Of a stretch of 64,000 bases of DNA, positions 1-64,000 are shown piece by piece. How positions within the stretch are numbered: the first letter of the stretch is position 1; every line of letters begins with the position of its first letter. The DNA lies in the NCBI GenBank assembly GCA_029582155.1, contig CM055895.1:15614787-15678786 (forward strand). The letters run 5' to 3'. The stretch is from Panopea generosa. Lineage: Eukaryota; Mollusca; Bivalvia; Adapedonta; Hiatellidae. Made by a program: the position numbers and the translations under genes. The notes beneath the pieces were generated by a model. It saw nothing but the letters and a program-made list of their open reading frames with translations. It was not told where the DNA came from and ran no database searches.

Positions 1-121
1 CTATCAAGTAACAATACAAATGACAGAAATTGCAGAAATACAAATATTTTTCGAAATACTGAGTGTCAAGTGATGAAGCAACTAGTACCATTTCTATTAT
101 CTGATCCATAACCGATATCCT

Positions 122-320
122 CTGTGGCTGAATGGTCAAAATTGCTGTTGTCGTATGGCAATTTACCTTCCACTGTTGAGGTCATAGGTTCGGGACAAGT
201 TTAGTCCAAAAACTTTGTGAGAAAATTACCTAGTTACAAATAATTTTGTGGAAAGACGGTGGTTCTACTCGGATTCATTTTAGGTCTTCCTCAACTTATA
301 AAACTGGATGTCATGTTTGA
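122..320 (+). repeat. tRNA-derived SINE copy (family with AGGTCTTCCTC body)
   Basis: A box-A-like GGCTGAATGGTC and a box-B-like GGTTCGGG are followed by a body that matches 54,580-54,765 (AGACGGTGGTTCTACTC, GGTCTTCCTC, AAAACTGGAT). The three related copies in the window (this one, 54.6 kb, and 50.6 kb inverted) support a dispersed SINE rather than a gene. Confidence 0.6.
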
Positions 321-730
321 AACCCAATTAAAGATAACAATAATAAAACAAACTATAACCACATGAATACAATCCTGACCTCGACCAACAACCTCCTGTG
401 TGCTTACCTGACCAGGGACCTAACTAACGATCTCCTTCATGCAAAGCAGACACTCATTCAATCAACAATAACCAATATGATTGCCAGAAAAATACCTTCA
501 TTAGGATTTAACAGGTTTAAGACAAAAACGAAAATACCAAAATTTCATAACCATAATTGATTTATTCAAATATTCAACAAAGTATCAAGCACAAGTAATG
601 AATTATATAAACTATTCCATCCAATTCGAATACAGAAAATCTTTACTGATGTCTCCCATATTAAAAATTTACAATTGTAATGCAATTTTTTCAATGAACT
701 TCTGACAAATTTGTAGTTTGTCCTTATTAA
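321..730. other. AT-rich sequence without a recognised feature
   Basis: Only a short open frame is present (65 codons at 363-560). It has no recognisable domain and no supporting splice or homology signal. I see nothing functional here. Confidence 0.5.
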
Positions 731-1652
731 CATACACCAAATGTGTCACATGTATCGCAGTAAGTATTGACACCAAATGTGTCACATATATCACAATAGA
801 TATTAACACCAAATGTGTCACATGTAACACAGTAAATATTGACACCAAATGTGTCACATATATCACAGTAAGTATTGACACCAAATGTGTCCCATATATC
901 ACAGTAGATATAAACACCAAATGTGTCACATGTATCACAGTAAATATTGACACCAAATGTGTCACACATATCACAGTAAGTATTGACATCAAATGTGTCA
1001 CATATATCACAGGAGATATTAACACCAAATGTGTCACATGTATCACAGTAAGTATTGACACCAAATGTGTCACATATATCACAGTAGATATTAACACCAA
1101 ATGTGTCACATGTATCACAGTAAGTATTGATACCAAATGTGTCACAGATATCACAGTAGATATTAACACCAAATGTGTCACATGTATCACAGTAAATATT
1201 GACACCAAATGTGTCACACGTATCATAGTAAGTATTGACATCAAATGTGTCACATATATCACAGTAGAAATTAACACCAAATGTGTCACATGCATTTCAG
1301 TAAGTATTGACACCAAATGTGTCACATATATCACAGTTGATATTAACACCAAATGTGTCACATGTATCACAGTAAGTATTGACACCAAATGTGTCACATA
1401 TATCACAGTAGATATTAACACCAAATGTGTCACATATATCACAGTAAGTACTGACACCAAATATGTCAAATATATCACAGTAGATATTGACACCAAATGT
1501 GTCACATGTACCACAGTAAATATTGACACCAAATGTGTCACACATATCACAGTAAGTATTGACATCAAATGTGTCACATGTATCACAGTAAATATTGACA
1601 CCAAATGTGTCACACATATCACAGTAAGTATTGACATCAAATGTCAGTATAA
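731..1652. repeat. 36-bp minisatellite, about 25.5 copies
   Basis: The core CACCAAATGTGTCACA recurs every 36 bp from 735 to 1,635 with no net length change over 25 periods. Neighbouring units alternate between two subtypes (ACAGTAGATATTAA and ACAGTAAGTATTGA), giving a 72-bp higher-order period. Because 36 is 12 codons, long open frames appear on both strands (about 313 and 323 codons). These follow from the repeat and are not evidence for a protein. Confidence 0.95.
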
Positions 1653-1883
1653 ATATTAATTTCTGTATATTTTCTATGAACAACCAAGCCAAGCTACTGC
1701 TGCAATAGGATTGGTTCCCAGTTATTTGTGTTCAACAATTTACAGCACAATACATGAAAGGACAAATATATGTTGTTGAATTCAATGAATTCATTAACAA
1801 AATAAATTAAATATTACTATAACATTAAATATTAATGATATAAAATATTAATAATTTAAAACAAATGTTAACATTTATGAACA

Positions 1884-2310
1884 AGAGGCCCAAGAGGGCC
1901 TGAGGACGCTCTACTGACTCATAGTGGCCATAGCACTTTTTGAAATTCTCCTATGCAATAGAAACATCAGGGCAGGGATATTTTTAACCCTAGGGACACC
2001 ATTTGAACAAATCTAACAAAACTATAGTTGGTCATCATTACTACATAAACATTTTGAAAATCTGTTGGGCCGTTCATGAGAAGAAGATTTTTTAAATTTT
2101 GGACTATTTTTAGTAACGGTGGCCATCTTGAATTTCATATCGAAAAAAAAAATCTTCTGTATAGCCTCCTATGCAATAGAAACATCCATGTGAAGTTTCA
2201 GTTACAGTGGCCTAGTGGTTTCAGAGAAAGTGCTGCTAACAGACGACAGACAACGAACCATCGCATAAGCACTTATGGCCTTTGGCCAGTAGAACAAAAA
2301 ATGGATTTAG
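1884..2310 (+). mobile_element. Bivalve non-autonomous element (AAGAGGCCCAAGAGGGCC family), single-unit copy
   Basis: It begins AAGAGGCCCAAGAGGGCC with GCTCTACTG nearby and ends GGCCTTTGGCCAGTAGAAC. GCTCTACTG and CAGTAGAAC are near inverted partners, suggesting degenerate terminal inverted repeats. No coding capacity. The internal segment (CTAGGGACACCATTTGAACA and onward) is the one tandemly multiplied at 12.1-15.5 kb. Confidence 0.65.
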
Positions 2311-2389
2311 ATCACAAGAATGTAACCATATAATAGTTCACTTAATTTGCACATGTTAAATATAAAACAACATTCAAATAAATAAAACT

Positions 2390-2580
2390 CATATCTAATA
2401 CTGTCTCTAATGTGTGAATAGTCACCTATTTTGAGCATCCACTTGTCTTAAGTAGCCACATTTGCTATTTCCCATGCCTATGCTTTCAGAGCATATCAAC
2501 CTGTTTTAAGCAATAACCTGTCATAAAAAAGGCTATAAATAAAGGCATAAAATACTGGCTGCTTAGGACAAGTTTGACTG
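2390..2580 (-). repeat. Dispersed repeat related to 46.02-46.19 kb
   Basis: Read on the minus strand it has CAGTCAAACTTGTCCTAAGCAG, a paired region with ACAGGTTATTGCTTAAAACAGG, and AAATGTGGCTACTTAAGAC. The same order occurs at 46,022-46,190 in the other orientation. Non-coding dispersed element of unknown class. Confidence 0.45.
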
Positions 2581-2809
2581 TATGCAATGATAGTAATCTG
2601 CTCTATTGTATCAGTTATTGTGTCATTAGAAAAAATGCTCATTTCATAGTATGCAAACTGGGCCAATATGAATGAAAATGGGCTAATGTGAAAAACAGAC
2701 AATACCAATATGAACTAGAACAGGACTGGTTAGAAGCAGGCGCTAATCAACTGAAACAACATAATTTCATAATGGTCCATTTGTTGGTCACATATGCATA
2801 CTACCTACA

Positions 2810-3665
2810 ACCTTGGGGCTTGGGCTAATTTGACAAACCTTGGACCAATATGACAGTCTTTTGACCAATATAACAGTTCTTGGACCTATGCGAGTCCTTG
2901 AACTGATGACAGCACTTAATCGATATCACAGTCCTTAAACCAATTTAACCTTACTTAGACCAATGTGACAGTACTAGAACGGTATCACATTCATTGGGGC
3001 CATATAACATTCATTGGGTCAATAGGACAGCACTTGGACCAACACCATAGTCCTTGAACCAATATAACAGTACTTAGACCAATGTGACAGTCCTTGTACC
3101 AATGACAGTACTTGGACCGATATCACAGTCATTAAACCAATATACCATTCATTGGGCCAATAGGACAGCACTTGGACCAACACCACAATCCTTAAACCAA
3201 TATAACAGTACTTAGACCAATGTGACAGTCCTTGTACCAATGACAGTACTTGGAATGATATCACATTCATTGGGCCAATAGGACAGCACTTGGACCAACA
3301 TCACAGTCCTTGAACCAATATAACAGTACTGAGACCAATGTTACAGTCTTTGTACCAATGACAGTACTTGGACCGATATAACAGTCACTGGACAAATATC
3401 ACATTCATTGGGCCAATAGAACAGCACTTGGACCAACACCACAGTCCTTGAACCAATATAACAGCACTTAGACAAATGCGACAGTCTTTGTACCAATATC
3501 ACAGTCACTGGACCAATATCTCAGTCATTTGGCCACTATCACAGTCATTCGACCAATATCACAGTCCTCAGGCCAATATGACAGCACTTGGACCAATATC
3601 TCTGTCCTTGAACCAATATTACAGTCCTCAGGCCAATATTACAGCACTTGGACCAATATGATGTC
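2810..3665. repeat. Compound minisatellite of ~20-bp units, higher-order ~110-160 bp
   Basis: The short motif CTTGGACCAATATNACAGT recurs throughout with drift. Larger blocks starting ATTCATTGGGCCAATAG recur near 3,000, 3,140, 3,258 and 3,398. Open frames inside are repeat artefacts. Confidence 0.8.
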
Positions 3666-3671
3666 ACTCAC

Positions 3672-3890
3672 TCATCTCTTACCACTGATTCCAACTCACT
3701 GTCATCATTCGTCTCTCACTGCTGATTCAACTCACTGTCATCATTCGTCTTCACGGCTGATTCAAGTGAATCCATTACTTGCAAAGAGTACTGGTTAACC
3801 TTCCAGGATCCCAAGAAAGAGTTGTTAGGTTTACTGATTGTCTATTATCCCTTGATGGCATAAAAATGACGCTAAACATTCAAACAAATC
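3672..3890 (+). repeat. SINE fragment (family with AAACATTCAAACAAAT tail)
   Basis: Contains GGTTAACCTTCCAGGATCCC, GATTGTCTATTATCCCTTGA, TGGCATAAAAATGACGCTAA and a tail ATTCAAACAAATC. These align with the better preserved copies at 41.49-41.78 kb (minus) and 48.13-48.36 kb (plus). The tRNA-like head is missing and the 5' part contains a local duplication of AACTCACTGTCATCATTCGT. Confidence 0.6.
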
Positions 3891-4460
3891 ATTGATTCTC
3901 TTTTCAAAGGATGTTTCAGGATGTACTTCCTATATAGTAATATCTAGATTGACCAATGAGCCACATTATTTTGCAAACACTATTAATTTCTATCAGATAG
4001 CGGTGCTTGCAAAAATTATAGATCTCCATCTCTTATTATTAAAATTTAATCAGAAGAGAATATTTTTCTTTTTGAAAAATAGAATTTTCTAATTCTATAG
4101 AGCTCTCAAAAGTGGGAGTGGTGTTAACTGTGACCTCATGTTACATTTCAAACATAGGTGTAATTTCATTTCTTGAAGTACTTTTTATACCTGTAAGTTT
4201 TGTTATACATTTCTACATAAAACTCAAACTTAGATGATCCCAAAAATCAATGGGACAACATTAATACATTATCTATACAAACAGAAGGATTACTGGTATA
4301 ACAAGATGTTTTCAAATCCTGTAAACAGTTCTTTAGATATTTTTTTTTCAAGTTTTAAACTTTTAGTTGTTGTTGTCATTACTTAATTTGTATTGTTCAC
4401 CTTGAAAGAAGACAGCTTCTTTAATTGACTTCTACCAGTACAATTTGCCAAATCACTTTA
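3891..4460. other. AT-rich sequence, nothing recognised
   Basis: No domain-bearing frame, RNA gene or clear repeat boundary could be seen between the SINE fragment and the large satellite. Confidence 0.5.
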
Positions 4461-4461
4461 T

Positions 4462-7400
4462 AAAGTGCTACCACTGGGCACTGTCACAGTGCTTACTAAT
4501 CATCCAGCACTTGGCCAGAAGATCTAACAATGCAAGCAACATAAAGTGCAACTACTGGGCACTGTCAAGTGCAACTACTGGGCACTGTCACAGTGCTTAC
4601 TAATAATCCAGCACTTGGCCAGAAGGTCTCACAATGCAAGCAACATAAAGTGCCACTACTGGGCACTGTCAAGTGCAACTACTGGGCACTGTTACAGCGT
4701 TACTAATCATCCAGCACTTGGCCAGAAGATCTAACAATGCAAGCAACATAAAGTGCCACTACTTGGCACTGTCAAGTGCCACTACTGGGCACTGTCACAG
4801 CGCTTACTAATAATCCAGCACTTGGCCAGAAGATCTAACAATGCAAGCAACATAAAGTGCCACTACTGGGCACTGTCAAGTGCAACTACTGGGCACTGTT
4901 ACAGCGTTACTAATCATCCAGCACTTGGCCAGAAGATCTAACAATGCAAGCAACATAAAGTGCTACTACTGGGCACTGTCACAGTGCTTACTAATCATCC
5001 AGCACTTGGCCAGAAGATCTAACAATGCAAGCAACATAAAGTGCCACTACTTGGCACTGTCAAGTGCCACTACTGGGCACTGTCACAGCGCTTACTAATA
5101 ATCCAGCACTTGGCCAGAAGATCTAACAATGCAAGCAACATAAAGTGCCACTACTGGGCACTGTCAAGTGCAACTACTGGGCACTGTCACAGTGCTTACT
5201 AATCATCCAGCACTTGGCCAGAAGATCTAACAATGCAAGCAACATAAAGTACCACTACTGGGCACTCACTGTCAAGTGCAACTACTGGGCACTGTCACAG
5301 TGCTTACTAATCATCCAGCACTTGGCCAGAAGATCTAACAATGCAAGCAACATAAAGTGCTACTACTGGGCACTGTCACAGTGCTTACTAATCATCCAGC
5401 ACTTGGCCAGAAGATCTAACAATGCAAGCAACATAAAGTGCCACTACTTGGCACTGTCAAGTGCCACTACTGGGCACTGTCACAGCGCTTACTAATAATC
5501 CAGCACTTGGCCAGAAGATCTAACAATGCAAGCAACATAAAGTGCCACTACTGGGCACTGTCAAGTGCAACTACTGGGCACTGTTACAGCGTTACTAATC
5601 ATCCAGCACTTGGCCAGAAGATCTAACAATGCAAGCAACATAAAGTGCCACTACTTGGCACTGTCAAGTGCCACTACTGGGCACTGTCACAGTGCTTACT
5701 AATCATCCAGCACTTGGCCAGAAGATCTAACAATGCAAGCAACATAAAGTGCCACTACTTGGCACTGTCAAGTGCCACTACTGGGCACTGTCACAGCGCT
5801 TACTAATAATCCAGCACTTGGCCAGAAGATCTAACAATGCAAGCAACATAAAGTGCCACTACTGGGCACTGTCAAGTGCAACTACTGGGCACTGTTACAG
5901 CGTTACTAATCATCCAGCACTTGGCCAGAAGATCTAACAATGCAAGCAACATAAAGTGCTACTACTGGGCACTGTCACAGTGCTTACTAATCATCCAGCA
6001 CTTGGCCAGAAGATCTAACAATGCAAGCAACATAAAGTGCCACTACTGGGCACTGTCACAGCGCTTACTAATAATCCAGCACTTGGCCAGAAGATCTAAC
6101 AATGCAAGCAACATAAAGTGCCACTACTGGGCACTGTCAAGTGCAACTACTGGGCACTGTCACAGTGCTTACTAATCATCCAGCACTTGGCCAGAAGATC
6201 TAACAATGCAAGCAACATAAAGTGCCACTACTGGGCACTGTCAAGTGCAACTACTGGGCACTGTCACAGTGCTTACTAATCATCCAGCACTTGGCCAGAA
6301 GATCTAACAATGCAAGCAACATAAAGTACCACTACTGGGCACTCACTGTCAAGTGCAACTACTGGGCACTGTTACAGCGTTACTAATCATCCAGCACTTG
6401 GCCAGAAGATCTAACAATGCAAGCAACATAAAGTGCTACTACTGGGCACTGTCACAGTGCTTACTAATCATCCAGCACTTGGCCAGAAGATCTAACAATG
6501 CAAGCAACATAAAGTGCCACTACTGGGCACTGTCACAGCGCTTACTAATAATCCAGCACTTGGCCAGAAGATCTAACAATGCAAGCAACATAAAGTGCCA
6601 CTACTGGGCACTGTCAAGTGCAACTACTGGGCACTGTTACAGCGTTACTAATCATCCAGCACTTGGCCAGAAGATCTAACAATGCAAGCAACATAAAGTG
6701 CCACTACTGGGCACTGTTACAGCGTTACTAATCATCCAGCACTTGGCCAGAAGATCTAACAATGCAAGCAACATAAAGTGCTACTACTGGGCACTGTCAC
6801 AGTGCTTACTAATCATCCAGCACTTGGCCAGAAGATCTAACAATGCAAGCAACATAAAGTGCTACTACTGGGCACTGTCACAGTGCTTACTAATAATCCA
6901 GCACTTGGCCAGAAGATCTAACAATGCAAGCAACATAAAGTGCCACTACTGGGCACTGTCAAGTGCCACTACTGGGCACTGTTACAGCGTTACTAATCAT
7001 CCAGCACTTGGCCAGAAGATCTAACAATGCAAGCAACATAAAGTGCCACTACTGGGCACTGTCACAGCGCTTACTAATAATCCAGCACTTGGCCAGAAGA
7101 TCTAACAATGCAAGCAACATAAAGTGCCACTACTGGGCACTGTCAAGTGCCACTACTGGGCACTGTCACAGCGCTTACTAATCATCCAGCACTTGGCCAG
7201 AAGATCTAACAATGCAAGCAACATAAAGTGCCACTACTGGGCACTGTCACAGTGCTTACTAATAATCCAGCACTTGGCCAGAAGATCTAACAATGCAAGC
7301 AACATAAAGTGCAACTACTGGGCACTGTCACAGTGCTTACTAATAATCCAGCACTTGGCCAGAAGATCTAACAATGCAAGCAACATAAAGTGCCACTACT

Positions 7401-10135
7401 TGGCACTGTCAAGTGCAACTACTGGGCACTGTCACAGTGCTTACTAATCATCCAGCACTTGGCCAGAAGATCTAACAATGCAAGCAACATAAAGTACCAC
7501 TACTGGGCACTCACTGTCAAGTGCAACTACTGGGCACTGTCACAGTGCTTACTAATCATCCAGCACTTGGCCAGAAGATCTAACAATGCAAGCAACATAA
7601 AGTGCCACTACTGGGCACTGTTACAGCGTTACTAATCATCCAGCACTTGGCCAGAAGATCTAACAATGCAAGCAACATAGAGTGCCACTACTGGGCACTG
7701 TCACAGTGCTTACTAATAATCCAGCACTTGGCCAGAAGATCTAACAATGCAAGCAACATAAAGTGCCACTACTGGGCACTGTCAAGTGCCACTACTGGGC
7801 ACTGTTACAGCGTTACTAATCATCCAGCACTTGGCCAGAAGATCTAACAATGCAAGCAACATAAAGTGCCACTACTGGGCACTGTCACAGCGCTTACTAA
7901 TAATCCAGCACTTGGCCAGAAGATCTAACAATGCAAGCAACATAAAGTGCCACTACTGGGCACTGTCAAGTGCCACTACTGGGCACTGTCACAGCGCTTA
8001 CTAATCATCCAGCACTTGGCCAGAAGATCTAACAATGCAAGCAACATAAAGTGCCACTACTGGGCACTGTCACAGTGCTTACTAATAATCCAGCACTTGG
8101 CCAGAAGATCTAACAATGCAAGCAACATAAAGTGCAACTACTGGGCACTGTCACAGTGCTTACTAATAATCCAGCACTTGGCCAGAAGATCTAACAATGC
8201 AAGCAACATAAAGTGCCACTACTTGGCACTGTCAAGTGCAACTACTGGGCACTGTCACAGTGCTTACTAATCATCCAGCACTTGGCCAGAAGGTCTAACA
8301 ATGCAAGCAACATAAAGTGCCACTACTGGGCACTGTCAAGTGCAACTACTGGGCACTGTCACAGTGCTTACTAATCATCCAGCACTTGGCCAGAAGATCT
8401 AACAATGCAAGCAACATAAAGTGCTACTACTGGGCACTGTCACAGCGCTTACTAATAATCCAGCACTTGGCCAGAAGATCTAACAATGCAACCAATATAA
8501 AGTGCTACTACTGGGCACTGTCACAGCGCTTACTAATAATCCAGCACTTGGCCAGAAGATCTAACAATGCAAGCAACATAAAGTGCCACTACTGGGCACT
8601 GTCACAGCGCTTACTAATAATCCAGCACTTGGCCAGAAGATCTAACAATGCAACCAATATAAAGTGCTACTACTGGGCACTGTCACAGCGCTTACTAATA
8701 ATCCAGCACTTGGCCAGAAGATCTAACAATGCAAGCAACATAAAGTGCTACTACTGGGCACTGTCACAGTGCTTACTAATCATCCAGCACTTGGCCAGAA
8801 GATCTAACAATGCAAGCAACATAAAGTGCTACTACTGGGCACTGTCACAGTGCTTACTAATCATCCAGCACTTGGCCAGAAGGTCTAACAATGCAAGCAA
8901 CATAAAGTGCCACTACTGGGCACTGTCAAGTGCAACTACTGGGCACTGTCACAGTGCTTACTAATCATCCAGCACTTGGCCAGAAGATCTAACAATGCAA
9001 GCAACATAAAGTGCCACTACTGGGCACTGTCACAGCGCTTACTAATAATCCAGCACTTGGCCAGAAGATCTAACAATGCAACCAATATAAAGTGCTACTA
9101 CTGGGCACTGTCACAGCGCTTACTAATAATCCAGCACTTGGCCAGAAGATCTAACAATGCAAGCAACATAAAGTGCTACTACTGGGCACTGTCACAGTGC
9201 TTACTAATCATCCAGCACTTGGCCAGAAGATCTAACAATGCAAGCAACATAAAGTGCTACTACTGGGCACTGTCACAGTGCTTACTAATCATCCAGCACT
9301 TGGCCAGAAGGTCTAACAATGCAAGCAACATAAAGTGCCACTACTGGGCACTGTCAAGTGCCACTACTGGGCACTGTCACAGCGCTTACTAATAATCCAG
9401 CACTTGGCCAGAAGATCCAACAATGCAAGCAACATAAAGTGCCACTACTGGGCACTGTCACAGCGCTTACTAATCATCCAGCACTTGGCCAGAAGATCTA
9501 ACAATGCAAGCAACATAAAGTGCCACTACTGGGCACTGTCACAGCGCTTACTAATAATCCAGCACTTGGCCAGAAGATCCAACAATGCAAGCAACATAAA
9601 GTGCCACTACTGGGCACTGTCACAGTGCTTACTAATCATCCAGCACTTGGCCAGAAGGTCTAACAATGCAAGCAACATAAAGTACCACTACTGGGCACTC
9701 ACTGTCAAGTGCCACTACTGGGCACTGTCACAGTGCTTACTAATCATCTAGCACTTGGCCAGAAGATCTAACAATGCAAGTAAAATAAAGTGCAACTACT
9801 GGGCACTGTCACAGTGCTTACTAATCATCCAGCACTTGGCCAGAAGATCTAACAATGCAAGCAACATAAAGTGCTACTACTGGGCACTGTCACAGTGCTT
9901 ACTAATCATCCAGCACTTGGCCAGAAGGTCTAACAATGCAAGCAACATAAAGTACCACTACTGGGCACTCACTGTCAAGTGCCACTACTGGGCACTGTCA
10001 CAGTGCTTACTAATCATCCAGCACTTGGCCAGAAGATCTAACAATGCAAGTAAAATAAAGTGCAACTACTGGGCACTGTCACAGTGCTTACTAATCATCC
10101 AGCACTTGGCCAGAAGATCTAATAATGCAAGCAAC
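4462..10135. repeat. Satellite array of 81-bp units with a 23-bp length variant, about 60 units
   Basis: The basic unit runs from GTGCTACTACTGGGCACTG through CATCCAGCACTTGGCCAGA to GCAAGCAACATAAA, 81 bp (27 codons). Many units contain an extra 23-bp duplication of the GTGCCACTACTGGGCACTGTCAA segment, making 104 bp. Other variants are a TTACAGCGTTACT one-base-shorter form and a GGCACTCACTGTC form. Blocks of several units recur as higher-order repeats. Each unit has two dyads: AGTGC...GCACT around CTACTACTGG, and AGTGCT...AGCACT separated by 12 bases. The many 60-215-codon frames come from the 81-bp period. No gene. Confidence 0.97.
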
Positions 10136-12095
10136 ATGATGATTATAATACTGTGGACGGATTTGTGCGAAGTGTCAACAAAATTTTTTGTTATCAACGC
10201 AACATTTAATATACAATGAACAAAATGTGTGTCAATTAAATAACAATGTAAACAACAATGAACAAAGTATACATATGAAATTACATGAACAATTATTAAA
10301 AATAGAATTTTTTTGTCATTAATCTCATCTATATCATCATAATCAATATAATAGTTCTAATTATGTACATACATGTAGACAATACTTCAAACAGTCAAAC
10401 TTTAATTTAGAGATAGTGCGTAAAGTGTCCTTTCAATGAAGAACACTTATAGCTAAATATTTAGTTTTGTTTTCTGCTTTGAATTATAACATAATATAAT
10501 TCTATTATTAAAGCATCTGAACATTTCATGAATGTTTATAGCTAACACATTCAAAAAAAGAAAGATGAAAATCCTCTTGGTGGAACATTTTTCATATAAA
10601 GGATAATAAAATATAAAAAACAAAAATGTGATTTCAGTTCTAAGGAAATACTGACTGAAAATTAGAGGTCTTCCGACTACCACTCTTCAATCTTGCCGCA
10701 CAACTTAACATATTACTTATAAGGGTGGCCTTGACCTTTAAGTTATGGGCTTTAGTATTGTACATATAATGTTGCCAAGTGATATTAAAATTGCAACATG
10801 CATGATGAAGTAAACAGCAAGATGAAACAATGGGACAGTATGGATAGACCTACAAATGGCCAATGTGCTTTTCCTATCACCACTGTACATGTCTAGGCCA
10901 GGCCTTCTAAAATTGCTGTTTTTTCAGTTTTTGGACCGATTTCTGAAGTTCAAAACCGGTTTTAGTTTCAAAGTTCAATAAAAACAGGTCCAGATATTTT
11001 CTATAGGTCGTATAAAATCCCATAAACTTGCGGCAATATCATATGATCCGACAATCCGAATGTTTTGTCACCTGCTGTGCTAAAGGATGTCAATTTTGAC
11101 TAAACCATAAACGACAGTAGGGGAGTTTATCAAAAGTCTATCGCTATGTAGCACGCCTTCGATGTGTGATCAGCAACCCATAGCATTCTGTCGGTTCATC
11201 AAAAGATTGTGTTTGTGTCCGTAATTTCTTTGATATACCCCTAGCCAAAGCTTGGATGGTCGGACTGAATATTGTTTGCATCATTAAAGTACATGTATTT
11301 GATAAAATATGCAGTGTTACTTGTTTGTTTTATTTTTTAAAAAAAATATCTTTAATTATAAAATAAATGACATTAATTAAGGAAAGTGATAAAACCGTGA
11401 CTGATTTTGTTTTGATGTTGAACCGGGATTATTTGCGTTAGTCGTAGCGTGTGGTTTTAATTAAGGTGGCGCAGGAGTGGAACACTATGCTATAAATGAG
11501 CTGGTTTTGGTTATGGTATGTAGTGGCTAGCTACAGCACAAAAATAAAAATTTGTTTGAAATGTTACATTGGTTACCATGGTGATTATTTCAAGCAATTT
11601 CCGGTACATACGATACTTGGATTCGATCAAGCATTTTTAATATAATGAAAACTATTCAGTAATGTCAGTTATTAAAATGTACACATTGTGATAAAGTATG
11701 TTATAAATAATACACAAATAAACTTGAAATAGTTCCCAATTAATGAATAAATGGAGAAAATACATGATGCAGCTGACATGGTGGGTGGGGTATGAATACA
11801 TGTAAAGACATAATTTAAGGCAATTTTAGTGATTTTTTAAAAAATAAGTGTGATTCTTAGGGCAGTAAAAAACTTGGACCGATTTGCATTTTGGAATTTA
11901 GAGGCCCTGGTCCAGGCTTTACACACAACACATCATTTTGCTGTGTTGATCATTTGTGTGAAGTAATCTTTCAAAATAAACCTAACTAGTTAGCTGGATA
12001 AAGCAATTATTAGCCTTTATAAAATCCCTATAGTGCAGAACTACCTTAAGACTTTTAACATGAAAATCTAAGTAAAAAGAGGTATTAATTCAGGA
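10136..12095. other. Unique AT-rich intergenic sequence
   Basis: No convincing exon, RNA gene or bounded repeat was seen. The longest frame (76 codons, minus, 10,453-10,683) is hydrophobic and low in complexity, with no recognisable family. Confidence 0.5.
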
Positions 12096-15000
12096 AAACA
12101 AGAGGCCCAAGAGGGCCTGAGGACGCTCTACTGACTGATGAACCCTCAGGGCGGGTCATTTTTAACCCTAGGGACACCATTTGAACAAATCTAACAATAC
12201 TATAGTTGGTCATCATTACTACATAAACATTTTGAAAATATATTGGGCCGTTCATGCGAAGAAGATTTTAAGTTTTGGACTATTTTTAGTAACGGTGGCC
12301 ATCTTGAATTTCAGATCGACAAAAAAATCTTCTGTATTGTCTCCTATGCAACAGAAACATCCATGTGAAGTTTCATTTTAATTGGCCTAGTAGTTTCAGA
12401 AAGGATGAAAGAAAATGAGAATTTTCTGTTTTCCCATAGTATCCCTATGTTAAATTGTAAGTCCCCTTATAGAGCCCCTATAAATCTTAGCCACTTAATT
12501 ATTATCTGCAATCAAACCCACACACATAGGGATAATTTATGCCAAATATGAACAAATCTGACATACTGGTTCTCAAGAAAACGCTTTTAGTAATTCCCCA
12601 TTTTTACCCTTTTGGGGCCACTCCTGACCCCTTAAGACAATGGAACTCATTCATTTTTACAGATCCGAACCTCCTTCACCAAACAATGCTTCTGTGAAGA
12701 TATAGGCAAAATCACTTCCATTTCTAAAAAAAAATAAAAAAAATATTATTATAGTGACATGTGTCCCCTAATTGAACCGTCGGGGCGGGGTCATATTTAA
12801 CCCTAGGGACACCATTTGAACAAATCTAACAAAACTATAATTGGTCATCATTACTACATAAACATTTTGAAAATCTGTTGGGCCATTCATGAGAAAAAGA
12901 TTTTCTAAGTATTTGGACTATTTTTAGTAACGGCGGCCATCTTGAATTTCAGATCGAAAAAAAAAATCTTCTGTATAGTCTCCTATGCAACAGAAACATG
13001 CATGTGAAGTTTCAGTTTAATTGGCTTAGTGGTTTCAGAATAAATGAAAGAAAAAGAGAATTTTCTGTTTTCCCATAGTATCCCTAGGTAAAATTCTAAG
13101 TCCCCTTACAGGGCCCCTATAAATTTTAGCCCCTAAATTATTATCTACAATCAAACCCCTACACATAAGGATAATTTATGCCAAATATGAACAAATCTGA
13201 CATACCGGTTCTCAAGAAAACAATTTTAGTTATTCTGAATTTTTACCCTTTGGGGGCCCCTCCTGACCCCTTTAGACAGTGGAACCCATTCATTTTTACA
13301 AATCTGAGCCTCTTTCACCAAACAATGCTTCTGTGAAGATAAAGGCAAAACCATTTCAATTTTAAAAAAACAAACAAATATTATAATGACATGTGTCCCC
13401 TATTTTTAGTAACGGTGGCCATCTTGAATTTCAGATCGAAAAAAAAAAAATCTTCTATATAGTCTCCTATGCAACAGAAACATGCATGTGAAGTTTCAGT
13501 TTAATTGGCTTAGTGGTTTCAGAATAAATGAAAGAAAAAGAGAATTTTCTATTTTCCCATAGTATCCCTAGGTAAAATTCTAAATCCCCTTACAGGGCCC
13601 CTATAAATTTTAGCCCCTAAATAATTATCTACAATCAAACCCCTACACATAGGGATAATTTATGCCAAATATGAACAAATCTGACATACCGGTTCTCAAG
13701 AAAACAATTTTAGTTATTCTGAATTTTTACCCTTTGGGGGCCCCTCCTGACCCCTTTAGACAGTGGAACCCATTCATTTTTACAAATCTGAGCCTCTTTC
13801 ACCAAACAATGCTTCTGTGAAGATAAAGGCAAAACCATTTCAATTTTAAAAAAACAAACAAATATTATAATGACATGTGTCCCCTAATTGAACCATCGGG
13901 GCGGGGTCATATTTAACCCTAGGGACACCATTTGAACAAATCTAACAATACTATAGTTGGTCATCATTACTACATAAACATTTTGAAAATCTGTTGAGCC
14001 GTTCATAAGAAGAAGATTTTTTAAGTTTTGGACTATTTTTAGTAACGGCGGCCACCTTGAATTTCAGATCGAAAAATAAAATCTTCTGTATAGTCTCCTA
14101 TGCAACAGAAACATGCATGTGAAGTATCAGTATAATTGGCCTAGTGGTTTTAGAATGAATGAAAGAAAAAGAGAATTTTCTGTTTTCCCATAGTATCCCT
14201 AGGTAAAATTCTAAGTCCCCTTACAGGGCCCCTATAAATTTTAGCCCCTAAATTCTTATCTGCAATCAAACCCCTACACATAGGGATAATTTATGCCAAA
14301 TATGAACAAATCTGACATACCAGTTCTCAAGAAAACAATTTTAGTAATTCTGAATTTTTACCCTTTTGGGGCCCCTCCTGACCCCTTAAGACAGTGGAAC
14401 CCATTCATTTTTACAAATCTGAACCTCCTTCACCAAACAATGCTTCTATGAAGATATAGGCAAAATCATTTCCATTTTTAAAAAAAAAATAAAAAAATAT
14501 TATAATGACATGTGTCCCCTAATTGAAACGTCGGGGCGGGGTCATATTTTACCCTAGGGACACCATTTGAACAAATCTAACAATACTATAGTTGGTCATC
14601 ATTACTACATAAAAATTTTGAAAATCTGTTGGGCCATTCATGAGAAAAAGATTTTTTAAGTTTTGGACTATCTTTAGTAACGGTGGCCATCTTGAATATC
14701 AGATCGAAAAAAAAAATCTTCTGTATAGTCTCTTATGCAACAGAAACATGCATGTGAAGTTTCAGTTTAATTGGCCTAGTGATTTCAGAATAAATGAAAG
14801 AAAAAGAGAATTTTCTGTTTTCCCATAGTATCCCTAGGTAAAATTCTAAGTCCCCTTACAGGGCCCCTATAAATTTTAGCCCCTAAATTCTTATCTGAAA
14901 TCAAACCCCTACACATAGGGATAATTTATGCCAAATATGAACAAATCTGACATACTGGTTCTCAAGAAAACAATTTTAGTAATTCTGAATTTTTACCCTT

Positions 15001-15515
15001 TTGGGGCACCTCCTGACCCCTTAAGACAGTGGAACCCATTCATTTTTACAAATCTGAACCTCCTTCACCAAACAATGCTTTTGTGAAGATATAGGGAAAA
15101 TTATTTCAATTTAAAAAAAAAAAAAAAATATTATAATGACATGTGTCCCCGAATTGAAATGTTGCGGCGGGGTCATATTTAACCCTAGGGACACCATTTG
15201 AACAATCTAACAATACTATAGTTGGTCATCATTACTACATAAACATTTTGAAAATCTGTTGGGCCGTTCATGAGAAGAAGATTTTTTAAGTTTTGGACTA
15301 TTTTTAGTAATGGTGGCCATCTTGAATTTCAGATCGAAAATAAAAAGTCTTCTGTATAGTCTCCTATGCAACAGAAACATGCATGTGAAGTTTCAGTTTA
15401 ATTGGTCTAGTGGTTTCTAGAGAAAGTGCTGCTAACAGACGACAGACGACGAACGACAGACAATGCGCCATAGCATAAGCACTTCTGGCCTTTGGCCAGT
15501 AGAGCTAAAAATTAG
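12096..15515 (+). mobile_element. AAGAGGCCCAAGAGGGCC-family element with about 5-6 internal tandem units
   Basis: One left end (ACAAGAGGCCCAAGAGGGCC near 12,100) and one right end (GGCCTTTGGCCAGTAGAGC near 15,505) bracket internal repeats. The marker CCCTAGGGACACCATTTGAA recurs near 12,165, 12,800, 13,918, 14,560 and 15,185, about 630-640 bp apart. A further truncated unit lacking the marker lies at 13,397-13,880. Each unit ends with ATAATGACATGTGTCCCC. Compared with the copy at 1,884-2,310 the internal segment is longer and repeated. No coding capacity. Confidence 0.75.
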
Positions 15516-15639
15516 TGGAAGGGTTATGGATCTTGTGGGTACTGGTACAGGTAATGGTGAGAAACAATTGTTTCAGATTTGAAGGAAATCCCTTTAGTAA
15601 TGTTTAGTTTAAGGTCAATTGCACAAATTTTTTAACCTG

Positions 15640-16800
15640 AAGAGCATATAAACAAGAGCTGTCAAAAACACTTTTTGAATATATGTCACAAAAGTACAAA
15701 TTTGATTGAGACTGATGACAAATCCAGGCAAACAAGAGTTATCTTACTTACAAAATTGAGTAGGTCTTACAACTGCAATATCTTGTAGTGATAGTACAAT
15801 ACATGCAGTGGCTGCTGAGTCATAGAATTTTTAAGTCAAACAGACGCCATAATTTGCCAAAATATCTGGCAAGAGTTGACTACAAAGCCATACATAAAGT
15901 TTCAATCAAATACATTATTAGTTGTTGTTGTGATATCAACTTGATGGTACTTGCACGCAAAACTTTACCAATATTTCTAAATCAAAGAAGGGCCATAATT
16001 TTCATTAAATTCAAGCAAGAGTTGTTATCTCACTTAGTTATTTTTTGTAGGTTGGATGACTGGGAAGTGTTGTGTGAAGTTTTAATCAAATACATTGAGT
16101 GATTTGTGAGATTTGAACTTGATGGTACTTGCATGCAAAACTTTAACCAGAATTTCTTATCGGACCAGGGCAATAATTTTCATTGTATTCATGAAAGAGT
16201 CATCTTACTTCAATATTTTAGTAGGTTTGATGACTGGAAAGTCTTGTGTAAAGTTTCAATTCAATATATGAAATGGTTTCTGAGCTAGGGACTTGATGGT
16301 ACTTGTGCTCAAAGCTAGGGACTTGATGGTACTTGTGCTCAAAGCTAGGGACTTGATACCAGAATTTCTAAAGTCCAACAAGGACAATAATATGCATTAT
16401 ATTCAAGCAAGAGTTATCTAACTTACTTTTTGGGAAGTTTTGTGTAAAATTTCAAGTCAATACATACAATAATTAATGTGATAGGGACTTGCATGCAAAA
16501 CTTTGACCAAGGTGTGAAGCCAACACCGATACCCAGGTAAGTAGAATAGCTCTCTTTATTCTTCACATAGTCAAGCTTAAAATGGGGGTATAACTCAGGA
16601 AAATTAGTGGGAAAGTTATGGACCTTGTGGGCAATGATACAGGTGATGGTGAAAAACAATTATTTAAACTTTGAAGCAAATCCATTTGGTAATCTAAATG
16701 TTATAGTTCTACTGCACAAAAACTTAAACAATACTCTGGATTTGGCACCAACATCGACACCAGGTTGAGCAGAAAAGCTCCCCCTATTTTTCAATTAAAC
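15640..16800 (+). repeat. Bivalve dispersed repeat of CAAGAGCTGTC type, internally repetitive and degraded
   Basis: Begins AACAAGAGCTGTCAAAAACAC and contains diverged units with AAGTTTCAATCAAATACAT and CTTGATGGTACTTGC. A perfect short triplication of AGCTAGGGACTTGATGGTAC lies near 16,283-16,357. It ends near AAAGCTCCCCCTATTTTTCA. No open frame of note. Confidence 0.5.
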
Positions 16801-16924
16801 AGCATATTGTAGCATATACATGGCAAGAAATGTGATGGAATGTTTTACAATCGTTTACCATCTAGCAGCTGAGTCAGGCTTAAATGTGAACAACAATGGA
16901 CTGAAGATGACTTGACTGACACAT

Positions 16925-17308
16925 ACTTTATTCAGCCTCTAATAATTGAGATCAACCTTCTGTTTATCATTTTTATTCAATCTAAAAATCAGGAACAGTT
17001 ACAGTCAACTATTTCCTTAATCAAACTAGCAGGGGTGATCGTGTTTAACTAACTCTATCCAACAAGCAGAGGTGATCGTGTTTAACTAACTCTATCCAAC
17101 AAGCAGGGGTGATCGTGTTCTTAACTAACTCTATCCAACAACTAGTGTTGGTCTTTAATCACCGATGACCAGGTAGACTGGATCTCAATGGCATGACACT
17201 TTGTGTCCTTTCTTCAGATATTGAATATAGAGTTACATACACAAATTTGCCATGTAATATATTGTACATGTATCAAAACACCACCCAAGAACTTTTACCC
17301 ATCAGAAG
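16925..17308 (-). other. YTHDC2: Probable 3' untranslated region of the YTHDC2-like gene
   Basis: This lies directly after the stop codon of the terminal exon. Candidate AATAAA signals on the minus strand are TTTATT at 16,972-16,977 and 16,927-16,932 on the plus strand. It contains three copies of a 37-bp repeat at about 17,028-17,145 (GGTGATCGTGTTTAACTAAC core). The true end is not determined. Confidence 0.4.
17028..17146. repeat. 37-bp tandem repeat, three copies
   Basis: GGTGATCGTGTT and TAACTAACTCTATCCAACAA recur three times with small changes. It lies in the likely 3' UTR. Confidence 0.85.
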
Positions 17309-17694
17309 TTATTTCTGGTTATGTTGACCTCGTTGATAGCCACCACTATGTCCCTGGTTCCTATCTTGCTGTAAAATCATCACAGGAGAATTCCTCTGTT
17401 GAGGGGAACCAGAACCATGCATAGTTGTGTTCATGTATGAATAGCCTCCACGTTGGTTCCCTGCATTATGGTTCTGAAACCCATACTGGTTTCTCTGAGT
17501 AGCATTCACATATATGGGACCTTTATTGTAATGTCCTGAATTTCGACCCTGACCTCGTCTATGCCGGTTACCATTTGGAAAACCTCCCCAAGAACTATAA
17601 CCATACCTTTCATTATATGCCTGACCATCTCCATAGCAATCCTGTGGATACTGACCATCACTCTCACAATACTGGTCCTGACCTTCAAACTGAC
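17309..17694 (-). CDS. YTHDC2: YTHDC2 exon 31: terminal exon, Q/G/N/Y-rich tail and stop
   Basis: The acceptor TTTTTAAG precedes a phase-1 start, so the final base of exon 30 plus GT gives Gly. It encodes 128 residues and then TAA at 17,309-17,311. Composition is strongly biased to Gly, Gln, Asn, Tyr and Arg (for example GQFEGQDQY, SSWGGFPNGNRHRRGQG, NQRGGYSYMN, GGYQRGQHNQK). This resembles a disordered, prion-like RNA-binding tail. Human YTHDC2 ends shortly after the YTH domain and lacks it. Only one copy of this exon exists. Confidence 0.85.
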
Positions 17695-20600
17695 CTTAAA
17701 AATAGAAATAGATTTTTTTTGTTTAAATTATCTTCCCTTTAATAGCAGACAGGTGAACAGTTTCTTCTATATTATATGTGTCTTCATATTTAAAAGCTTT
17801 AAATTTTGTTGATGAGAATTAAATTTAATTTAATAAAAAAAAATGCACATGTCCTGTCTTTGACCCTTTCAGAAGCCTTATTATTGAGAAGAGGGCAGGG
17901 CTGCATTCAGTTTGGTTAAACATTTGCTAATGTAAGCTAACATATTTTCCTGAACACTGGCTCGATCTCATATAAGCAAGCAGTTGTGAAAAATTTAGGA
18001 AACCAGGTCAATGGTGCTGAGCACAGAAGAGTTATGTAGCACAGTTCCCAACTTTGCATATGTACTTCTTTTTTCTAAGTGTGACTTAAAATGACCTATA
18101 CACAAGTTAAAGGTCTGAAAATTCTTACCCGAGTCATGGTACTGTGTATTATCAGCAAATCGTCTGTTCTGTGTATGGTTGTACTGCTTTCTGCCTAGAG
18201 GTTCATTGTATCTGTCATTCCATCTCCCTCCAGGAGCACCTGAGGAGGTTTGAGCGGAGCTGTTGTCTGCGGAATCGTCCCACAAATCAACTAACGCCTT
18301 TCCTACAAATGGTTCAACTTCCTGAAAGTAGGCAAAGCAACAGCTGGTAACTTTTGATGTAGTGCAACTACAGTAGCTTACATCATCTTGCTGATTAAGT
18401 GGAATATATATAGAAACTTAAACTGTACACTCTTTTGGGTATTGGAAAATTTTTTCATAATTTGTTTACAGTATTTGCATCCAGTTTTATTAGTAATGAC
18501 ATGTTTGACCAGCCTACTGCAACATGTCCTAACCAACATCCCGACACAGAGCTAACCAATATCCCAGCACAGAGCTTACCAATATCTCAGCACAGAGCTA
18601 ACCAATATACCAGTACAGAGCCAACCAATATACCAGCACAAAGCTAACCAATACCCCAACACAGAGCTAACCATTATTCCAGCACAGAGCTAACCCATAT
18701 CCCAGCACAGAGCTAACCCATATCCCAGCACAGAGCTAACCCATATCCCAGCACAGAGCTAACCCATATCCCAGCACAGAGCTAACCCATATCCCAGCAC
18801 AGAGCTAACCAATACCCCAGCACAGAGCTAACCAATACCCCAGCACAGAGCAAACCAATATCCCAGCACAGAGCTAACTAATACCCCAGCACAGAGCTAA
18901 CCAACAGACCAGCACAGAGGTAACCAATATCCCAGCACAGAGCTAACCAATATACCAGCACAGAGGTAACCAATACCCCAGTACAGAGCTAATCCATATC
19001 CCAGCAGAGCTAACCAATATCCCAGCACAGAGCTAACCAATACCCCAGCACAGAGCAAACCAATATCCCAGCACAGAGCTAACTAATACCCCAGCACAGA
19101 GACCAACAGACCAGCACAGAGGTAACTAATACCCCAGTACAGAGCTAACCAATATACCAGCACAGAGGTAACCAATATCCCAGCACAGAGCTAATCCATA
19201 TCCCAGCAGAGCTAACCAATATCCCAGCACAGAGCTAATCCATATCCCAGCAGAGCTAACCAATATCCCAGCATATAGCTTAAAATCCATCTACACCTGT
19301 GGGTAGTAGGCGACATGTCCTAACCAATTTCCCAGCACAGAGCAAAAAATGCATATGTACCCCTAGGTAGTAGATAAACAAAACAAGAGCTGTTGGAGGG
19401 ACAGCGTGCTTGACTATTTCCATGCTTTTTAAAATAACAGCTTTTTCAGACAATAAGTACCATATAGAAGACAATTAAAAGTCAGGGGTTGTAAAATTAA
19501 ACTATAATTATTGCTTATCTGTTAAAAATATATTAGCAAAGTAATTCACCAACTATTTTCATGTTCATTATCAACAGTTGTGATTTTTTGAAAACAACAA
19601 AGTGAATGGATGGCTCGTATTGCCTTAATATTATTTAATTCAGTATGACATATAGGCCTATGCACTAACTTCACCTCAGAGGGCATTATATCAATACCAA
19701 TTCATAAAATTGGTCTATAGTTGAAATAATCATGTATCAGCATGCACAGTTTATCACAGCTGGATACCCTTTCATGAAAATGAAGAAAATAAATCTAAAA
19801 AAAAAAATAACGATTAAACTTTACAAAAAAGAACAAAAGATTAAATAATAATAAAAAAAAAGTGAAATTGTTTACCCCTCAGAGCACACAAAAAAAAAAC
19901 ATTTACAGAATATTAAACTTTCATGAAAATGAAAAATATAAATCTTAAAAAAAAAAATATTAAAAATAATTAAATCTGAGTTTCAGGCATTCAACTTTGG
20001 TTTTACGTTTCCTCTAAATAACATTATGTAAAAATTTTACCCCTTAGGGCGGGCCAATTTTACCCCCACGGTCATGGTTTTGAACAAATTTGAGAGGACC
20101 ACAAACTGACCCTACTTGTCAAACATCTAAGCTCAAGGCCTTGTACTAAAATCTTTAACCTGCTAAAAACAACATTTCTAAGTCTATAAGGGAAATAATT
20201 CTACTAAAATGCAATCAAGAGTTATAGTTCTTATCTCTATGAGTTTCCTGCAGGATGTTGAACACACATGTGAAGTTCCATTCATGTCCAATGATAGGAT
20301 GATGAAATAAGTACCAAATCAAAAACTTTTACTTCTAAAAATCTCCAACCAAAAGTCCAAAAGGGTCATAACTCTGTAAATATGCAACCCAGAGTTTCTT
20401 ATCTCTGTGCGTTCTATTGATGATAACGAACACACATGTGAAGTTTCATTCATATCGTATGAGTGGTTGCATAGATATTTTACCTGATAAAAAACTAAAA
20501 CCTATAAAATTCAGTCCAAAAAGGGTCATAACTCTGCCAAAATGCAACCATGAGTTATGGTTCTAGTCTCTGTGCGTTATATTGATGATGTTCAACACAT

Positions 20601-23600
20601 GTGAAGTTTCATTCATATCGTATGAGTGGTTGCATAGATATTTTACCTGATAAAAAACTCAAACCTATAAAATTCAGTCCAAAAAGGGTCATAACTCTGC
20701 CAAAATGCAACCATGAGTTATGGTTCTAGTCTCTGTGAGTTACATTGATGATGTTCAACACATGTGAAGTTTCATTCATATCGTATGAGTGGTTGCATAG
20801 ATATTTTACCTGATAAAAAACTCAAACCTATAAAATTCAGTCCAAAAAGGGTCATAACTCTGCCAAAATGCAACCATGAGTTATGGTTCTAGTCTCTGTG
20901 AGTTACATTGATGATGTTCAACACATGTGAAGTTTCATTCATATAAAATGAGTGGTTGCATAGATAATTTTTTATCTTTCCTGATAAAAAACGTTAACCT
21001 GAAATATTTAGTCCAAAAAGGGCTATAACTATGCCAAACTGCAACCACGAGTTATGGTTTTTGTGTCTGTGTGTTCCATTGATGATGCTGAACAAACATG
21101 TGAATTTTGATTCATATTGAACTATTGGTTGTGTAGATATTTTACCTGATAAAAAAATTTAACCTGAAAACTTAAGTCCAACAATAGTTGTCAGAAGACC
21201 AACAAAACTCTCCTCTGGGTGTGTAAGTCCAAAAAGGGACTGTGCCAAAATGCATCCAGAGTTACGGTTCTTGTCTGTGTGTGTTTCATTGATGATGGTG
21301 AAGACACATGCAAAGTTTCATTCACATCCAATGAGTGGTTGCAAAGATATCTTAAACTTAAACGCAAAAGTTTAAGCTGGGTGTCTACAGACAACGCCGA
21401 CGCCGCTGGGGTCATGACAATAGCTCTCCTTGGACTTTGTCCCAGCGAGCTAAAAAGGGCCATAGCTCTGCCAAAATGCAACCCAGAGTTATGGTTCTTA
21501 TGTCTGTGAGTTCCATTGATGATGCTTAACACACATGGGAAGTTTCATTCATATCAAATGAGTGGTTGCATAGATATCTTACCTTATAAAAAACTTTAAT
21601 CTGAAAAACCAACGCCGACGCCCGGGCGAGTACAATAGCCCCCCTATTCTATGAATAGTCTAGCTAAAAACATACAATGTCAATGAAGATTTCTGTTAAA
21701 TGAGAAGTGACTACTTCTTTTTGTTTGGTATGCATACACATGAAAAACTGGGATGTCTGCTTAACAGAAATTTAAACTCTATCACATGAGAAATGTGTGA
21801 GAGGAGCAGACTGATAGATATACACATATCTTCTTTATCTTGATAATTATCCTCTTCATGTCCACGGTCCAGTCCAGTTATAGAGCATTAGACCCAGGAT
21901 TGGGGGATTGTGGGTACGATCCTCCACCACGGCTATGTGGTGTCCTTGAGCAAGACATTTTTTTCTGCATATTCTTAGCACGGGTCCTACCCAGGAAGAC
22001 TTCAAACAAGATTTGTCTAATAAGTTATAACTTATTCACAATTGACGTAAAATAAATACATGTGTTTTAAACAAAACAATTGAATTGCATGAAAGCTGAA
22101 CGAAGAGCTAGCTTCACAAGGTATGTTGTAATGGACAGACAGATGGAGACTAGAATACAGACCAACATGTAACAGAAGTAACGTCATACCTGGCCATCTC
22201 GGCTGATCTGTACCCTCTTATTCTCGTTCCACGGGTTGAGTAAATGATGAGTGGTCTGGAACTGGATGTTACCCCTGGAAACATGGCACACCAGTGTAAC
22301 ATACATGTACATATCATGTCTAATATGTATTTATCACAGAAGTTATGGTGCAGGAGTGTAATAAACCATTCACATACATGTATCTTTTATATCAACCTAG
22401 TGCCCGACCTTACAAGTAATGTTGATTTGTCATGGTAAAACAATGTTATTTTGAGACATTGAGTCATACGATGACTGACGAAAACTAGTTTGCACCTTAT
22501 TTCTTGTTTCTTACGATCTGAAAATTAAAACTGTAAATGTATCAGTATCCTGAGTTACATGTATGTGAATCTTACATTCATGTGCATTTATCATTTCATT
22601 TATTAAACAAATTGGCAAAAATGTTATGATGCTTGACAGAGCCTCGTTTAATATATTTTTGCTAACTTGTTCAATAAATTCAATAATAAATGAACACACT
22701 GTAAGATCCTCTGTATGTCATATTACATAAATGTGATAACCTAAAATCAAATAGTCCCCAACCAAAAATGATAAATCTTAAAGCATGTTCCTGAAAGTAT
22801 CTGAATACCGTAAGAAAATGATTATTTCCCAAACTTTAATTGTACTGCATTAAAACTGTAGGAGGAGATTGCTGCTGACAATTAAGAGACACTACATATG
22901 TATACATATATATACATATATAGATATAGAGTAAATATAAACAAGGGGCATAACTCCTGAAATAATAGTCAAATCCGATGTGATAATAAATGCATGTATA
23001 CACTTCAAGCTGATGAATGTACTTAGCTTCTATTATATTGCATCAAAACCTCAGAATGGTAAGCTGTAATGCCTGACAATCGGACAGTGATCATTTCTGT
23101 GTCCCTATGGGATTCTCTGAAAACACCGGGCAGGGTTTTCCATGATCCTCAAATTTTGCATTTTTGTCAAAACTATTTAATTAAATTACCCTTAAAGTTC
23201 TCAAATCTGTCTATAAAGTCTCATCAAATGGGGGGGGGGGGGGGGGGGGGGGGAGACAAATGACCCCCAGTGTGAGCGGGAACAAAACAGGGGACAAAAA
23301 GAAATTCAAACAGCTGTTACCATTGTAAAAAAATACCATTCACTGCTTACAACTAAGTTTCACCATATATTATCTAATTCCATATTTAATTTCAGATCAA
23401 ACATAATCAATACTGAAATACAGGTAAATGTCCAGTTTACACTTACATTTAACACATATTTTCTTTTTAATTAACAAATAAGGAAAAACTTTGTTAACAA
23501 CACACCTGGTTACCAAATCCCATCTTTTTGACATTCAGTTGTTATGATAACACATGATTCAGATAAATTATACAATCCAGGCGTGCGTTGCACAAAAAAA

Positions 23601-25794
23601 ACTTGCAACAAAAATCATCATCAATGTAAACCAGCAATTAATAATTATATAATTGAGATTCATCAAAATGAATCATTTTTTACTCAAATCATACAGAAAA
23701 TAATATATTTTCTTGATATACCATAATTTTAAACATTGACCAAAATTTGATCAAAGAATGGAGAAACTGTCAAACAGGCTTATGATGATTTTTAAGTTAT
23801 TTTGTGAAATGCAATCCAGGTCGTCATCCGATCCCAGAATTGCCCAAACAACTTGTCTCCAACAAATATAACATTTTACCTCTTAATCCAGTCTACAGAT
23901 AACACACCACCCCGGCCATTAAAGTCAGAAGATTTGTCAGTACCAATTATGGACGACATCTTTGCACAACCCTGGAAGTGGCCGCTACCACAGACAGAGA
24001 ATATCAGTACAACGGTATTCCCATCCTATAAGAAAAATTACAAATCTATGCATAACATAAAGATACAATGTATTTCATAAAATTTGATATGTTCATTATC
24101 AAGGTATCAATTTTAAACATTTGTAAAAGCATCATTTAATAATATGTGAGTTTTAAGGAGTCAATAATTCTTGCAAAAGGATATAGTCATTTTACTTAAT
24201 AAAGTGTGTTTTTTTCTAGTATAAAAATTACAGTTATATTCATTCATACTCAAAACTCCCCAAATGCCATCAGCAGCAAATCTATTGTTGATCTATGATT
24301 GATACATGTAGTTAAACTTTTGGTGTCTTACCCGGAAAGCTCTGTTGAGTTTCTTTTCATTACTCTTTGAGGTAGCCCAAGCCCCCTTACTGACAGACAT
24401 ATCAATAATCTTCTGACTACTACATTTCATAATGAAATATCGACATGGTCCTGTAACTGCTGAGCCTGGGTTGTTGGCCCGTCCACCGGAGTGGTACCCG
24501 CCAAACTGGTGACTGTCATGCGGTGACCCAGCACTGCTTGATGGACTATTAGTCAGAGAACCACCCTCAGACATTGTTAGTTCTGCAAAATATTTAAAAT
24601 ATTCTTTTTATAATTGTACATGTAGTTAAATATTTCTTTCATATCAAATCAAAATTGAAAGATCTTTTAGCTTTTCAATTTAATTTTTCACAATATTTTA
24701 AAACAATGCTGCATGAAGACAGTTCAGGTCAACTATTTTTTTTGTTTGTAAAATAAAAACAATAATAAACCATGCATGTAGAAGATGAATACAAATAGGA
24801 AAACATACATGTATATGTAGGTATCTGTAAAATGGGGTATAGCCATAAATAATATACACTCCAATGAGTTAAAAATAAGCCATCTAAATGAAGAATACTA
24901 TTTCATGCTTCATACAACACTTCTCATGCTTCATACATCCCATCTTATGCTTCATACAATCCATTTCATGCTTCATACATTCCATTTCATGCTTCTTACA
25001 ACCCTTCTCATGCTTCATACATCCCATCTAATGCTTCATACATCCCATCTTATGCTTCATACAATCCATTTCATGCAAATTTTATCATCAATTACACACG
25101 AGATGCAGATTACATCATTAATACAGGAACACACGATATGCAGAACAATGAAATAGTTGCTCAACTACAAATCAGCTGTGTGCAGCCATGAAGCACTTAC
25201 AGACCGCAATCCGCTCAAGTACACCAAACGGACGCAAACGAAACGAATATCAAACGCGTTTTAAACGATATACAAACGGACTAAAAATGCGAACAAAACA
25301 ATAAACGAAACGATAAACGAAACACGGACGCAACAGGGCGAACGATCCACGAATGATACAAAACGATAATGCAAACTTTAAACGCATCAAATATTAAAGA
25401 TTCAGATATCCTCTAATATTGTCGTAGTTATATTGACAATGAAATAAATAATTAAACGAAATGATTGCTCTCTTTGTCATTTAAAATCTTTAAATTGCTA
25501 TACCTGTAACTTTAATTTATTTTCTTTGTTATAAGTTTTAATCCTGAATTATCCGTGAAAAACTTTGCCTCGGGCATCGTTTCTTTACTTGTAAAAGTGT
25601 GATAAAACAATCAGGTGATGCATGACCTGCTTACACAACTACCCCAATTAACTGATTTAATTATCTGAACACCGATTTATGTTGCTGTTATATGATTACC
25701 AATCAGGAAAAGTTTTCACACAATTTTAGAAAATCTGTTTGTTACACCAAAACCTTTCCACTTAGGGCTTTTCCAGAATTGTATATAAAAATAG

Positions 25795-25833
<39 letters not shown>

Positions 25834-28800
25834 CAAACACACGTAAAGGGTTTGTGTTTGTTTGTAACTGGATGTCTTCCAAAATGTTTGTTTTCAATAT
25901 AGGCAATTGTTAAAAAAGATTACTATTAAGCTGATAGAGTTATTAATAACTACCCATACCTAAATTTGTGTACAGAATGAAAATGCTGTCCCTTTCACTA
26001 TCACCTGGTGCCAATGTCCGATGACGTCATTAGTGAAACAAACATTTTATTCACTAAGTAGGTATCTTGGAAATTTTTGATGGAAGGATATCAGAGGAAT
26101 TCTATTGGTGTAATGTACATAAAAGTCCTTGAAAGTGCCAGACGGAAGTACATGTACCAGCAATTTTAGAAGCCATGCCACAAGACATAAAACTTTTACG
26201 CTTAAAGGCATCTTTTTTATGGAAACATCCCCCATGCATTTACCGTAATGAAATAGAACGCGACGTTAAATGACGCAAGAAACTGTCAGAGTGACCACAT
26301 TGCACATTGCCATGAGGTCAAAAATAAATTGTGTCGGAGTTATAGACATAAAGCGGTGCGTTCGCTACATAAATTAAGGCATGTGTATTTGTAAATATAT
26401 TTATCTTTGCGGATTATATAAATTATTTTGTTTAATGAATTGTTATAATTGTTTTACATGACAATCTATCGAAATTCATAACTGGAATTAAAATTGGAAA
26501 AATACCTGTAAATAATGCATTATTCCTGTAAATAAAATATATACTTGCTGAAGCGTCTATACTCTGTTTCTTGCATAATAGCAGATTATACACCACTGCA
26601 GATATAAAAAACACGGACTGGTTCACATTTATTTACTATATACTTTTTCGATACAGTATTGTTAACTTTAGTATAAACTTTCAGTTGTGAAAAATTTAGG
26701 AAACCAGGTCAATGGTGCTGAGTACAGAAGAGTTTTGTAGCACAGTTCCCAACTTTGTATATGTACTTCTTTTTTCTAAGTGTGACTTAAAATGACCTAT
26801 ACACAAGTTAAAGGTCTGCAAATTCTTACCTGAGTCATGGTACTGTGTATTATCAGCAAATCTTCTTTTTTGTGTATTGTTGTACTGCTTTCTGCCTGGA
26901 GGTTCAATGTATCTGTCATTCCATCTCCCTCCAGGAGCACCTGAGGAGGTTTGATCGGAGCTGTTGTCTGAGAAACAGTCCCACAAATCAACTAACGCCT
27001 CTCCTACATATGGTTCAACTTCCTGAAAGTAGGCAAGGCAACAGCTGGTAACGTTTGATGTAGTGCAACTACAGTAGCTTACATCATCTTGCTGATTAAG
27101 TGCAATATATATAGAAACTTGAACTGTACACTCTTTTGGGTATTGGAATAATTTTTCATAATTTGTTTACAGTATTTGCATCCAGTTTTATTAGTAATGA
27201 CACGTTTGACCAGCCTACTGCAACATGTCCTAACCAATATCCCAGCACAGAGCTAACCAAAATCCCAGCACAGAGCTAACCAATAGCCCAGCACAGAGCT
27301 AACCAATACCCCAGCACAGAGCTAACCAATACACCAGCACAGAGCTAACAGATACTCCAGCACAGAGCTAACCAATACACCAGCACAGAGCTAACCAATA
27401 TCCCAGCACAGAGGTAACCAATATCCCAGCACAGAACTAACCAATATACTAGCACAGAGGTAACCAATACCCCAGCACAGAGCTAATCCATATCCCAGCA
27501 GAGCTAACCAATATCCCAGCATATAGCTTAAAATCCATCTACACCTGTGGGTAGTAGGCGACATGTCCTAACCAATATCCCAGCACAGAGCAAAAAATGC
27601 ATATGTACCCCTAGGTAGTAGATAAACAAAACAAGAGCTGTCGGAGGGACAGCGCGCTTGACTATTTCCATGCTTTTTAAAATAACAGCTTTTTCAGACA
27701 ATAAGTACCAAATAGAAGACAATTAAAAGTCAGGGGTTGTAAAATTAAACTATAATTATTGCTTATCTGTTAAAAATATATTAGCAAAGTAATTCACCAA
27801 CTATTTTCATGTTCATTATCAACAGTTGTGATTTTCTGAAAACAACAAAGTGAATGGATGGCTCGTATTGCCTTAATATTATTTAATTCAGCAAGACATA
27901 TAGGCCTATGCACTAACTTCACCTCAGAGGGCATTATATCGGTACCAATTCATGAAAAATAGATCTATAGTTGAAATAATCATGTATCAGCATGCACAGT
28001 TTATCACAGCTGGATACCCTTTCATGAAAAATATTAAAAATAATTAAATCTGAGTTTCAGGCATTCAACTTTGGTAAAAAATATTTTTTACGTTTCCCCT
28101 AAATAACATAATGTAAAAATTTTACCCCTTAAGGTGGGCCAATTTTACCCCCACGGTCATGGTTTTGAACAAATTTGGAGGACCACAAACTGACCCTACT
28201 TGTCAAACATCTAAGCTCAAGGCCTTGTACTACCAACTTTAACCTGCTAAAAACAACATTTCTAAGTCTGAGAAATGTGTGAGAGGAGCAGACTGATAGA
28301 TATACACATATCTTCTTTATCTTGATAATTATCCTCTTCATGTCCGCGGTCCAGTCCAGTTATAGAGCATTAGACCCAGGATTGGGGGATTGTGGGTATG
28401 ATCCTCCACCACGGCTATGTGGTGTCCTTGAGCAAGACATTTTATCTGCATATTCTTAGTACTGGTCCTACCAAGGAAGACTTCAAACAAGATTTGTCTA
28501 ATTAGTTAGAACTTATTCACAATTGACGTAAAATAAATACATGTGTTTTAAACAAAACAATTGAATTGCATGAAAACTGAACGAAGAGCTAGCTTCACAA
28601 GGTATGTTGTAATGGACAGACAGATGGAGACTAGAATACAGACCAACATGTAACAGAAGTAACGTCATACCTGGCCATCTCGGCTGATCTGTACCCTCTT
28701 ATTCTCGTTCCACGGGTTGAGTAAATGATGAGTGGTCTGGAACTGGATGTTACCCCTGGAAACATGGCACACCAGTGTAACATACATGTACATAACATGC

Positions 28801-31800
28801 CTAATATGTATTTATCACAGAAGTTATGGTGCAGGAGTGTAATAAACCATTCACATACATGTATCTTTTATATCAACCTAGTGCCCGACCTTACAAGTAA
28901 TGTTGATTTGTCATGGTAAAACAATGTTATTTTGAGACATTGAGTCATACGATGACTGATGAAAACTAGTTTGCACCTTATTTCTTGTTTCTTACGATCT
29001 GAAAATTAAAACTGTAAATGTATCAGTATCCTGAGTTACATGTATGTGAATCTTACATTCATGTGCATTTATCATTTCATTTATTAAACAAATTGGCAAA
29101 AATGTTATGATGCTTGACAGAGCCTCGTTTAATATATTTTTGCTAACTTGTTCAATAAATTCAATAATAAATGAACACACTGTAAGATCCTCTGTATGTC
29201 ATATTACATAAATGTGATAACCTAAAATCAAATAGTCCCCAACCAAAAATGATAAATCTTAAAGCATGTTCCTGAAAGTATCTGAATACCGTAAGAAAAT
29301 GATTATTTCCCAAACTTTAATTGTACTGCATTAAAACTGTAGGAGGAGATTGCTGCTGACAATTAAGAGACACTACATATGTATACATATATATACATAT
29401 ATAGATATAGAGTAAATATAAACAAGGGGCATAACTCCTGAAATAATAGTCAAATCCGATGTGATAATAAATGCATGTATACACTTCAAGCTGATGAATG
29501 TACTTAGCTTCTATTATATTGCATCAAAACCTCAGAATGGTAAGCTGTAATGCCTGACAATCGGACAGTGATCATTTCTGTGTCCCTATGGGATTCTCTG
29601 AAAACACCGGGCAGGGTTTTCCATGATCCTCAAATTTTGCATTTTTGTCAAAACTATTTAATTAAATTACCCTTAAAGTTCTCAAATCTGTCTATAAAGT
29701 CTCATCAAATGGGGGGGGGGGGGGGGGGGGGGGGGGAGACAAATGACCCCCAGTGTGAGCGGGAACAAAACAGGGGACAAAAAGAAATTCAAACAGCTGT
29801 TACCATTGTAAAAAAATACCATTCACTGCTTACAACTAAGTTTCACCATATATTATCTAATTCCATATTTAATTTCAGATCAAACATAATCAATACTGAA
29901 ATACAGGTAAATGTCCAGTTTACACTTACATTTAACACATATTTTCTTTTTAATTAACAAATAAGGAAAAACTTTGTTAACAACACACCTGGTTACCAAA
30001 TCCCATCTTTTTGACATTCAGTTGTTATGATAACACATGATTCAGATAAATTATACAATCCAGGCGTGCGTTGCACAAAAAAAACTTGCAACAAAAATCA
30101 TCATCAATGTAAACCAGCAATTAATAATTATATAATTGAGATTCATCAAAATGAATCATTTTTTACTCAAATCATACAGAAAATAATATATTTTCTTGAT
30201 ATACCATAATTTTAAACATTGACCAAAATTTGATCAAAGAATGGAGAAACTGTCAAATAGGCTGATGATGATTTTTAAGTTATTTTGTGAAATGCAATCC
30301 AGGTCGTCATCCGATCCCAGAATTGCCCAAACAACTTGTCTCCAACAAATATAACATTTTACCTCTTAATCCAGTCTACAGATAACACACCACCCCGGCC
30401 ATTAAAGTCAGAAGATTTGTCAGTACCAATTATGGACGACATCTTTGCACAACCCTGGAAGTGGCCGCTACCACAGACAGAGAATATCAGTACAACGGTA
30501 TTCCCATCCTATAAGAAAAATTACAAATCTATGCATAACATAAAGATACAATGTATTTCATAAAATTTGATATGTTCATTATCAAGGTATCAATTTTAAA
30601 CATTTGTAAAAGCATCATTTAATAATATGTGAGTTTTAAAGAGTCAATAATTCTTGCAAAAGGATATAGTCATTTTACTTAATAAAGTGTGTTTTTTTCT
30701 AGTATAAAAATTACAGTTATATTCATTCATACTCAAAACTCCCCAAATGCCATCAGCAGCAAATCTATTGTTGATCTATGATTGATACATGTAGTTAAAC
30801 TTTTGGTGTCTTACCTGGAAAGCTCTATTGAGTTTCTTTTCATTACTCTTTGAGGTAGCCCAAGCCCCCTTACTGACAGACATATCAATAATCTTCTGAC
30901 TACTACATTTCATAATGAAATATCGACATGGTCCTGTAACTGCTGAGCCTGGGTTGTTGGCCCGTCCACCGGAGTGGTACCCGCCAAACTGGTGACTGTC
31001 ATGCGGTGACCCAGCACTGCTTGATGGACTATTAGTCAGAGAACCACCCTCAGACATTGTTAGTTCTGCAAAATATTTAAAATATTCTTTTTATAATTGT
31101 ACATGTAGTTAAATATTTCTTTCATATCAAATCAAAATTGAAAGATCTTTTAGCTTTTCAATTTAATTTTTCACAATATTTTAAAACAATGCTGCATGAA
31201 GACAGTTCAGGTCAACTATTTTTTTTGTTTGTAAAATAAAAACAATAATAAACCATGCATGTAGAAGATGAATACAAATAGGAAAACATACATGTATATG
31301 TAGGTATCTGTAAAATGGGGTATAGCCATAAATAATATACACTCCAATGAGTTAAAAATAAGCCATCTAAATGAAGAATACTATTTCATGCTTCATACAA
31401 CACTTCTCATGCTTCATACATCCCATCTTATGCTTCATACAATCCATTTCATGCTTCATACATTCCATTTCATGCTTCTTACAACCCTTCTCATGCTTCA
31501 TACATCCCATCTAATGCTTCATACATCCCATCTTATGCTTCATACAATCCATTTCATGCAAATTTTATCATCAATTACACACGAGATGCAGATTACATCA
31601 TTAATACAGGAACACACGATATGCAGAACAATGAAATAGTTGCTCAACTACAAATCAGCTGTGTGCAGCCATGAAGCACTTACAGACCGCAATCCGCTCA
31701 AGTACACCAAACGGACGCAAACGAAACGAATATCAAACGCGTTTTAAACGATATACAAACGGACTAAAAATGCGAACAAAACAATAAACGAAACGATAAA

Positions 31801-32280
31801 CGAAACACGGACGCAACAGGGCGAACGATCCACGAATGATACAAAACGATAATGCAAACTTTAAACGCATCAAATATTAAAGATTCAGATATCCTCTAAT
31901 ATTGTCGTAGTTATATTGACAATGAAATAAATAATTAAACGAAATGATTGCTCTCTTTGTCATTTAAAATCTTTAAATTGCTATACCTGTAACTTTAATT
32001 TATTTTCTTTGTTATAAGTTTTAATCCTGAATTATCCGTGAAAAACTTTGCCTCGGGCATCGTTTCTTTACTTGTAAAAGTGTGATAAAACAATCAGGTG
32101 ATGCATGACCTGCTTACACAACTACCCCAATTAACTGATTTAATTATCTGAACACCGATTTATGTTGCTGTTATATGATTGCCAATCAGGAAAAGTTTTC
32201 ACACAATTTTAGAAAATCTGTTTGTTACACCAAAACCTTTCCACTTAGGGCTTTTCCAGAATTGTATATAAAAATAGTTC

Positions 32281-32314
<34 letters not shown>

Positions 32315-35300
32315 CAAACACACGTAAAGGGTTTGTGTTTGTTTGTAACTGGGTGTCTTCCAAAATGTTTGTTTTCAATATAGGCAATTGTTAAAAAAGA
32401 TTACTATTAAGCTGATAGAGTTATTAATAACTACCCATACCTAAATTTGTGTACAGAATGAAAATGCTGTCCCTTTCACTATCACCTGGTGCCAATGTCC
32501 GATGACGTCATTAGTGAAACAAACATTTTATTCACTAAGTAGGTATCTTGGAAATTTTTGATGGAAGGATATCAGAGGAATTCTATTGGTGTAATGTACA
32601 TAAAAGTCCTTGAAAGTGCCAGACGGAAGTACATGTACCAGCAATTTTAGAAGCCATGCCACAAGACATAAAACTTTTACGCTTAAAGGCATCTTTTTTA
32701 TGGAAACATCCCCCATGCATTTACCGTAATGAAATAGAACGCGACGTTAAATGACGCAAGAAACTGTCAGAGTGACCACATTGCACATTGCCATGAGGTC
32801 AAAAATAAATTGTGTCGGAGTTATAGACATAAAGCGGTGCGTTCGCTACATAAATTAAGGCATGTGTATTTGTAAATATATTTATCTTTGCGGATTATAT
32901 AAATTATTTTGTTTAATGAATTGTTATAATTGTTTTACATGACAATCTATCGAAATTCATAACTGGAATTAAAATTGGAAAAATACCTGTAAATAATGCA
33001 TTATTCCTGTAAATAAAATAAATACTTGCTGAAGCGTCTATACTCTGTTTCTTGCATAATAGCAGATTATACACCACTGCAGATATAAAAAACACGGACT
33101 GGTTCACATTTATTTACTATATACTTTTTCGATACAGTATTGTTAACTTTAGTATAAACTTTCAGTTGTGAAAAATTTAGGAAACCAGGTCAATGGTGCT
33201 GAGTACAGAAGAGTTTTGTAGCACAGTTCCCAACTTTGTATATGTACTTCTTTTTTCTAAGTGTGACTTAAAATGACCTATACACAAGTTAAAGGTCTGC
33301 AAATTCTTACCTGAGTCATGGTACTGTGTATTATCAGCAAATCTTCTTTTTTGTGTATTGTTGTACTGCTTTCTGCCTGGAGGTTCAATGTATCTGTCAT
33401 TCCATCTCCCTCCAGGAGCACCTGAGGAGGTTTGATCGGAGCTGTTGTCTGAGAAACAGTCCCACAAATCAACTAACGCCTCTCCTACATATGGTTCAAC
33501 TTCCTGAAAGTAGGCAAGGCAACAGCTGGTAACGTTTGATGTAGTGCAACTACAGTAGCTTACATCATCTTGCTGATTAAGTGCAATATATATAGAAACT
33601 TAAACTGTACACTCTTTTGGGTATTGGAATAATTTTTCATAATTTGTTTACAGTATTTGCATCCAGTTTTATTAGTAATGACACGTTTGACCAGCCTACT
33701 GCAACATGTCCTAACCAATATCCCAGCACAGAGCTAACCAAAATCCCAGCACAGAGCTAACCAATAGCCCAGCACAGAGCTAACCAATACACCAGCACAG
33801 AGCTAACAGATACTCCAGCACAGAGCTAACCAATACACCAGCACAGAGCTAACCAATATCCCAGCACAGAGGTAACCAATATCCCAGCACAGAACTAACC
33901 AATATACTAGCACAGAGGTAACCAATACCCCAGCACAGAGCTAATCCATATCCCAGCAGAGCTAACCAATATCCCAGCATATAGCTTAAAATCCATCTAC
34001 ACCTGTGGGTAGTAGGCGACATGTCCTAACCAATATCCCAGCACAGAGCAAAAAATGCATATGTACCCCTAGGTAGTAGATAAACAAAACAAGAGCTGTC
34101 GGAGGGACAGCGCGCTTGACTATTTCCATGCTTTTTAAAATAACAGCTTTTTCAGACAATAAGTACCAAATAGAAGACAATTAAAAGTCAGGGGTTGTAA
34201 AATTAAACTATAATTATTGCTTATCTGTTAAAAATATATTAGCAAAGTAATTCACCAACTATTTTCATGTTCATTATCAACAGTTGTGATTTTCTGAAAA
34301 CAACAAAGTGAATGGATGGCTCGTATTGCCTTAATATTATTTAATTCAGCAAGACATATAGGCCTATGCACTAACTTCACCTCAGAGGGCATTATATCGG
34401 TACCAATTCATGAAAAATAGATCTATAGTTGAAATAATCATGTATCAGCATGCACAGTTTATCACAACTGGATACCCTTTCATGAAAAATATTAAAAATA
34501 ATTAAATCTGAGTTTCAGGCATTCAACTTTGGTAAAAAATATTTTTTACGTTTCCCCTAAATAACATAATGTAAAAATTTTACCCCTTAAGGTGGGCCAA
34601 TTTTACCCCCACGGTCATGGTTTTGAACAAATTTGGAGGACCACAAACTGACCCTACTTGTCAAACATCTAAGCTCAAGGCCTTGTACTACCAACTTTAA
34701 CCTGCTAAAAACAACATTTCTAAGTCTGAGAAATGTGTGAGAGGAGCAGACTGATAGATATACACATATCTTCTTTATCTTGATAATTATCCTCTTCATG
34801 TCCGCGGTCCAGTCCAGTTATAGAGCATTAGACCCAGGATTGGGGGATTGTGGGTATGATCCTCCACCACGGCTATGTGGTGTCCTTGAGCAAGACATTT
34901 TATCTGCATATTCTTAGTACTGGTCCTACCAAGGAAGACTTCAAACAAGATTTGTCTAATTAGTTAGAACTTATTCACAATTGACGTAAAATAAATACAT
35001 GTGTTTTAAACAAAACAATTGAATTGCATGAAAACTGAACGAAGAGCTAGCTTCACAAGGTATGTTGTAATGGACAGACAGATGGAGACTAGAATACAGA
35101 CCAACATGTAACAGAAGTAACGTCATACCTGGCCATCTCGGCTGATCTGTACCCTCTTATTCTCGTTCCACGGGTTGAGTAAATGATGAGTGGTCTGGAA
35201 CTGGATGTTACGCCTGGAAACATGGCACACCAGTGTAACATACATGTACATAACATGCCTAATATGTATTTATCACAGAAGTTATGGTGCAGGAGTGTAA

Positions 35301-38300
35301 TAAACCATTCACATACATGTATCTTTTATATCAACCTAGTGCCCGACCTTACAAGTAATGTTGATTTGTCATGGTAAAACAATGTTATTTTGAGACATTG
35401 AGTCATACGATGACTGATGAAAACTAGTTTGCACCTTATTTCTTGTTTCTTACGATCTGAAAATTAAAACTGTAAATGTATCAGTATCCTGAGTTACATG
35501 TATGTGAATCTTACATTCATGTGCATTTATCATTTCATTTATTAAACAAATTGGCAAAAATGTTATGATGCTTGACAGAGCCTCGTTTAATATAATTTTG
35601 CTAACTTGTTCAATAAATTCAATAATAAATGAACACACTGTAAGATCCTCTGTATGTCATATTACATAAATGTGATAACCTAAAATCAAATAGTCCCCAA
35701 CCAAAAATGATAAATCTTAAAGCATGTTCCTGAAAGTATCTGAATACCGTAAGAAAATGATTATTTCCCAAACTTTAATTGTACTGCATTAAAACTGTAG
35801 GAGGAGATTGCTGCTGACAATTAAGAGACACTACATATGTATACATATATATACATATATAGATATAGAGTAAATATAAACAAGGGGCATAACTCCTGAA
35901 ATAATAGTCAAATCCGATGTGATAATAAATGCATGTATACACTTCAAGCTGATGAATGTACTTAGCTTCTATTATATTGCATCAAAACCTCAGAATGGTA
36001 AGCTGTAATGCCTGACAATCGGACAGTGATCATTTTCTGTGTCCCTATGGGATTCTCTGAAAACACCGGGCAGGGTTTTCCATGATCCTCAAATTTTGCA
36101 TTTTTGTCAAAACTATTTAATTAAATTACCCTTAAAGTTCTCAAATCTGTCTATAAAGTCTCATCAAATGGGGGGGGGGGGGGGGGGGGGAGACAAATGA
36201 CCCCCAGTGTGAGCGGGAACAAAACAGGGGACAAAAAGAAATTCAAACAGCTGTTACCATTGTAAAAAAATACCATTCACTGCTTACAACTAAGTTTCAC
36301 CATATATTATCTAATTCCATATTTAATTTCAGATCAAACATAATCAATACTGAAATACAGGTAAATGTCCAGTTTACACTTACATTTAACACATATTTTC
36401 TTTTTAATTAACAAATAAGGAAAAACTTTGTTAACAACACACCTGGTTACCAAATCCCATCTTTTTGACATTCAGTTGTTATAACACATGATTCAGATAA
36501 ATTATACAATCCAGGCGTGCGTTGCACAAAAAAAACTTGCAACAAAAATCATCATCAATGTAAACCAGCAATTAATAATTATATAATTGAGATTCATCAA
36601 AATGAATCATTTTTTACTCAAATCATACAGAAAATAATATATTTTCTTGATATACCATAATTTTAAACATTGACCAAAATTTGATCAAAGAATGGAGAAA
36701 CTGTCAAATAGGCTTATGATGATTTTTAAGTTATTTTGTGAAATGCAATCCAGGTCGTCATCCGATCCCAGAATTGCCCAAACAACTTGTCTCCAACAAA
36801 TATAACATTTTACCTCTTAATCCAGTCTACAGATAACACACCACCCCGGCCATTAAAGTCAGAAGATTTGTCAGTACCAATTATGGACGACATCTTTGCA
36901 CAACCCTGGAAGTGGCCGCTACCACAGACAGAGAATATCAGTACAACGGTATTCCCATCCTATAAGAAAAATTACAAATCTATGCATAACATAAAGATAC
37001 AATGTATTTCATAAAATTTGATATGTTCATTATCAAGGTATCAATTTTAAACATTTGTAAAAGCATCATTTAATAATATGTGAGTTTTAAGGAGTCAATA
37101 ATTCTTGCAAAAGGATATAGTCATTTTACTTAATAAAGTGTGTTTTTTTCTAGTATAAAAATTACAGTTATATTCATTCATACTCAAAACTCCCCAAATG
37201 CCATCAGCAGCAAATCTATTGTTGATCTATGATTGATACATGTAGTTAAACTTTTGGTGTCTTACCTGGAAAGCTCTGTTGAGTTTCTTTTCATTACTCT
37301 TTGAGGTAGCCCAAGCCCCCTTACTGACAGACATATCAATATTCTTCTGACTACTACATTTCATAATGAAATATCGACATGGTCCTGTAACTGCTGAGCC
37401 TGGGTTGTTGGCCCGTCCACCGGAGTGGTACCCGCCAAACTGGGGACTGTCATGCGGTGACCCAGCACTGCTTGATGGACTATTAGTCAGAGAACCACCC
37501 TCAGACATTGTTAGTTCTGCAAAATATTTAAAATATTCTTTTTATAATTGTACATGTAGTTAAATATTTCTTTCATATCAAATCAAAATTGAAAGATCTT
37601 TTAGCTTTTCAATTTCATTTTTCACAATATTTTAAAACAATGCTGCATGAAGACAGTTCAGGTCAACTATTTTTTTTGTTTGTAAAATAAAAACAATAAT
37701 AAACCATGCATGTAGAAGATGAATACAAATAGGAAAACATACATGTATATGTAGGTATCTGTAAAATGGGGTATAGCCATAAATAATATACACTCCAATG
37801 AGTTAAAAATAAGCCATCTAAATGAAGAATACTATTTCATGCTTCATACAACACTTCTCATGCTTCATACATCCCATCTTATGCTTCATACAATCCATTT
37901 CATGCTTCATACATTCCATTTCATGCTTCTTACAACCCTTCTCATGCTTCATACATCCCATCTCATGCTTCATACATCCCATCTTATGCTTCATACAATC
38001 CATTTCATGCAAATTTTATCATCAATTACACACGAGATGCAGATTACATCATTAATACAGGAACACACGATATGCAGAACAATGAAATAGTTGCTCAACT
38101 ACAAATCAGCTGTGTGCAGCCATGAAGCACTTACAGACCGCAATCCGCTCAAGTACACCAAACGGACGCAAACGAAACGAATATCAAACGCGTTTTAAAC
38201 GATATACAAACGGACTAAAAATGCGAACAAAACAATAAACGAAACGATAAACGAAACACGGACGCAACAGGGCGAGCGATCCACGAACGATACAAAACGA

Positions 38301-41300
38301 TAATGCAAACTTTAAACGCATCAAATATTAAAGATTCAGATATCCTCTAATATTGTCGTAGTTATATTGACAATGAAATAAATAATTAAACGAAATGATT
38401 GCTCTCTTTGTCATTTAAAATCTTTAAATTGCTATACCTGTAACTTTAATTTATTTTCTTTGTTATAAGTTTTAATCCTGAATTATCCGTGAAAAACATT
38501 GCCTCGGGCATCGTTTCTTTACTTGTAAAAGTGTGATAAAACAATCAGGTGATGCATGACCTGCTTACACAACTACCCCAATTAACTGATTTAATTATCT
38601 GAACACCGCGTTTGACACGCAAAACGAACGCATTTGAAATGCATTTTTGGTGTACTTGAATGGATTACAGTCTGTACAGCTTGTTTACAACGTGATCTGT
38701 GATCACAACTCTGTCTGGGACTGCAGTTAACAAATAAGAAAAGTGGGTTTTCCTGGATTCTCTTACTTCCTACCACATTAAGGTACCTTGAAGTCTTCAC
38801 CTGCAGCATCAAGTGTAATTTACATAAACTAGTACTGTACCTAATGTATTAATGTAATGTTTCCAAGCAATATCATTGTTTTGATAAAATAGAAACATAC
38901 TTGGAGGCAAAAAATCTTTCCTCTTTGGTGGTGTACTTGTTGCTTTCTTGGCTGAAGTGGAGAAGAATTTGTGTCTACTGTTGTCTGCGTATTCATCATG
39001 TGCCATGTTATTCCGGCCACTGCCTCCGCCCGACATACTCTCATCAGCTGGAATCAAGAACGACAACCTGACTCATATTCATATATAGTCACCACTGAGG
39101 CAAATTAACAATTTCATCCAAAGTGAGGTCATACATAAGTCTCATCAAACAGTGTATTATGTGTTTATATTAAGGTATATTGCATCAACAAAGTTATTTT
39201 AGCAAACTTCATGTTTTAAAGATACAAACAAACATAATTGTGGACAAACAGTAACAGGGACGATTGACAGTAGGCGAACATTAATAATGACAAACGTGAT
39301 ATTGGTCATATCTGTCATGTGGATATCTTTAGTAACTTTCTCAGTTTTGAACTGAACCCAAACAGGCAACATCGAATTTTTTAAATTTTTCTACTTTCAT
39401 GAATGTCTACATTGTCAAACAAGTGTTAATAACAAGGAGAGGCAAACCAAGATGTTCTTAACTGTTTAACTTGACAAGTGAACTCACACATGGGTCTGGG
39501 TCTCTGGCCAATGCCAGCTGGTTGTTGGAGCCCAAGGGCTTGTTCCTCATTGGTCAATGCATTCACAACAGCATTAACCACAGCCTGAAATATGTGGGGA
39601 ATAAGATATAGTTAGTATATGCAATATATAACTATTCACAGATGGTAATCATATATGAAGTAAAGCATGAAGAACACAAGTGGGATCATTTACTTATCTT
39701 CTAGAAGTGATCTTCGCAATTCTGAGATATGAACACATGTGCAAGATAGTTATAGTCTATATGTATATCAATAATGTTACAATAACAGTATTAAACAAAC
39801 ATAGACAAATAAACATAATATTTGAAATAATACTGTGTTCCCAGCCTAATCTGGTTTATCATTCACTTATTTTTAATAACACAATATGTAGATTCATTTA
39901 TAAGTTTCAACAAGAGGCCCAAGATGGGCCTAAGTCGCTCATCTGGTTTTACATGTCACTTCCTTGCAAATTTTGAAGAACTTATAAGTTTAGATGAGAA
40001 AAATGAAAATTATTTCCATGTAACATGAAAGTCACTCTACTGGACTCCAATGGACCATTGTCTCTAATTTCAAGCAGACTCCTGTTACTAGTATTTGACA
40101 AGACTCAAACAGCAGTATGATGATAATTATGATAATTTTATCTATTGTCCCACCAGTTTCCAATATGGGCGACGCCCCCAGAAGAGAATTAGTAATTTTA
40201 GATTTTTGGAGGATAGTGCAGAGATATAGAAATCCCTTTTGTAGCATTCCTGGTTCTTTTACATGCCCAGTGTTAAGCACAGATACATGGACTTCTAGTT
40301 TTGTTAAAGTCTCATCCCAAACACTGATTAGTGTTTTTAGTTTGAGGAGTGGGATATCAAACCTGCGACCGAGCCAGGCTCCTGGGCTTGCAGTTGAAGG
40401 GTTTACGACTGGACCATTTATCTGCTCAAATAACAGAATGTATATATAAGGTTTTATTTACCCTTGCGCTTTGAACCGGTCATTTTGGCGAGCATATACA
40501 GCAGTATCAGAAAATTCTGATTTTATGCTTTAGAAAACAGTAACTTTGCAATGGTGGGGGGTTCATGTAACTCTTCTGTCCATTAATTTTATGTTAAATA
40601 TTTACTTTAATACTTTTATTGATTTTTTATGATATCTTTTTTTAGAACATATACATATAAACTTATTGAATAGAAACAACAACAAAAAAAGTAATAATAG
40701 GAGGTAATAAAATCATTAAATAAGATTTTTGTCTTCACCATTTTATCCCTTTCTGGGACCCTGCTGGCCCTTGATGGATATTAAATACCTTTTAAAAGTC
40801 TCCGGCTCAGCTGTTATGACTCAATAATACTCCAGACCTCAAGATGATTAAAATAATTTCAAAAATAACTGATAATCAAAGAACTCAAGGTTCTGAGAGG
40901 TGCCGTTTGTTTGTTTGTTTGAATATTTAGTCATCGCTATGCCACCTTGGGCTAAAAGACGATCGGTTAACCTAGCTTCTTTTTCCTGGGATCCTGAGCT
41001 AAAAAGAAAAATGGTATTCAAAGGTGAATATTCAGTTGAATTTTGCAATTGTCTACTTATATACATATCCTACACTTATCTACCTCATCCATCTGGGACC
41101 AGGGTTTGGATGGCGACCTCATTCTACGCAGGAACAAACATTGCCACTTCTGACACAGTTTTACTGACAATGCTGCAGCCTGAATAAAATACAAGTAACA
41201 AACTGGTAACTATGGTAATTGGTAAACATCTATTACTGTTTAAAGACACAGTACAATCTTAGTGATACATACAAATATACATATTACGAAAGTTTATTCC

Positions 41301-44300
41301 AGATTAATTTTAGGTATGAGTATATTTAAAACAATTATGAAAACTTGTAAATATCTTTTAAGCTTTTTCAAGCTACATCTGACCAGTTGCAGCCATACCA
41401 AGACAGAATATAGTTCTTATATAAATATTTGGAATTTGTCTGTTTGCCACGGAATTCCAACAACCTAGAAACAATTGCATTTAAGAAATTAAATTGATTG
41501 AATATTTAGCATCATTATTATGCCATTGAGGGCTAACAGACAATCAGTTAACCTAACCACTGTTTCCTGGGATCCTGAAAGATTAACTAGTACTCTAGCA
41601 CACCCCATCTCCGCAAGTAACTGATAACTTTCCTACTTGAATCGGCTGTGAGAAAGGAATGATAATGAGACACAATGTTGTATATCAATCATCAAGGAAA
41701 CTGTTGTGGGGCGGGGATTCAAACTCACAACCCCTGGATTGATAGTCAGATGCTCTACCCACTGAGCTAATCAGATCTGGCAAATTAATTTGAGTTAACA
41801 CAACACATCAACACATGCTCAATACCTCTGCATCAACTTCGAACGAGATCCACTCCCCCAACTGTAGTGTAGAGTTCTTGTTGTCTTCTAGATCTTCATT
41901 CTCACTGTCACTAGTGTAACCATGGAAACCAGAGTTCATCTCATCTGATAAACCAAGATATAGTTAAGTCATACAAAAAGTTGAATGCTCTATGATATAT
42001 ACACAATACTTAGTCTATACTAAAAATGTTATAAAATTTGGTAGAATAGAAGATAGTTGTGGCTACAGAACTATTTATTGTCAAATAAAGTTAAAAACAA
42101 TGCATGGTATTAAATATAAAGACATAATAGATAATATATTTAAGGGGAAAGACCATATTATACTTTCAAATATATTTGTGTTTCCTGTCTCAAACTGTAA
42201 AAACTCATTTTCTAAAAATCTTCAGTTTTTACACAATCACAACAACTAAGTAGTTACCAAATGTTTCATCGGTCCCATCTTTCAAGGCATCTGGAAGGAG
42301 TTTGGCCAGTCCAGCAAATATTGCAATGGTTATTGGGGACACAAGTGTACAGCATCGTACACATGCCAGAGTGCCAGCACGAGTCATCTCCTCATAAATC
42401 AACCAATCAGATGGAACTGTGACTATGTCTTCTTTATGTGGAAGAACGGAGAAATTATGTATCACCACTTTCATCTTGCTCCTATAAAAAAGACATTAAA
42501 TAAAACAAATTTTAACAGTTGCTACAAATGAATGATATCATAATTTTTATTTTCTTGATACTATGTAATAAACGCTAGAATGAATTATTCAATCTTTTAT
42601 ATGTATGATCAAATCAGATACTTATGGGAATCGCAGAAATTTACAACATACAAGTCCAGAACTAATCACAGTTTTGATCACAAATCAATTCCAGTTCTAA
42701 TATTGGCAAAGCCCGTTAAGTGAAATAAGCTCACATACTGAGCAGAGTCTGACAATAGGCGACATATATAAGCTCTATTTTTCTTGTTTTAATCCTCACT
42801 GACTAGTATCATAACTATGAAATCTGCCATCGTCTGTCACTATCTTAAATCTTCAATTTGTATGGTCGAAATGCAAGATTAGGCGAGATGAAAAAGTATT
42901 TACCTTGTCCCATTCTGTTGATTTTCCTGTAGGTTTAAATGAGGGTAATTTACATTTTAAACTAAAGCTATCACTGAAGGTGATGAATACCCCCGAATGC
43001 CGCCATGACAGAAAAATGGTTTACCATTGTATGAAGTTTTATTAAATTATATCCAATAGTTTTAAAGTTATGCTCCAGACAAAAAAAAATACTTAATAAA
43101 AGAGAATGTTATGGATTGAGATTTTTGTATTGTTAATTTTTTTATGGTTTTGTTAAAATTAAAAACGGTCTTTTTAATTATTGTGCAATGTACAAGCTTT
43201 CATGGCAATCAATAAATGTTATACTTTTTCGAGTTATGTTGAGGGACAACAATTTTATGGATAAGAAACGAACAAGAGCACAAGGAATACAATATCGAAC
43301 CTGCTTTGCTCGAACTCCATGTATTCATCAACTTGGTTCTTTCATGAACTTTATTAAACTGTTATCACTGATGGCTTTTTATGAAGAAGACAGTTTATAA
43401 ACATTTGGCAAAGTCTTTGTATACAGTTCATTACAAATGACACTGCTATGATTTTGGAGCAATTGAAAGTTTGAACATTTATGCATTGTTTGTTAACAAA
43501 TAGCATATGTTCATTACATTTTTGACACTTGAACTCTATTATTAAGTATGGAACAGTTACTACGGTGCACTTGTGGGTTTAGTGCACTTTATAACATAGT
43601 TCTGGGTGGAACTGCCAACGACACTATGAAATGGTCACTGTAGTACGTCGGAATAATGTCTAAAGCACTGTCGACTAAATCTCTATTTACAAACAGGAGA
43701 TCCAGAATACTGCCTTTACGATGTGTAGGTTGTTGTACCAAAAGATGAAAGCCGTAATATCGAGTAAGAAACAAGGACAAAAGTTTGACAAGAAACAATT
43801 TTTTTATCAAAGGGCAATAACTCTGTAATTAGCAAGAATAAAGAGTTATGTATGAAGTTTGATGAAATTCCATCCAGTACTTTAAAAGTAATGCTCCAGA
43901 CAAGGGAAATATATCAAAGGGCAATAACTCTGTAATTAGCAAGAATAGAGTTATGTTTCTTGTACACTGCACTTCCTGTCATTATATTCTACCATTGTAT
44001 GAAGTTTGATGAAATTCCATCTAGTACTTTAACAGTAATGCTCCGGACAAGGGAAATATATCAAAGTGCAATAACTCTGTAATTAGCAAGAATAGAGTTA
44101 TGTTTCCTGTACACTGCACTTCCTCTCATTATATTCTACCATTGTATGACGTTTGATGAAATTCCATCCAGTTCTTTTCAAGTGATGCTCCGGACAAGGA
44201 AAATTGCAACGGACAGATCGACCGACAGACCGACCACAGGGTGACTCCAATATACCCCCTCAAAATTTCGTTTGTCAGGGGTATAACAAGTGAAGTCCCC

Positions 44301-47300
44301 TACCAGTTGATAACAATAATTTAATAGGTTCTTATATTTACCAACAATATTTTGAGAGCTGTGTTCATCTTAAAAAACTATCCAAAATGATCCACGGGAA
44401 ATGTGGACAGGTAAGTTGGAAAATAAGACAATTATTCTATAGGTAGAATTTTTCATCTTGCTATGCTGAACACTTTTGTGCAACATATGGAAATATGCAG
44501 CTACCATTTGCGTACGTCCTGTACGTGACCTTGATATTTGATGCAGTCACCCAGGTGTTGCACACAGCGCTTCATCATGTTATGCTGAACACTTCTCAAA
44601 ATCAGTCCATGCAATGGAAGTAACAGGCTTGACATTCACCAATGCAGTATATGGAAATACACAGCCTCAATATGCTTAAGTTCTGTAAGTGACCATGAAC
44701 TTTTAGGTAGCCGCCCAGGTGTTGCACATGACACGTCTTCATGTTATGCTGAACACTTCTGAGAAGTAATTCGAAATCAGCCCATGCATTTCAAATTCCA
44801 GGCCAGGCACAACCAACAATGCAGAACATAAAAATACACAGCCACCACATGCCCAAGTCCTGTATGTGACCCGGACTTTTGAGGTAGCCGCCGTGTTGTT
44901 GTGTGTGACACTTAGTCATGTTAAGCTTAACATTTCTTGACATTGCGTCATGTTAAGCTTAACACTTCTTGACATTGCGTCATGTTAAGCTTAACATTTC
45001 TTGACACTGCATCATGTTAAGCTTAACACTTCTTGACATTGCGTCATGTTAAGCTATACATTTCTTGACATTGCATCATGTTAAGCTTTTCTTGACATTG
45101 TGTCATGTTAAGCTTAATACTTCTTGACATTGCATCATGTTAAACTTAACACTTCTTGACATTGCGTCATGTTAAGTTTATCACTTCTGGTTAGTTATTC
45201 GAAAATTGCTTAATGCATGTGGAAGTTACAATGCTGACACGTGTGGATGACAGAACAAACAGATAGTCTCTGATGGAATCGAGCAATCGTATAGTCCCCA
45301 AATCGTTTTTCAACCTGTAGGGGACAAATCTGTGCTTGAAATGATTTTGTCTTGACCGAAGCAAATCTTGAGAAAAGACATTAAAATTAACGCCACTCTT
45401 ATTGATTAGTTCACAATATAAAGCATCTAATAAATCAGATAATATTAGACCAATTAACCAAAATGGAAGAAAAGTGTACAGTACATGTAATATGAAAAAT
45501 GTAAAATGTAAGTGATTGTCCATATTGCTGTTGGATACAATGTCCATTCATTTGTTTGGAAGACCGTCCCTAGCATTCTCTGATGTGTAATCTGCCTAAA
45601 ATCTTAAATCAGTTTAATTGTTTGTCCATTCATGTTTTGGGCAGACTGTCCATAGCTTTATTTGGTATGTAATCTATTCAAAATTTTTGGTCCAAATTGT
45701 TATTGGATACAGTATCCATTCATATGTTGGATAGTCTGTCCACAGATTTATTTGGTAGGTACAGTAACTTACTGAAAATATTGGAATTAAGGTGTCCTTG
45801 TTTGTCGATATTGCTGTTGGATAATATGTCCGTTCTGCTGCAATGTTATGAATGCAATATTGACAGACTGCGTTTATTTTGCTATGGAATCAATAGTATT
45901 GACAAGGAAATGTAAAGTATCTAACAACACAAACTGACAACACAAGCTGACAACACAAGCTGACAACTGTATTTTTGACAACGATTTATCTGGCTATAAT
46001 ATTTCTGACAACACTGACAATACAGTCAAACCTGTCTTAAGCAACTATCAAGGGAAGGAGCAAAAGTGTCTTTAAGACAGGTTGTTGTTTAATACATGTA
46101 AACTTTCTCTGACAGCATAGAAATGAGAAACAGCAAATGTGGCTGCTCAAGGTGTGACCACTTACACATGTTTGACTAATGACTTAACTACTCTACTTAA
46201 CCAGAAATTGTTGTACCTGACAAGATGTTTGCTGTACCTGACAAGATGTTTTACTTACTGAGATAATAGCATTCCCTTTTGTTTGTCCACTCTGATAACG
46301 CTAGGGTATGCTCCTGCACACAATGCTGCTTTCACAACTGCCCAGGTCTCAGAGTTGGTGTTAAGGTCAAAGATGTCACCTCCACCTTGGGCTCTCACGA
46401 ATCCTGATGCACTAAGCTGACCTAGAAGCTGGGCCCTGACATACATGTAAAAACTTAAATGAAAATATCCTTTCTGATATCTCAATGTGAAGTATTACTT
46501 TGCTTGCATAATTATGACCTGCAAAAAAACCTTTTGTAAATTGTCTATATATTTTACAAAGTCATTTAAAGTGACATAACCAGTATTGGTATATACTTGT
46601 TTTATAAAGTTTAATTGACAATGCCCGAAAATTTCCGGATATAACCAAGATCAGATATGCTAAATCATTTACGTTATTCCATGGGTCAGGTCTAATTCAA
46701 ATATTAGCGATAATAGCATTGTTTTATTTGGAAAAAATGCACACTAAACATACTGCATATCAACATATATGATATATAAACTTCCAAACTGTTTCAAACA
46801 GGTATATAAAATGTAAGGTTTTGAAAAAGTTAACTACTTTTGTTTTACATGACGTGTATCTTGCTTTGTTTAAAAACTATTTTTGATTATTTTACTCCCA
46901 TTAAATATTTTACCAATACAGTTGATGTTTTGTGACAATAGTAACAACTAAACTGTTAACTGTCTCCAAAACATAGCACACACAGATTTGTATTTCTACC
47001 TACCTCATGCCTACAACCCTCTCCATGACAGCTGAGGATATGAAGTTTGTGGTACAGAATACTTTCTCCCTGCCATCTGTACATGCTTTCTGCCATGACT
47101 GAAATCATTTATCACATTATGTTATATTATATCACATATACTTTTTGTTTTAAGACTATTTATTAAAGGAGGGTCTTATCATTTTACATCAATTGTAAAA
47201 ATAAGTTACCCCAAACAAATGCCCACAGGGCAACACATTTTTCAAATGGAGTGCGTTTTTTTTTCCAGTTACACAAACAAATACACATTACAATTAGGGT

Positions 47301-50300
47301 TTCTTTTTAGTTACAATACATGTACATCAAATACAAATATATATCTTTTTCGGACCCATATTTCTATTCAAGGAATACTGTATGAAAATAGAAGTTGCTT
47401 GATCAATGACAAGACACCACTATTATCTCCCTTGAGTACTCTGGACCTACAGATAAAGGAAGTAGAAATTAACCTTTAGTTATCTTTTTCTTCTTTTTTT
47501 CAGGGCTTTGTGTTGTAGTGATGTATTTTTCCTACCATGTGTTTCATGGTTAGTTTTTTAGAAATCACCACTGAAAATTTCATACTGATACCAGATTTCT
47601 AGGCAATTCTGTGTCATTTTAGAATTGTTGGTTTGAGCTACATCATGGGTGAATTGTTTACATATTATTTTCCTGGAAACTAATAAGTATTGCAAAACCA
47701 ATAAATTAAAAAAAAACATGGTGAAGGTATGCTTTTTTTCCTTTACAACTGTAGATCTTTTACCAGTGAAGAATTAGGACAGATTTTGTTTTTTTACTGT
47801 GTTTTGGACATAAATGTTACAATAGAGCCCTATGAGAAATGTAATAGTGGTGTGAGACGTATAGCTGTGGCAGGGGGTCCAACCCACTTGTACCATTATT
47901 ACCATCATCTAAAGTGTAATATACCTGGAAAGCTCTGAGCAGTACCATGTGATCACTGTATGTGGAAGCTGCAAACTCCTTCTTGATTTCCTTCATTCGT
48001 CTCTTCTCATAAGGCTGGGATTGTATCAGGACTGTAATAACAAATAAAAGGGACAAAAAAATTATTTGGTTTCAACTTTAAAACACATATCATGTTCTAT
48101 GTGACAACCGATTTTATTTATGTATAGAGATTGAAGAGTTTGAATCCCAGCAAAGCCAAAGTCTATGATGATTGATATATGACATTGCGTCTCGTCATAT
48201 CTCTTCCACCACTGATTCACACAGGAAAGTTATCAGAAACTTGCCGAGATGGGTGTGCTTTATTACTGGTTAACCATCCAGGATCCAAGGAAAGAATGAT
48301 CAGGTAAACCAATGTTTTATCATTGAAGGCATAAAAATAACATAAATTATTCAAACAAATCATGTTGCATTGACATAAATCTTAAAAGAGCCACTACTCT
48401 TTATGACCATTTTCCTAATGGGGGGATCCCTAGTCTGAGGTTATACCGCTGGAACATTATGCTTAACTTAGTAATACAATAATTCACTTAATTGGGTTTT
48501 GAAGTGGCTGTTTCATTCAGGTGACCGCTCAAAGTATTTTGACGAAGATATTGGAAATACAAAACTGGCCGTTAGCTGTTTGTTCAGTATATAGTTTTGT
48601 TATCAGTCTCATAAATGTATAATTTAATACATACAGGGATCTTTGTATGACAGGGAACACACTATGGTAAGGACTGGGTCCAGACATTTTAGTACTATGG
48701 CATTGAGAACCATCTTGCCAAGATGAGGCTCCACAGGGAGGTCAGCGAGATGACGGCCAAGCTCTGTCAACTCCTCAGTTTGGTCTAAAGCGTCCATTAG
48801 CTGAAATTATTCATAAAGTCATACTTAACCATTGGCCTCCTGTTCACATCAAGGTGTAGTTTCTGTACTGTGGGATATTAATTATTGTCTTCTACTTGGA
48901 GAATGTCAGAAGAACAAATACAGTTTTATAAATTAGTCCACTTTAATGATATTATTGTGTATCAATCCAAACTTTTATCTCTGTTGTATGAACCTCATTA
49001 TCTAGGCACAAGTTCACCTCACATGTAGCAAATGTGATTGATATAAAAAAAAACAACAACAATATGAACCAGAACTAAGGCCAGTTTGATTACTTCCAGT
49101 TGTTGATGAACAACATCATTTATCAAGTGATTTCATATTGGCCCAGTTATTACACCTTGAACAGTAATATAAGCACATGGCCTAAAACAATTATAGCACT
49201 CCTCTGACCAATAAATGGGCCAATGTTAAATCACTTGCATGTGTTAGTGCATAATTATCAATATATTGAATATTGTCATAAATAAAACAAGAAATGTCAC
49301 TGGTAAGTGTTACATGCCAACCAAATGGTCTGTGAAAATAACAATATATTTTATAAAAGGTAGCAATGTACCCATGAATATCAAGAGTCATGGACTAACC
49401 TTTCAGACTAGACACACAATTTCATGTTTTTTTGCATTAAAATGTGACCTTGACCTCTAATGTAAAGGTCTGGGTATTTCTACTGGTAAATACAGGTGAC
49501 ACACCATCATGACATGTTGATCACTTATGTCAAGCTATTTTAAAATCCCTCCATGTAAAACAAAGTTACAAACCAGACATGAAATATCAAACAAACTGAA
49601 AATGTGACCTTGACCTTTGAGGTAAGGTTCTGGGTCTTAATGCAACACTTTGTCATGTCATGCTGATCAATTAATAAATTGAGCCAGGTTTTTGAAATCC
49701 ATCCAGGTATGATAAAGTTACAGACCGGATCTGAAATCTCAAACAGACTCAAAGTGTTGTCGAACAAATTCAAAGTACGACTTGATTTTTGAGGTACTGG
49801 TCTGGGTCTTACGTGTGACACATCGTCATGTCATCTTGATCAATTGAGCCAAATTAAAGATAAAGTTACAGACAGGAAATATCAAACAAATTGAAAGTGT
49901 GACCTTAACCTTTGAGGAAAGGTTCTGGGTCTTACATGCGACACTTCATCATGTCATGTTGATCAACTGAGCCAAGTGTTTTAGAAATCTATCCATTGGT
50001 GACAAAAATACAGAAAAAAACACGAAATCTCGAACAGACTGAAAGTATCGTCAAACAATGTTAAATTGTGACTGTGACCTTTTAAGTGGGATTCTGGGTA
50101 GTATGCGAGACACATCATGTTATGGTGATCATTTGTAGCAAGTATTTATGAAATCCATCGACGCATAACAAAGTTACAGGCCGGACACGAAATCTCACAC
50201 AGACTCAAAGTGTTGTCAAACAAACTCTTTTTTAAAGTGTGACCTTGACCTTTAAGGTACGAGTGTGGGTCTTACGCATGACACGTTGTCATGTTATGTT

Positions 50301-53300
50301 GATCATTTGTAGCGAGTATTAACAAAATGTTTCTATGCATGACAAAGTTACAGGCTTGACACGAAATACTGGACGGAAGGATAGACGGACGGATACTGCG
50401 ATTATTATATGCCACACCAAAAATTTGGGGCGGGAGGGGGATACAAAAACAGTATTAAATTACCTTTATGCTGTATATCAATGAATTTATAATATAAAAT
50501 AAAATATATTCATTCTTTAAGGAAGTTACTGAAATTAATCTGTTTGTTGCACTACACCAGAGTTGAATTTATTATTTTTAATGGGCTTTAACGCCATTTT
50601 CAACACATTTCTGGTTAAATATAGTTGCACATCCAGTTTTATTGGTGGAGGAAGACCTCAGAATAAATCCGAGTAGAACCAACATTCTTCAGCAAATAAC
50701 TCCTTAGCAGTGAGAGGTAAATGATCTTGAGATGGCACCTTAGACCAAAGAGGATGTTGTTCAAACAAACATAAAATTAAACTTAATTGATGTTTAAGCT
50801 AACTTTCTCAAATACTTGGAAGTAGGAATCTGAGCAGTGATTTGCAAATGTATCAGGACTTTCTAAGAACATCAAAATCTGATAAACAACAAATGAAGGC
50901 AGCACACTTTACCACACAAGTCATAAAGGCCACATACTGTGAAATCATTAATTTTCATTGGTTACTAATTTTCGTGGATTTCATGGGGAGGCTAGACAAT
51001 GAAATCAAATACCCACAAACTTAGTTTACACTATGTAATGCTGCCAACATATTATTTACCTCTGTGTTCATATGCCTACGTGCATCACATTGTGGTAAAT
51101 AATCCATCCTTTATTTATATATTTTCTTTCGTCATATTGCATCAATATTTTCATTGATAATTTTGTAAGCAGTGTAAGAATCTTTAATTCTATGCCCATC
51201 CGCTGATAGACGTGTGTGTGTAGCGATATGTGTTATAATTTACCCCACTCAAATGTCAGAGGTACTAAAAATAGACCGTCACCTTGTAGCTAAATGCTAT
51301 TGTGTTGAAACAGGTTGAAATAATGTGATGTATAGACCTACGGTAAACATTGTTTAAAAAGTGTAAAACATTGTTAAGGGACAGAATGCGTGCGTACAAA
51401 GAAAACTAAAACACAAGTTTCTAGTGGAGTAATATCTTTTATTTACTGGTATTTTTTATTTAATTCTATTGTTTCTCTTTATGATCATTTTTAATGAATA
51501 AAACAAACAATCTCTTAAAAGTCGTAGTACATTCATTTACTGTTCATTATCACAGTCACGTGAAAAAAAATCAAATACAGAAAGTAAAACTATTAAGTTA
51601 TTTATAACAATGGTACCATACCTTCAACAAAGAGACAGCAGATTGAATTACTGTGAATGGAGGAGGTTCAGGCGCCTTTGCCAAGAAAGATGCTATTGGT
51701 TCACTGACAGGGGCCAACAACTTGGTTTGCAAACAAAGCTCCTAGAAAAAATAATGTAAACATGTAGCTTTGTTGTATGGAGAATGCTGGACATTTTATA
51801 TTTTTTGTTATTCTTATTTCAAAAAATCTAGAACTGAAACAACATACAATTAATTGCAATATTGATTGAGTAAGTACGTATAAATATAATTAAACTTTCT
51901 GATATAAAACACATTGTGATACTGTTTATATGCAAAAAATTGTTTAAACTTAACATTAATGCCAAGTTCTGAGTAACAGTTTCATTCCAGTCCTGTAAAT
52001 ACTGATCTTTCAATCTTCTTATAAATGTATTAATAAAATACATCTCATTACCAACACCTTGACTTTCCAATACATTACCAAGTTCGTTCCTTACACTAGA
52101 CCATGCCTAAGCACGGACACCCATTTTTTTATTAACATTTCTATCATCATTGACAACAATTAAGTTGTTTCAACAAATCTTTAATTTGGCATTCTTAGTA
52201 TTTTAAACCAATACTTTATACAGCATTTGTATGATTTAATAAGAGTGGAAATCTAAAGCAGTCTCCTTACAATAGCAATGGCATAACAAGTATTTTGTTT
52301 AAAACACATGTATGCAGTGCTTACAAGCACAATATTTGACCCTTTATAAATCAATAATTGTTTCTAAAGCCCACTTTTTGAACCTGTATCATAATTGCAG
52401 ATAGATTTTGTTATTGTTATAAAATATTCCAGTCTTGTAAGCTATTTTTACTGTTTTTATACATAACAATCATCTTACAAATTGCTATATTATTTTTTAT
52501 AAAATATTCCATTCTTCCTCCATTCAATAATTCACAATGTTCAAAACTTTAAAAAAAAAAGTGGAGTTTTATTTGTTTTGGTAAACATGATATAATATGA
52601 AATAAATGCAAAGTAGTCTATCATCGAGAGCCATCATCGTTACATGTATGTTTTTGTTTTGCAAAATTCGTAACTTTTCTTAATCTTTCCTGAAAGTTTC
52701 CCCAAGAACACAATTAATATCAAAATGTTCAATAAGCAAGAGAGATAAATGAAAATGAGACACAATGTCTCATATATCGATCGTCATGGAAACTGATACG
52801 ATCCCTTGATTGATAGTCAGATGTGCTATGGACTGACCATAACAGATCTCGACCCCATATCCATTATTCTTTGACCTAGTACAATACTTCCAGATGTACA
52901 TGAAGAAAATTTGTCATTCTTTAATTAAGTATTTTTCTCTGGCCTAGCTATCAAAATTCATTTTTACACAATTGTTTACCTGGAGAGAACACCTCAGAAG
53001 CTCTGGTGTTGCATAATCCAACATATGCTGATACCTGACTTTACTGAACATATGGTAGCAAACTCCGGGTCTTAAACGACCTGCCCTGAAATACAAATGG
53101 AAGAATTGCAACATATGATTACCAATAGAAACAAGACACTTTTAAACCATTGGCAATGTGTTCAGTGATCCATTTCTCTACATGTAGAACAGTGTAAAAT
53201 AATTAATATGTAAGATTATGATAACCAAACGTGCCATAGTGAAATGTTAATGTTTATTCCACAGGAATAGAACACAGAAATTATTACAATATTAGAGCCC

Positions 53301-56300
53301 ATAAACTATTTAATAAGAAGCACACTGACCTGCCCATCCGCTGTTTAGCACTGGCTTTAGAGACCCAATTACTCTTTAATGTTGTGATTTGTAGCAAGGC
53401 ATCAAATATTTTCTGCAAAAGAAGTTGACATGATGTGTGAGATAGCTTGAATAGGAGCTTAATGGCATTATCTAACATACAGCAGATTATACTGGCACCT
53501 AGTCCTATCTAATGTGTACATGCATGTGAAGCGACGGAAAACCATGGTCCTTCCTTCAACAGCAACTGGCAATAGCCTCAAATTCTTATTGACCTATGCT
53601 TACTACCTCATTGTTATTCAAAAGTTTTTCAAATTATCAACTATGGTTTTATAAGTGACTGAAGACAACACTAAGATAGGTTTGAACCGTTTTGCATACA
53701 CAAACATCTGAGCAATTGTAAAGTTAGCCATGTATATTTAATTTATACCTTTAGGCAGTTAAAGGACTTTCAGCAAGAAGGTTCCTATCATGATTTTTAA
53801 GTACATGTTTTAAGTTTATTGAGATTTTCATGTGTACAACTTACAGGCCAAACTGCCATGTAACAGCAGGAAGATGGCTCTTGGGCATGTTTAATATAAT
53901 TCAATACATGATTCAAATCAGAGAACCCTTTTCGAAATTTTCACAGTCAACGCATTAATTTTGTAATAATGTTGCATACAACTAGATTATTGTTAATACA
54001 TTTAATTGACAAAAAGCTAATTTCCAAGAAGTGTTTACTATATAAGGTTTAAAAAAAAACTCCAACTGCCAAAAATTTGAAATTTGAGAGAGATGCACTC
54101 TATACACATGGATCTGTGTCTGTTCACCATCAGCAGATAGCCTAGTGTAGTATTGTAATTTGATAGTCTCCTCTTACAAATATTTACTACCCTGGCAGTA
54201 AAAGTTGGGGGTTTAATATAGATATCCATCTTTAAACTATGTTACAATGTCACACACATTTTAAATATTTGATCTGGAATGAGTCTTTAATTTCAAATGC
54301 CTGTAAGTCTCGTCAAAAACTAGATACAATAAAACAGCAGGATGTCTTACCTCCTTCACTTTACCAGTGTTTATAACATGAACTACGTCATCAATTGTTA
54401 TACTCGTCTCTGCTATGTTTGTGGCCAAGATCTGAAAATAATATTCAAGTTTAACATCCCCAGTGTTTGTACTATAATTATGGTATTATCCTTCATAAGT
54501 TAATCCCAAATTTTGAATAAAGCTTTTTAAGGCTTTATAATAACTTTTTTTTCCACTCACAAATTACTTAATCAGAGGTCCTCTGTGAATGAGTGGTCTA
54601 AGGCTCTGTCTCAAGATCACTAACCTCTCACCCCTAAGGTTGTAAGTTTGAGTCCTGCTCGTTCCAAAAACTTTATGCGAGAAAGCTTCTAGTTACTTGC
54701 GGAAGGACGGTGGTTCTACTCAGTCTGAGGTCTTCCTCCACCAGTAAAACTGGATATGCCATAGATAACCTGAAATGTGTTGAAAATGGTGTCCAAAAAA
54801 AAATAAAATTACTTGATCATGTTAAACATAGAGATGAGATCAATACCATTTCTCATTCTGGACCACAAAAACAGTTACATACTTTCAAACACTTTTAGGT
54901 GGATGATGCCTTTTTAAATTAACCTTCCTTCAAATGCTTGGCACTAAATCAAAGAGCATAATGATCTATTCATGCAGAAAGACTATGGCTTGTATATTCA
55001 TGTTCTCTTATTCTAATATTGTAGTAAGTTGGCAATGGGGGATTTGTCTAGTTAAGATAAGTGTGCGCAGTACTACTTTCTTGCCATAGAACTAGCTTAA
55101 GTGGTGACATTGGTAGAGTGTTTGTTAAGCACAAAGGAGGTGTAGGTTTGAATCTTTGCTAAGGTCACCAATTTTTCTGGCAATGTTTCTGGTTTAATAC
55201 CCAAGTAGGTATTGTATGAAGTTATGCCCAAATGCCAAAATCATTATATTATTGTTGTTTAGATGTTGCAATTATTGAATATGTCAAATATCTCAAATTT
55301 AGCGCGGATGTATGTAGGACTTTTGTAAAAAGATTAGTATAAAAAGGTTAGCGGCAACATCCGTGGAGTTTTCACTCATAGCACACAGGAGGTGTGAGTG
55401 TGTTCAAATAAATTTTTCCAGTCCAGTTACAATTTATCCTTTTGCAACTAGAAAATTATAAAACAAGTTTCAGATATCTTTAAAACACAAAATGTTTCAC
55501 ATAATGATGTTGTGTGTAAAATCACAAGCTACATTTATGTGCCTGCCTTTATAACTTTTTTATCTTACACTTTAATGAACTCAAGCCTCAACTATAAGAT
55601 CCCGCACCCAACTTATTGAACATAACATACCAAACTTTTTTCCATTTTGTTGATATACATAATTTTGCAAAATACAAACATACTATTTTCCTGACACCTT
55701 GTGGTGATGTTTCAAACACTTTTTTCTGATCTGTGGACTGCATTGCGGAGTGAAGCAGGAACAGAGAATACCTCCCACTTCCGAACCGTGGATCCTCATC
55801 AATTGTGTTCTTCAGATTTACAATGTCACCATAGCCAGGTAAAAAAATCAGAACAGCACCTAGAGTGTTATTTAAATTTATCAGACTTATATGAAGCTTG
55901 TATTAATTAAATTAATACAACAGTAGTCAACAGTATCTGTTTTATGCTTTTTGATGTATTATAGATATTTCTAAGTGGATTATTTATGGTAATTCACTGT
56001 TTTAAACAGTTAAATTATTACAAAAATTTTTTTTATATTAATCTGATAGTATCTGATGGCAAATTGAGGTCAAAATAAACAAAAAATAAAGAAAATTTTA
56101 CTTATTTTGGCTTAAGATCAAGTAATATTAATATTTCACTTGTGGCAAGCCACTCATGAGAATATGCCTTTGGTGATCTGACACGAGATGAAATATAATT
56201 CGATCTTACACCAAACCAAACACATATCCTAAATATAGTATACAGTCAGTATATTGTATGTGCATGAACAAGAAGAAGCGATATACAGGTAAAACAACTG

Positions 56301-59300
56301 ATCGTTTAGAACAGCACATTTTCCAGGTGAATATGAGCAATAGTACTAGTGCCATTTGCTGATTTAAACAGTTGATCCCTTTAAAGAGGTGAGTGTTAAA
56401 ACATGCTGCATAATTTGAAAATGTCAAAAACCCATGACATTCCTTCATCACTGTTTTTGGAAGAAGACTTCCATATTGATTTGAAAACTTAACAAGTATG
56501 CAGATCTGTTTGTAGTCATTTTATAAATTAACGAAACAAGTTTTCTGGCTGACAAATACAGTGATGAAGTAATGTCATGGATTTTCAAGATTTTCAAATT
56601 ATGATTATGATAAACTAAGCAATGGAGACGAAGATGATTTGTTGATTTGTCAAGAATTATTACTGATGGTTACACTTCAGATGACAAAGGGTGTATATTT
56701 ATTGATGGGTCAATGACAATCACTGATGGTTACACTTCAGATGACAAATGGTGTATATATGTTGATGTGTCAAGGATGATCACTGATGATTACACTTCAG
56801 ATGTACAATGGTGTTTACATGTTGATGTGTCACGGATGGTTACACTTCAGATGACAAATGGTGTATATATGTTGATGTGTCAAGGACGATCACGGATGGT
56901 TTCAATTCAGATGACAAATGGTGTATATTTGTTGATGTGTCAAGGACGATCACTGATGGTTACACTTCAGATGACAAATGGTGTATATATGTTGATGTGT
57001 CAAGGACGATCACTGATGGTTACACTTCAGATGACAAATGGTGTATATATGTTGATGTGTCAAGGACGATCACTGATGGTTACACTTCAGATGACCAATG
57101 GTGTTTACATGTTGATGTGTCAAGGATGATAACTGATGGTTATACTTCAGATAACAAATGGTGTATACATGTTGATGTGTCAAGGACGATCACGGATGGT
57201 TACACTTCAGATGACAAATGGTGTATATCTGTTGATGTGTCAAGGACGATCACTGATGGTTACACTTCAGATGACAAATAGTGAATTTTTTGTTTATGTT
57301 TCAAGGACAATCATTGATGGTTACACTTCAGATGACAAATGGTGTATATTTGTTGATTTGTCAAGGACGATCACGGATGGTTACACTTCAGATGACAAAT
57401 GGTGTATATATGTTAATGTGTCAATGACAACCATTGATGGTTACACTTCAGATGACAAATGGTGTATATATGTTAATGTGTCAATGACAACCATTGATGG
57501 TTACACTTCAGATGACAAGTGGTGTATATTTTTTGATGTGTCAAGGATGATCACAGATGGTTACACTTCAGATGACAAATGGTGTATATATGTTAATGTG
57601 TCAAGGATGATCAGGATGGTTACAATTGCATTTATATTTATCAAAATACACCTGTACCCAATTTGCATTGATTGCGTCAAAAAGGTTTCCCAAATGTTTA
57701 TCCAATCTCATTTATTTGAAAAGTCAAACTACTCATTGCTCGGTAAAAAGGTTCACATGTATGTCTTGGGAGTTGTACAATTGTACATAAATTTCCTACT
57801 CTTTGTTCCAATTCCTTGTATTACTAAATGTTTTACCTTCTGGTTGAGTGGTGACAATTTTGTGTAGCAGGGAAACAATCAGGTCTGTGTCTACTTTATC
57901 ATCGTCCCAGCAGTGCTGATACACAGACAGGGTCTCTTTGTCTTCTATACTCAGCAAGTCATCCTCCTCTACTGTATCAATATCACCTATCTCACACGAC
58001 AACCTGGGTACCAGAAAATACAGTCAATTATTATCATATCTCACATGCCAACCGTGGTACCAGCAAAAACAGTCATATCTCACACGACAACCTGGGTACC
58101 AGCAAATACAGTCAATTATTATCATATCTCATATGCAAACCGTGGTACCAGTAAAAACAGTCAATTATTATCATATCTCCCACGACAACCTGGGTACCAG
58201 CAAATACAGTAAATTATTATCATATCTCATATGCCAACTATGGTACCAGCAGAAACAGTCAGTTATTATCATATCTCACATTACAATCTGGGTACCAGCA
58301 AATACAGTCAATTATTATCATATCTCACACGTCAATCTGGGTACCAGCAAAAACAGTCAATTATTATCATATCTAGCAGGCCAACCGTGGTACCAGCAAA
58401 AACAGTCAGTTATTATCATATCTCACACGTCAATCTGGGTACCAGCATAATCAATCTGGGTACCAGCAAAAAAAGTCAATTATTATCATATCTAGCAGGC
58501 AAACTGTGGTACCAGCAAAAACAGTCAATTATTATCATATCTCACACGACAACCTGGGTACCAGCAAATACAGTCAATTATTATCATATCTCACATGACA
58601 ACCTGGGTACCAGCAAAAACAGTCAATTATTATCATATCTAGCAGGCTAACCGCGGTACCAGCAAAAACAGTCAATTATTATCATATCTAGCAGGCTAAC
58701 CGCGGTACCAGCAAAAACAGTCAATTATTATCATATCTCACACGACAACCTGGGTACCAGAAAATACAGTCAATTATTATCATATCTCATATGACAACCT
58801 GGGTACCAGCAAAAACAGTCAATTATTATCATATCTCACACGACAACCTGGGTACCAGCAAATACAGTCAATTATTATCATATCTCACATGACAACCTGG
58901 GTACCAGCAAAAACAGTCAATTATTATCATATCTAGCAGGCTAACCGCGGTACCAGCAAAAACAGTCAATTATTATCATATCTCACACGACAACCTGGGT
59001 ACCAACAGAAACAGTCACTTATTATCATATCTCACACGACAACCAGGGTACCAGCAAAAACAGTCAAATATCATCATATCTCATATGACAATCTGGGTCC
59101 CAGCATAAACAATCACTTATCATATATCATATGACATCATGAAAAGGTGGGCACCAGCAAAAACAATCAATTGTGTCCTACATCACAACCTGGGTACCAG
59201 CAAAAGAATCAACATAATGTTCACGAGTAATACAGACAATACTTTTATTTCTTAAATGACATGATAAATTCACCATCTAACATTATATTCATCTCATTCA

Positions 59301-62300
59301 TAGGCATGGTTGAGAGAAAAGACATTTAAGTTTTAAATTTGTAGAAGTCAGTTTGGCAGTTAAAAACCTATCCAATACAGAAGTTTCAAAGATAAAATAT
59401 TCTTATATGTATTGAAAAAAAAATCTGGCTGCTTTTCAGATTGCTGCATCATATCATTTATATATTTGTCAAAAAAGTAAAGTATTTGTGGGAGAAAAAT
59501 AACCCCTGAGATTTGATGTAACTTAATTTTGATTACTGACAAAAGACTTGTGTACTGTGTACATCATAGATATCTACAAAACTCTTACATATGTTCCTCT
59601 AGAATGGAAACAATATTGTCCCTCTGGAACATCTTTGCCCAATCAAGAGCCGTAAACTCATTTGAGGCTTTCAGTCCAACAGCAGCACCCATATTGAGTA
59701 ATTGTTCTACAACTACTGTAAATCCATGGCCAGCTGCTATCATCAATGGTGTCACACCTGTCTCTGAGTGCTGGTAGTCAACTGGAAGGCAGTAAGATTA
59801 AAGGTGGGATATCAGGAAAAAATGCTTAAACGTTTTAAAAAAAAAAAATAATTTAAAAATGGACACAAACCATCTCATTATCATAAATAAATAAAATCCA
59901 AATGGTTTGGTATATCAAATCCACCAAATCTTGACAAAAACAATATTCAATCAGAGTGGTAAACAAAATCCCAATTCTTAAAACAAACAGTAATTGAGTA
60001 GTACTTGACACCTTCACATTATTATTCTGACGCTTTCTAAGACAAAAAATTTACAACATGTTAACCAGTGTGATCGATCAAATTAAAATCAAAATGAAAT
60101 CATGCGACTCATTTGATATGTCAAAAATTTATTTAATTTAAGCGAGAAAATATATTGTAGTCTTAACTGGAAGTGAAGGCAAATTTAGGAAATCCCTTTT
60201 CAATATATTATTTTGGCATATTTAAATAGATATCCTTACAATACAGGATCAGTAAGTTTATATTGGGATTGGGAAAAAAATGTTTATCCAATTTAAAATT
60301 TTGAAAAATCCTTATATACTTCTTTTAAGAACAAATAAAAAGTTAATGTAGAAACAAAGAATCAAATCGCATGTAGAAATAAAGAATCAAACTGAATTAT
60401 ACCAATCAAATGGGTATATTCATGCATGTACATGTTGGCTTAAGACTATACATGCAAACATGAAATGAACACATTACATCCATACCACTGTTCTTCAAAT
60501 AATATATCATTTATTACAAAACGTTCTAATACGAGTTCCCATAGTGGTTTGAAATGACCTACTGCTTAAGGCACTGTTGTCCTTTAGTTAGGATGAAATA
60601 AACTGACCATTTCAAAGAGGTGATCACTTAATAAATGTACTTTATATAGGCAATTACTATGGGAGGGGACTGAAGTGGTCGTTTAATACAGATGAGCAGT
60701 CACAACAGGATTTTTTGTTTTGTTTGAATATTTAGAACCATTTTTAAGCCATTTAGGGCTAACAGACTATCAATTTACTAATCACTAATTTCTGGGATTC
60801 TCGAAGGTAAACCAGTACTGGAGTACACTCATCTCCACAAACAATGGATACCTTCCCACTTGAACAAGCAGTGAGAGATGAGTGACAATGAGATGCAATT
60901 TTGTATATCAATCATATATTAATCATCACAAACACTGTGGCTGGATTGGGATTCCAACTCACAACCCCTGGATTGATAGTCAGACACAACCCCTGGATTG
61001 ATAGTCAGACACAACCCCTGGATTGATAGTCAGACACAACCCCTGGATTGATAGTCAGACACAACCCCTGGATTGATAGTCAGACACAACCCCTGGATTG
61101 ATAGTCAGACACAACCCAGACACAACCCCTGGATTGATAGTCAGACACAACCCCTGGATTGATAGTCAGACACAACCCCTGGATTGATAGTCAGACACAA
61201 CCCCTGGATTGATAGTCAGACACACTACTGACTGAGCTAACCAGGCCTGACACTCATAAGAGGTGACTGCATGAACAAGTTAGACTGTAACAAGAATCTT
61301 ACCACTGACATTTTCTGCAACAATGAGATGAAATATCCGGGAGACGATATCCTCATCCCCAGTGATGAAACAGTTTGACATATTCTGTTCCATATCCTTT
61401 GCGACCCATGGTTCCAGCTCTTCCTTCTCCTTCCCCAGACCCAGCACAGCCAGCTGCCTGATGTACAATGTTTAACATTTATGTTTAGTTGCCTGATGTA
61501 CAATGTTTTAATATTTATGTTTAGCTGCCTGATGTACAATGTTTAATATTTATGTTTAATTGCCTGATGTACAATGTTTAATATTTATGTTTAGTTGCCT
61601 GATGTACAATGTTTTAATATTTATGTTAAGTTGCCTGATGTACAATGTTTAATATTTATGTTTAGTTGCCTGATGTACAATGTTTTAATATTTATGTTTA
61701 GTTGCCTGATGTACAATGTTTAATATTTATGTTTAGTTGCCTGATGTACAATGTTTAATACTTATGTTTAGTTGCCTGATGTACAATGTTTAATATTTAT
61801 GTTTAGTTGCCTGATGTACAATGTTTTAATATTTATGTTAAGTTGCCTGATGTACAATGTTTAATATTTATGTTTAGTTGCCTGATGTACAATGTTTTAA
61901 TATTTATGTTTAGTTGCCTGATGTACAATGTTTAATATTTATGTTTAGTTGCCTGATGTACAATGTTTTAATATTTATGTTAAGTTGCCTGATGTACAAT
62001 GTTTAATATTTATGTTTAGTTGCCTGATGTACAATGTTTAATATTTATGTTTAGTTGCCTGATGTACAATGTTTTAATATTTATGTTTAGCTGCCTGATG
62101 TACAATGTTTAATATTTATGTTTAGTTGCCTGATGTACAATGTTTTAATATTTATGTTTAGTTGCCTGATGTACAATATTTAATATTTATGTTTAATTGC
62201 CTGATGTACAATGTTTAATATTTAAGTTTAGTTGCCTGATGTACAATGTTTTAATATTTATGTTAAGTTGCCTGATGTACAATGTTTAATATTTATGTTT

Positions 62301-63639
62301 AGTTGCCTGATGTACAATGTTTAATATTTATGTTTAGCTGCCTGATGTACAATGTTTGATATATGTTTAACTGCCTGATGTACAATGTTTTAATATTTAT
62401 GTTTAGTTGCCTGATGTACAATGTTTAATATTTATGTTTAGTTGCCTGATGTACAATGTTTTAATATTTATGTTTAGTTGCCTGATGTACAATGTTTTAA
62501 TATTTATGTTTAGCTGCCTGATGTACAATGTTTGATATATGTTTAACTGCCTGATGTACAATGTTTGATATATGTTTAGCTGGCTTAGTACAATGTTTGA
62601 TATGTTTATCTGCCTGATGTACAATGGTTGATATATGTTTAGCTGAAGGGGCACAACTCTGATGTGCCTGATCACATATACATGTTTGGTATATTTTCAA
62701 ACTTAATCAGGCTATAGAGTGATCACAACAGTTAACTGAAAGACATGACATACCAGTTAGCTTTACATGTCATCACAAAATCAACCAATGGAGGTAAAGT
62801 AGTTGTTTCCTGAATACCATGGGATTCTAAAAATATTCACTGACTGTGTCTGTCACACAGTGTTTCGAGTTCAATTCATAGTTCAGCATTTTATGGTTCA
62901 AGGGAGACAACACAGTCTTAAACATGTAATTATCCCATCATTGTATATATAGAATTTATACAGGTAAACCCTAACTGTAAAAGTATTGGGAACTAATTAA
63001 TTACTTGTATACAGAACATCCGTAAATTGTACATGTTTTTTTTTATGTATATGTTAAATGAATTAGCTTTCAGAATGACAGATTGACAAGTGAGTGATGT
63101 GATCTAGTTATTAGTTTGAGAGTGACTTTGATTGACAAGTGAGCAATGCAAGTTAGGCCACACCCAGCACTGAATGCATACCCCAATTCCCAAACCAACA
63201 ATCTCTGCATTCTTTCTCCAGACATTGACAAATACACTTGGTTTAAATCCATCTAAATAGTAGTTAACATATTTATATACTTGGATCCTGGCTTTATAAA
63301 ACTGCAGTGTTTTATTTGAGTGATTAAGCCATTCTGGCTCTTTGACCATCTTTGACTATCTTTGATGATCTTTAATACTCTGCCAACATTAAACAAGAAC
63401 CATGAAATAGTGTTATTATTACTTTCCAAACCTTGGCTTCATGTCAACAGGTGTAGTAACTAAAATATTATATGAAGATATAAATACGACAACATTGTCA
63501 TACCTTGTCAATTCTCTACGATCGTCTGGTTCTCTTTCATCATCACAGTCATCATCATCGTCCATGTAGGATTTAAAATTCTCGTTTGCTGCCCAAGAAT
63601 CCTGGTTACACCACTCATCTAGTTGCTCCTGCTTTTTAC
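17309..63639 (-). CDS. YTHDC2: YTHDC2-like 3'-5' RNA helicase / m6A reader (31 exons in window, 5' end outside)
   Basis: YTHDC2 is a DExH-box 3'-5' RNA helicase whose C-terminal YTH domain binds m6A. In vertebrates it works with MEIOC and XRN1 to control entry into meiosis. The window encodes in order: acidic insert, two ankyrin repeats (exons 2-3), second RecA domain with motif V (TNIAETSIT) and motif VI (QRMGRAGR), helical/ratchet region (ELTELGRHLADLPVEPHLGK), OB-fold (PSDWLIYEEMTRA), linker (GLQQPAGIGQRPRPM) and YTH. Exons 1-18 occur once. Then a four-exon YTH module (225 codons) occurs three times, followed by a unique tail exon. Coding exons sum to 4,856 bp and stay in frame throughout. 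The segments up to the first YTH module follow human YTHDC2 (recalled sequence) closely. The R3H and first RecA domain should lie beyond 64,000. Whether all three modules are spliced into one mRNA is inferred from phase only. Confidence 0.93.
18129..18321 (-). CDS. YTHDC2: YTHDC2 exon 30: end of YTH and linker, module A
   Basis: Starts EVEPFVGKALVDLWDD, matching the human ELEPLVGEQLLQLWER stretch at the end of YTH, and continues into a linker (SSGAPGGRWNDRYNEPLGRK, FADNTQYHDS). Flanked by CAG acceptor and GTAAG donor; 193 bp, phase 0 to 1. It differs from the module B and C copies at several residues (DDSADNSSAQ against DCFSDNSSDQ), so it is probably the ancestral last copy. It splices to exon 31 in frame. 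Confidence 0.88.
18525..19290. repeat. 23-bp minisatellite (CAGCACAGAGCTAACCAATAT), module A, about 32 copies
   Basis: Intronic, between the A copies of module exons 3 and 4. The unit CAGCACAGAGCTAACCAATA plus three variable bases recurs at 23 bp, with some shorter units missing three bases (CCCAGCAGAGC). The array is much longer than in modules B (27.23-27.53 kb) and C (33.71-33.99 kb). Confidence 0.95.
19380..21672 (+). mobile_element. Bivalve CAAGAGCTGTYGGAGGGACAGC element, long copy
   Basis: Starts CAAGAGCTGTTGGAGGGACAG with GCTTGACTATTTCC, and ends CCCCCCTATTCTATGAATAG then TCTAGCTAAAAA. GACTATT and AATAGTC are inverted partners. The interior has about nine diverged ~165-bp units (GGGTCATAACTCTGCCAAAATG, GTGAAGTTTCATTCATATC, GGTTGCATAGATATTTTACC). 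It is non-coding; frames within, such as 21,191-21,532, run across repeat units. The same element in modules B and C has lost about 1.6 kb including its right end. Confidence 0.7.
21875..22020 (+). repeat. SINE-like fragment, module A
   Basis: Contains TATAGAGCATTAGACCCAGG, GTGGGTACGATCCTCCACC (a box-B-like motif) and GGTGTCCTTGAGCAAGACA, a core common in animal tRNA-derived SINEs. Orthologous copies sit at 28,360-28,500 and 34,820-34,960 because they were carried along by the module duplication. Confidence 0.5.
22190..22274 (-). CDS. YTHDC2: YTHDC2 exon 29: YTH strand/helix segment, module A
   Basis: 85 bp, phase 2 to 0, encoding GNIQFQTTHHLLNPWNENKR then VQISRDGQ. It aligns with human SLPFQFAHHLLNPWNDNKK and VQISRDGQ. 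Acceptor CCAG and donor GTATGA are intact. The first residue completed at the junction is followed by Gly here and in module B, Arg in module C. Confidence 0.9.
23230..23253 (+). repeat. Poly(G) tract, module A
   Basis: An unbroken run of about 24 G on the plus strand (C on the transcript strand), in the intron between module exons 2 and 3. Module B has about 26 and module C about 21 at the same site. Confidence 0.95.
23880..24025 (-). CDS. YTHDC2: YTHDC2 exon 28: YTH core, module A
   Basis: 146 bp, phase 0 to 2. Encodes DGNTVVLIFSVCGSGHFQG, CAKMSSIIGTDKSSDFNGR and GGVLSVDWIK, matching human VYLVFSVQGSGHFQGFSRMS and LGGVFKVEWIRK. At the second aromatic-cage position, where human YTHDC2 has Trp (DWGSAGLGG), this protein has Phe and a loop shorter by two residues (DFNGRGG). 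Confidence 0.92.
24332..24582 (-). CDS. YTHDC2: YTHDC2 exon 27: YTH start, module A
   Basis: 251 bp, phase 1 to 0. A Ser/Gly-rich linker (MSEGGSLTNSPSSSAGSPHD) precedes the YTH start GPCRYFIMKCSSQKIIDMSV and the first cage Trp in KGAWATSKSNEKKLNRAF, equal to human KGIWSTTPSNERKLNRAF. The last codon is CGG (Arg); the other two copies have CAG (Gln). The internal ATG is not a gene start, since the exon is spliced in. Confidence 0.92.
24904..25076. repeat. 21-bp minisatellite, module A, about 8 copies
   Basis: Unit CATGCTTCATACAATCCATTT with variants, 21 bp or seven codons, so it reads open in several frames. Copies at 31,387-31,559 and 37,838-38,010 belong to modules B and C. Intronic and non-coding. 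Confidence 0.93.
25200..25674. mobile_element. MITE truncated by the duplication junction, module A
   Basis: Left terminal repeat CAGACCGCAATCCGCTCAAG is preserved after a TA. The right end is missing because the sequence switches to the junction spacer after GAACACCG. The complete copy is at 38,134-38,674. Confidence 0.75.
25675..26681. other. Junction spacer 1 between modules A and B
   Basis: About 1 kb that follows the truncated MITE and precedes the next CAGTTGTGAAAAATT. It is absent at both outer flanks of the triplication. It includes an (AT)n microsatellite at 25,797-25,825, a perfect TGACGTCA palindrome at 26,022-26,029, and a minus-strand 62-codon frame (26,047-26,235) with a hydrophobic N-terminal stretch (VKVLCLVAWLLKLLVHVL). 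That frame is intact in both spacers but not recognised. Confidence 0.85.
26830..27022 (-). CDS. YTHDC2: YTHDC2 exon 26: end of YTH and linker, module B
   Basis: 193 bp, phase 0 to 1, CAG acceptor and GTAAG donor intact. Encodes EVEPYVGEALVDLWDCFSDN then a linker with GGRWNDRYIEPPGRKQYNN and FADNTQYHDS. Its phase-1 end fits both exon 27 of module A (G plus AA gives Glu) and the terminal exon 31 (G plus GT gives Gly). Confidence 0.88.
27228..27530. repeat. 23-bp minisatellite, module B, about 13 copies
   Basis: Same CAGCACAGAGCTAACCAATA unit as in module A but a much shorter array. Confidence 0.93.
27630..28268 (+). mobile_element. CAAGAGCTGTCGGAGGGACAGC element, internally deleted, module B
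   Basis: Begins CAAGAGCTGTCGGAGGGACA and follows the module A copy to ACAACATTTCTAAGTCT. It then jumps to sequence equivalent to about 21,790 in A. The tandem interior and the right end are lost. Module C has the same deletion at 34,089-34,727. Confidence 0.65.
28671..28755 (-). CDS. YTHDC2: YTHDC2 exon 25: YTH strand/helix segment, module B
   Basis: 85 bp, phase 2 to 0. Contains QFQTTHHLLNPWNENKR and VQISRDGQ, with intact CCAG acceptor and GTATGA donor. Appears identical in coding content to the module A copy. Confidence 0.9.
29710..29735 (+). repeat. Poly(G) tract, module B
   Basis: About 26 consecutive G on the plus strand at the site equivalent to 23,230 in module A. Confidence 0.95.
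30363..30508 (-). CDS. YTHDC2: YTHDC2 exon 24: YTH core, module B
   Basis: 146 bp, phase 0 to 2. Same residues as the other copies, including FSVCGSGHFQGCAKMSS and the Phe cage substitution in SSDFNGRGG. Splice sites TATAG and GTAAAA are intact. Confidence 0.92.
30815..31065 (-). CDS. YTHDC2: YTHDC2 exon 23: YTH start, module B
   Basis: 251 bp, phase 1 to 0. Encodes the Ser/Gly-rich linker, GPCRYFIMKCSSQKIIDMSV and KGAWATSKSNEKKLNRAFQ. If spliced to exon 22 the junction codon is Glu (G plus AA). Confidence 0.92.
31387..31559. repeat. 21-bp minisatellite, module B
   Basis: Same CATGCTTCATACAATCCATTT array as in module A, with equal copy number as far as can be counted by eye. Confidence 0.93.
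31683..32157. mobile_element. MITE truncated by the duplication junction, module B
   Basis: Left terminal repeat CAGACCGCAATCCGCTCAAG is retained. The element stops at GAACACCG, the same base as in module A. Confidence 0.75.
32158..33162. other. Junction spacer 2 between modules B and C
   Basis: Near-identical to 25,675-26,681: (AT)n tract near 32,281, TGACGTCA at 32,503-32,510, and the same unrecognised 62-codon minus-strand frame at 32,528-32,716. Identical end points in both spacers suggest that the second duplication copied an existing junction. Confidence 0.85.
33311..33503 (-). CDS. YTHDC2: YTHDC2 exon 22: end of YTH and linker, module C
   Basis: 193 bp, phase 0 to 1. Encodes EVEPYVGEALVDLWDCFSDN and the Arg/Gln/Asn-rich linker. 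It appears identical in coding content to the module B copy and distinct from the terminal copy at 18.1 kb. Confidence 0.88.
33709..33985. repeat. 23-bp minisatellite, module C, about 12 copies
   Basis: Same unit as modules A and B. One unit fewer than module B in the AATACACCAGCACAGAGC stretch, a copy-specific marker. Confidence 0.93.
34089..34727 (+). mobile_element. CAAGAGCTGTCGGAGGGACAGC element, internally deleted, module C
   Basis: Starts CAAGAGCTGTCGGAGGGACA and ends at the same ACAACATTTCTAAGTCT break as module B. Confidence 0.65.
35129..35213 (-). CDS. YTHDC2: YTHDC2 exon 21: YTH strand/helix segment, module C
   Basis: 85 bp, phase 2 to 0. Encodes RNIQFQTTHHLLNPWNENKR and VQISRDGQ. 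The first full codon is CGT (Arg) where A and B have GGT (Gly); human has Lys-Glu in this part, so the Arg form is plausible as the older state. Confidence 0.9.
36170..36190 (+). repeat. Poly(G) tract, module C
   Basis: About 21 consecutive G, shorter than in modules A and B. Confidence 0.95.
36814..36959 (-). CDS. YTHDC2: YTHDC2 exon 20: YTH core, module C
   Basis: 146 bp, phase 0 to 2. Encodes DGNTVVLIFSVCGSGHFQG and GGVLSVDWIK with Phe in the cage loop (SSDFNGRGG). Splice sites are intact. Confidence 0.92.
37266..37516 (-). CDS. YTHDC2: YTHDC2 exon 19: YTH start, module C
   Basis: 251 bp, phase 1 to 0, directly downstream of exon 18 in the transcript (A plus AA gives Lys). It differs from the other copies at two residues (DSPQFGG for DSHQFGG, QKNID for QKIID). 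First cage Trp (KGAWATS) is present. Confidence 0.93.
37838..38010. repeat. 21-bp minisatellite, module C
   Basis: Same CATGCTTCATACAATCCATTT array. One unit has CATCTCATGC where A and B have CATCTAATGC. Confidence 0.93.
38134..38674. mobile_element. Complete TA-flanked MITE, 541 bp
   Basis: The left end CAGACCGCAATCCGCTCAAG continues TACACCAAA. The right end reads, on the minus strand, CAGACTGTAATCCATTCAAG then TACACCAAA. These are imperfect inverted repeats of about 29 bp, flanked by TA on each side (38,132-38,133 and 38,675-38,676), the target type of Tc1/mariner elements. No transposase is encoded. The right ~67 bp is missing from the copies in modules A and B. Confidence 0.75.
38901..39047 (-). 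CDS. YTHDC2: YTHDC2 exon 18: linker before YTH
   Basis: 147 bp, phase 1 to 1. Encodes a disordered linker: DESMSGGGSGRNNMAHDEYA, then DNSRHKFFSTSAKKATSTPP and KRKDFLPP. This corresponds to the Ser-rich region between the OB-fold and YTH in human YTHDC2. Last exon before the triplication. Confidence 0.85.
39048..39487. other. YTHDC2: Intron 17, nothing recognised
   Basis: AT-rich intron with no bounded repeat or RNA gene seen. Confidence 0.5.
39488..39584 (-). CDS. YTHDC2: YTHDC2 exon 17: LQQPAGIGQRPRPM linker
   Basis: 97 bp, phase 0 to 1. Encodes AVVNALTNEEQALGLQQPAG and IGQRPRPM, equal to human STEEQSAGLQQPSG and IGQRPRPM. The donor GTGAGT at 39,486-39,487 is preferred over an overlapping GTGTGA two bases earlier, because only the former keeps exon 18 in frame. 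Confidence 0.92.
39909..39960 (+). repeat. Left-end fragment of the AAGAGGCCCAAGAGGGCC family
   Basis: CAACAAGAGGCCCAAGATGG and GTCGCTCATCTGG match the left end of the element at 1,884 and 12,096. Lies in intron 16. Confidence 0.5.
40100..40440 (-). repeat. tRNA-derived SINE, minus orientation
   Basis: On the minus strand: AGGAGCCTGGCTCGGTCGCA, a box-B-like GGTTTGATATCCC, then TTTGGGATGAGACTTTAAC, CACTGGGCATGTAAAAGAAC and an AT-rich tail. The overlapping frames (40,032-40,449) are not genes. Confidence 0.6.
40905..41000 (-). repeat. SINE 3'-end fragment (AAATATTCAAACAAA tail family)
   Basis: Tail-side fragment GTTTGAATATTTAGTCATCG followed by TGCCACCTTGGGCTAAAAGA and CTGGGATCCTGA, as in the fuller copy at 41,494-41,780. 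Confidence 0.6.
41084..41179 (-). CDS. YTHDC2: YTHDC2 exon 16: AAALSVKLCQKWQ segment
   Basis: 96 bp, phase 0 to 0. Encodes AAALSVKLCQKWQCLFLRRM and RSPSKPWSQMDE, matching human SLLLQLRQKWHSLFLRRM and RAPSKPWSQVDE. CAG acceptor and GTAGAT donor. Confidence 0.93.
41494..41780 (-). repeat. tRNA-headed SINE, best preserved copy
   Basis: On the minus strand it starts with a tRNA-like head: TTAGCTCAGTGGGTAGAGC (box A), CTGACTATCAATCCAGGGG, GAGTTTGAATCCCC (box B). The body carries TCATTATCATTCC, and the tail is TGGCATAATAATGATGCTAA then ATATTCAATCAA. No acceptor stem or CCA-ready end, so it is a SINE and not a tRNA gene. Intron 15. Confidence 0.75.
41826..41944 (-). CDS. YTHDC2: YTHDC2 exon 15: acidic linker after OB-fold
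   Basis: 119 bp, phase 1 to 0. Encodes DEMNSGFHGYTSDSENEDLE, DNKNSTLQLGEWISFEVDAE, parallel to human NDSSDSEMEDKTT and LKLDEWLHFTLEPE. Confidence 0.9.
42258..42481 (-). CDS. YTHDC2: YTHDC2 exon 14: OB-fold
   Basis: 224 bp, phase 2 to 1. Encodes SKMKVVIHNFSVLPHKEDIV, TVPSDWLIYEEMTRAGTLAC and VRCCTLVSPITIAIFAGLAK, matching human ALPTDWLIYDEMTRAHRIAN and IRCCSAVTPVTILVFCGPAR. The internal ATG is not a start. Confidence 0.94.
43560..43805 (-). mobile_element. Fragment of a non-LTR retrotransposon (LINE) endonuclease domain
   Basis: A 73-codon minus-strand frame contains THRKGSILDLLFVNRDLVD and YYSDHFIVSLAV. The ILDLLFVN and SDH motifs are typical of the C-terminal part of APE-type LINE endonucleases (CR1/Jockey-like). 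No reverse transcriptase follows, so it is a short fragment. Clade is uncertain. Confidence 0.65.
43806..44290 (+). repeat. Bivalve dispersed repeat with ~120-bp internal units
   Basis: GGGCAATAACTCTGTAATTAG, GAAGTTTGATGAAATTCCAT and AATGCTCCGGACAAGG recur three times. It ends with ACCGACAGACCGACCACAGG and CCAATATACCCCC. Related diverged sequence precedes the LINE fragment at 42,990-43,260. Confidence 0.6.
44915..45190. repeat. 32-bp minisatellite, about 8-9 copies
   Basis: Unit CATTGCGTCATGTTAAGCTT followed by AACACTTCTTGA, with length variants where parts are missing. Longer diverged relatives (TCATGTTATGCTGAACACTT) are spread at 44,450-44,900. Confidence 0.9.
46022..46190 (+). repeat. Dispersed element related to 2.39-2.58 kb
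   Basis: CAGTCAAACCTGTCTTAAGC and GTCTTTAAGACAGGTTGTTG form an inverted pair. The order matches the minus strand at 2,390-2,580. Confidence 0.4.
46259..46435 (-). CDS. YTHDC2: YTHDC2 exon 13: QLLGQLSASGFVRAQGGGD segment
   Basis: 177 bp, phase 2 to 2. Encodes AQLLGQLSASGFVRAQGGGD, IFDLNTNSETWAVVKAALCA and GAYPSVIRVDKQKGMLLS, equal to human TQLLGQLRASGFVRARGGGD and NSENWAVVKAALVAGMYPN. GTAAGT donor. Confidence 0.95.
46436..47003. other. YTHDC2: Intron 12, nothing recognised
   Basis: AT-rich, no clear repeat or gene. Confidence 0.5.
47004..47098 (-). CDS. YTHDC2: YTHDC2 exon 12: SWQKACTDGREKVFC segment
   Basis: 95 bp, phase 0 to 2. Encodes SWQKACTDGREKVFCTTNFI, SSAVMERVVGM, matching human AWQKARSDGWERAFCEKNFL and SQATMEIIIGMR, part of the helical region before the OB-fold. 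Confidence 0.93.
47099..47924. other. YTHDC2: Intron 11, nothing recognised
   Basis: Only short frames without family resemblance. No bounded repeat seen. Confidence 0.5.
47925..48031 (-). CDS. YTHDC2: YTHDC2 exon 11: KEFAASTYSDHMVLLRAFQ segment
   Basis: 107 bp, phase 1 to 0. Encodes FLIQSQPYEKRRMKEIKKEF then AASTYSDHMVLLRAFQ, matching human KRFTAGAFSDHMALLRAFQ. Confidence 0.94.
48128..48365 (+). repeat. SINE copy with AAATATTCAAACAAA tail, plus orientation
   Basis: GTTTGAATCCCAGCAAAGCC (box B remnant), ATTCACACAGGAAAGTTATC, CTGGTTAACCATCCAGGATC and tail ATTATTCAAACAAATC. Head truncated. Intron 10. Confidence 0.65.
48635..48800 (-). CDS. YTHDC2: YTHDC2 exon 10: ratchet/HA2 region
   Basis: 166 bp, phase 0 to 1. 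Encodes LMDALDQTEELTELGRHLAD, LPVEPHLGKMVLNAIVLKCL and DPVLTIVCSLSYKDP, matching human DLTELGYHLADLPVEPHLGK and CLDPILTIACTLAYRDPF. GTATGT donor. Confidence 0.95.
49440..50440 (+). repeat. Bivalve dispersed repeat, ~170-190-bp internal units
   Basis: GTGACCTTGACCTTTGAGGTA, GGTTCTGGGTCTTA, CATGTCATGCTGATCAA and AAAGTTACAGACCGGA recur about five times with divergence. The right end has ACGGACGGATACTGCGATTA, TTATATGCCACACC. Intron 9. The minus-strand frame at 49,540-49,821 is a by-product. Confidence 0.65.
50570..50770 (-). repeat. SINE copy with AGGTCTTCCTCCACC body, minus orientation
   Basis: Minus strand gives CTTAGACCA/AGGTGCCATCTCAAGATCA, TGAGGTCTTCCTCCACCAAT and AAAACTGGATGTGCAAC, matching 54,580-54,765. 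Confidence 0.6.
50771..51621. other. YTHDC2: Rest of intron 9, nothing recognised
   Basis: No supported feature. Confidence 0.45.
51622..51741 (-). CDS. YTHDC2: YTHDC2 exon 9: ELCLQTKLLAP segment
   Basis: 120 bp, phase 0 to 0. Encodes ELCLQTKLLAPVSEPIASFL and AKAPEPPPFTVIQSAVSLLK, matching human ELCLHTKLLAPVNCPIADFL and MKAPEPPPALIVRNAVQMLK. Winged-helix region after the second RecA domain. Confidence 0.95.
52745..52852 (-). repeat. SINE head-side fragment, minus orientation
   Basis: GAGACACAATGTCTCATATA, then GATCCCTTGATTGATAGTCA and AGATCTCG parallel the tRNA-head half of 41,494-41,780. Intron 8. Confidence 0.6.
52980..53085 (-). CDS. YTHDC2: YTHDC2 exon 8: helicase motif VI end
   Basis: 106 bp, phase 2 to 0. 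Completes motif VI: with exon 7 the junction reads QRMGRAGR, then LRPGVCYHMFSKVRYQHML and DYATPELLRCSLQ. Human: QRKGRAGR, PELLRMPLQ. Confidence 0.95.
53330..53412 (-). CDS. YTHDC2: YTHDC2 exon 7: WVSKASAKQRMGR
   Basis: 83 bp, phase 0 to 2. Encodes KIFDALLQITTLKSNWVSKA and SAKQRMGR; human has MVWISKASAIQRKGR. Carries the first half of helicase motif VI. Confidence 0.95.
53413..54350. other. YTHDC2: Intron 6, nothing recognised
   Basis: No bounded repeat, RNA gene or domain-bearing frame seen. Confidence 0.5.
54351..54431 (-). CDS. YTHDC2: YTHDC2 exon 6: helicase motif V
   Basis: 81 bp, phase 0 to 0. Encodes ILATNIAETSITIDDVVHVI and NTGKVKE, matching human ILSTNIAETSITVNDVVFVI and DSGKVKE. 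TTTCAG acceptor and GTAAGA donor. Confidence 0.96.
54580..54765 (+). repeat. tRNA-derived SINE copy, plus orientation
   Basis: GTGAATGAGTGGTCTAAGGC (box A), GTTGTAAGTTTGAGTCCTGC (box B), ACGGTGGTTCTACTCAGTCT and GAGGTCTTCCTCCACCAGTA. Intron 5. Confidence 0.65.
55684..55859 (-). CDS. YTHDC2: YTHDC2 exon 5: second RecA domain, motif IV region
   Basis: 176 bp, phase 1 to 0. Encodes AVLIFLPGYGDIVNLKNTI, DEDPRFGSGRYSLFLLHSAM and QSTDQKKVFETSPQGVRKI, matching human VLIFLPGYDEIVGLRDRI, LHSNMQTSDQKKVLKNPP and AGVRKI. Confidence 0.96.
56649..57625. repeat. 60-bp minisatellite, about 16 copies
   Basis: Unit CAAGGACGATCACTGATGGT, TACACTTCAGATGACAAATG, GTGTATATATGTTGATGTGT. 60 bp is 20 codons, so plus-strand frames of 134-243 codons appear (TITDGYTSDDKWCIYVDVSR repeated). 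It lies in intron 4 on the strand opposite the gene. No start, splice or homology support for coding. Confidence 0.95.
57837..58003 (-). CDS. YTHDC2: YTHDC2 exon 4: LSIEDKETLSVYQH segment
   Basis: 167 bp, phase 2 to 1. Encodes LSCEIGDIDTVEEDDLLSIE, DKETLSVYQHCWDDDKVDTD and LIVSLLHKIVTTQPE, matching human SAEDRELLKAYHHSFDDEKV and DLDLIMHLLYNI. The acceptor GGTACCCAG sits in the first unit of the 49-bp array. Confidence 0.94.
57977..59210. repeat. 49-bp minisatellite containing the exon 4 splice acceptor, about 24 copies
   Basis: On the minus strand a unit reads TTGCTGGTACCCAGGTTGTC, GTGTGAGATATGATAATAAT, TGACTG. The real junction reads CTGGTACCCAG then GTTGTCGTGTGAGATA, so about 27 bases across the splice site are copied in each unit. 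About fifteen units keep GGTACCCAG; the others have ACCACGG or ACCGCGG and have lost the AG. Located in intron 3, immediately upstream of exon 4 in the transcript. Confidence 0.93.
59589..59781 (-). CDS. YTHDC2: YTHDC2 exon 3: ankyrin repeats
   Basis: 193 bp, phase 1 to 2. Encodes VDYQHSETGVTPLMIAAGHG, FTVVVEQLLNMGAAVGLKAS and NEFTALDWAKMFQRDNIVSI, matching human VDYRHSETSATALMVAAGRG and MALDWAKHFGQTEIVDLLE. The two ankyrin repeats are inserted between the RecA domains, as is typical of YTHDC2. Confidence 0.95.
59782..60500. other. YTHDC2: Part of intron 2, nothing recognised
   Basis: AT-rich sequence, no supported feature. Confidence 0.45.
60512..60705. repeat. Short dispersed element with inverted arms
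   Basis: ACGAGTTCCCATAGTGGTTT and AATTACTATGGGAGGGGACT contain an inverted CCATAGT/ACTATGG pair. The interior mentions GACCATTTCAAAGAGGTGATC, similar in style to 48,400-48,535. Class unknown. Confidence 0.35.
60712..61255 (-). repeat. tRNA-headed SINE with expanded 25-bp internal repeat
   Basis: Tail end TTTGAATATTTAGAACC near 60,725 and head end CTGAGCTAACCAGGCCTGAC near 61,240 match the SINE at 41,494-41,780. Between them the segment CACAACCCCTGGATTGATAG TCAGA is tandemly repeated about ten times (60,959-61,222) where the parent has it once. The repeated piece covers the anticodon-arm and variable region of the tRNA-like head. Intron 2. Confidence 0.85.
61303..61457 (-). CDS. YTHDC2: YTHDC2 exon 2: helicase insert, LILTENVS segment
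   Basis: 155 bp, phase 2 to 1. Encodes QLAVLGLGKEKEELEPWVAK, DMEQNMSNCFITGDEDIVSR and IFHLIVAENVS, matching human CLEPWLIKEMDACLSDIWLH and VFHLILTENVSVDY. Acceptor ACATCAG, chosen because it gives a phase-2 start; a second AG four bases downstream would break the frame. Confidence 0.94.
61452..62645. repeat. 35/36-bp minisatellite containing the exon 2 splice acceptor, about 33 copies
   Basis: Plus-strand unit GTTGCCTGATGTACAATGTT, TAATATTTATGTTTA. On the minus strand each unit carries CATTGTACATCAG followed by GCAACT or GCAGCT. The real exon 2 junction is CATTGTACATCAG then GCAGCTGGC, so the array copies the acceptor and up to six exon bases. Located in intron 1, immediately upstream of exon 2. 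Frames such as 62,403-62,675 are artefacts. Confidence 0.95.
62650..63503. other. YTHDC2: Rest of intron 1, nothing recognised
   Basis: Short frames only. No repeat boundary or RNA gene can be supported. Confidence 0.5.
63504..63639 (-). CDS. YTHDC2: YTHDC2 exon 1 of the window (internal exon): LDEWC acidic insert
   Basis: 136 bp, starts with the last two bases of a Gly-like split codon. Encodes KKQEQLDEWCNQDSWAANEN, FKSYMDDDDDCDDEREPDDR, RELT, parallel to human TTLTEWYSAQENSFK and the acidic DEYDLLDDGGD region. Donor GTATGA. Acceptor CTAAAAG is weak, so the upper boundary is the least certain of all exons. Further 5' exons lie outside the window. Confidence 0.82.
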
Positions 63640-64000
63640 CTTTTAGACAGAACATTTTCATTTTTGTTAGAGATTATTACATTTATACTTAAATAAAGTA
63701 ACAAAAATACGTTTTTAACAAAATATGTTTAAAATCACATGCTGGTATTGGCCCAATATGGAAAATATGGATTTTCGGCGCCAGTACAAATCCATATTGG
63801 CCCCAGTGTTGAACAAACTGTGTACATGTTCTTTCGTGTCAAATTTTTTCAATTTCCAGTAAACAATAATAAATAACTTGTCAATGTCATTAGCAACCAA
63901 ATGCTATCACGAGATAAGTTGAAACTTAAAAAATGGTAGAAAAGACCTAGGAGAGCTTAGCAAATCGCCTTTTGACGTCAGATGAAGCCATTTGTTTTAC
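63640..64000. other. YTHDC2: Intron upstream of exon 1, cut by the window edge
   Basis: No exon matching the first RecA domain is seen here, so the next 5' exon must lie beyond the right edge. Confidence 0.5.

Follow-up and report, generated by a model that had tools for sequence, protein, structure and literature searches.

The YTHDC2-like gene of the bivalve Panopea generosa, an assignment supported by sequence comparison, carries on the minus strand three tandem copies of a four-exon block, each encoding a complete YTH domain, whereas the full form of metazoan YTHDC2 has a single YTH domain at its C-terminus (PMC5832417). On balance, we explain this arrangement by the recent duplication in tandem of a domain under loose constraint, and not by a strengthening of the m6A reader. 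All of the features discussed (Table 1) lie in one 64-kb stretch of DNA, referred to below as the window.

The exon block and its gene

The array is composed of exons A, B, C, and D (251, 146, 85, and 193 bp; 675 bp per block) in three tandem sets, and all 12 exons have an AG acceptor and a GT donor and are free of stops and frameshifts. The earlier note on this DNA had described four triplicated exons of these lengths, open and with intact splice sites, and this holds in all three copies; its in-frame chain from exon 18 through three ABCD sets to exon 31, with GAA as the codon at the inter-module junctions, is likewise confirmed. The note errs in allowing only the whole block to enter or drop out in frame, since B plus C (231 bp) and D plus A (444 bp) also keep the frame; 24 of the 78 contiguous exon skips in the array do so. 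The YTH domain is complete in every module (Pfam PF04146; E values of 7.5e-43, 2.4e-41, and 5.1e-41). A tblastn search of the window with the block returned three copies of each exon, with a single further row at chance level (E 2.1), and no further hidden YTH copies. The splice sites are nearly identical across the copies, except that the donors of exons A and D in copy 3 read CGG/GTAAGA, a slightly poorer exon end than the CAG/GTAAGA of the other two.

The identification as YTHDC2, also made in the earlier note, is supported by the YTH domain and by the order of the domains that precede it. In a domain search of joined exon pieces, Ank_2, Ank, Helicase_C, HA2_N, HA2_C, and OB_NTP_bind scored above cut-off, and ankyrin, helicase C, HA2, OB, and YTH follow one another on one strand. 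This ankyrin-to-YTH order is shared with metazoan YTHDC2 (R3H, DEAH helicase with an ankyrin insert, HA2, OB, and YTH); at its 5′ end the Panopea gene seems to extend beyond the window. When solved structures were searched with the YTH domain of the copy 2 module only, the four best matches were to YTHDC2 (E 1.5e-49 to 5.2e-49), followed by CPSF30 (4.3e-31) and YTHDC1 (6e-28 and weaker). Searched by itself, the helicase piece has DHX36 as its closest solved structure, with no YTHDC2 chain among the best 60 of its 65 matches, so that the name YTHDC2 rests on the YTH domain together with the domain order. Matches of the helicase piece to the bacterial HrpA/HrpB models of NCBIfam fall far under the cut-offs of those models. 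The low-complexity tail encoded by exon 31, in which there is no Pfam match at E 0.01, sets the Panopea gene apart from metazoan YTHDC2, as does the altered m6A cage described below.

Other scans of the window gave no structured RNAs or tRNAs at threshold (ARAGORN with the bacterial code was used for tRNAs). Near the last exon, a scan for bacterial promoters, irrelevant to an animal gene, gave four matches where shuffled sequence gave 2.8 on average. Viral and prokaryote collections, which were not built with animals in mind, yielded 15 and 43 pattern matches, respectively, none of them confirmed as relatives.

Table 1. Features of the Panopea generosa YTHDC2-like gene, in window coordinates
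Feature	Position	Strand	Remarks
Upstream exons (ankyrin insert, helicase C, HA2, OB)	39487..61471	-	Span approximate; exon model incomplete
Exon 18	38901..39047	-	Acceptor from scan; phase 1 join to exon A
Repeat unit 1 with first junction filler	32158..38608	-	
Copy 1 exon A (251 bp)	37266..37516	-	Asn at N1300 position
Copy 1 exon B (146 bp)	36814..36959	-	Phe/Arg at W1360/L1365 positions, same in all three copies
Copy 1 exon C (85 bp)	35129..35213	-	
Copy 1 exon D (193 bp)	33311..33503	-	
Junction filler 1-2 (1005 bp)	32158..33162	-	Absent from outer flanks
Repeat unit 2 (mosaic) with second junction filler	25675..32157	-	
Copy 2 exon A (251 bp)	30815..31065	-	Ile at N1300 position
Copy 2 exon B (146 bp)	30363..30508	-	
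Copy 2 exon C (85 bp)	28671..28755	-	
Copy 2 exon D (193 bp)	26830..27022	-	Exactly equal to copy 1 exon D
Junction filler 2-3 (1007 bp)	25675..26681	-	3 substitutions and one 2-bp indel relative to filler 1-2
Repeat unit 3	17981..25674	-	3′ part ~3% diverged (substitutions); extra tandem array
Copy 3 exon A (251 bp)	24332..24582	-	Ile at YTHDC1 N367/YTHDC2 N1300 position
Copy 3 exon B (146 bp)	23880..24025	-	
Copy 3 exon C (85 bp)	22190..22274	-	
Copy 3 exon D (193 bp)	18129..18321	-	YTH end and tail; 14 differences from copies 1 and 2
Exon 31 (last coding exon, with stop)	17309..17694	-	Gly/Gln/Asn-rich tail; acceptor TTTTTAAG before GTCAG, open to TAA

Structure and history of the array

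The repeat extends over positions 17981-38608. For most of their length its copies share 99.2-99.3% identity (alignments of 10374 and 3889 bp); in the 3′ part of copy 3 the aligned pieces drop to 92-95%, with the minisatellite and gaps counted. Kilobases at 99% identity rule out a chance repeat. The copies are in register apart from indels, and copy 3 has a 163-bp tandem array of its own as well as 33 units of a 23-bp array where the other copies have 12 and 13. Copy 2 is a mosaic: its 5′ part resembles copy 3, from which it differs there by 0.17%, and its 3′ part resembles copy 1, at a difference of 0.19%; in that 3′ part copy 3 is 3.1% away from both. Of the 66 substitution columns that set copy 1 or copy 3 apart from the other two, 63 fit a single change-point, a result that none of 20000 shuffles matched, and the private substitutions of copy 2 number four. 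Outside the two joins, the ~1-kb filler that they share matches nothing in the window at E < 0.05, and this covers the outer flanks; the matches that do occur are short and at E 0.05 or worse.

A middle unit that is a mosaic of the outer two is what unequal crossing-over is expected to produce. From this pattern and the shared junctions we infer two steps: four exons bounded by introns, which together hold one whole YTH domain, would have been duplicated in tandem first, and a recent unequal crossing-over would then have taken the two copies to three. That at least two of the modules are real is very probable, and it is likely that all three stand on one chromosome; the third copy may be mis-joined or polymorphic, and if it is polymorphic, the size of the array would be changing within one species. 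Tandem duplication of symmetrical exon blocks inside a gene is a known general process. The Panopea block, likewise intron-bounded, frame-keeping, and in register, differs from it in no principle, the unusual part being the domain concerned.

False duplication in the assembly, which the earlier note had named as the main rival to a real triplication, fits poorly in its simple haplotype form, in which the gene would have one module and the entire array would be spurious. Through much of their length the copies lie close to allelic distance, and in the older assemblies examined in one study false duplication affected 4 to 16% of the sequence (PMC9516828), but the gap between copies that serves as a criterion there is lacking, the window having no N among its 64000 bases. 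Haplotype duplicates should also repeat flank sequence at their joins (a criterion of our own), and both joins instead carry the filler that is absent from the flanks. The filler and the absence of gaps thus disfavor this explanation, as do the occurrence of the same join twice, the register of the copies, and the private and expanded arrays of copy 3, and we regard it as very unlikely. What may stand of the false-duplication claim is a mis-joined third copy: two modules would be real, and a false overlap, between modules 1 and 2 or between haplotypes, would have added another and mimicked unequal crossing-over. An extra loop in the assembly graph would likewise leave copy 2 near copy 3 at its 5′ end and near copy 1 at its 3′ end, and the distances of copy 2 from them are small enough to be allelic. 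Its private substitutions and the differences between the fillers argue against this, since they show that the extra unit is no verbatim loop and that reads from two haplotypes, or base errors, would be needed. An exact loop is disfavored on the same grounds, and a false third module seems possible but rather doubtful.

The m6A pocket and constraint on the modules

All three YTH domains keep the family signature, and their pockets were compared by alignment with those of YTHDC1 and YTHDC2, with residue roles taken from PMC8016981 and PMC6112328. The first cage Trp (W377 in YTHDC1, W1310 in YTHDC2) is Trp in all three copies. The second (W428/W1360) is Phe in all three, aligned to W1360 next to a loop that is two residues shorter; YTHDC1 W428 falls opposite a gap in the MAFFT alignment, so its equivalence to W1360 is taken from PMC8016981. 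At the third cage position (L439/L1365), where known readers have Trp, Tyr, or Leu (PMC6112328), every copy has Arg, immediately ahead of the GGV anchor. Copy 1 keeps the Asn that contacts N1 of m6A (N367/N1300), copies 2 and 3 have Ile in its place, and the S1311 position is Ala throughout. The basic residues listed as RNA-backbone contacts in PMC11119022, R1289, K1294, R1318, and R1401, all have basic counterparts in each copy (Arg, Lys, Lys, and Arg, respectively). Thus the modules share W377/W1310, R475/R1401, and K361/K1294 with the YTHDC1 and YTHDC2 readers, but differ from them at W1360, L1365, and S1311 in all three copies and at N1300 in two.

The raised avidity for clustered m6A that the earlier note had proposed finds no support here, as every copy departs from human YTHDC2 at two of the three cage positions and two copies lack the Asn that hydrogen-bonds m6A N1. 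The change N367D abolishes binding by YTHDC1, yet the YTHDF readers have Asp at this position and still bind, YTHDF1 about 10-fold more weakly (PMC8016981; PMC6112328), so losing this Asn need not end m6A reading, and the Phe at the W1360 position could stack on m6A. In Mmi1, an m6A-independent RNA binder of fission yeast, the N367 position is Ala (PMC6112328), lost as it is in copies 2 and 3, and a functional parallel is possible, although in sequence the Panopea domain is far nearer to YTHDC2 (E ~1e-49, against 4e-5 and weaker for Mmi1).

The pocket is altered relative to human YTHDC2 (Phe, Arg, and in part Ile), and we read the array as a loosely constrained RNA binder that is probably weak toward m6A. 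Given the frame and splice sites, ordinary splicing would yield a single protein in which three YTH domains follow the helicase. The array may provide the helicase with m6A-weak or m6A-independent RNA contacts, and it may have been tolerated because m6A reading by Panopea YTHDC2 is under weak constraint. Mutation of the m6A pocket of mouse YTHDC2 had a minimal effect on fertility, and YTHDC2 is a weaker m6A binder than the other YTH proteins (PMC11119022); the YTH domain has been lost sporadically in several animal lineages (PMC5832417). Between the copies, pN/pS over the whole block is 1.02 (15 amino-acid-changing and four silent differences), a value near 1 drawn from 19 differences of which 14 are in exon D, much of it beyond the YTH match. 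The copies differ more in exons than in introns (Mantel-Haenszel odds ratio 2.8, p 0.0002), an excess that could be due to diversifying selection.

In the papers cited here, YTH proteins have one YTH domain each, and YTHDC2 is the member for which m6A reading is in doubt (PMC5832417; PMC11119022). A phrase search of a set of open-licence papers found no mention of two, multiple, or tandem YTH domains, and nothing in that set is on the topic of mollusc, oyster, or bivalve YTHDC2; Crassostrea occurs in one paper, in the legend of a MEIOC alignment. A natural three-YTH gene with altered pockets would offer a direct test of the role of the YTHDC2 YTH domain beyond m6A reading.

The array might instead be a selected device that raises avidity for RNA or allows a choice by splicing between Asn-type and Ile-type modules. 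The frame and splice sites are intact in all copies, the exon excess is a possible outcome of diversifying selection, and splice choice, if it occurs, would matter because the modules differ at the pocket; however, the pN/pS value does not indicate purifying selection on the copies, the cage positions are unlike those of human YTHDC2, and the third copy is very recent by its divergence, and we consider such a device unlikely. To the same degree we doubt that the modules, though present in the DNA, are mostly skipped to leave a protein with one YTH domain, for which the phase symmetry of the block (skipping it is silent to the reading frame) and the poorer copy 3 donors speak, and against which stand GT-AG sites that are otherwise nearly alike in all copies. 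The explanations weighed here and above overlap, and their likelihoods are not required to sum to one. A three-domain array of mixed pockets, one Asn-type and two Ile-type, with modules spliced in or out in frame, is a shade less likely still; if it exists, its isoforms would alternate between reading m6A weakly and clamping RNA independently of m6A.

Exon array and gene identity

The gene is of animal type and lies on the minus strand of the window, and four of its consecutive exons (A, B, C and D; 251, 146, 85 and 193 bp), which together encode a complete YTH domain, occur three times; the copies are numbered here in transcription order. An earlier note, made from the sequence, had claimed an in-frame triplication of this module, and the coordinates and splice-site check bear it out: every exon has an AG acceptor and a GT donor, the chain is open from exon 18 (which precedes the array) through three blocks to exon 31 (the last coding exon), and the block is 675 bp long and in phase 1 at both ends, with GAA as the codon between modules. 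Its claim that symmetry is confined to the whole block is wrong, since B+C and D+A also keep the frame. No fourth copy of the module is present within the 64-kb window. The last exon, 3′ of the array, is rich in Gly, Gln, Asn and Arg and has no Pfam match at E 0.01.

The identification as YTHDC2 holds for the YTH domain and the domain order. Among solved structures, those of YTHDC2 are the closest to copy 2 (the copy searched), and pieces upstream of the array match ankyrin repeats, helicase C, HA2 and an OB fold, the order given for YTHDC2 in the available text of PMC5832417. On the other hand, the helicase piece alone has DHX36 as its nearest solved structure among the matches listed, so the name depends on those two features. 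The exon model behind the upstream pieces is incomplete, and the gene appears to extend 5′ beyond the window. A 35-bp minisatellite reaches the apparent acceptor of the exon preceding the ankyrin exon, so this splice site may sit inside the last repeat unit; the acceptor did not pass the acceptor filter.

The 234-species survey reports where the YTH domain is present and where it has been lost, and a multi-YTH form is not among what its available portion describes (PMC5832417); a phrase search of the open-licence literature found no paper on such a form. The array is probably a recent duplication of a domain-encoding block within a known gene; what makes it unusual is the domain concerned and its altered pocket.

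Repeat units and history of the array

Each module lies in a longer genomic repeat unit. About 1 kb of filler closes units 1 and 2 and links each to the following unit; at E < 0.05 it matches nothing else in the window and is thus absent downstream of copy 3 and upstream of copy 1. The two filler copies are three substitutions and a 2-bp indel apart. In copy 3 the 3′ part is diverged and contains a tandem array of 163-bp units that has no counterpart at the aligned position of copies 1 and 2. A 23-bp array has 33 units in copy 3 versus 12 and 13 in the others.

Positions of the array and of other elements in the window
Feature	Position	Strand
Unit 1 (transcription direction)	38608-32158	minus
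Unit 2 (transcription direction)	32157-25675	minus
Unit 3 (transcription direction)	25674-17981	minus
Exon D, copy 1	33311-33503	minus
Exon D, copy 2	26830-27022	minus
Exon D, copy 3	18129-18321	minus
3′ part, copy 3	17981-21787	minus
Segments compared with it	26682-28269; 33163-34727	minus
163-bp-unit array, copy 3	20354-21181	
Last exon	17309-17694	minus
35-bp minisatellite	61455-62642	
Nested tandem array	4463-10137	
36-bp repeats	734-1644	
Endonuclease-like remnant	43592-43828	

The three units were aligned column by column, excluding gap columns, a 276-bp minisatellite (copy 1, 33711-33986) and all sequence past 17981. Among 70 variable columns, copy 2 is the odd one in four, which were dropped from the change-point test; in the remaining 66 the odd one is copy 1 in 10 and copy 3 in 56. 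One switch, with copy 1 the odd one before it and copy 3 after it, accounts for 63 of the 66, a fit reached by none of 20,000 shuffles; the 5′ portion of copy 2 is therefore like copy 3, and its 3′ portion like copy 1. By substitutions, copies 2 and 3 are 0.17% apart in the 5′ part, where copy 1 differs from each of them by ∼0.3%; in the 3′ part, copies 1 and 2 are 0.19% apart and copy 3 is 3.1% from either. Within copy 3 the change is sharp, from ∼0.3% (against copy 1) to ∼3%.

The simplest history would be expansion of a two-module array to three by unequal crossing-over, a recent step judging by divergence. That the older pair differs by 0.3% in one part and 3.1% in the other could reflect conversion of the 5′ part, or exchange with a diverged allele in the 3′ part. 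It is also possible that the third copy arose from an assembly mis-join inside the array, and at least two modules would still stand. Marks of false duplication named in the accessible part of PMC9516828 are gaps between copies, low depth, discordant pairs and single-copy k-mers; the window has no gap between copies, and the repeated flank sequence that a join of two haplotypes should give is not seen.

Constraint on the copies and the m6A pocket

The exons of the copies differ at 19 sites, 15 amino-acid-changing and four silent (pN/pS 1.02). Differences number 5/482 in exon versus 12/3009 in intron in the 5′ part (p 0.07), and 14/193 versus 39/1472 in the 3′ part (p 0.003; p 0.027 against only the adjoining intron bases, 10/355); with both parts combined, exons are more diverged than introns (odds ratio 2.8, p 0.0002). 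Neither pN/pS nor the exon–intron comparison gives any sign of purifying selection on the copies, and either relaxed constraint or diversification may underlie these differences. In exon D, copy 3 departs from the other two copies at 14 of 193 sites; 11 of the changes alter an amino acid, and four fall within seven bases. The lack of any sign of purifying selection is consistent with reports, in the portions available, that the m6A pocket of mouse YTHDC2 is dispensable for fertility (PMC11119022; the primary study is reportedly that of Saito and colleagues) and that several animal lineages have lost the YTH domain (PMC5832417).

According to excerpts of PMC8016981, the YTHDC1 pocket has W377, W428 and L439, with hydrogen bonds by S378, N363 and N367, and the YTHDC2 cage is W1310, W1360 and L1365; the third cage position may hold Trp, Tyr or Leu (PMC6112328, excerpt). 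N367D abolishes YTHDC1 binding, yet YTHDF1, with Asp at this position, binds about ten times more weakly (same excerpts of PMC8016981); the non-reader Mmi1 has Ala there (PMC6112328, excerpt). In the alignment all three copies retain the first cage Trp and have Phe for W1360, Arg for L1365 and Ala for S1311, and at the N1300 position copy 1 keeps Asn, whereas copies 2 and 3 have Ile. The two altered cage positions flank a loop shortened by two residues, with an ungapped anchor beside each; MAFFT placed YTHDC1 W428 opposite a gap, and its equivalence with W1360 is taken from the excerpted PMC8016981. The basic backbone residues listed in the available part of PMC11119022 are retained, R1318 as Lys. 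The sequence thus predicts RNA binding in which preference for m6A is weak or lacking, a tendency that should be stronger in copies 2 and 3.

Elsewhere in the window lie a 5.7-kb tandem array of nested 23, 81 and 104-bp units with GC above its surroundings, ∼25 repeats of a 36-bp unit, where each strand has an open frame of >300 codons, and a retroelement endonuclease-like remnant that scores under the Pfam cut-off (17.6 versus 27.4 bits).
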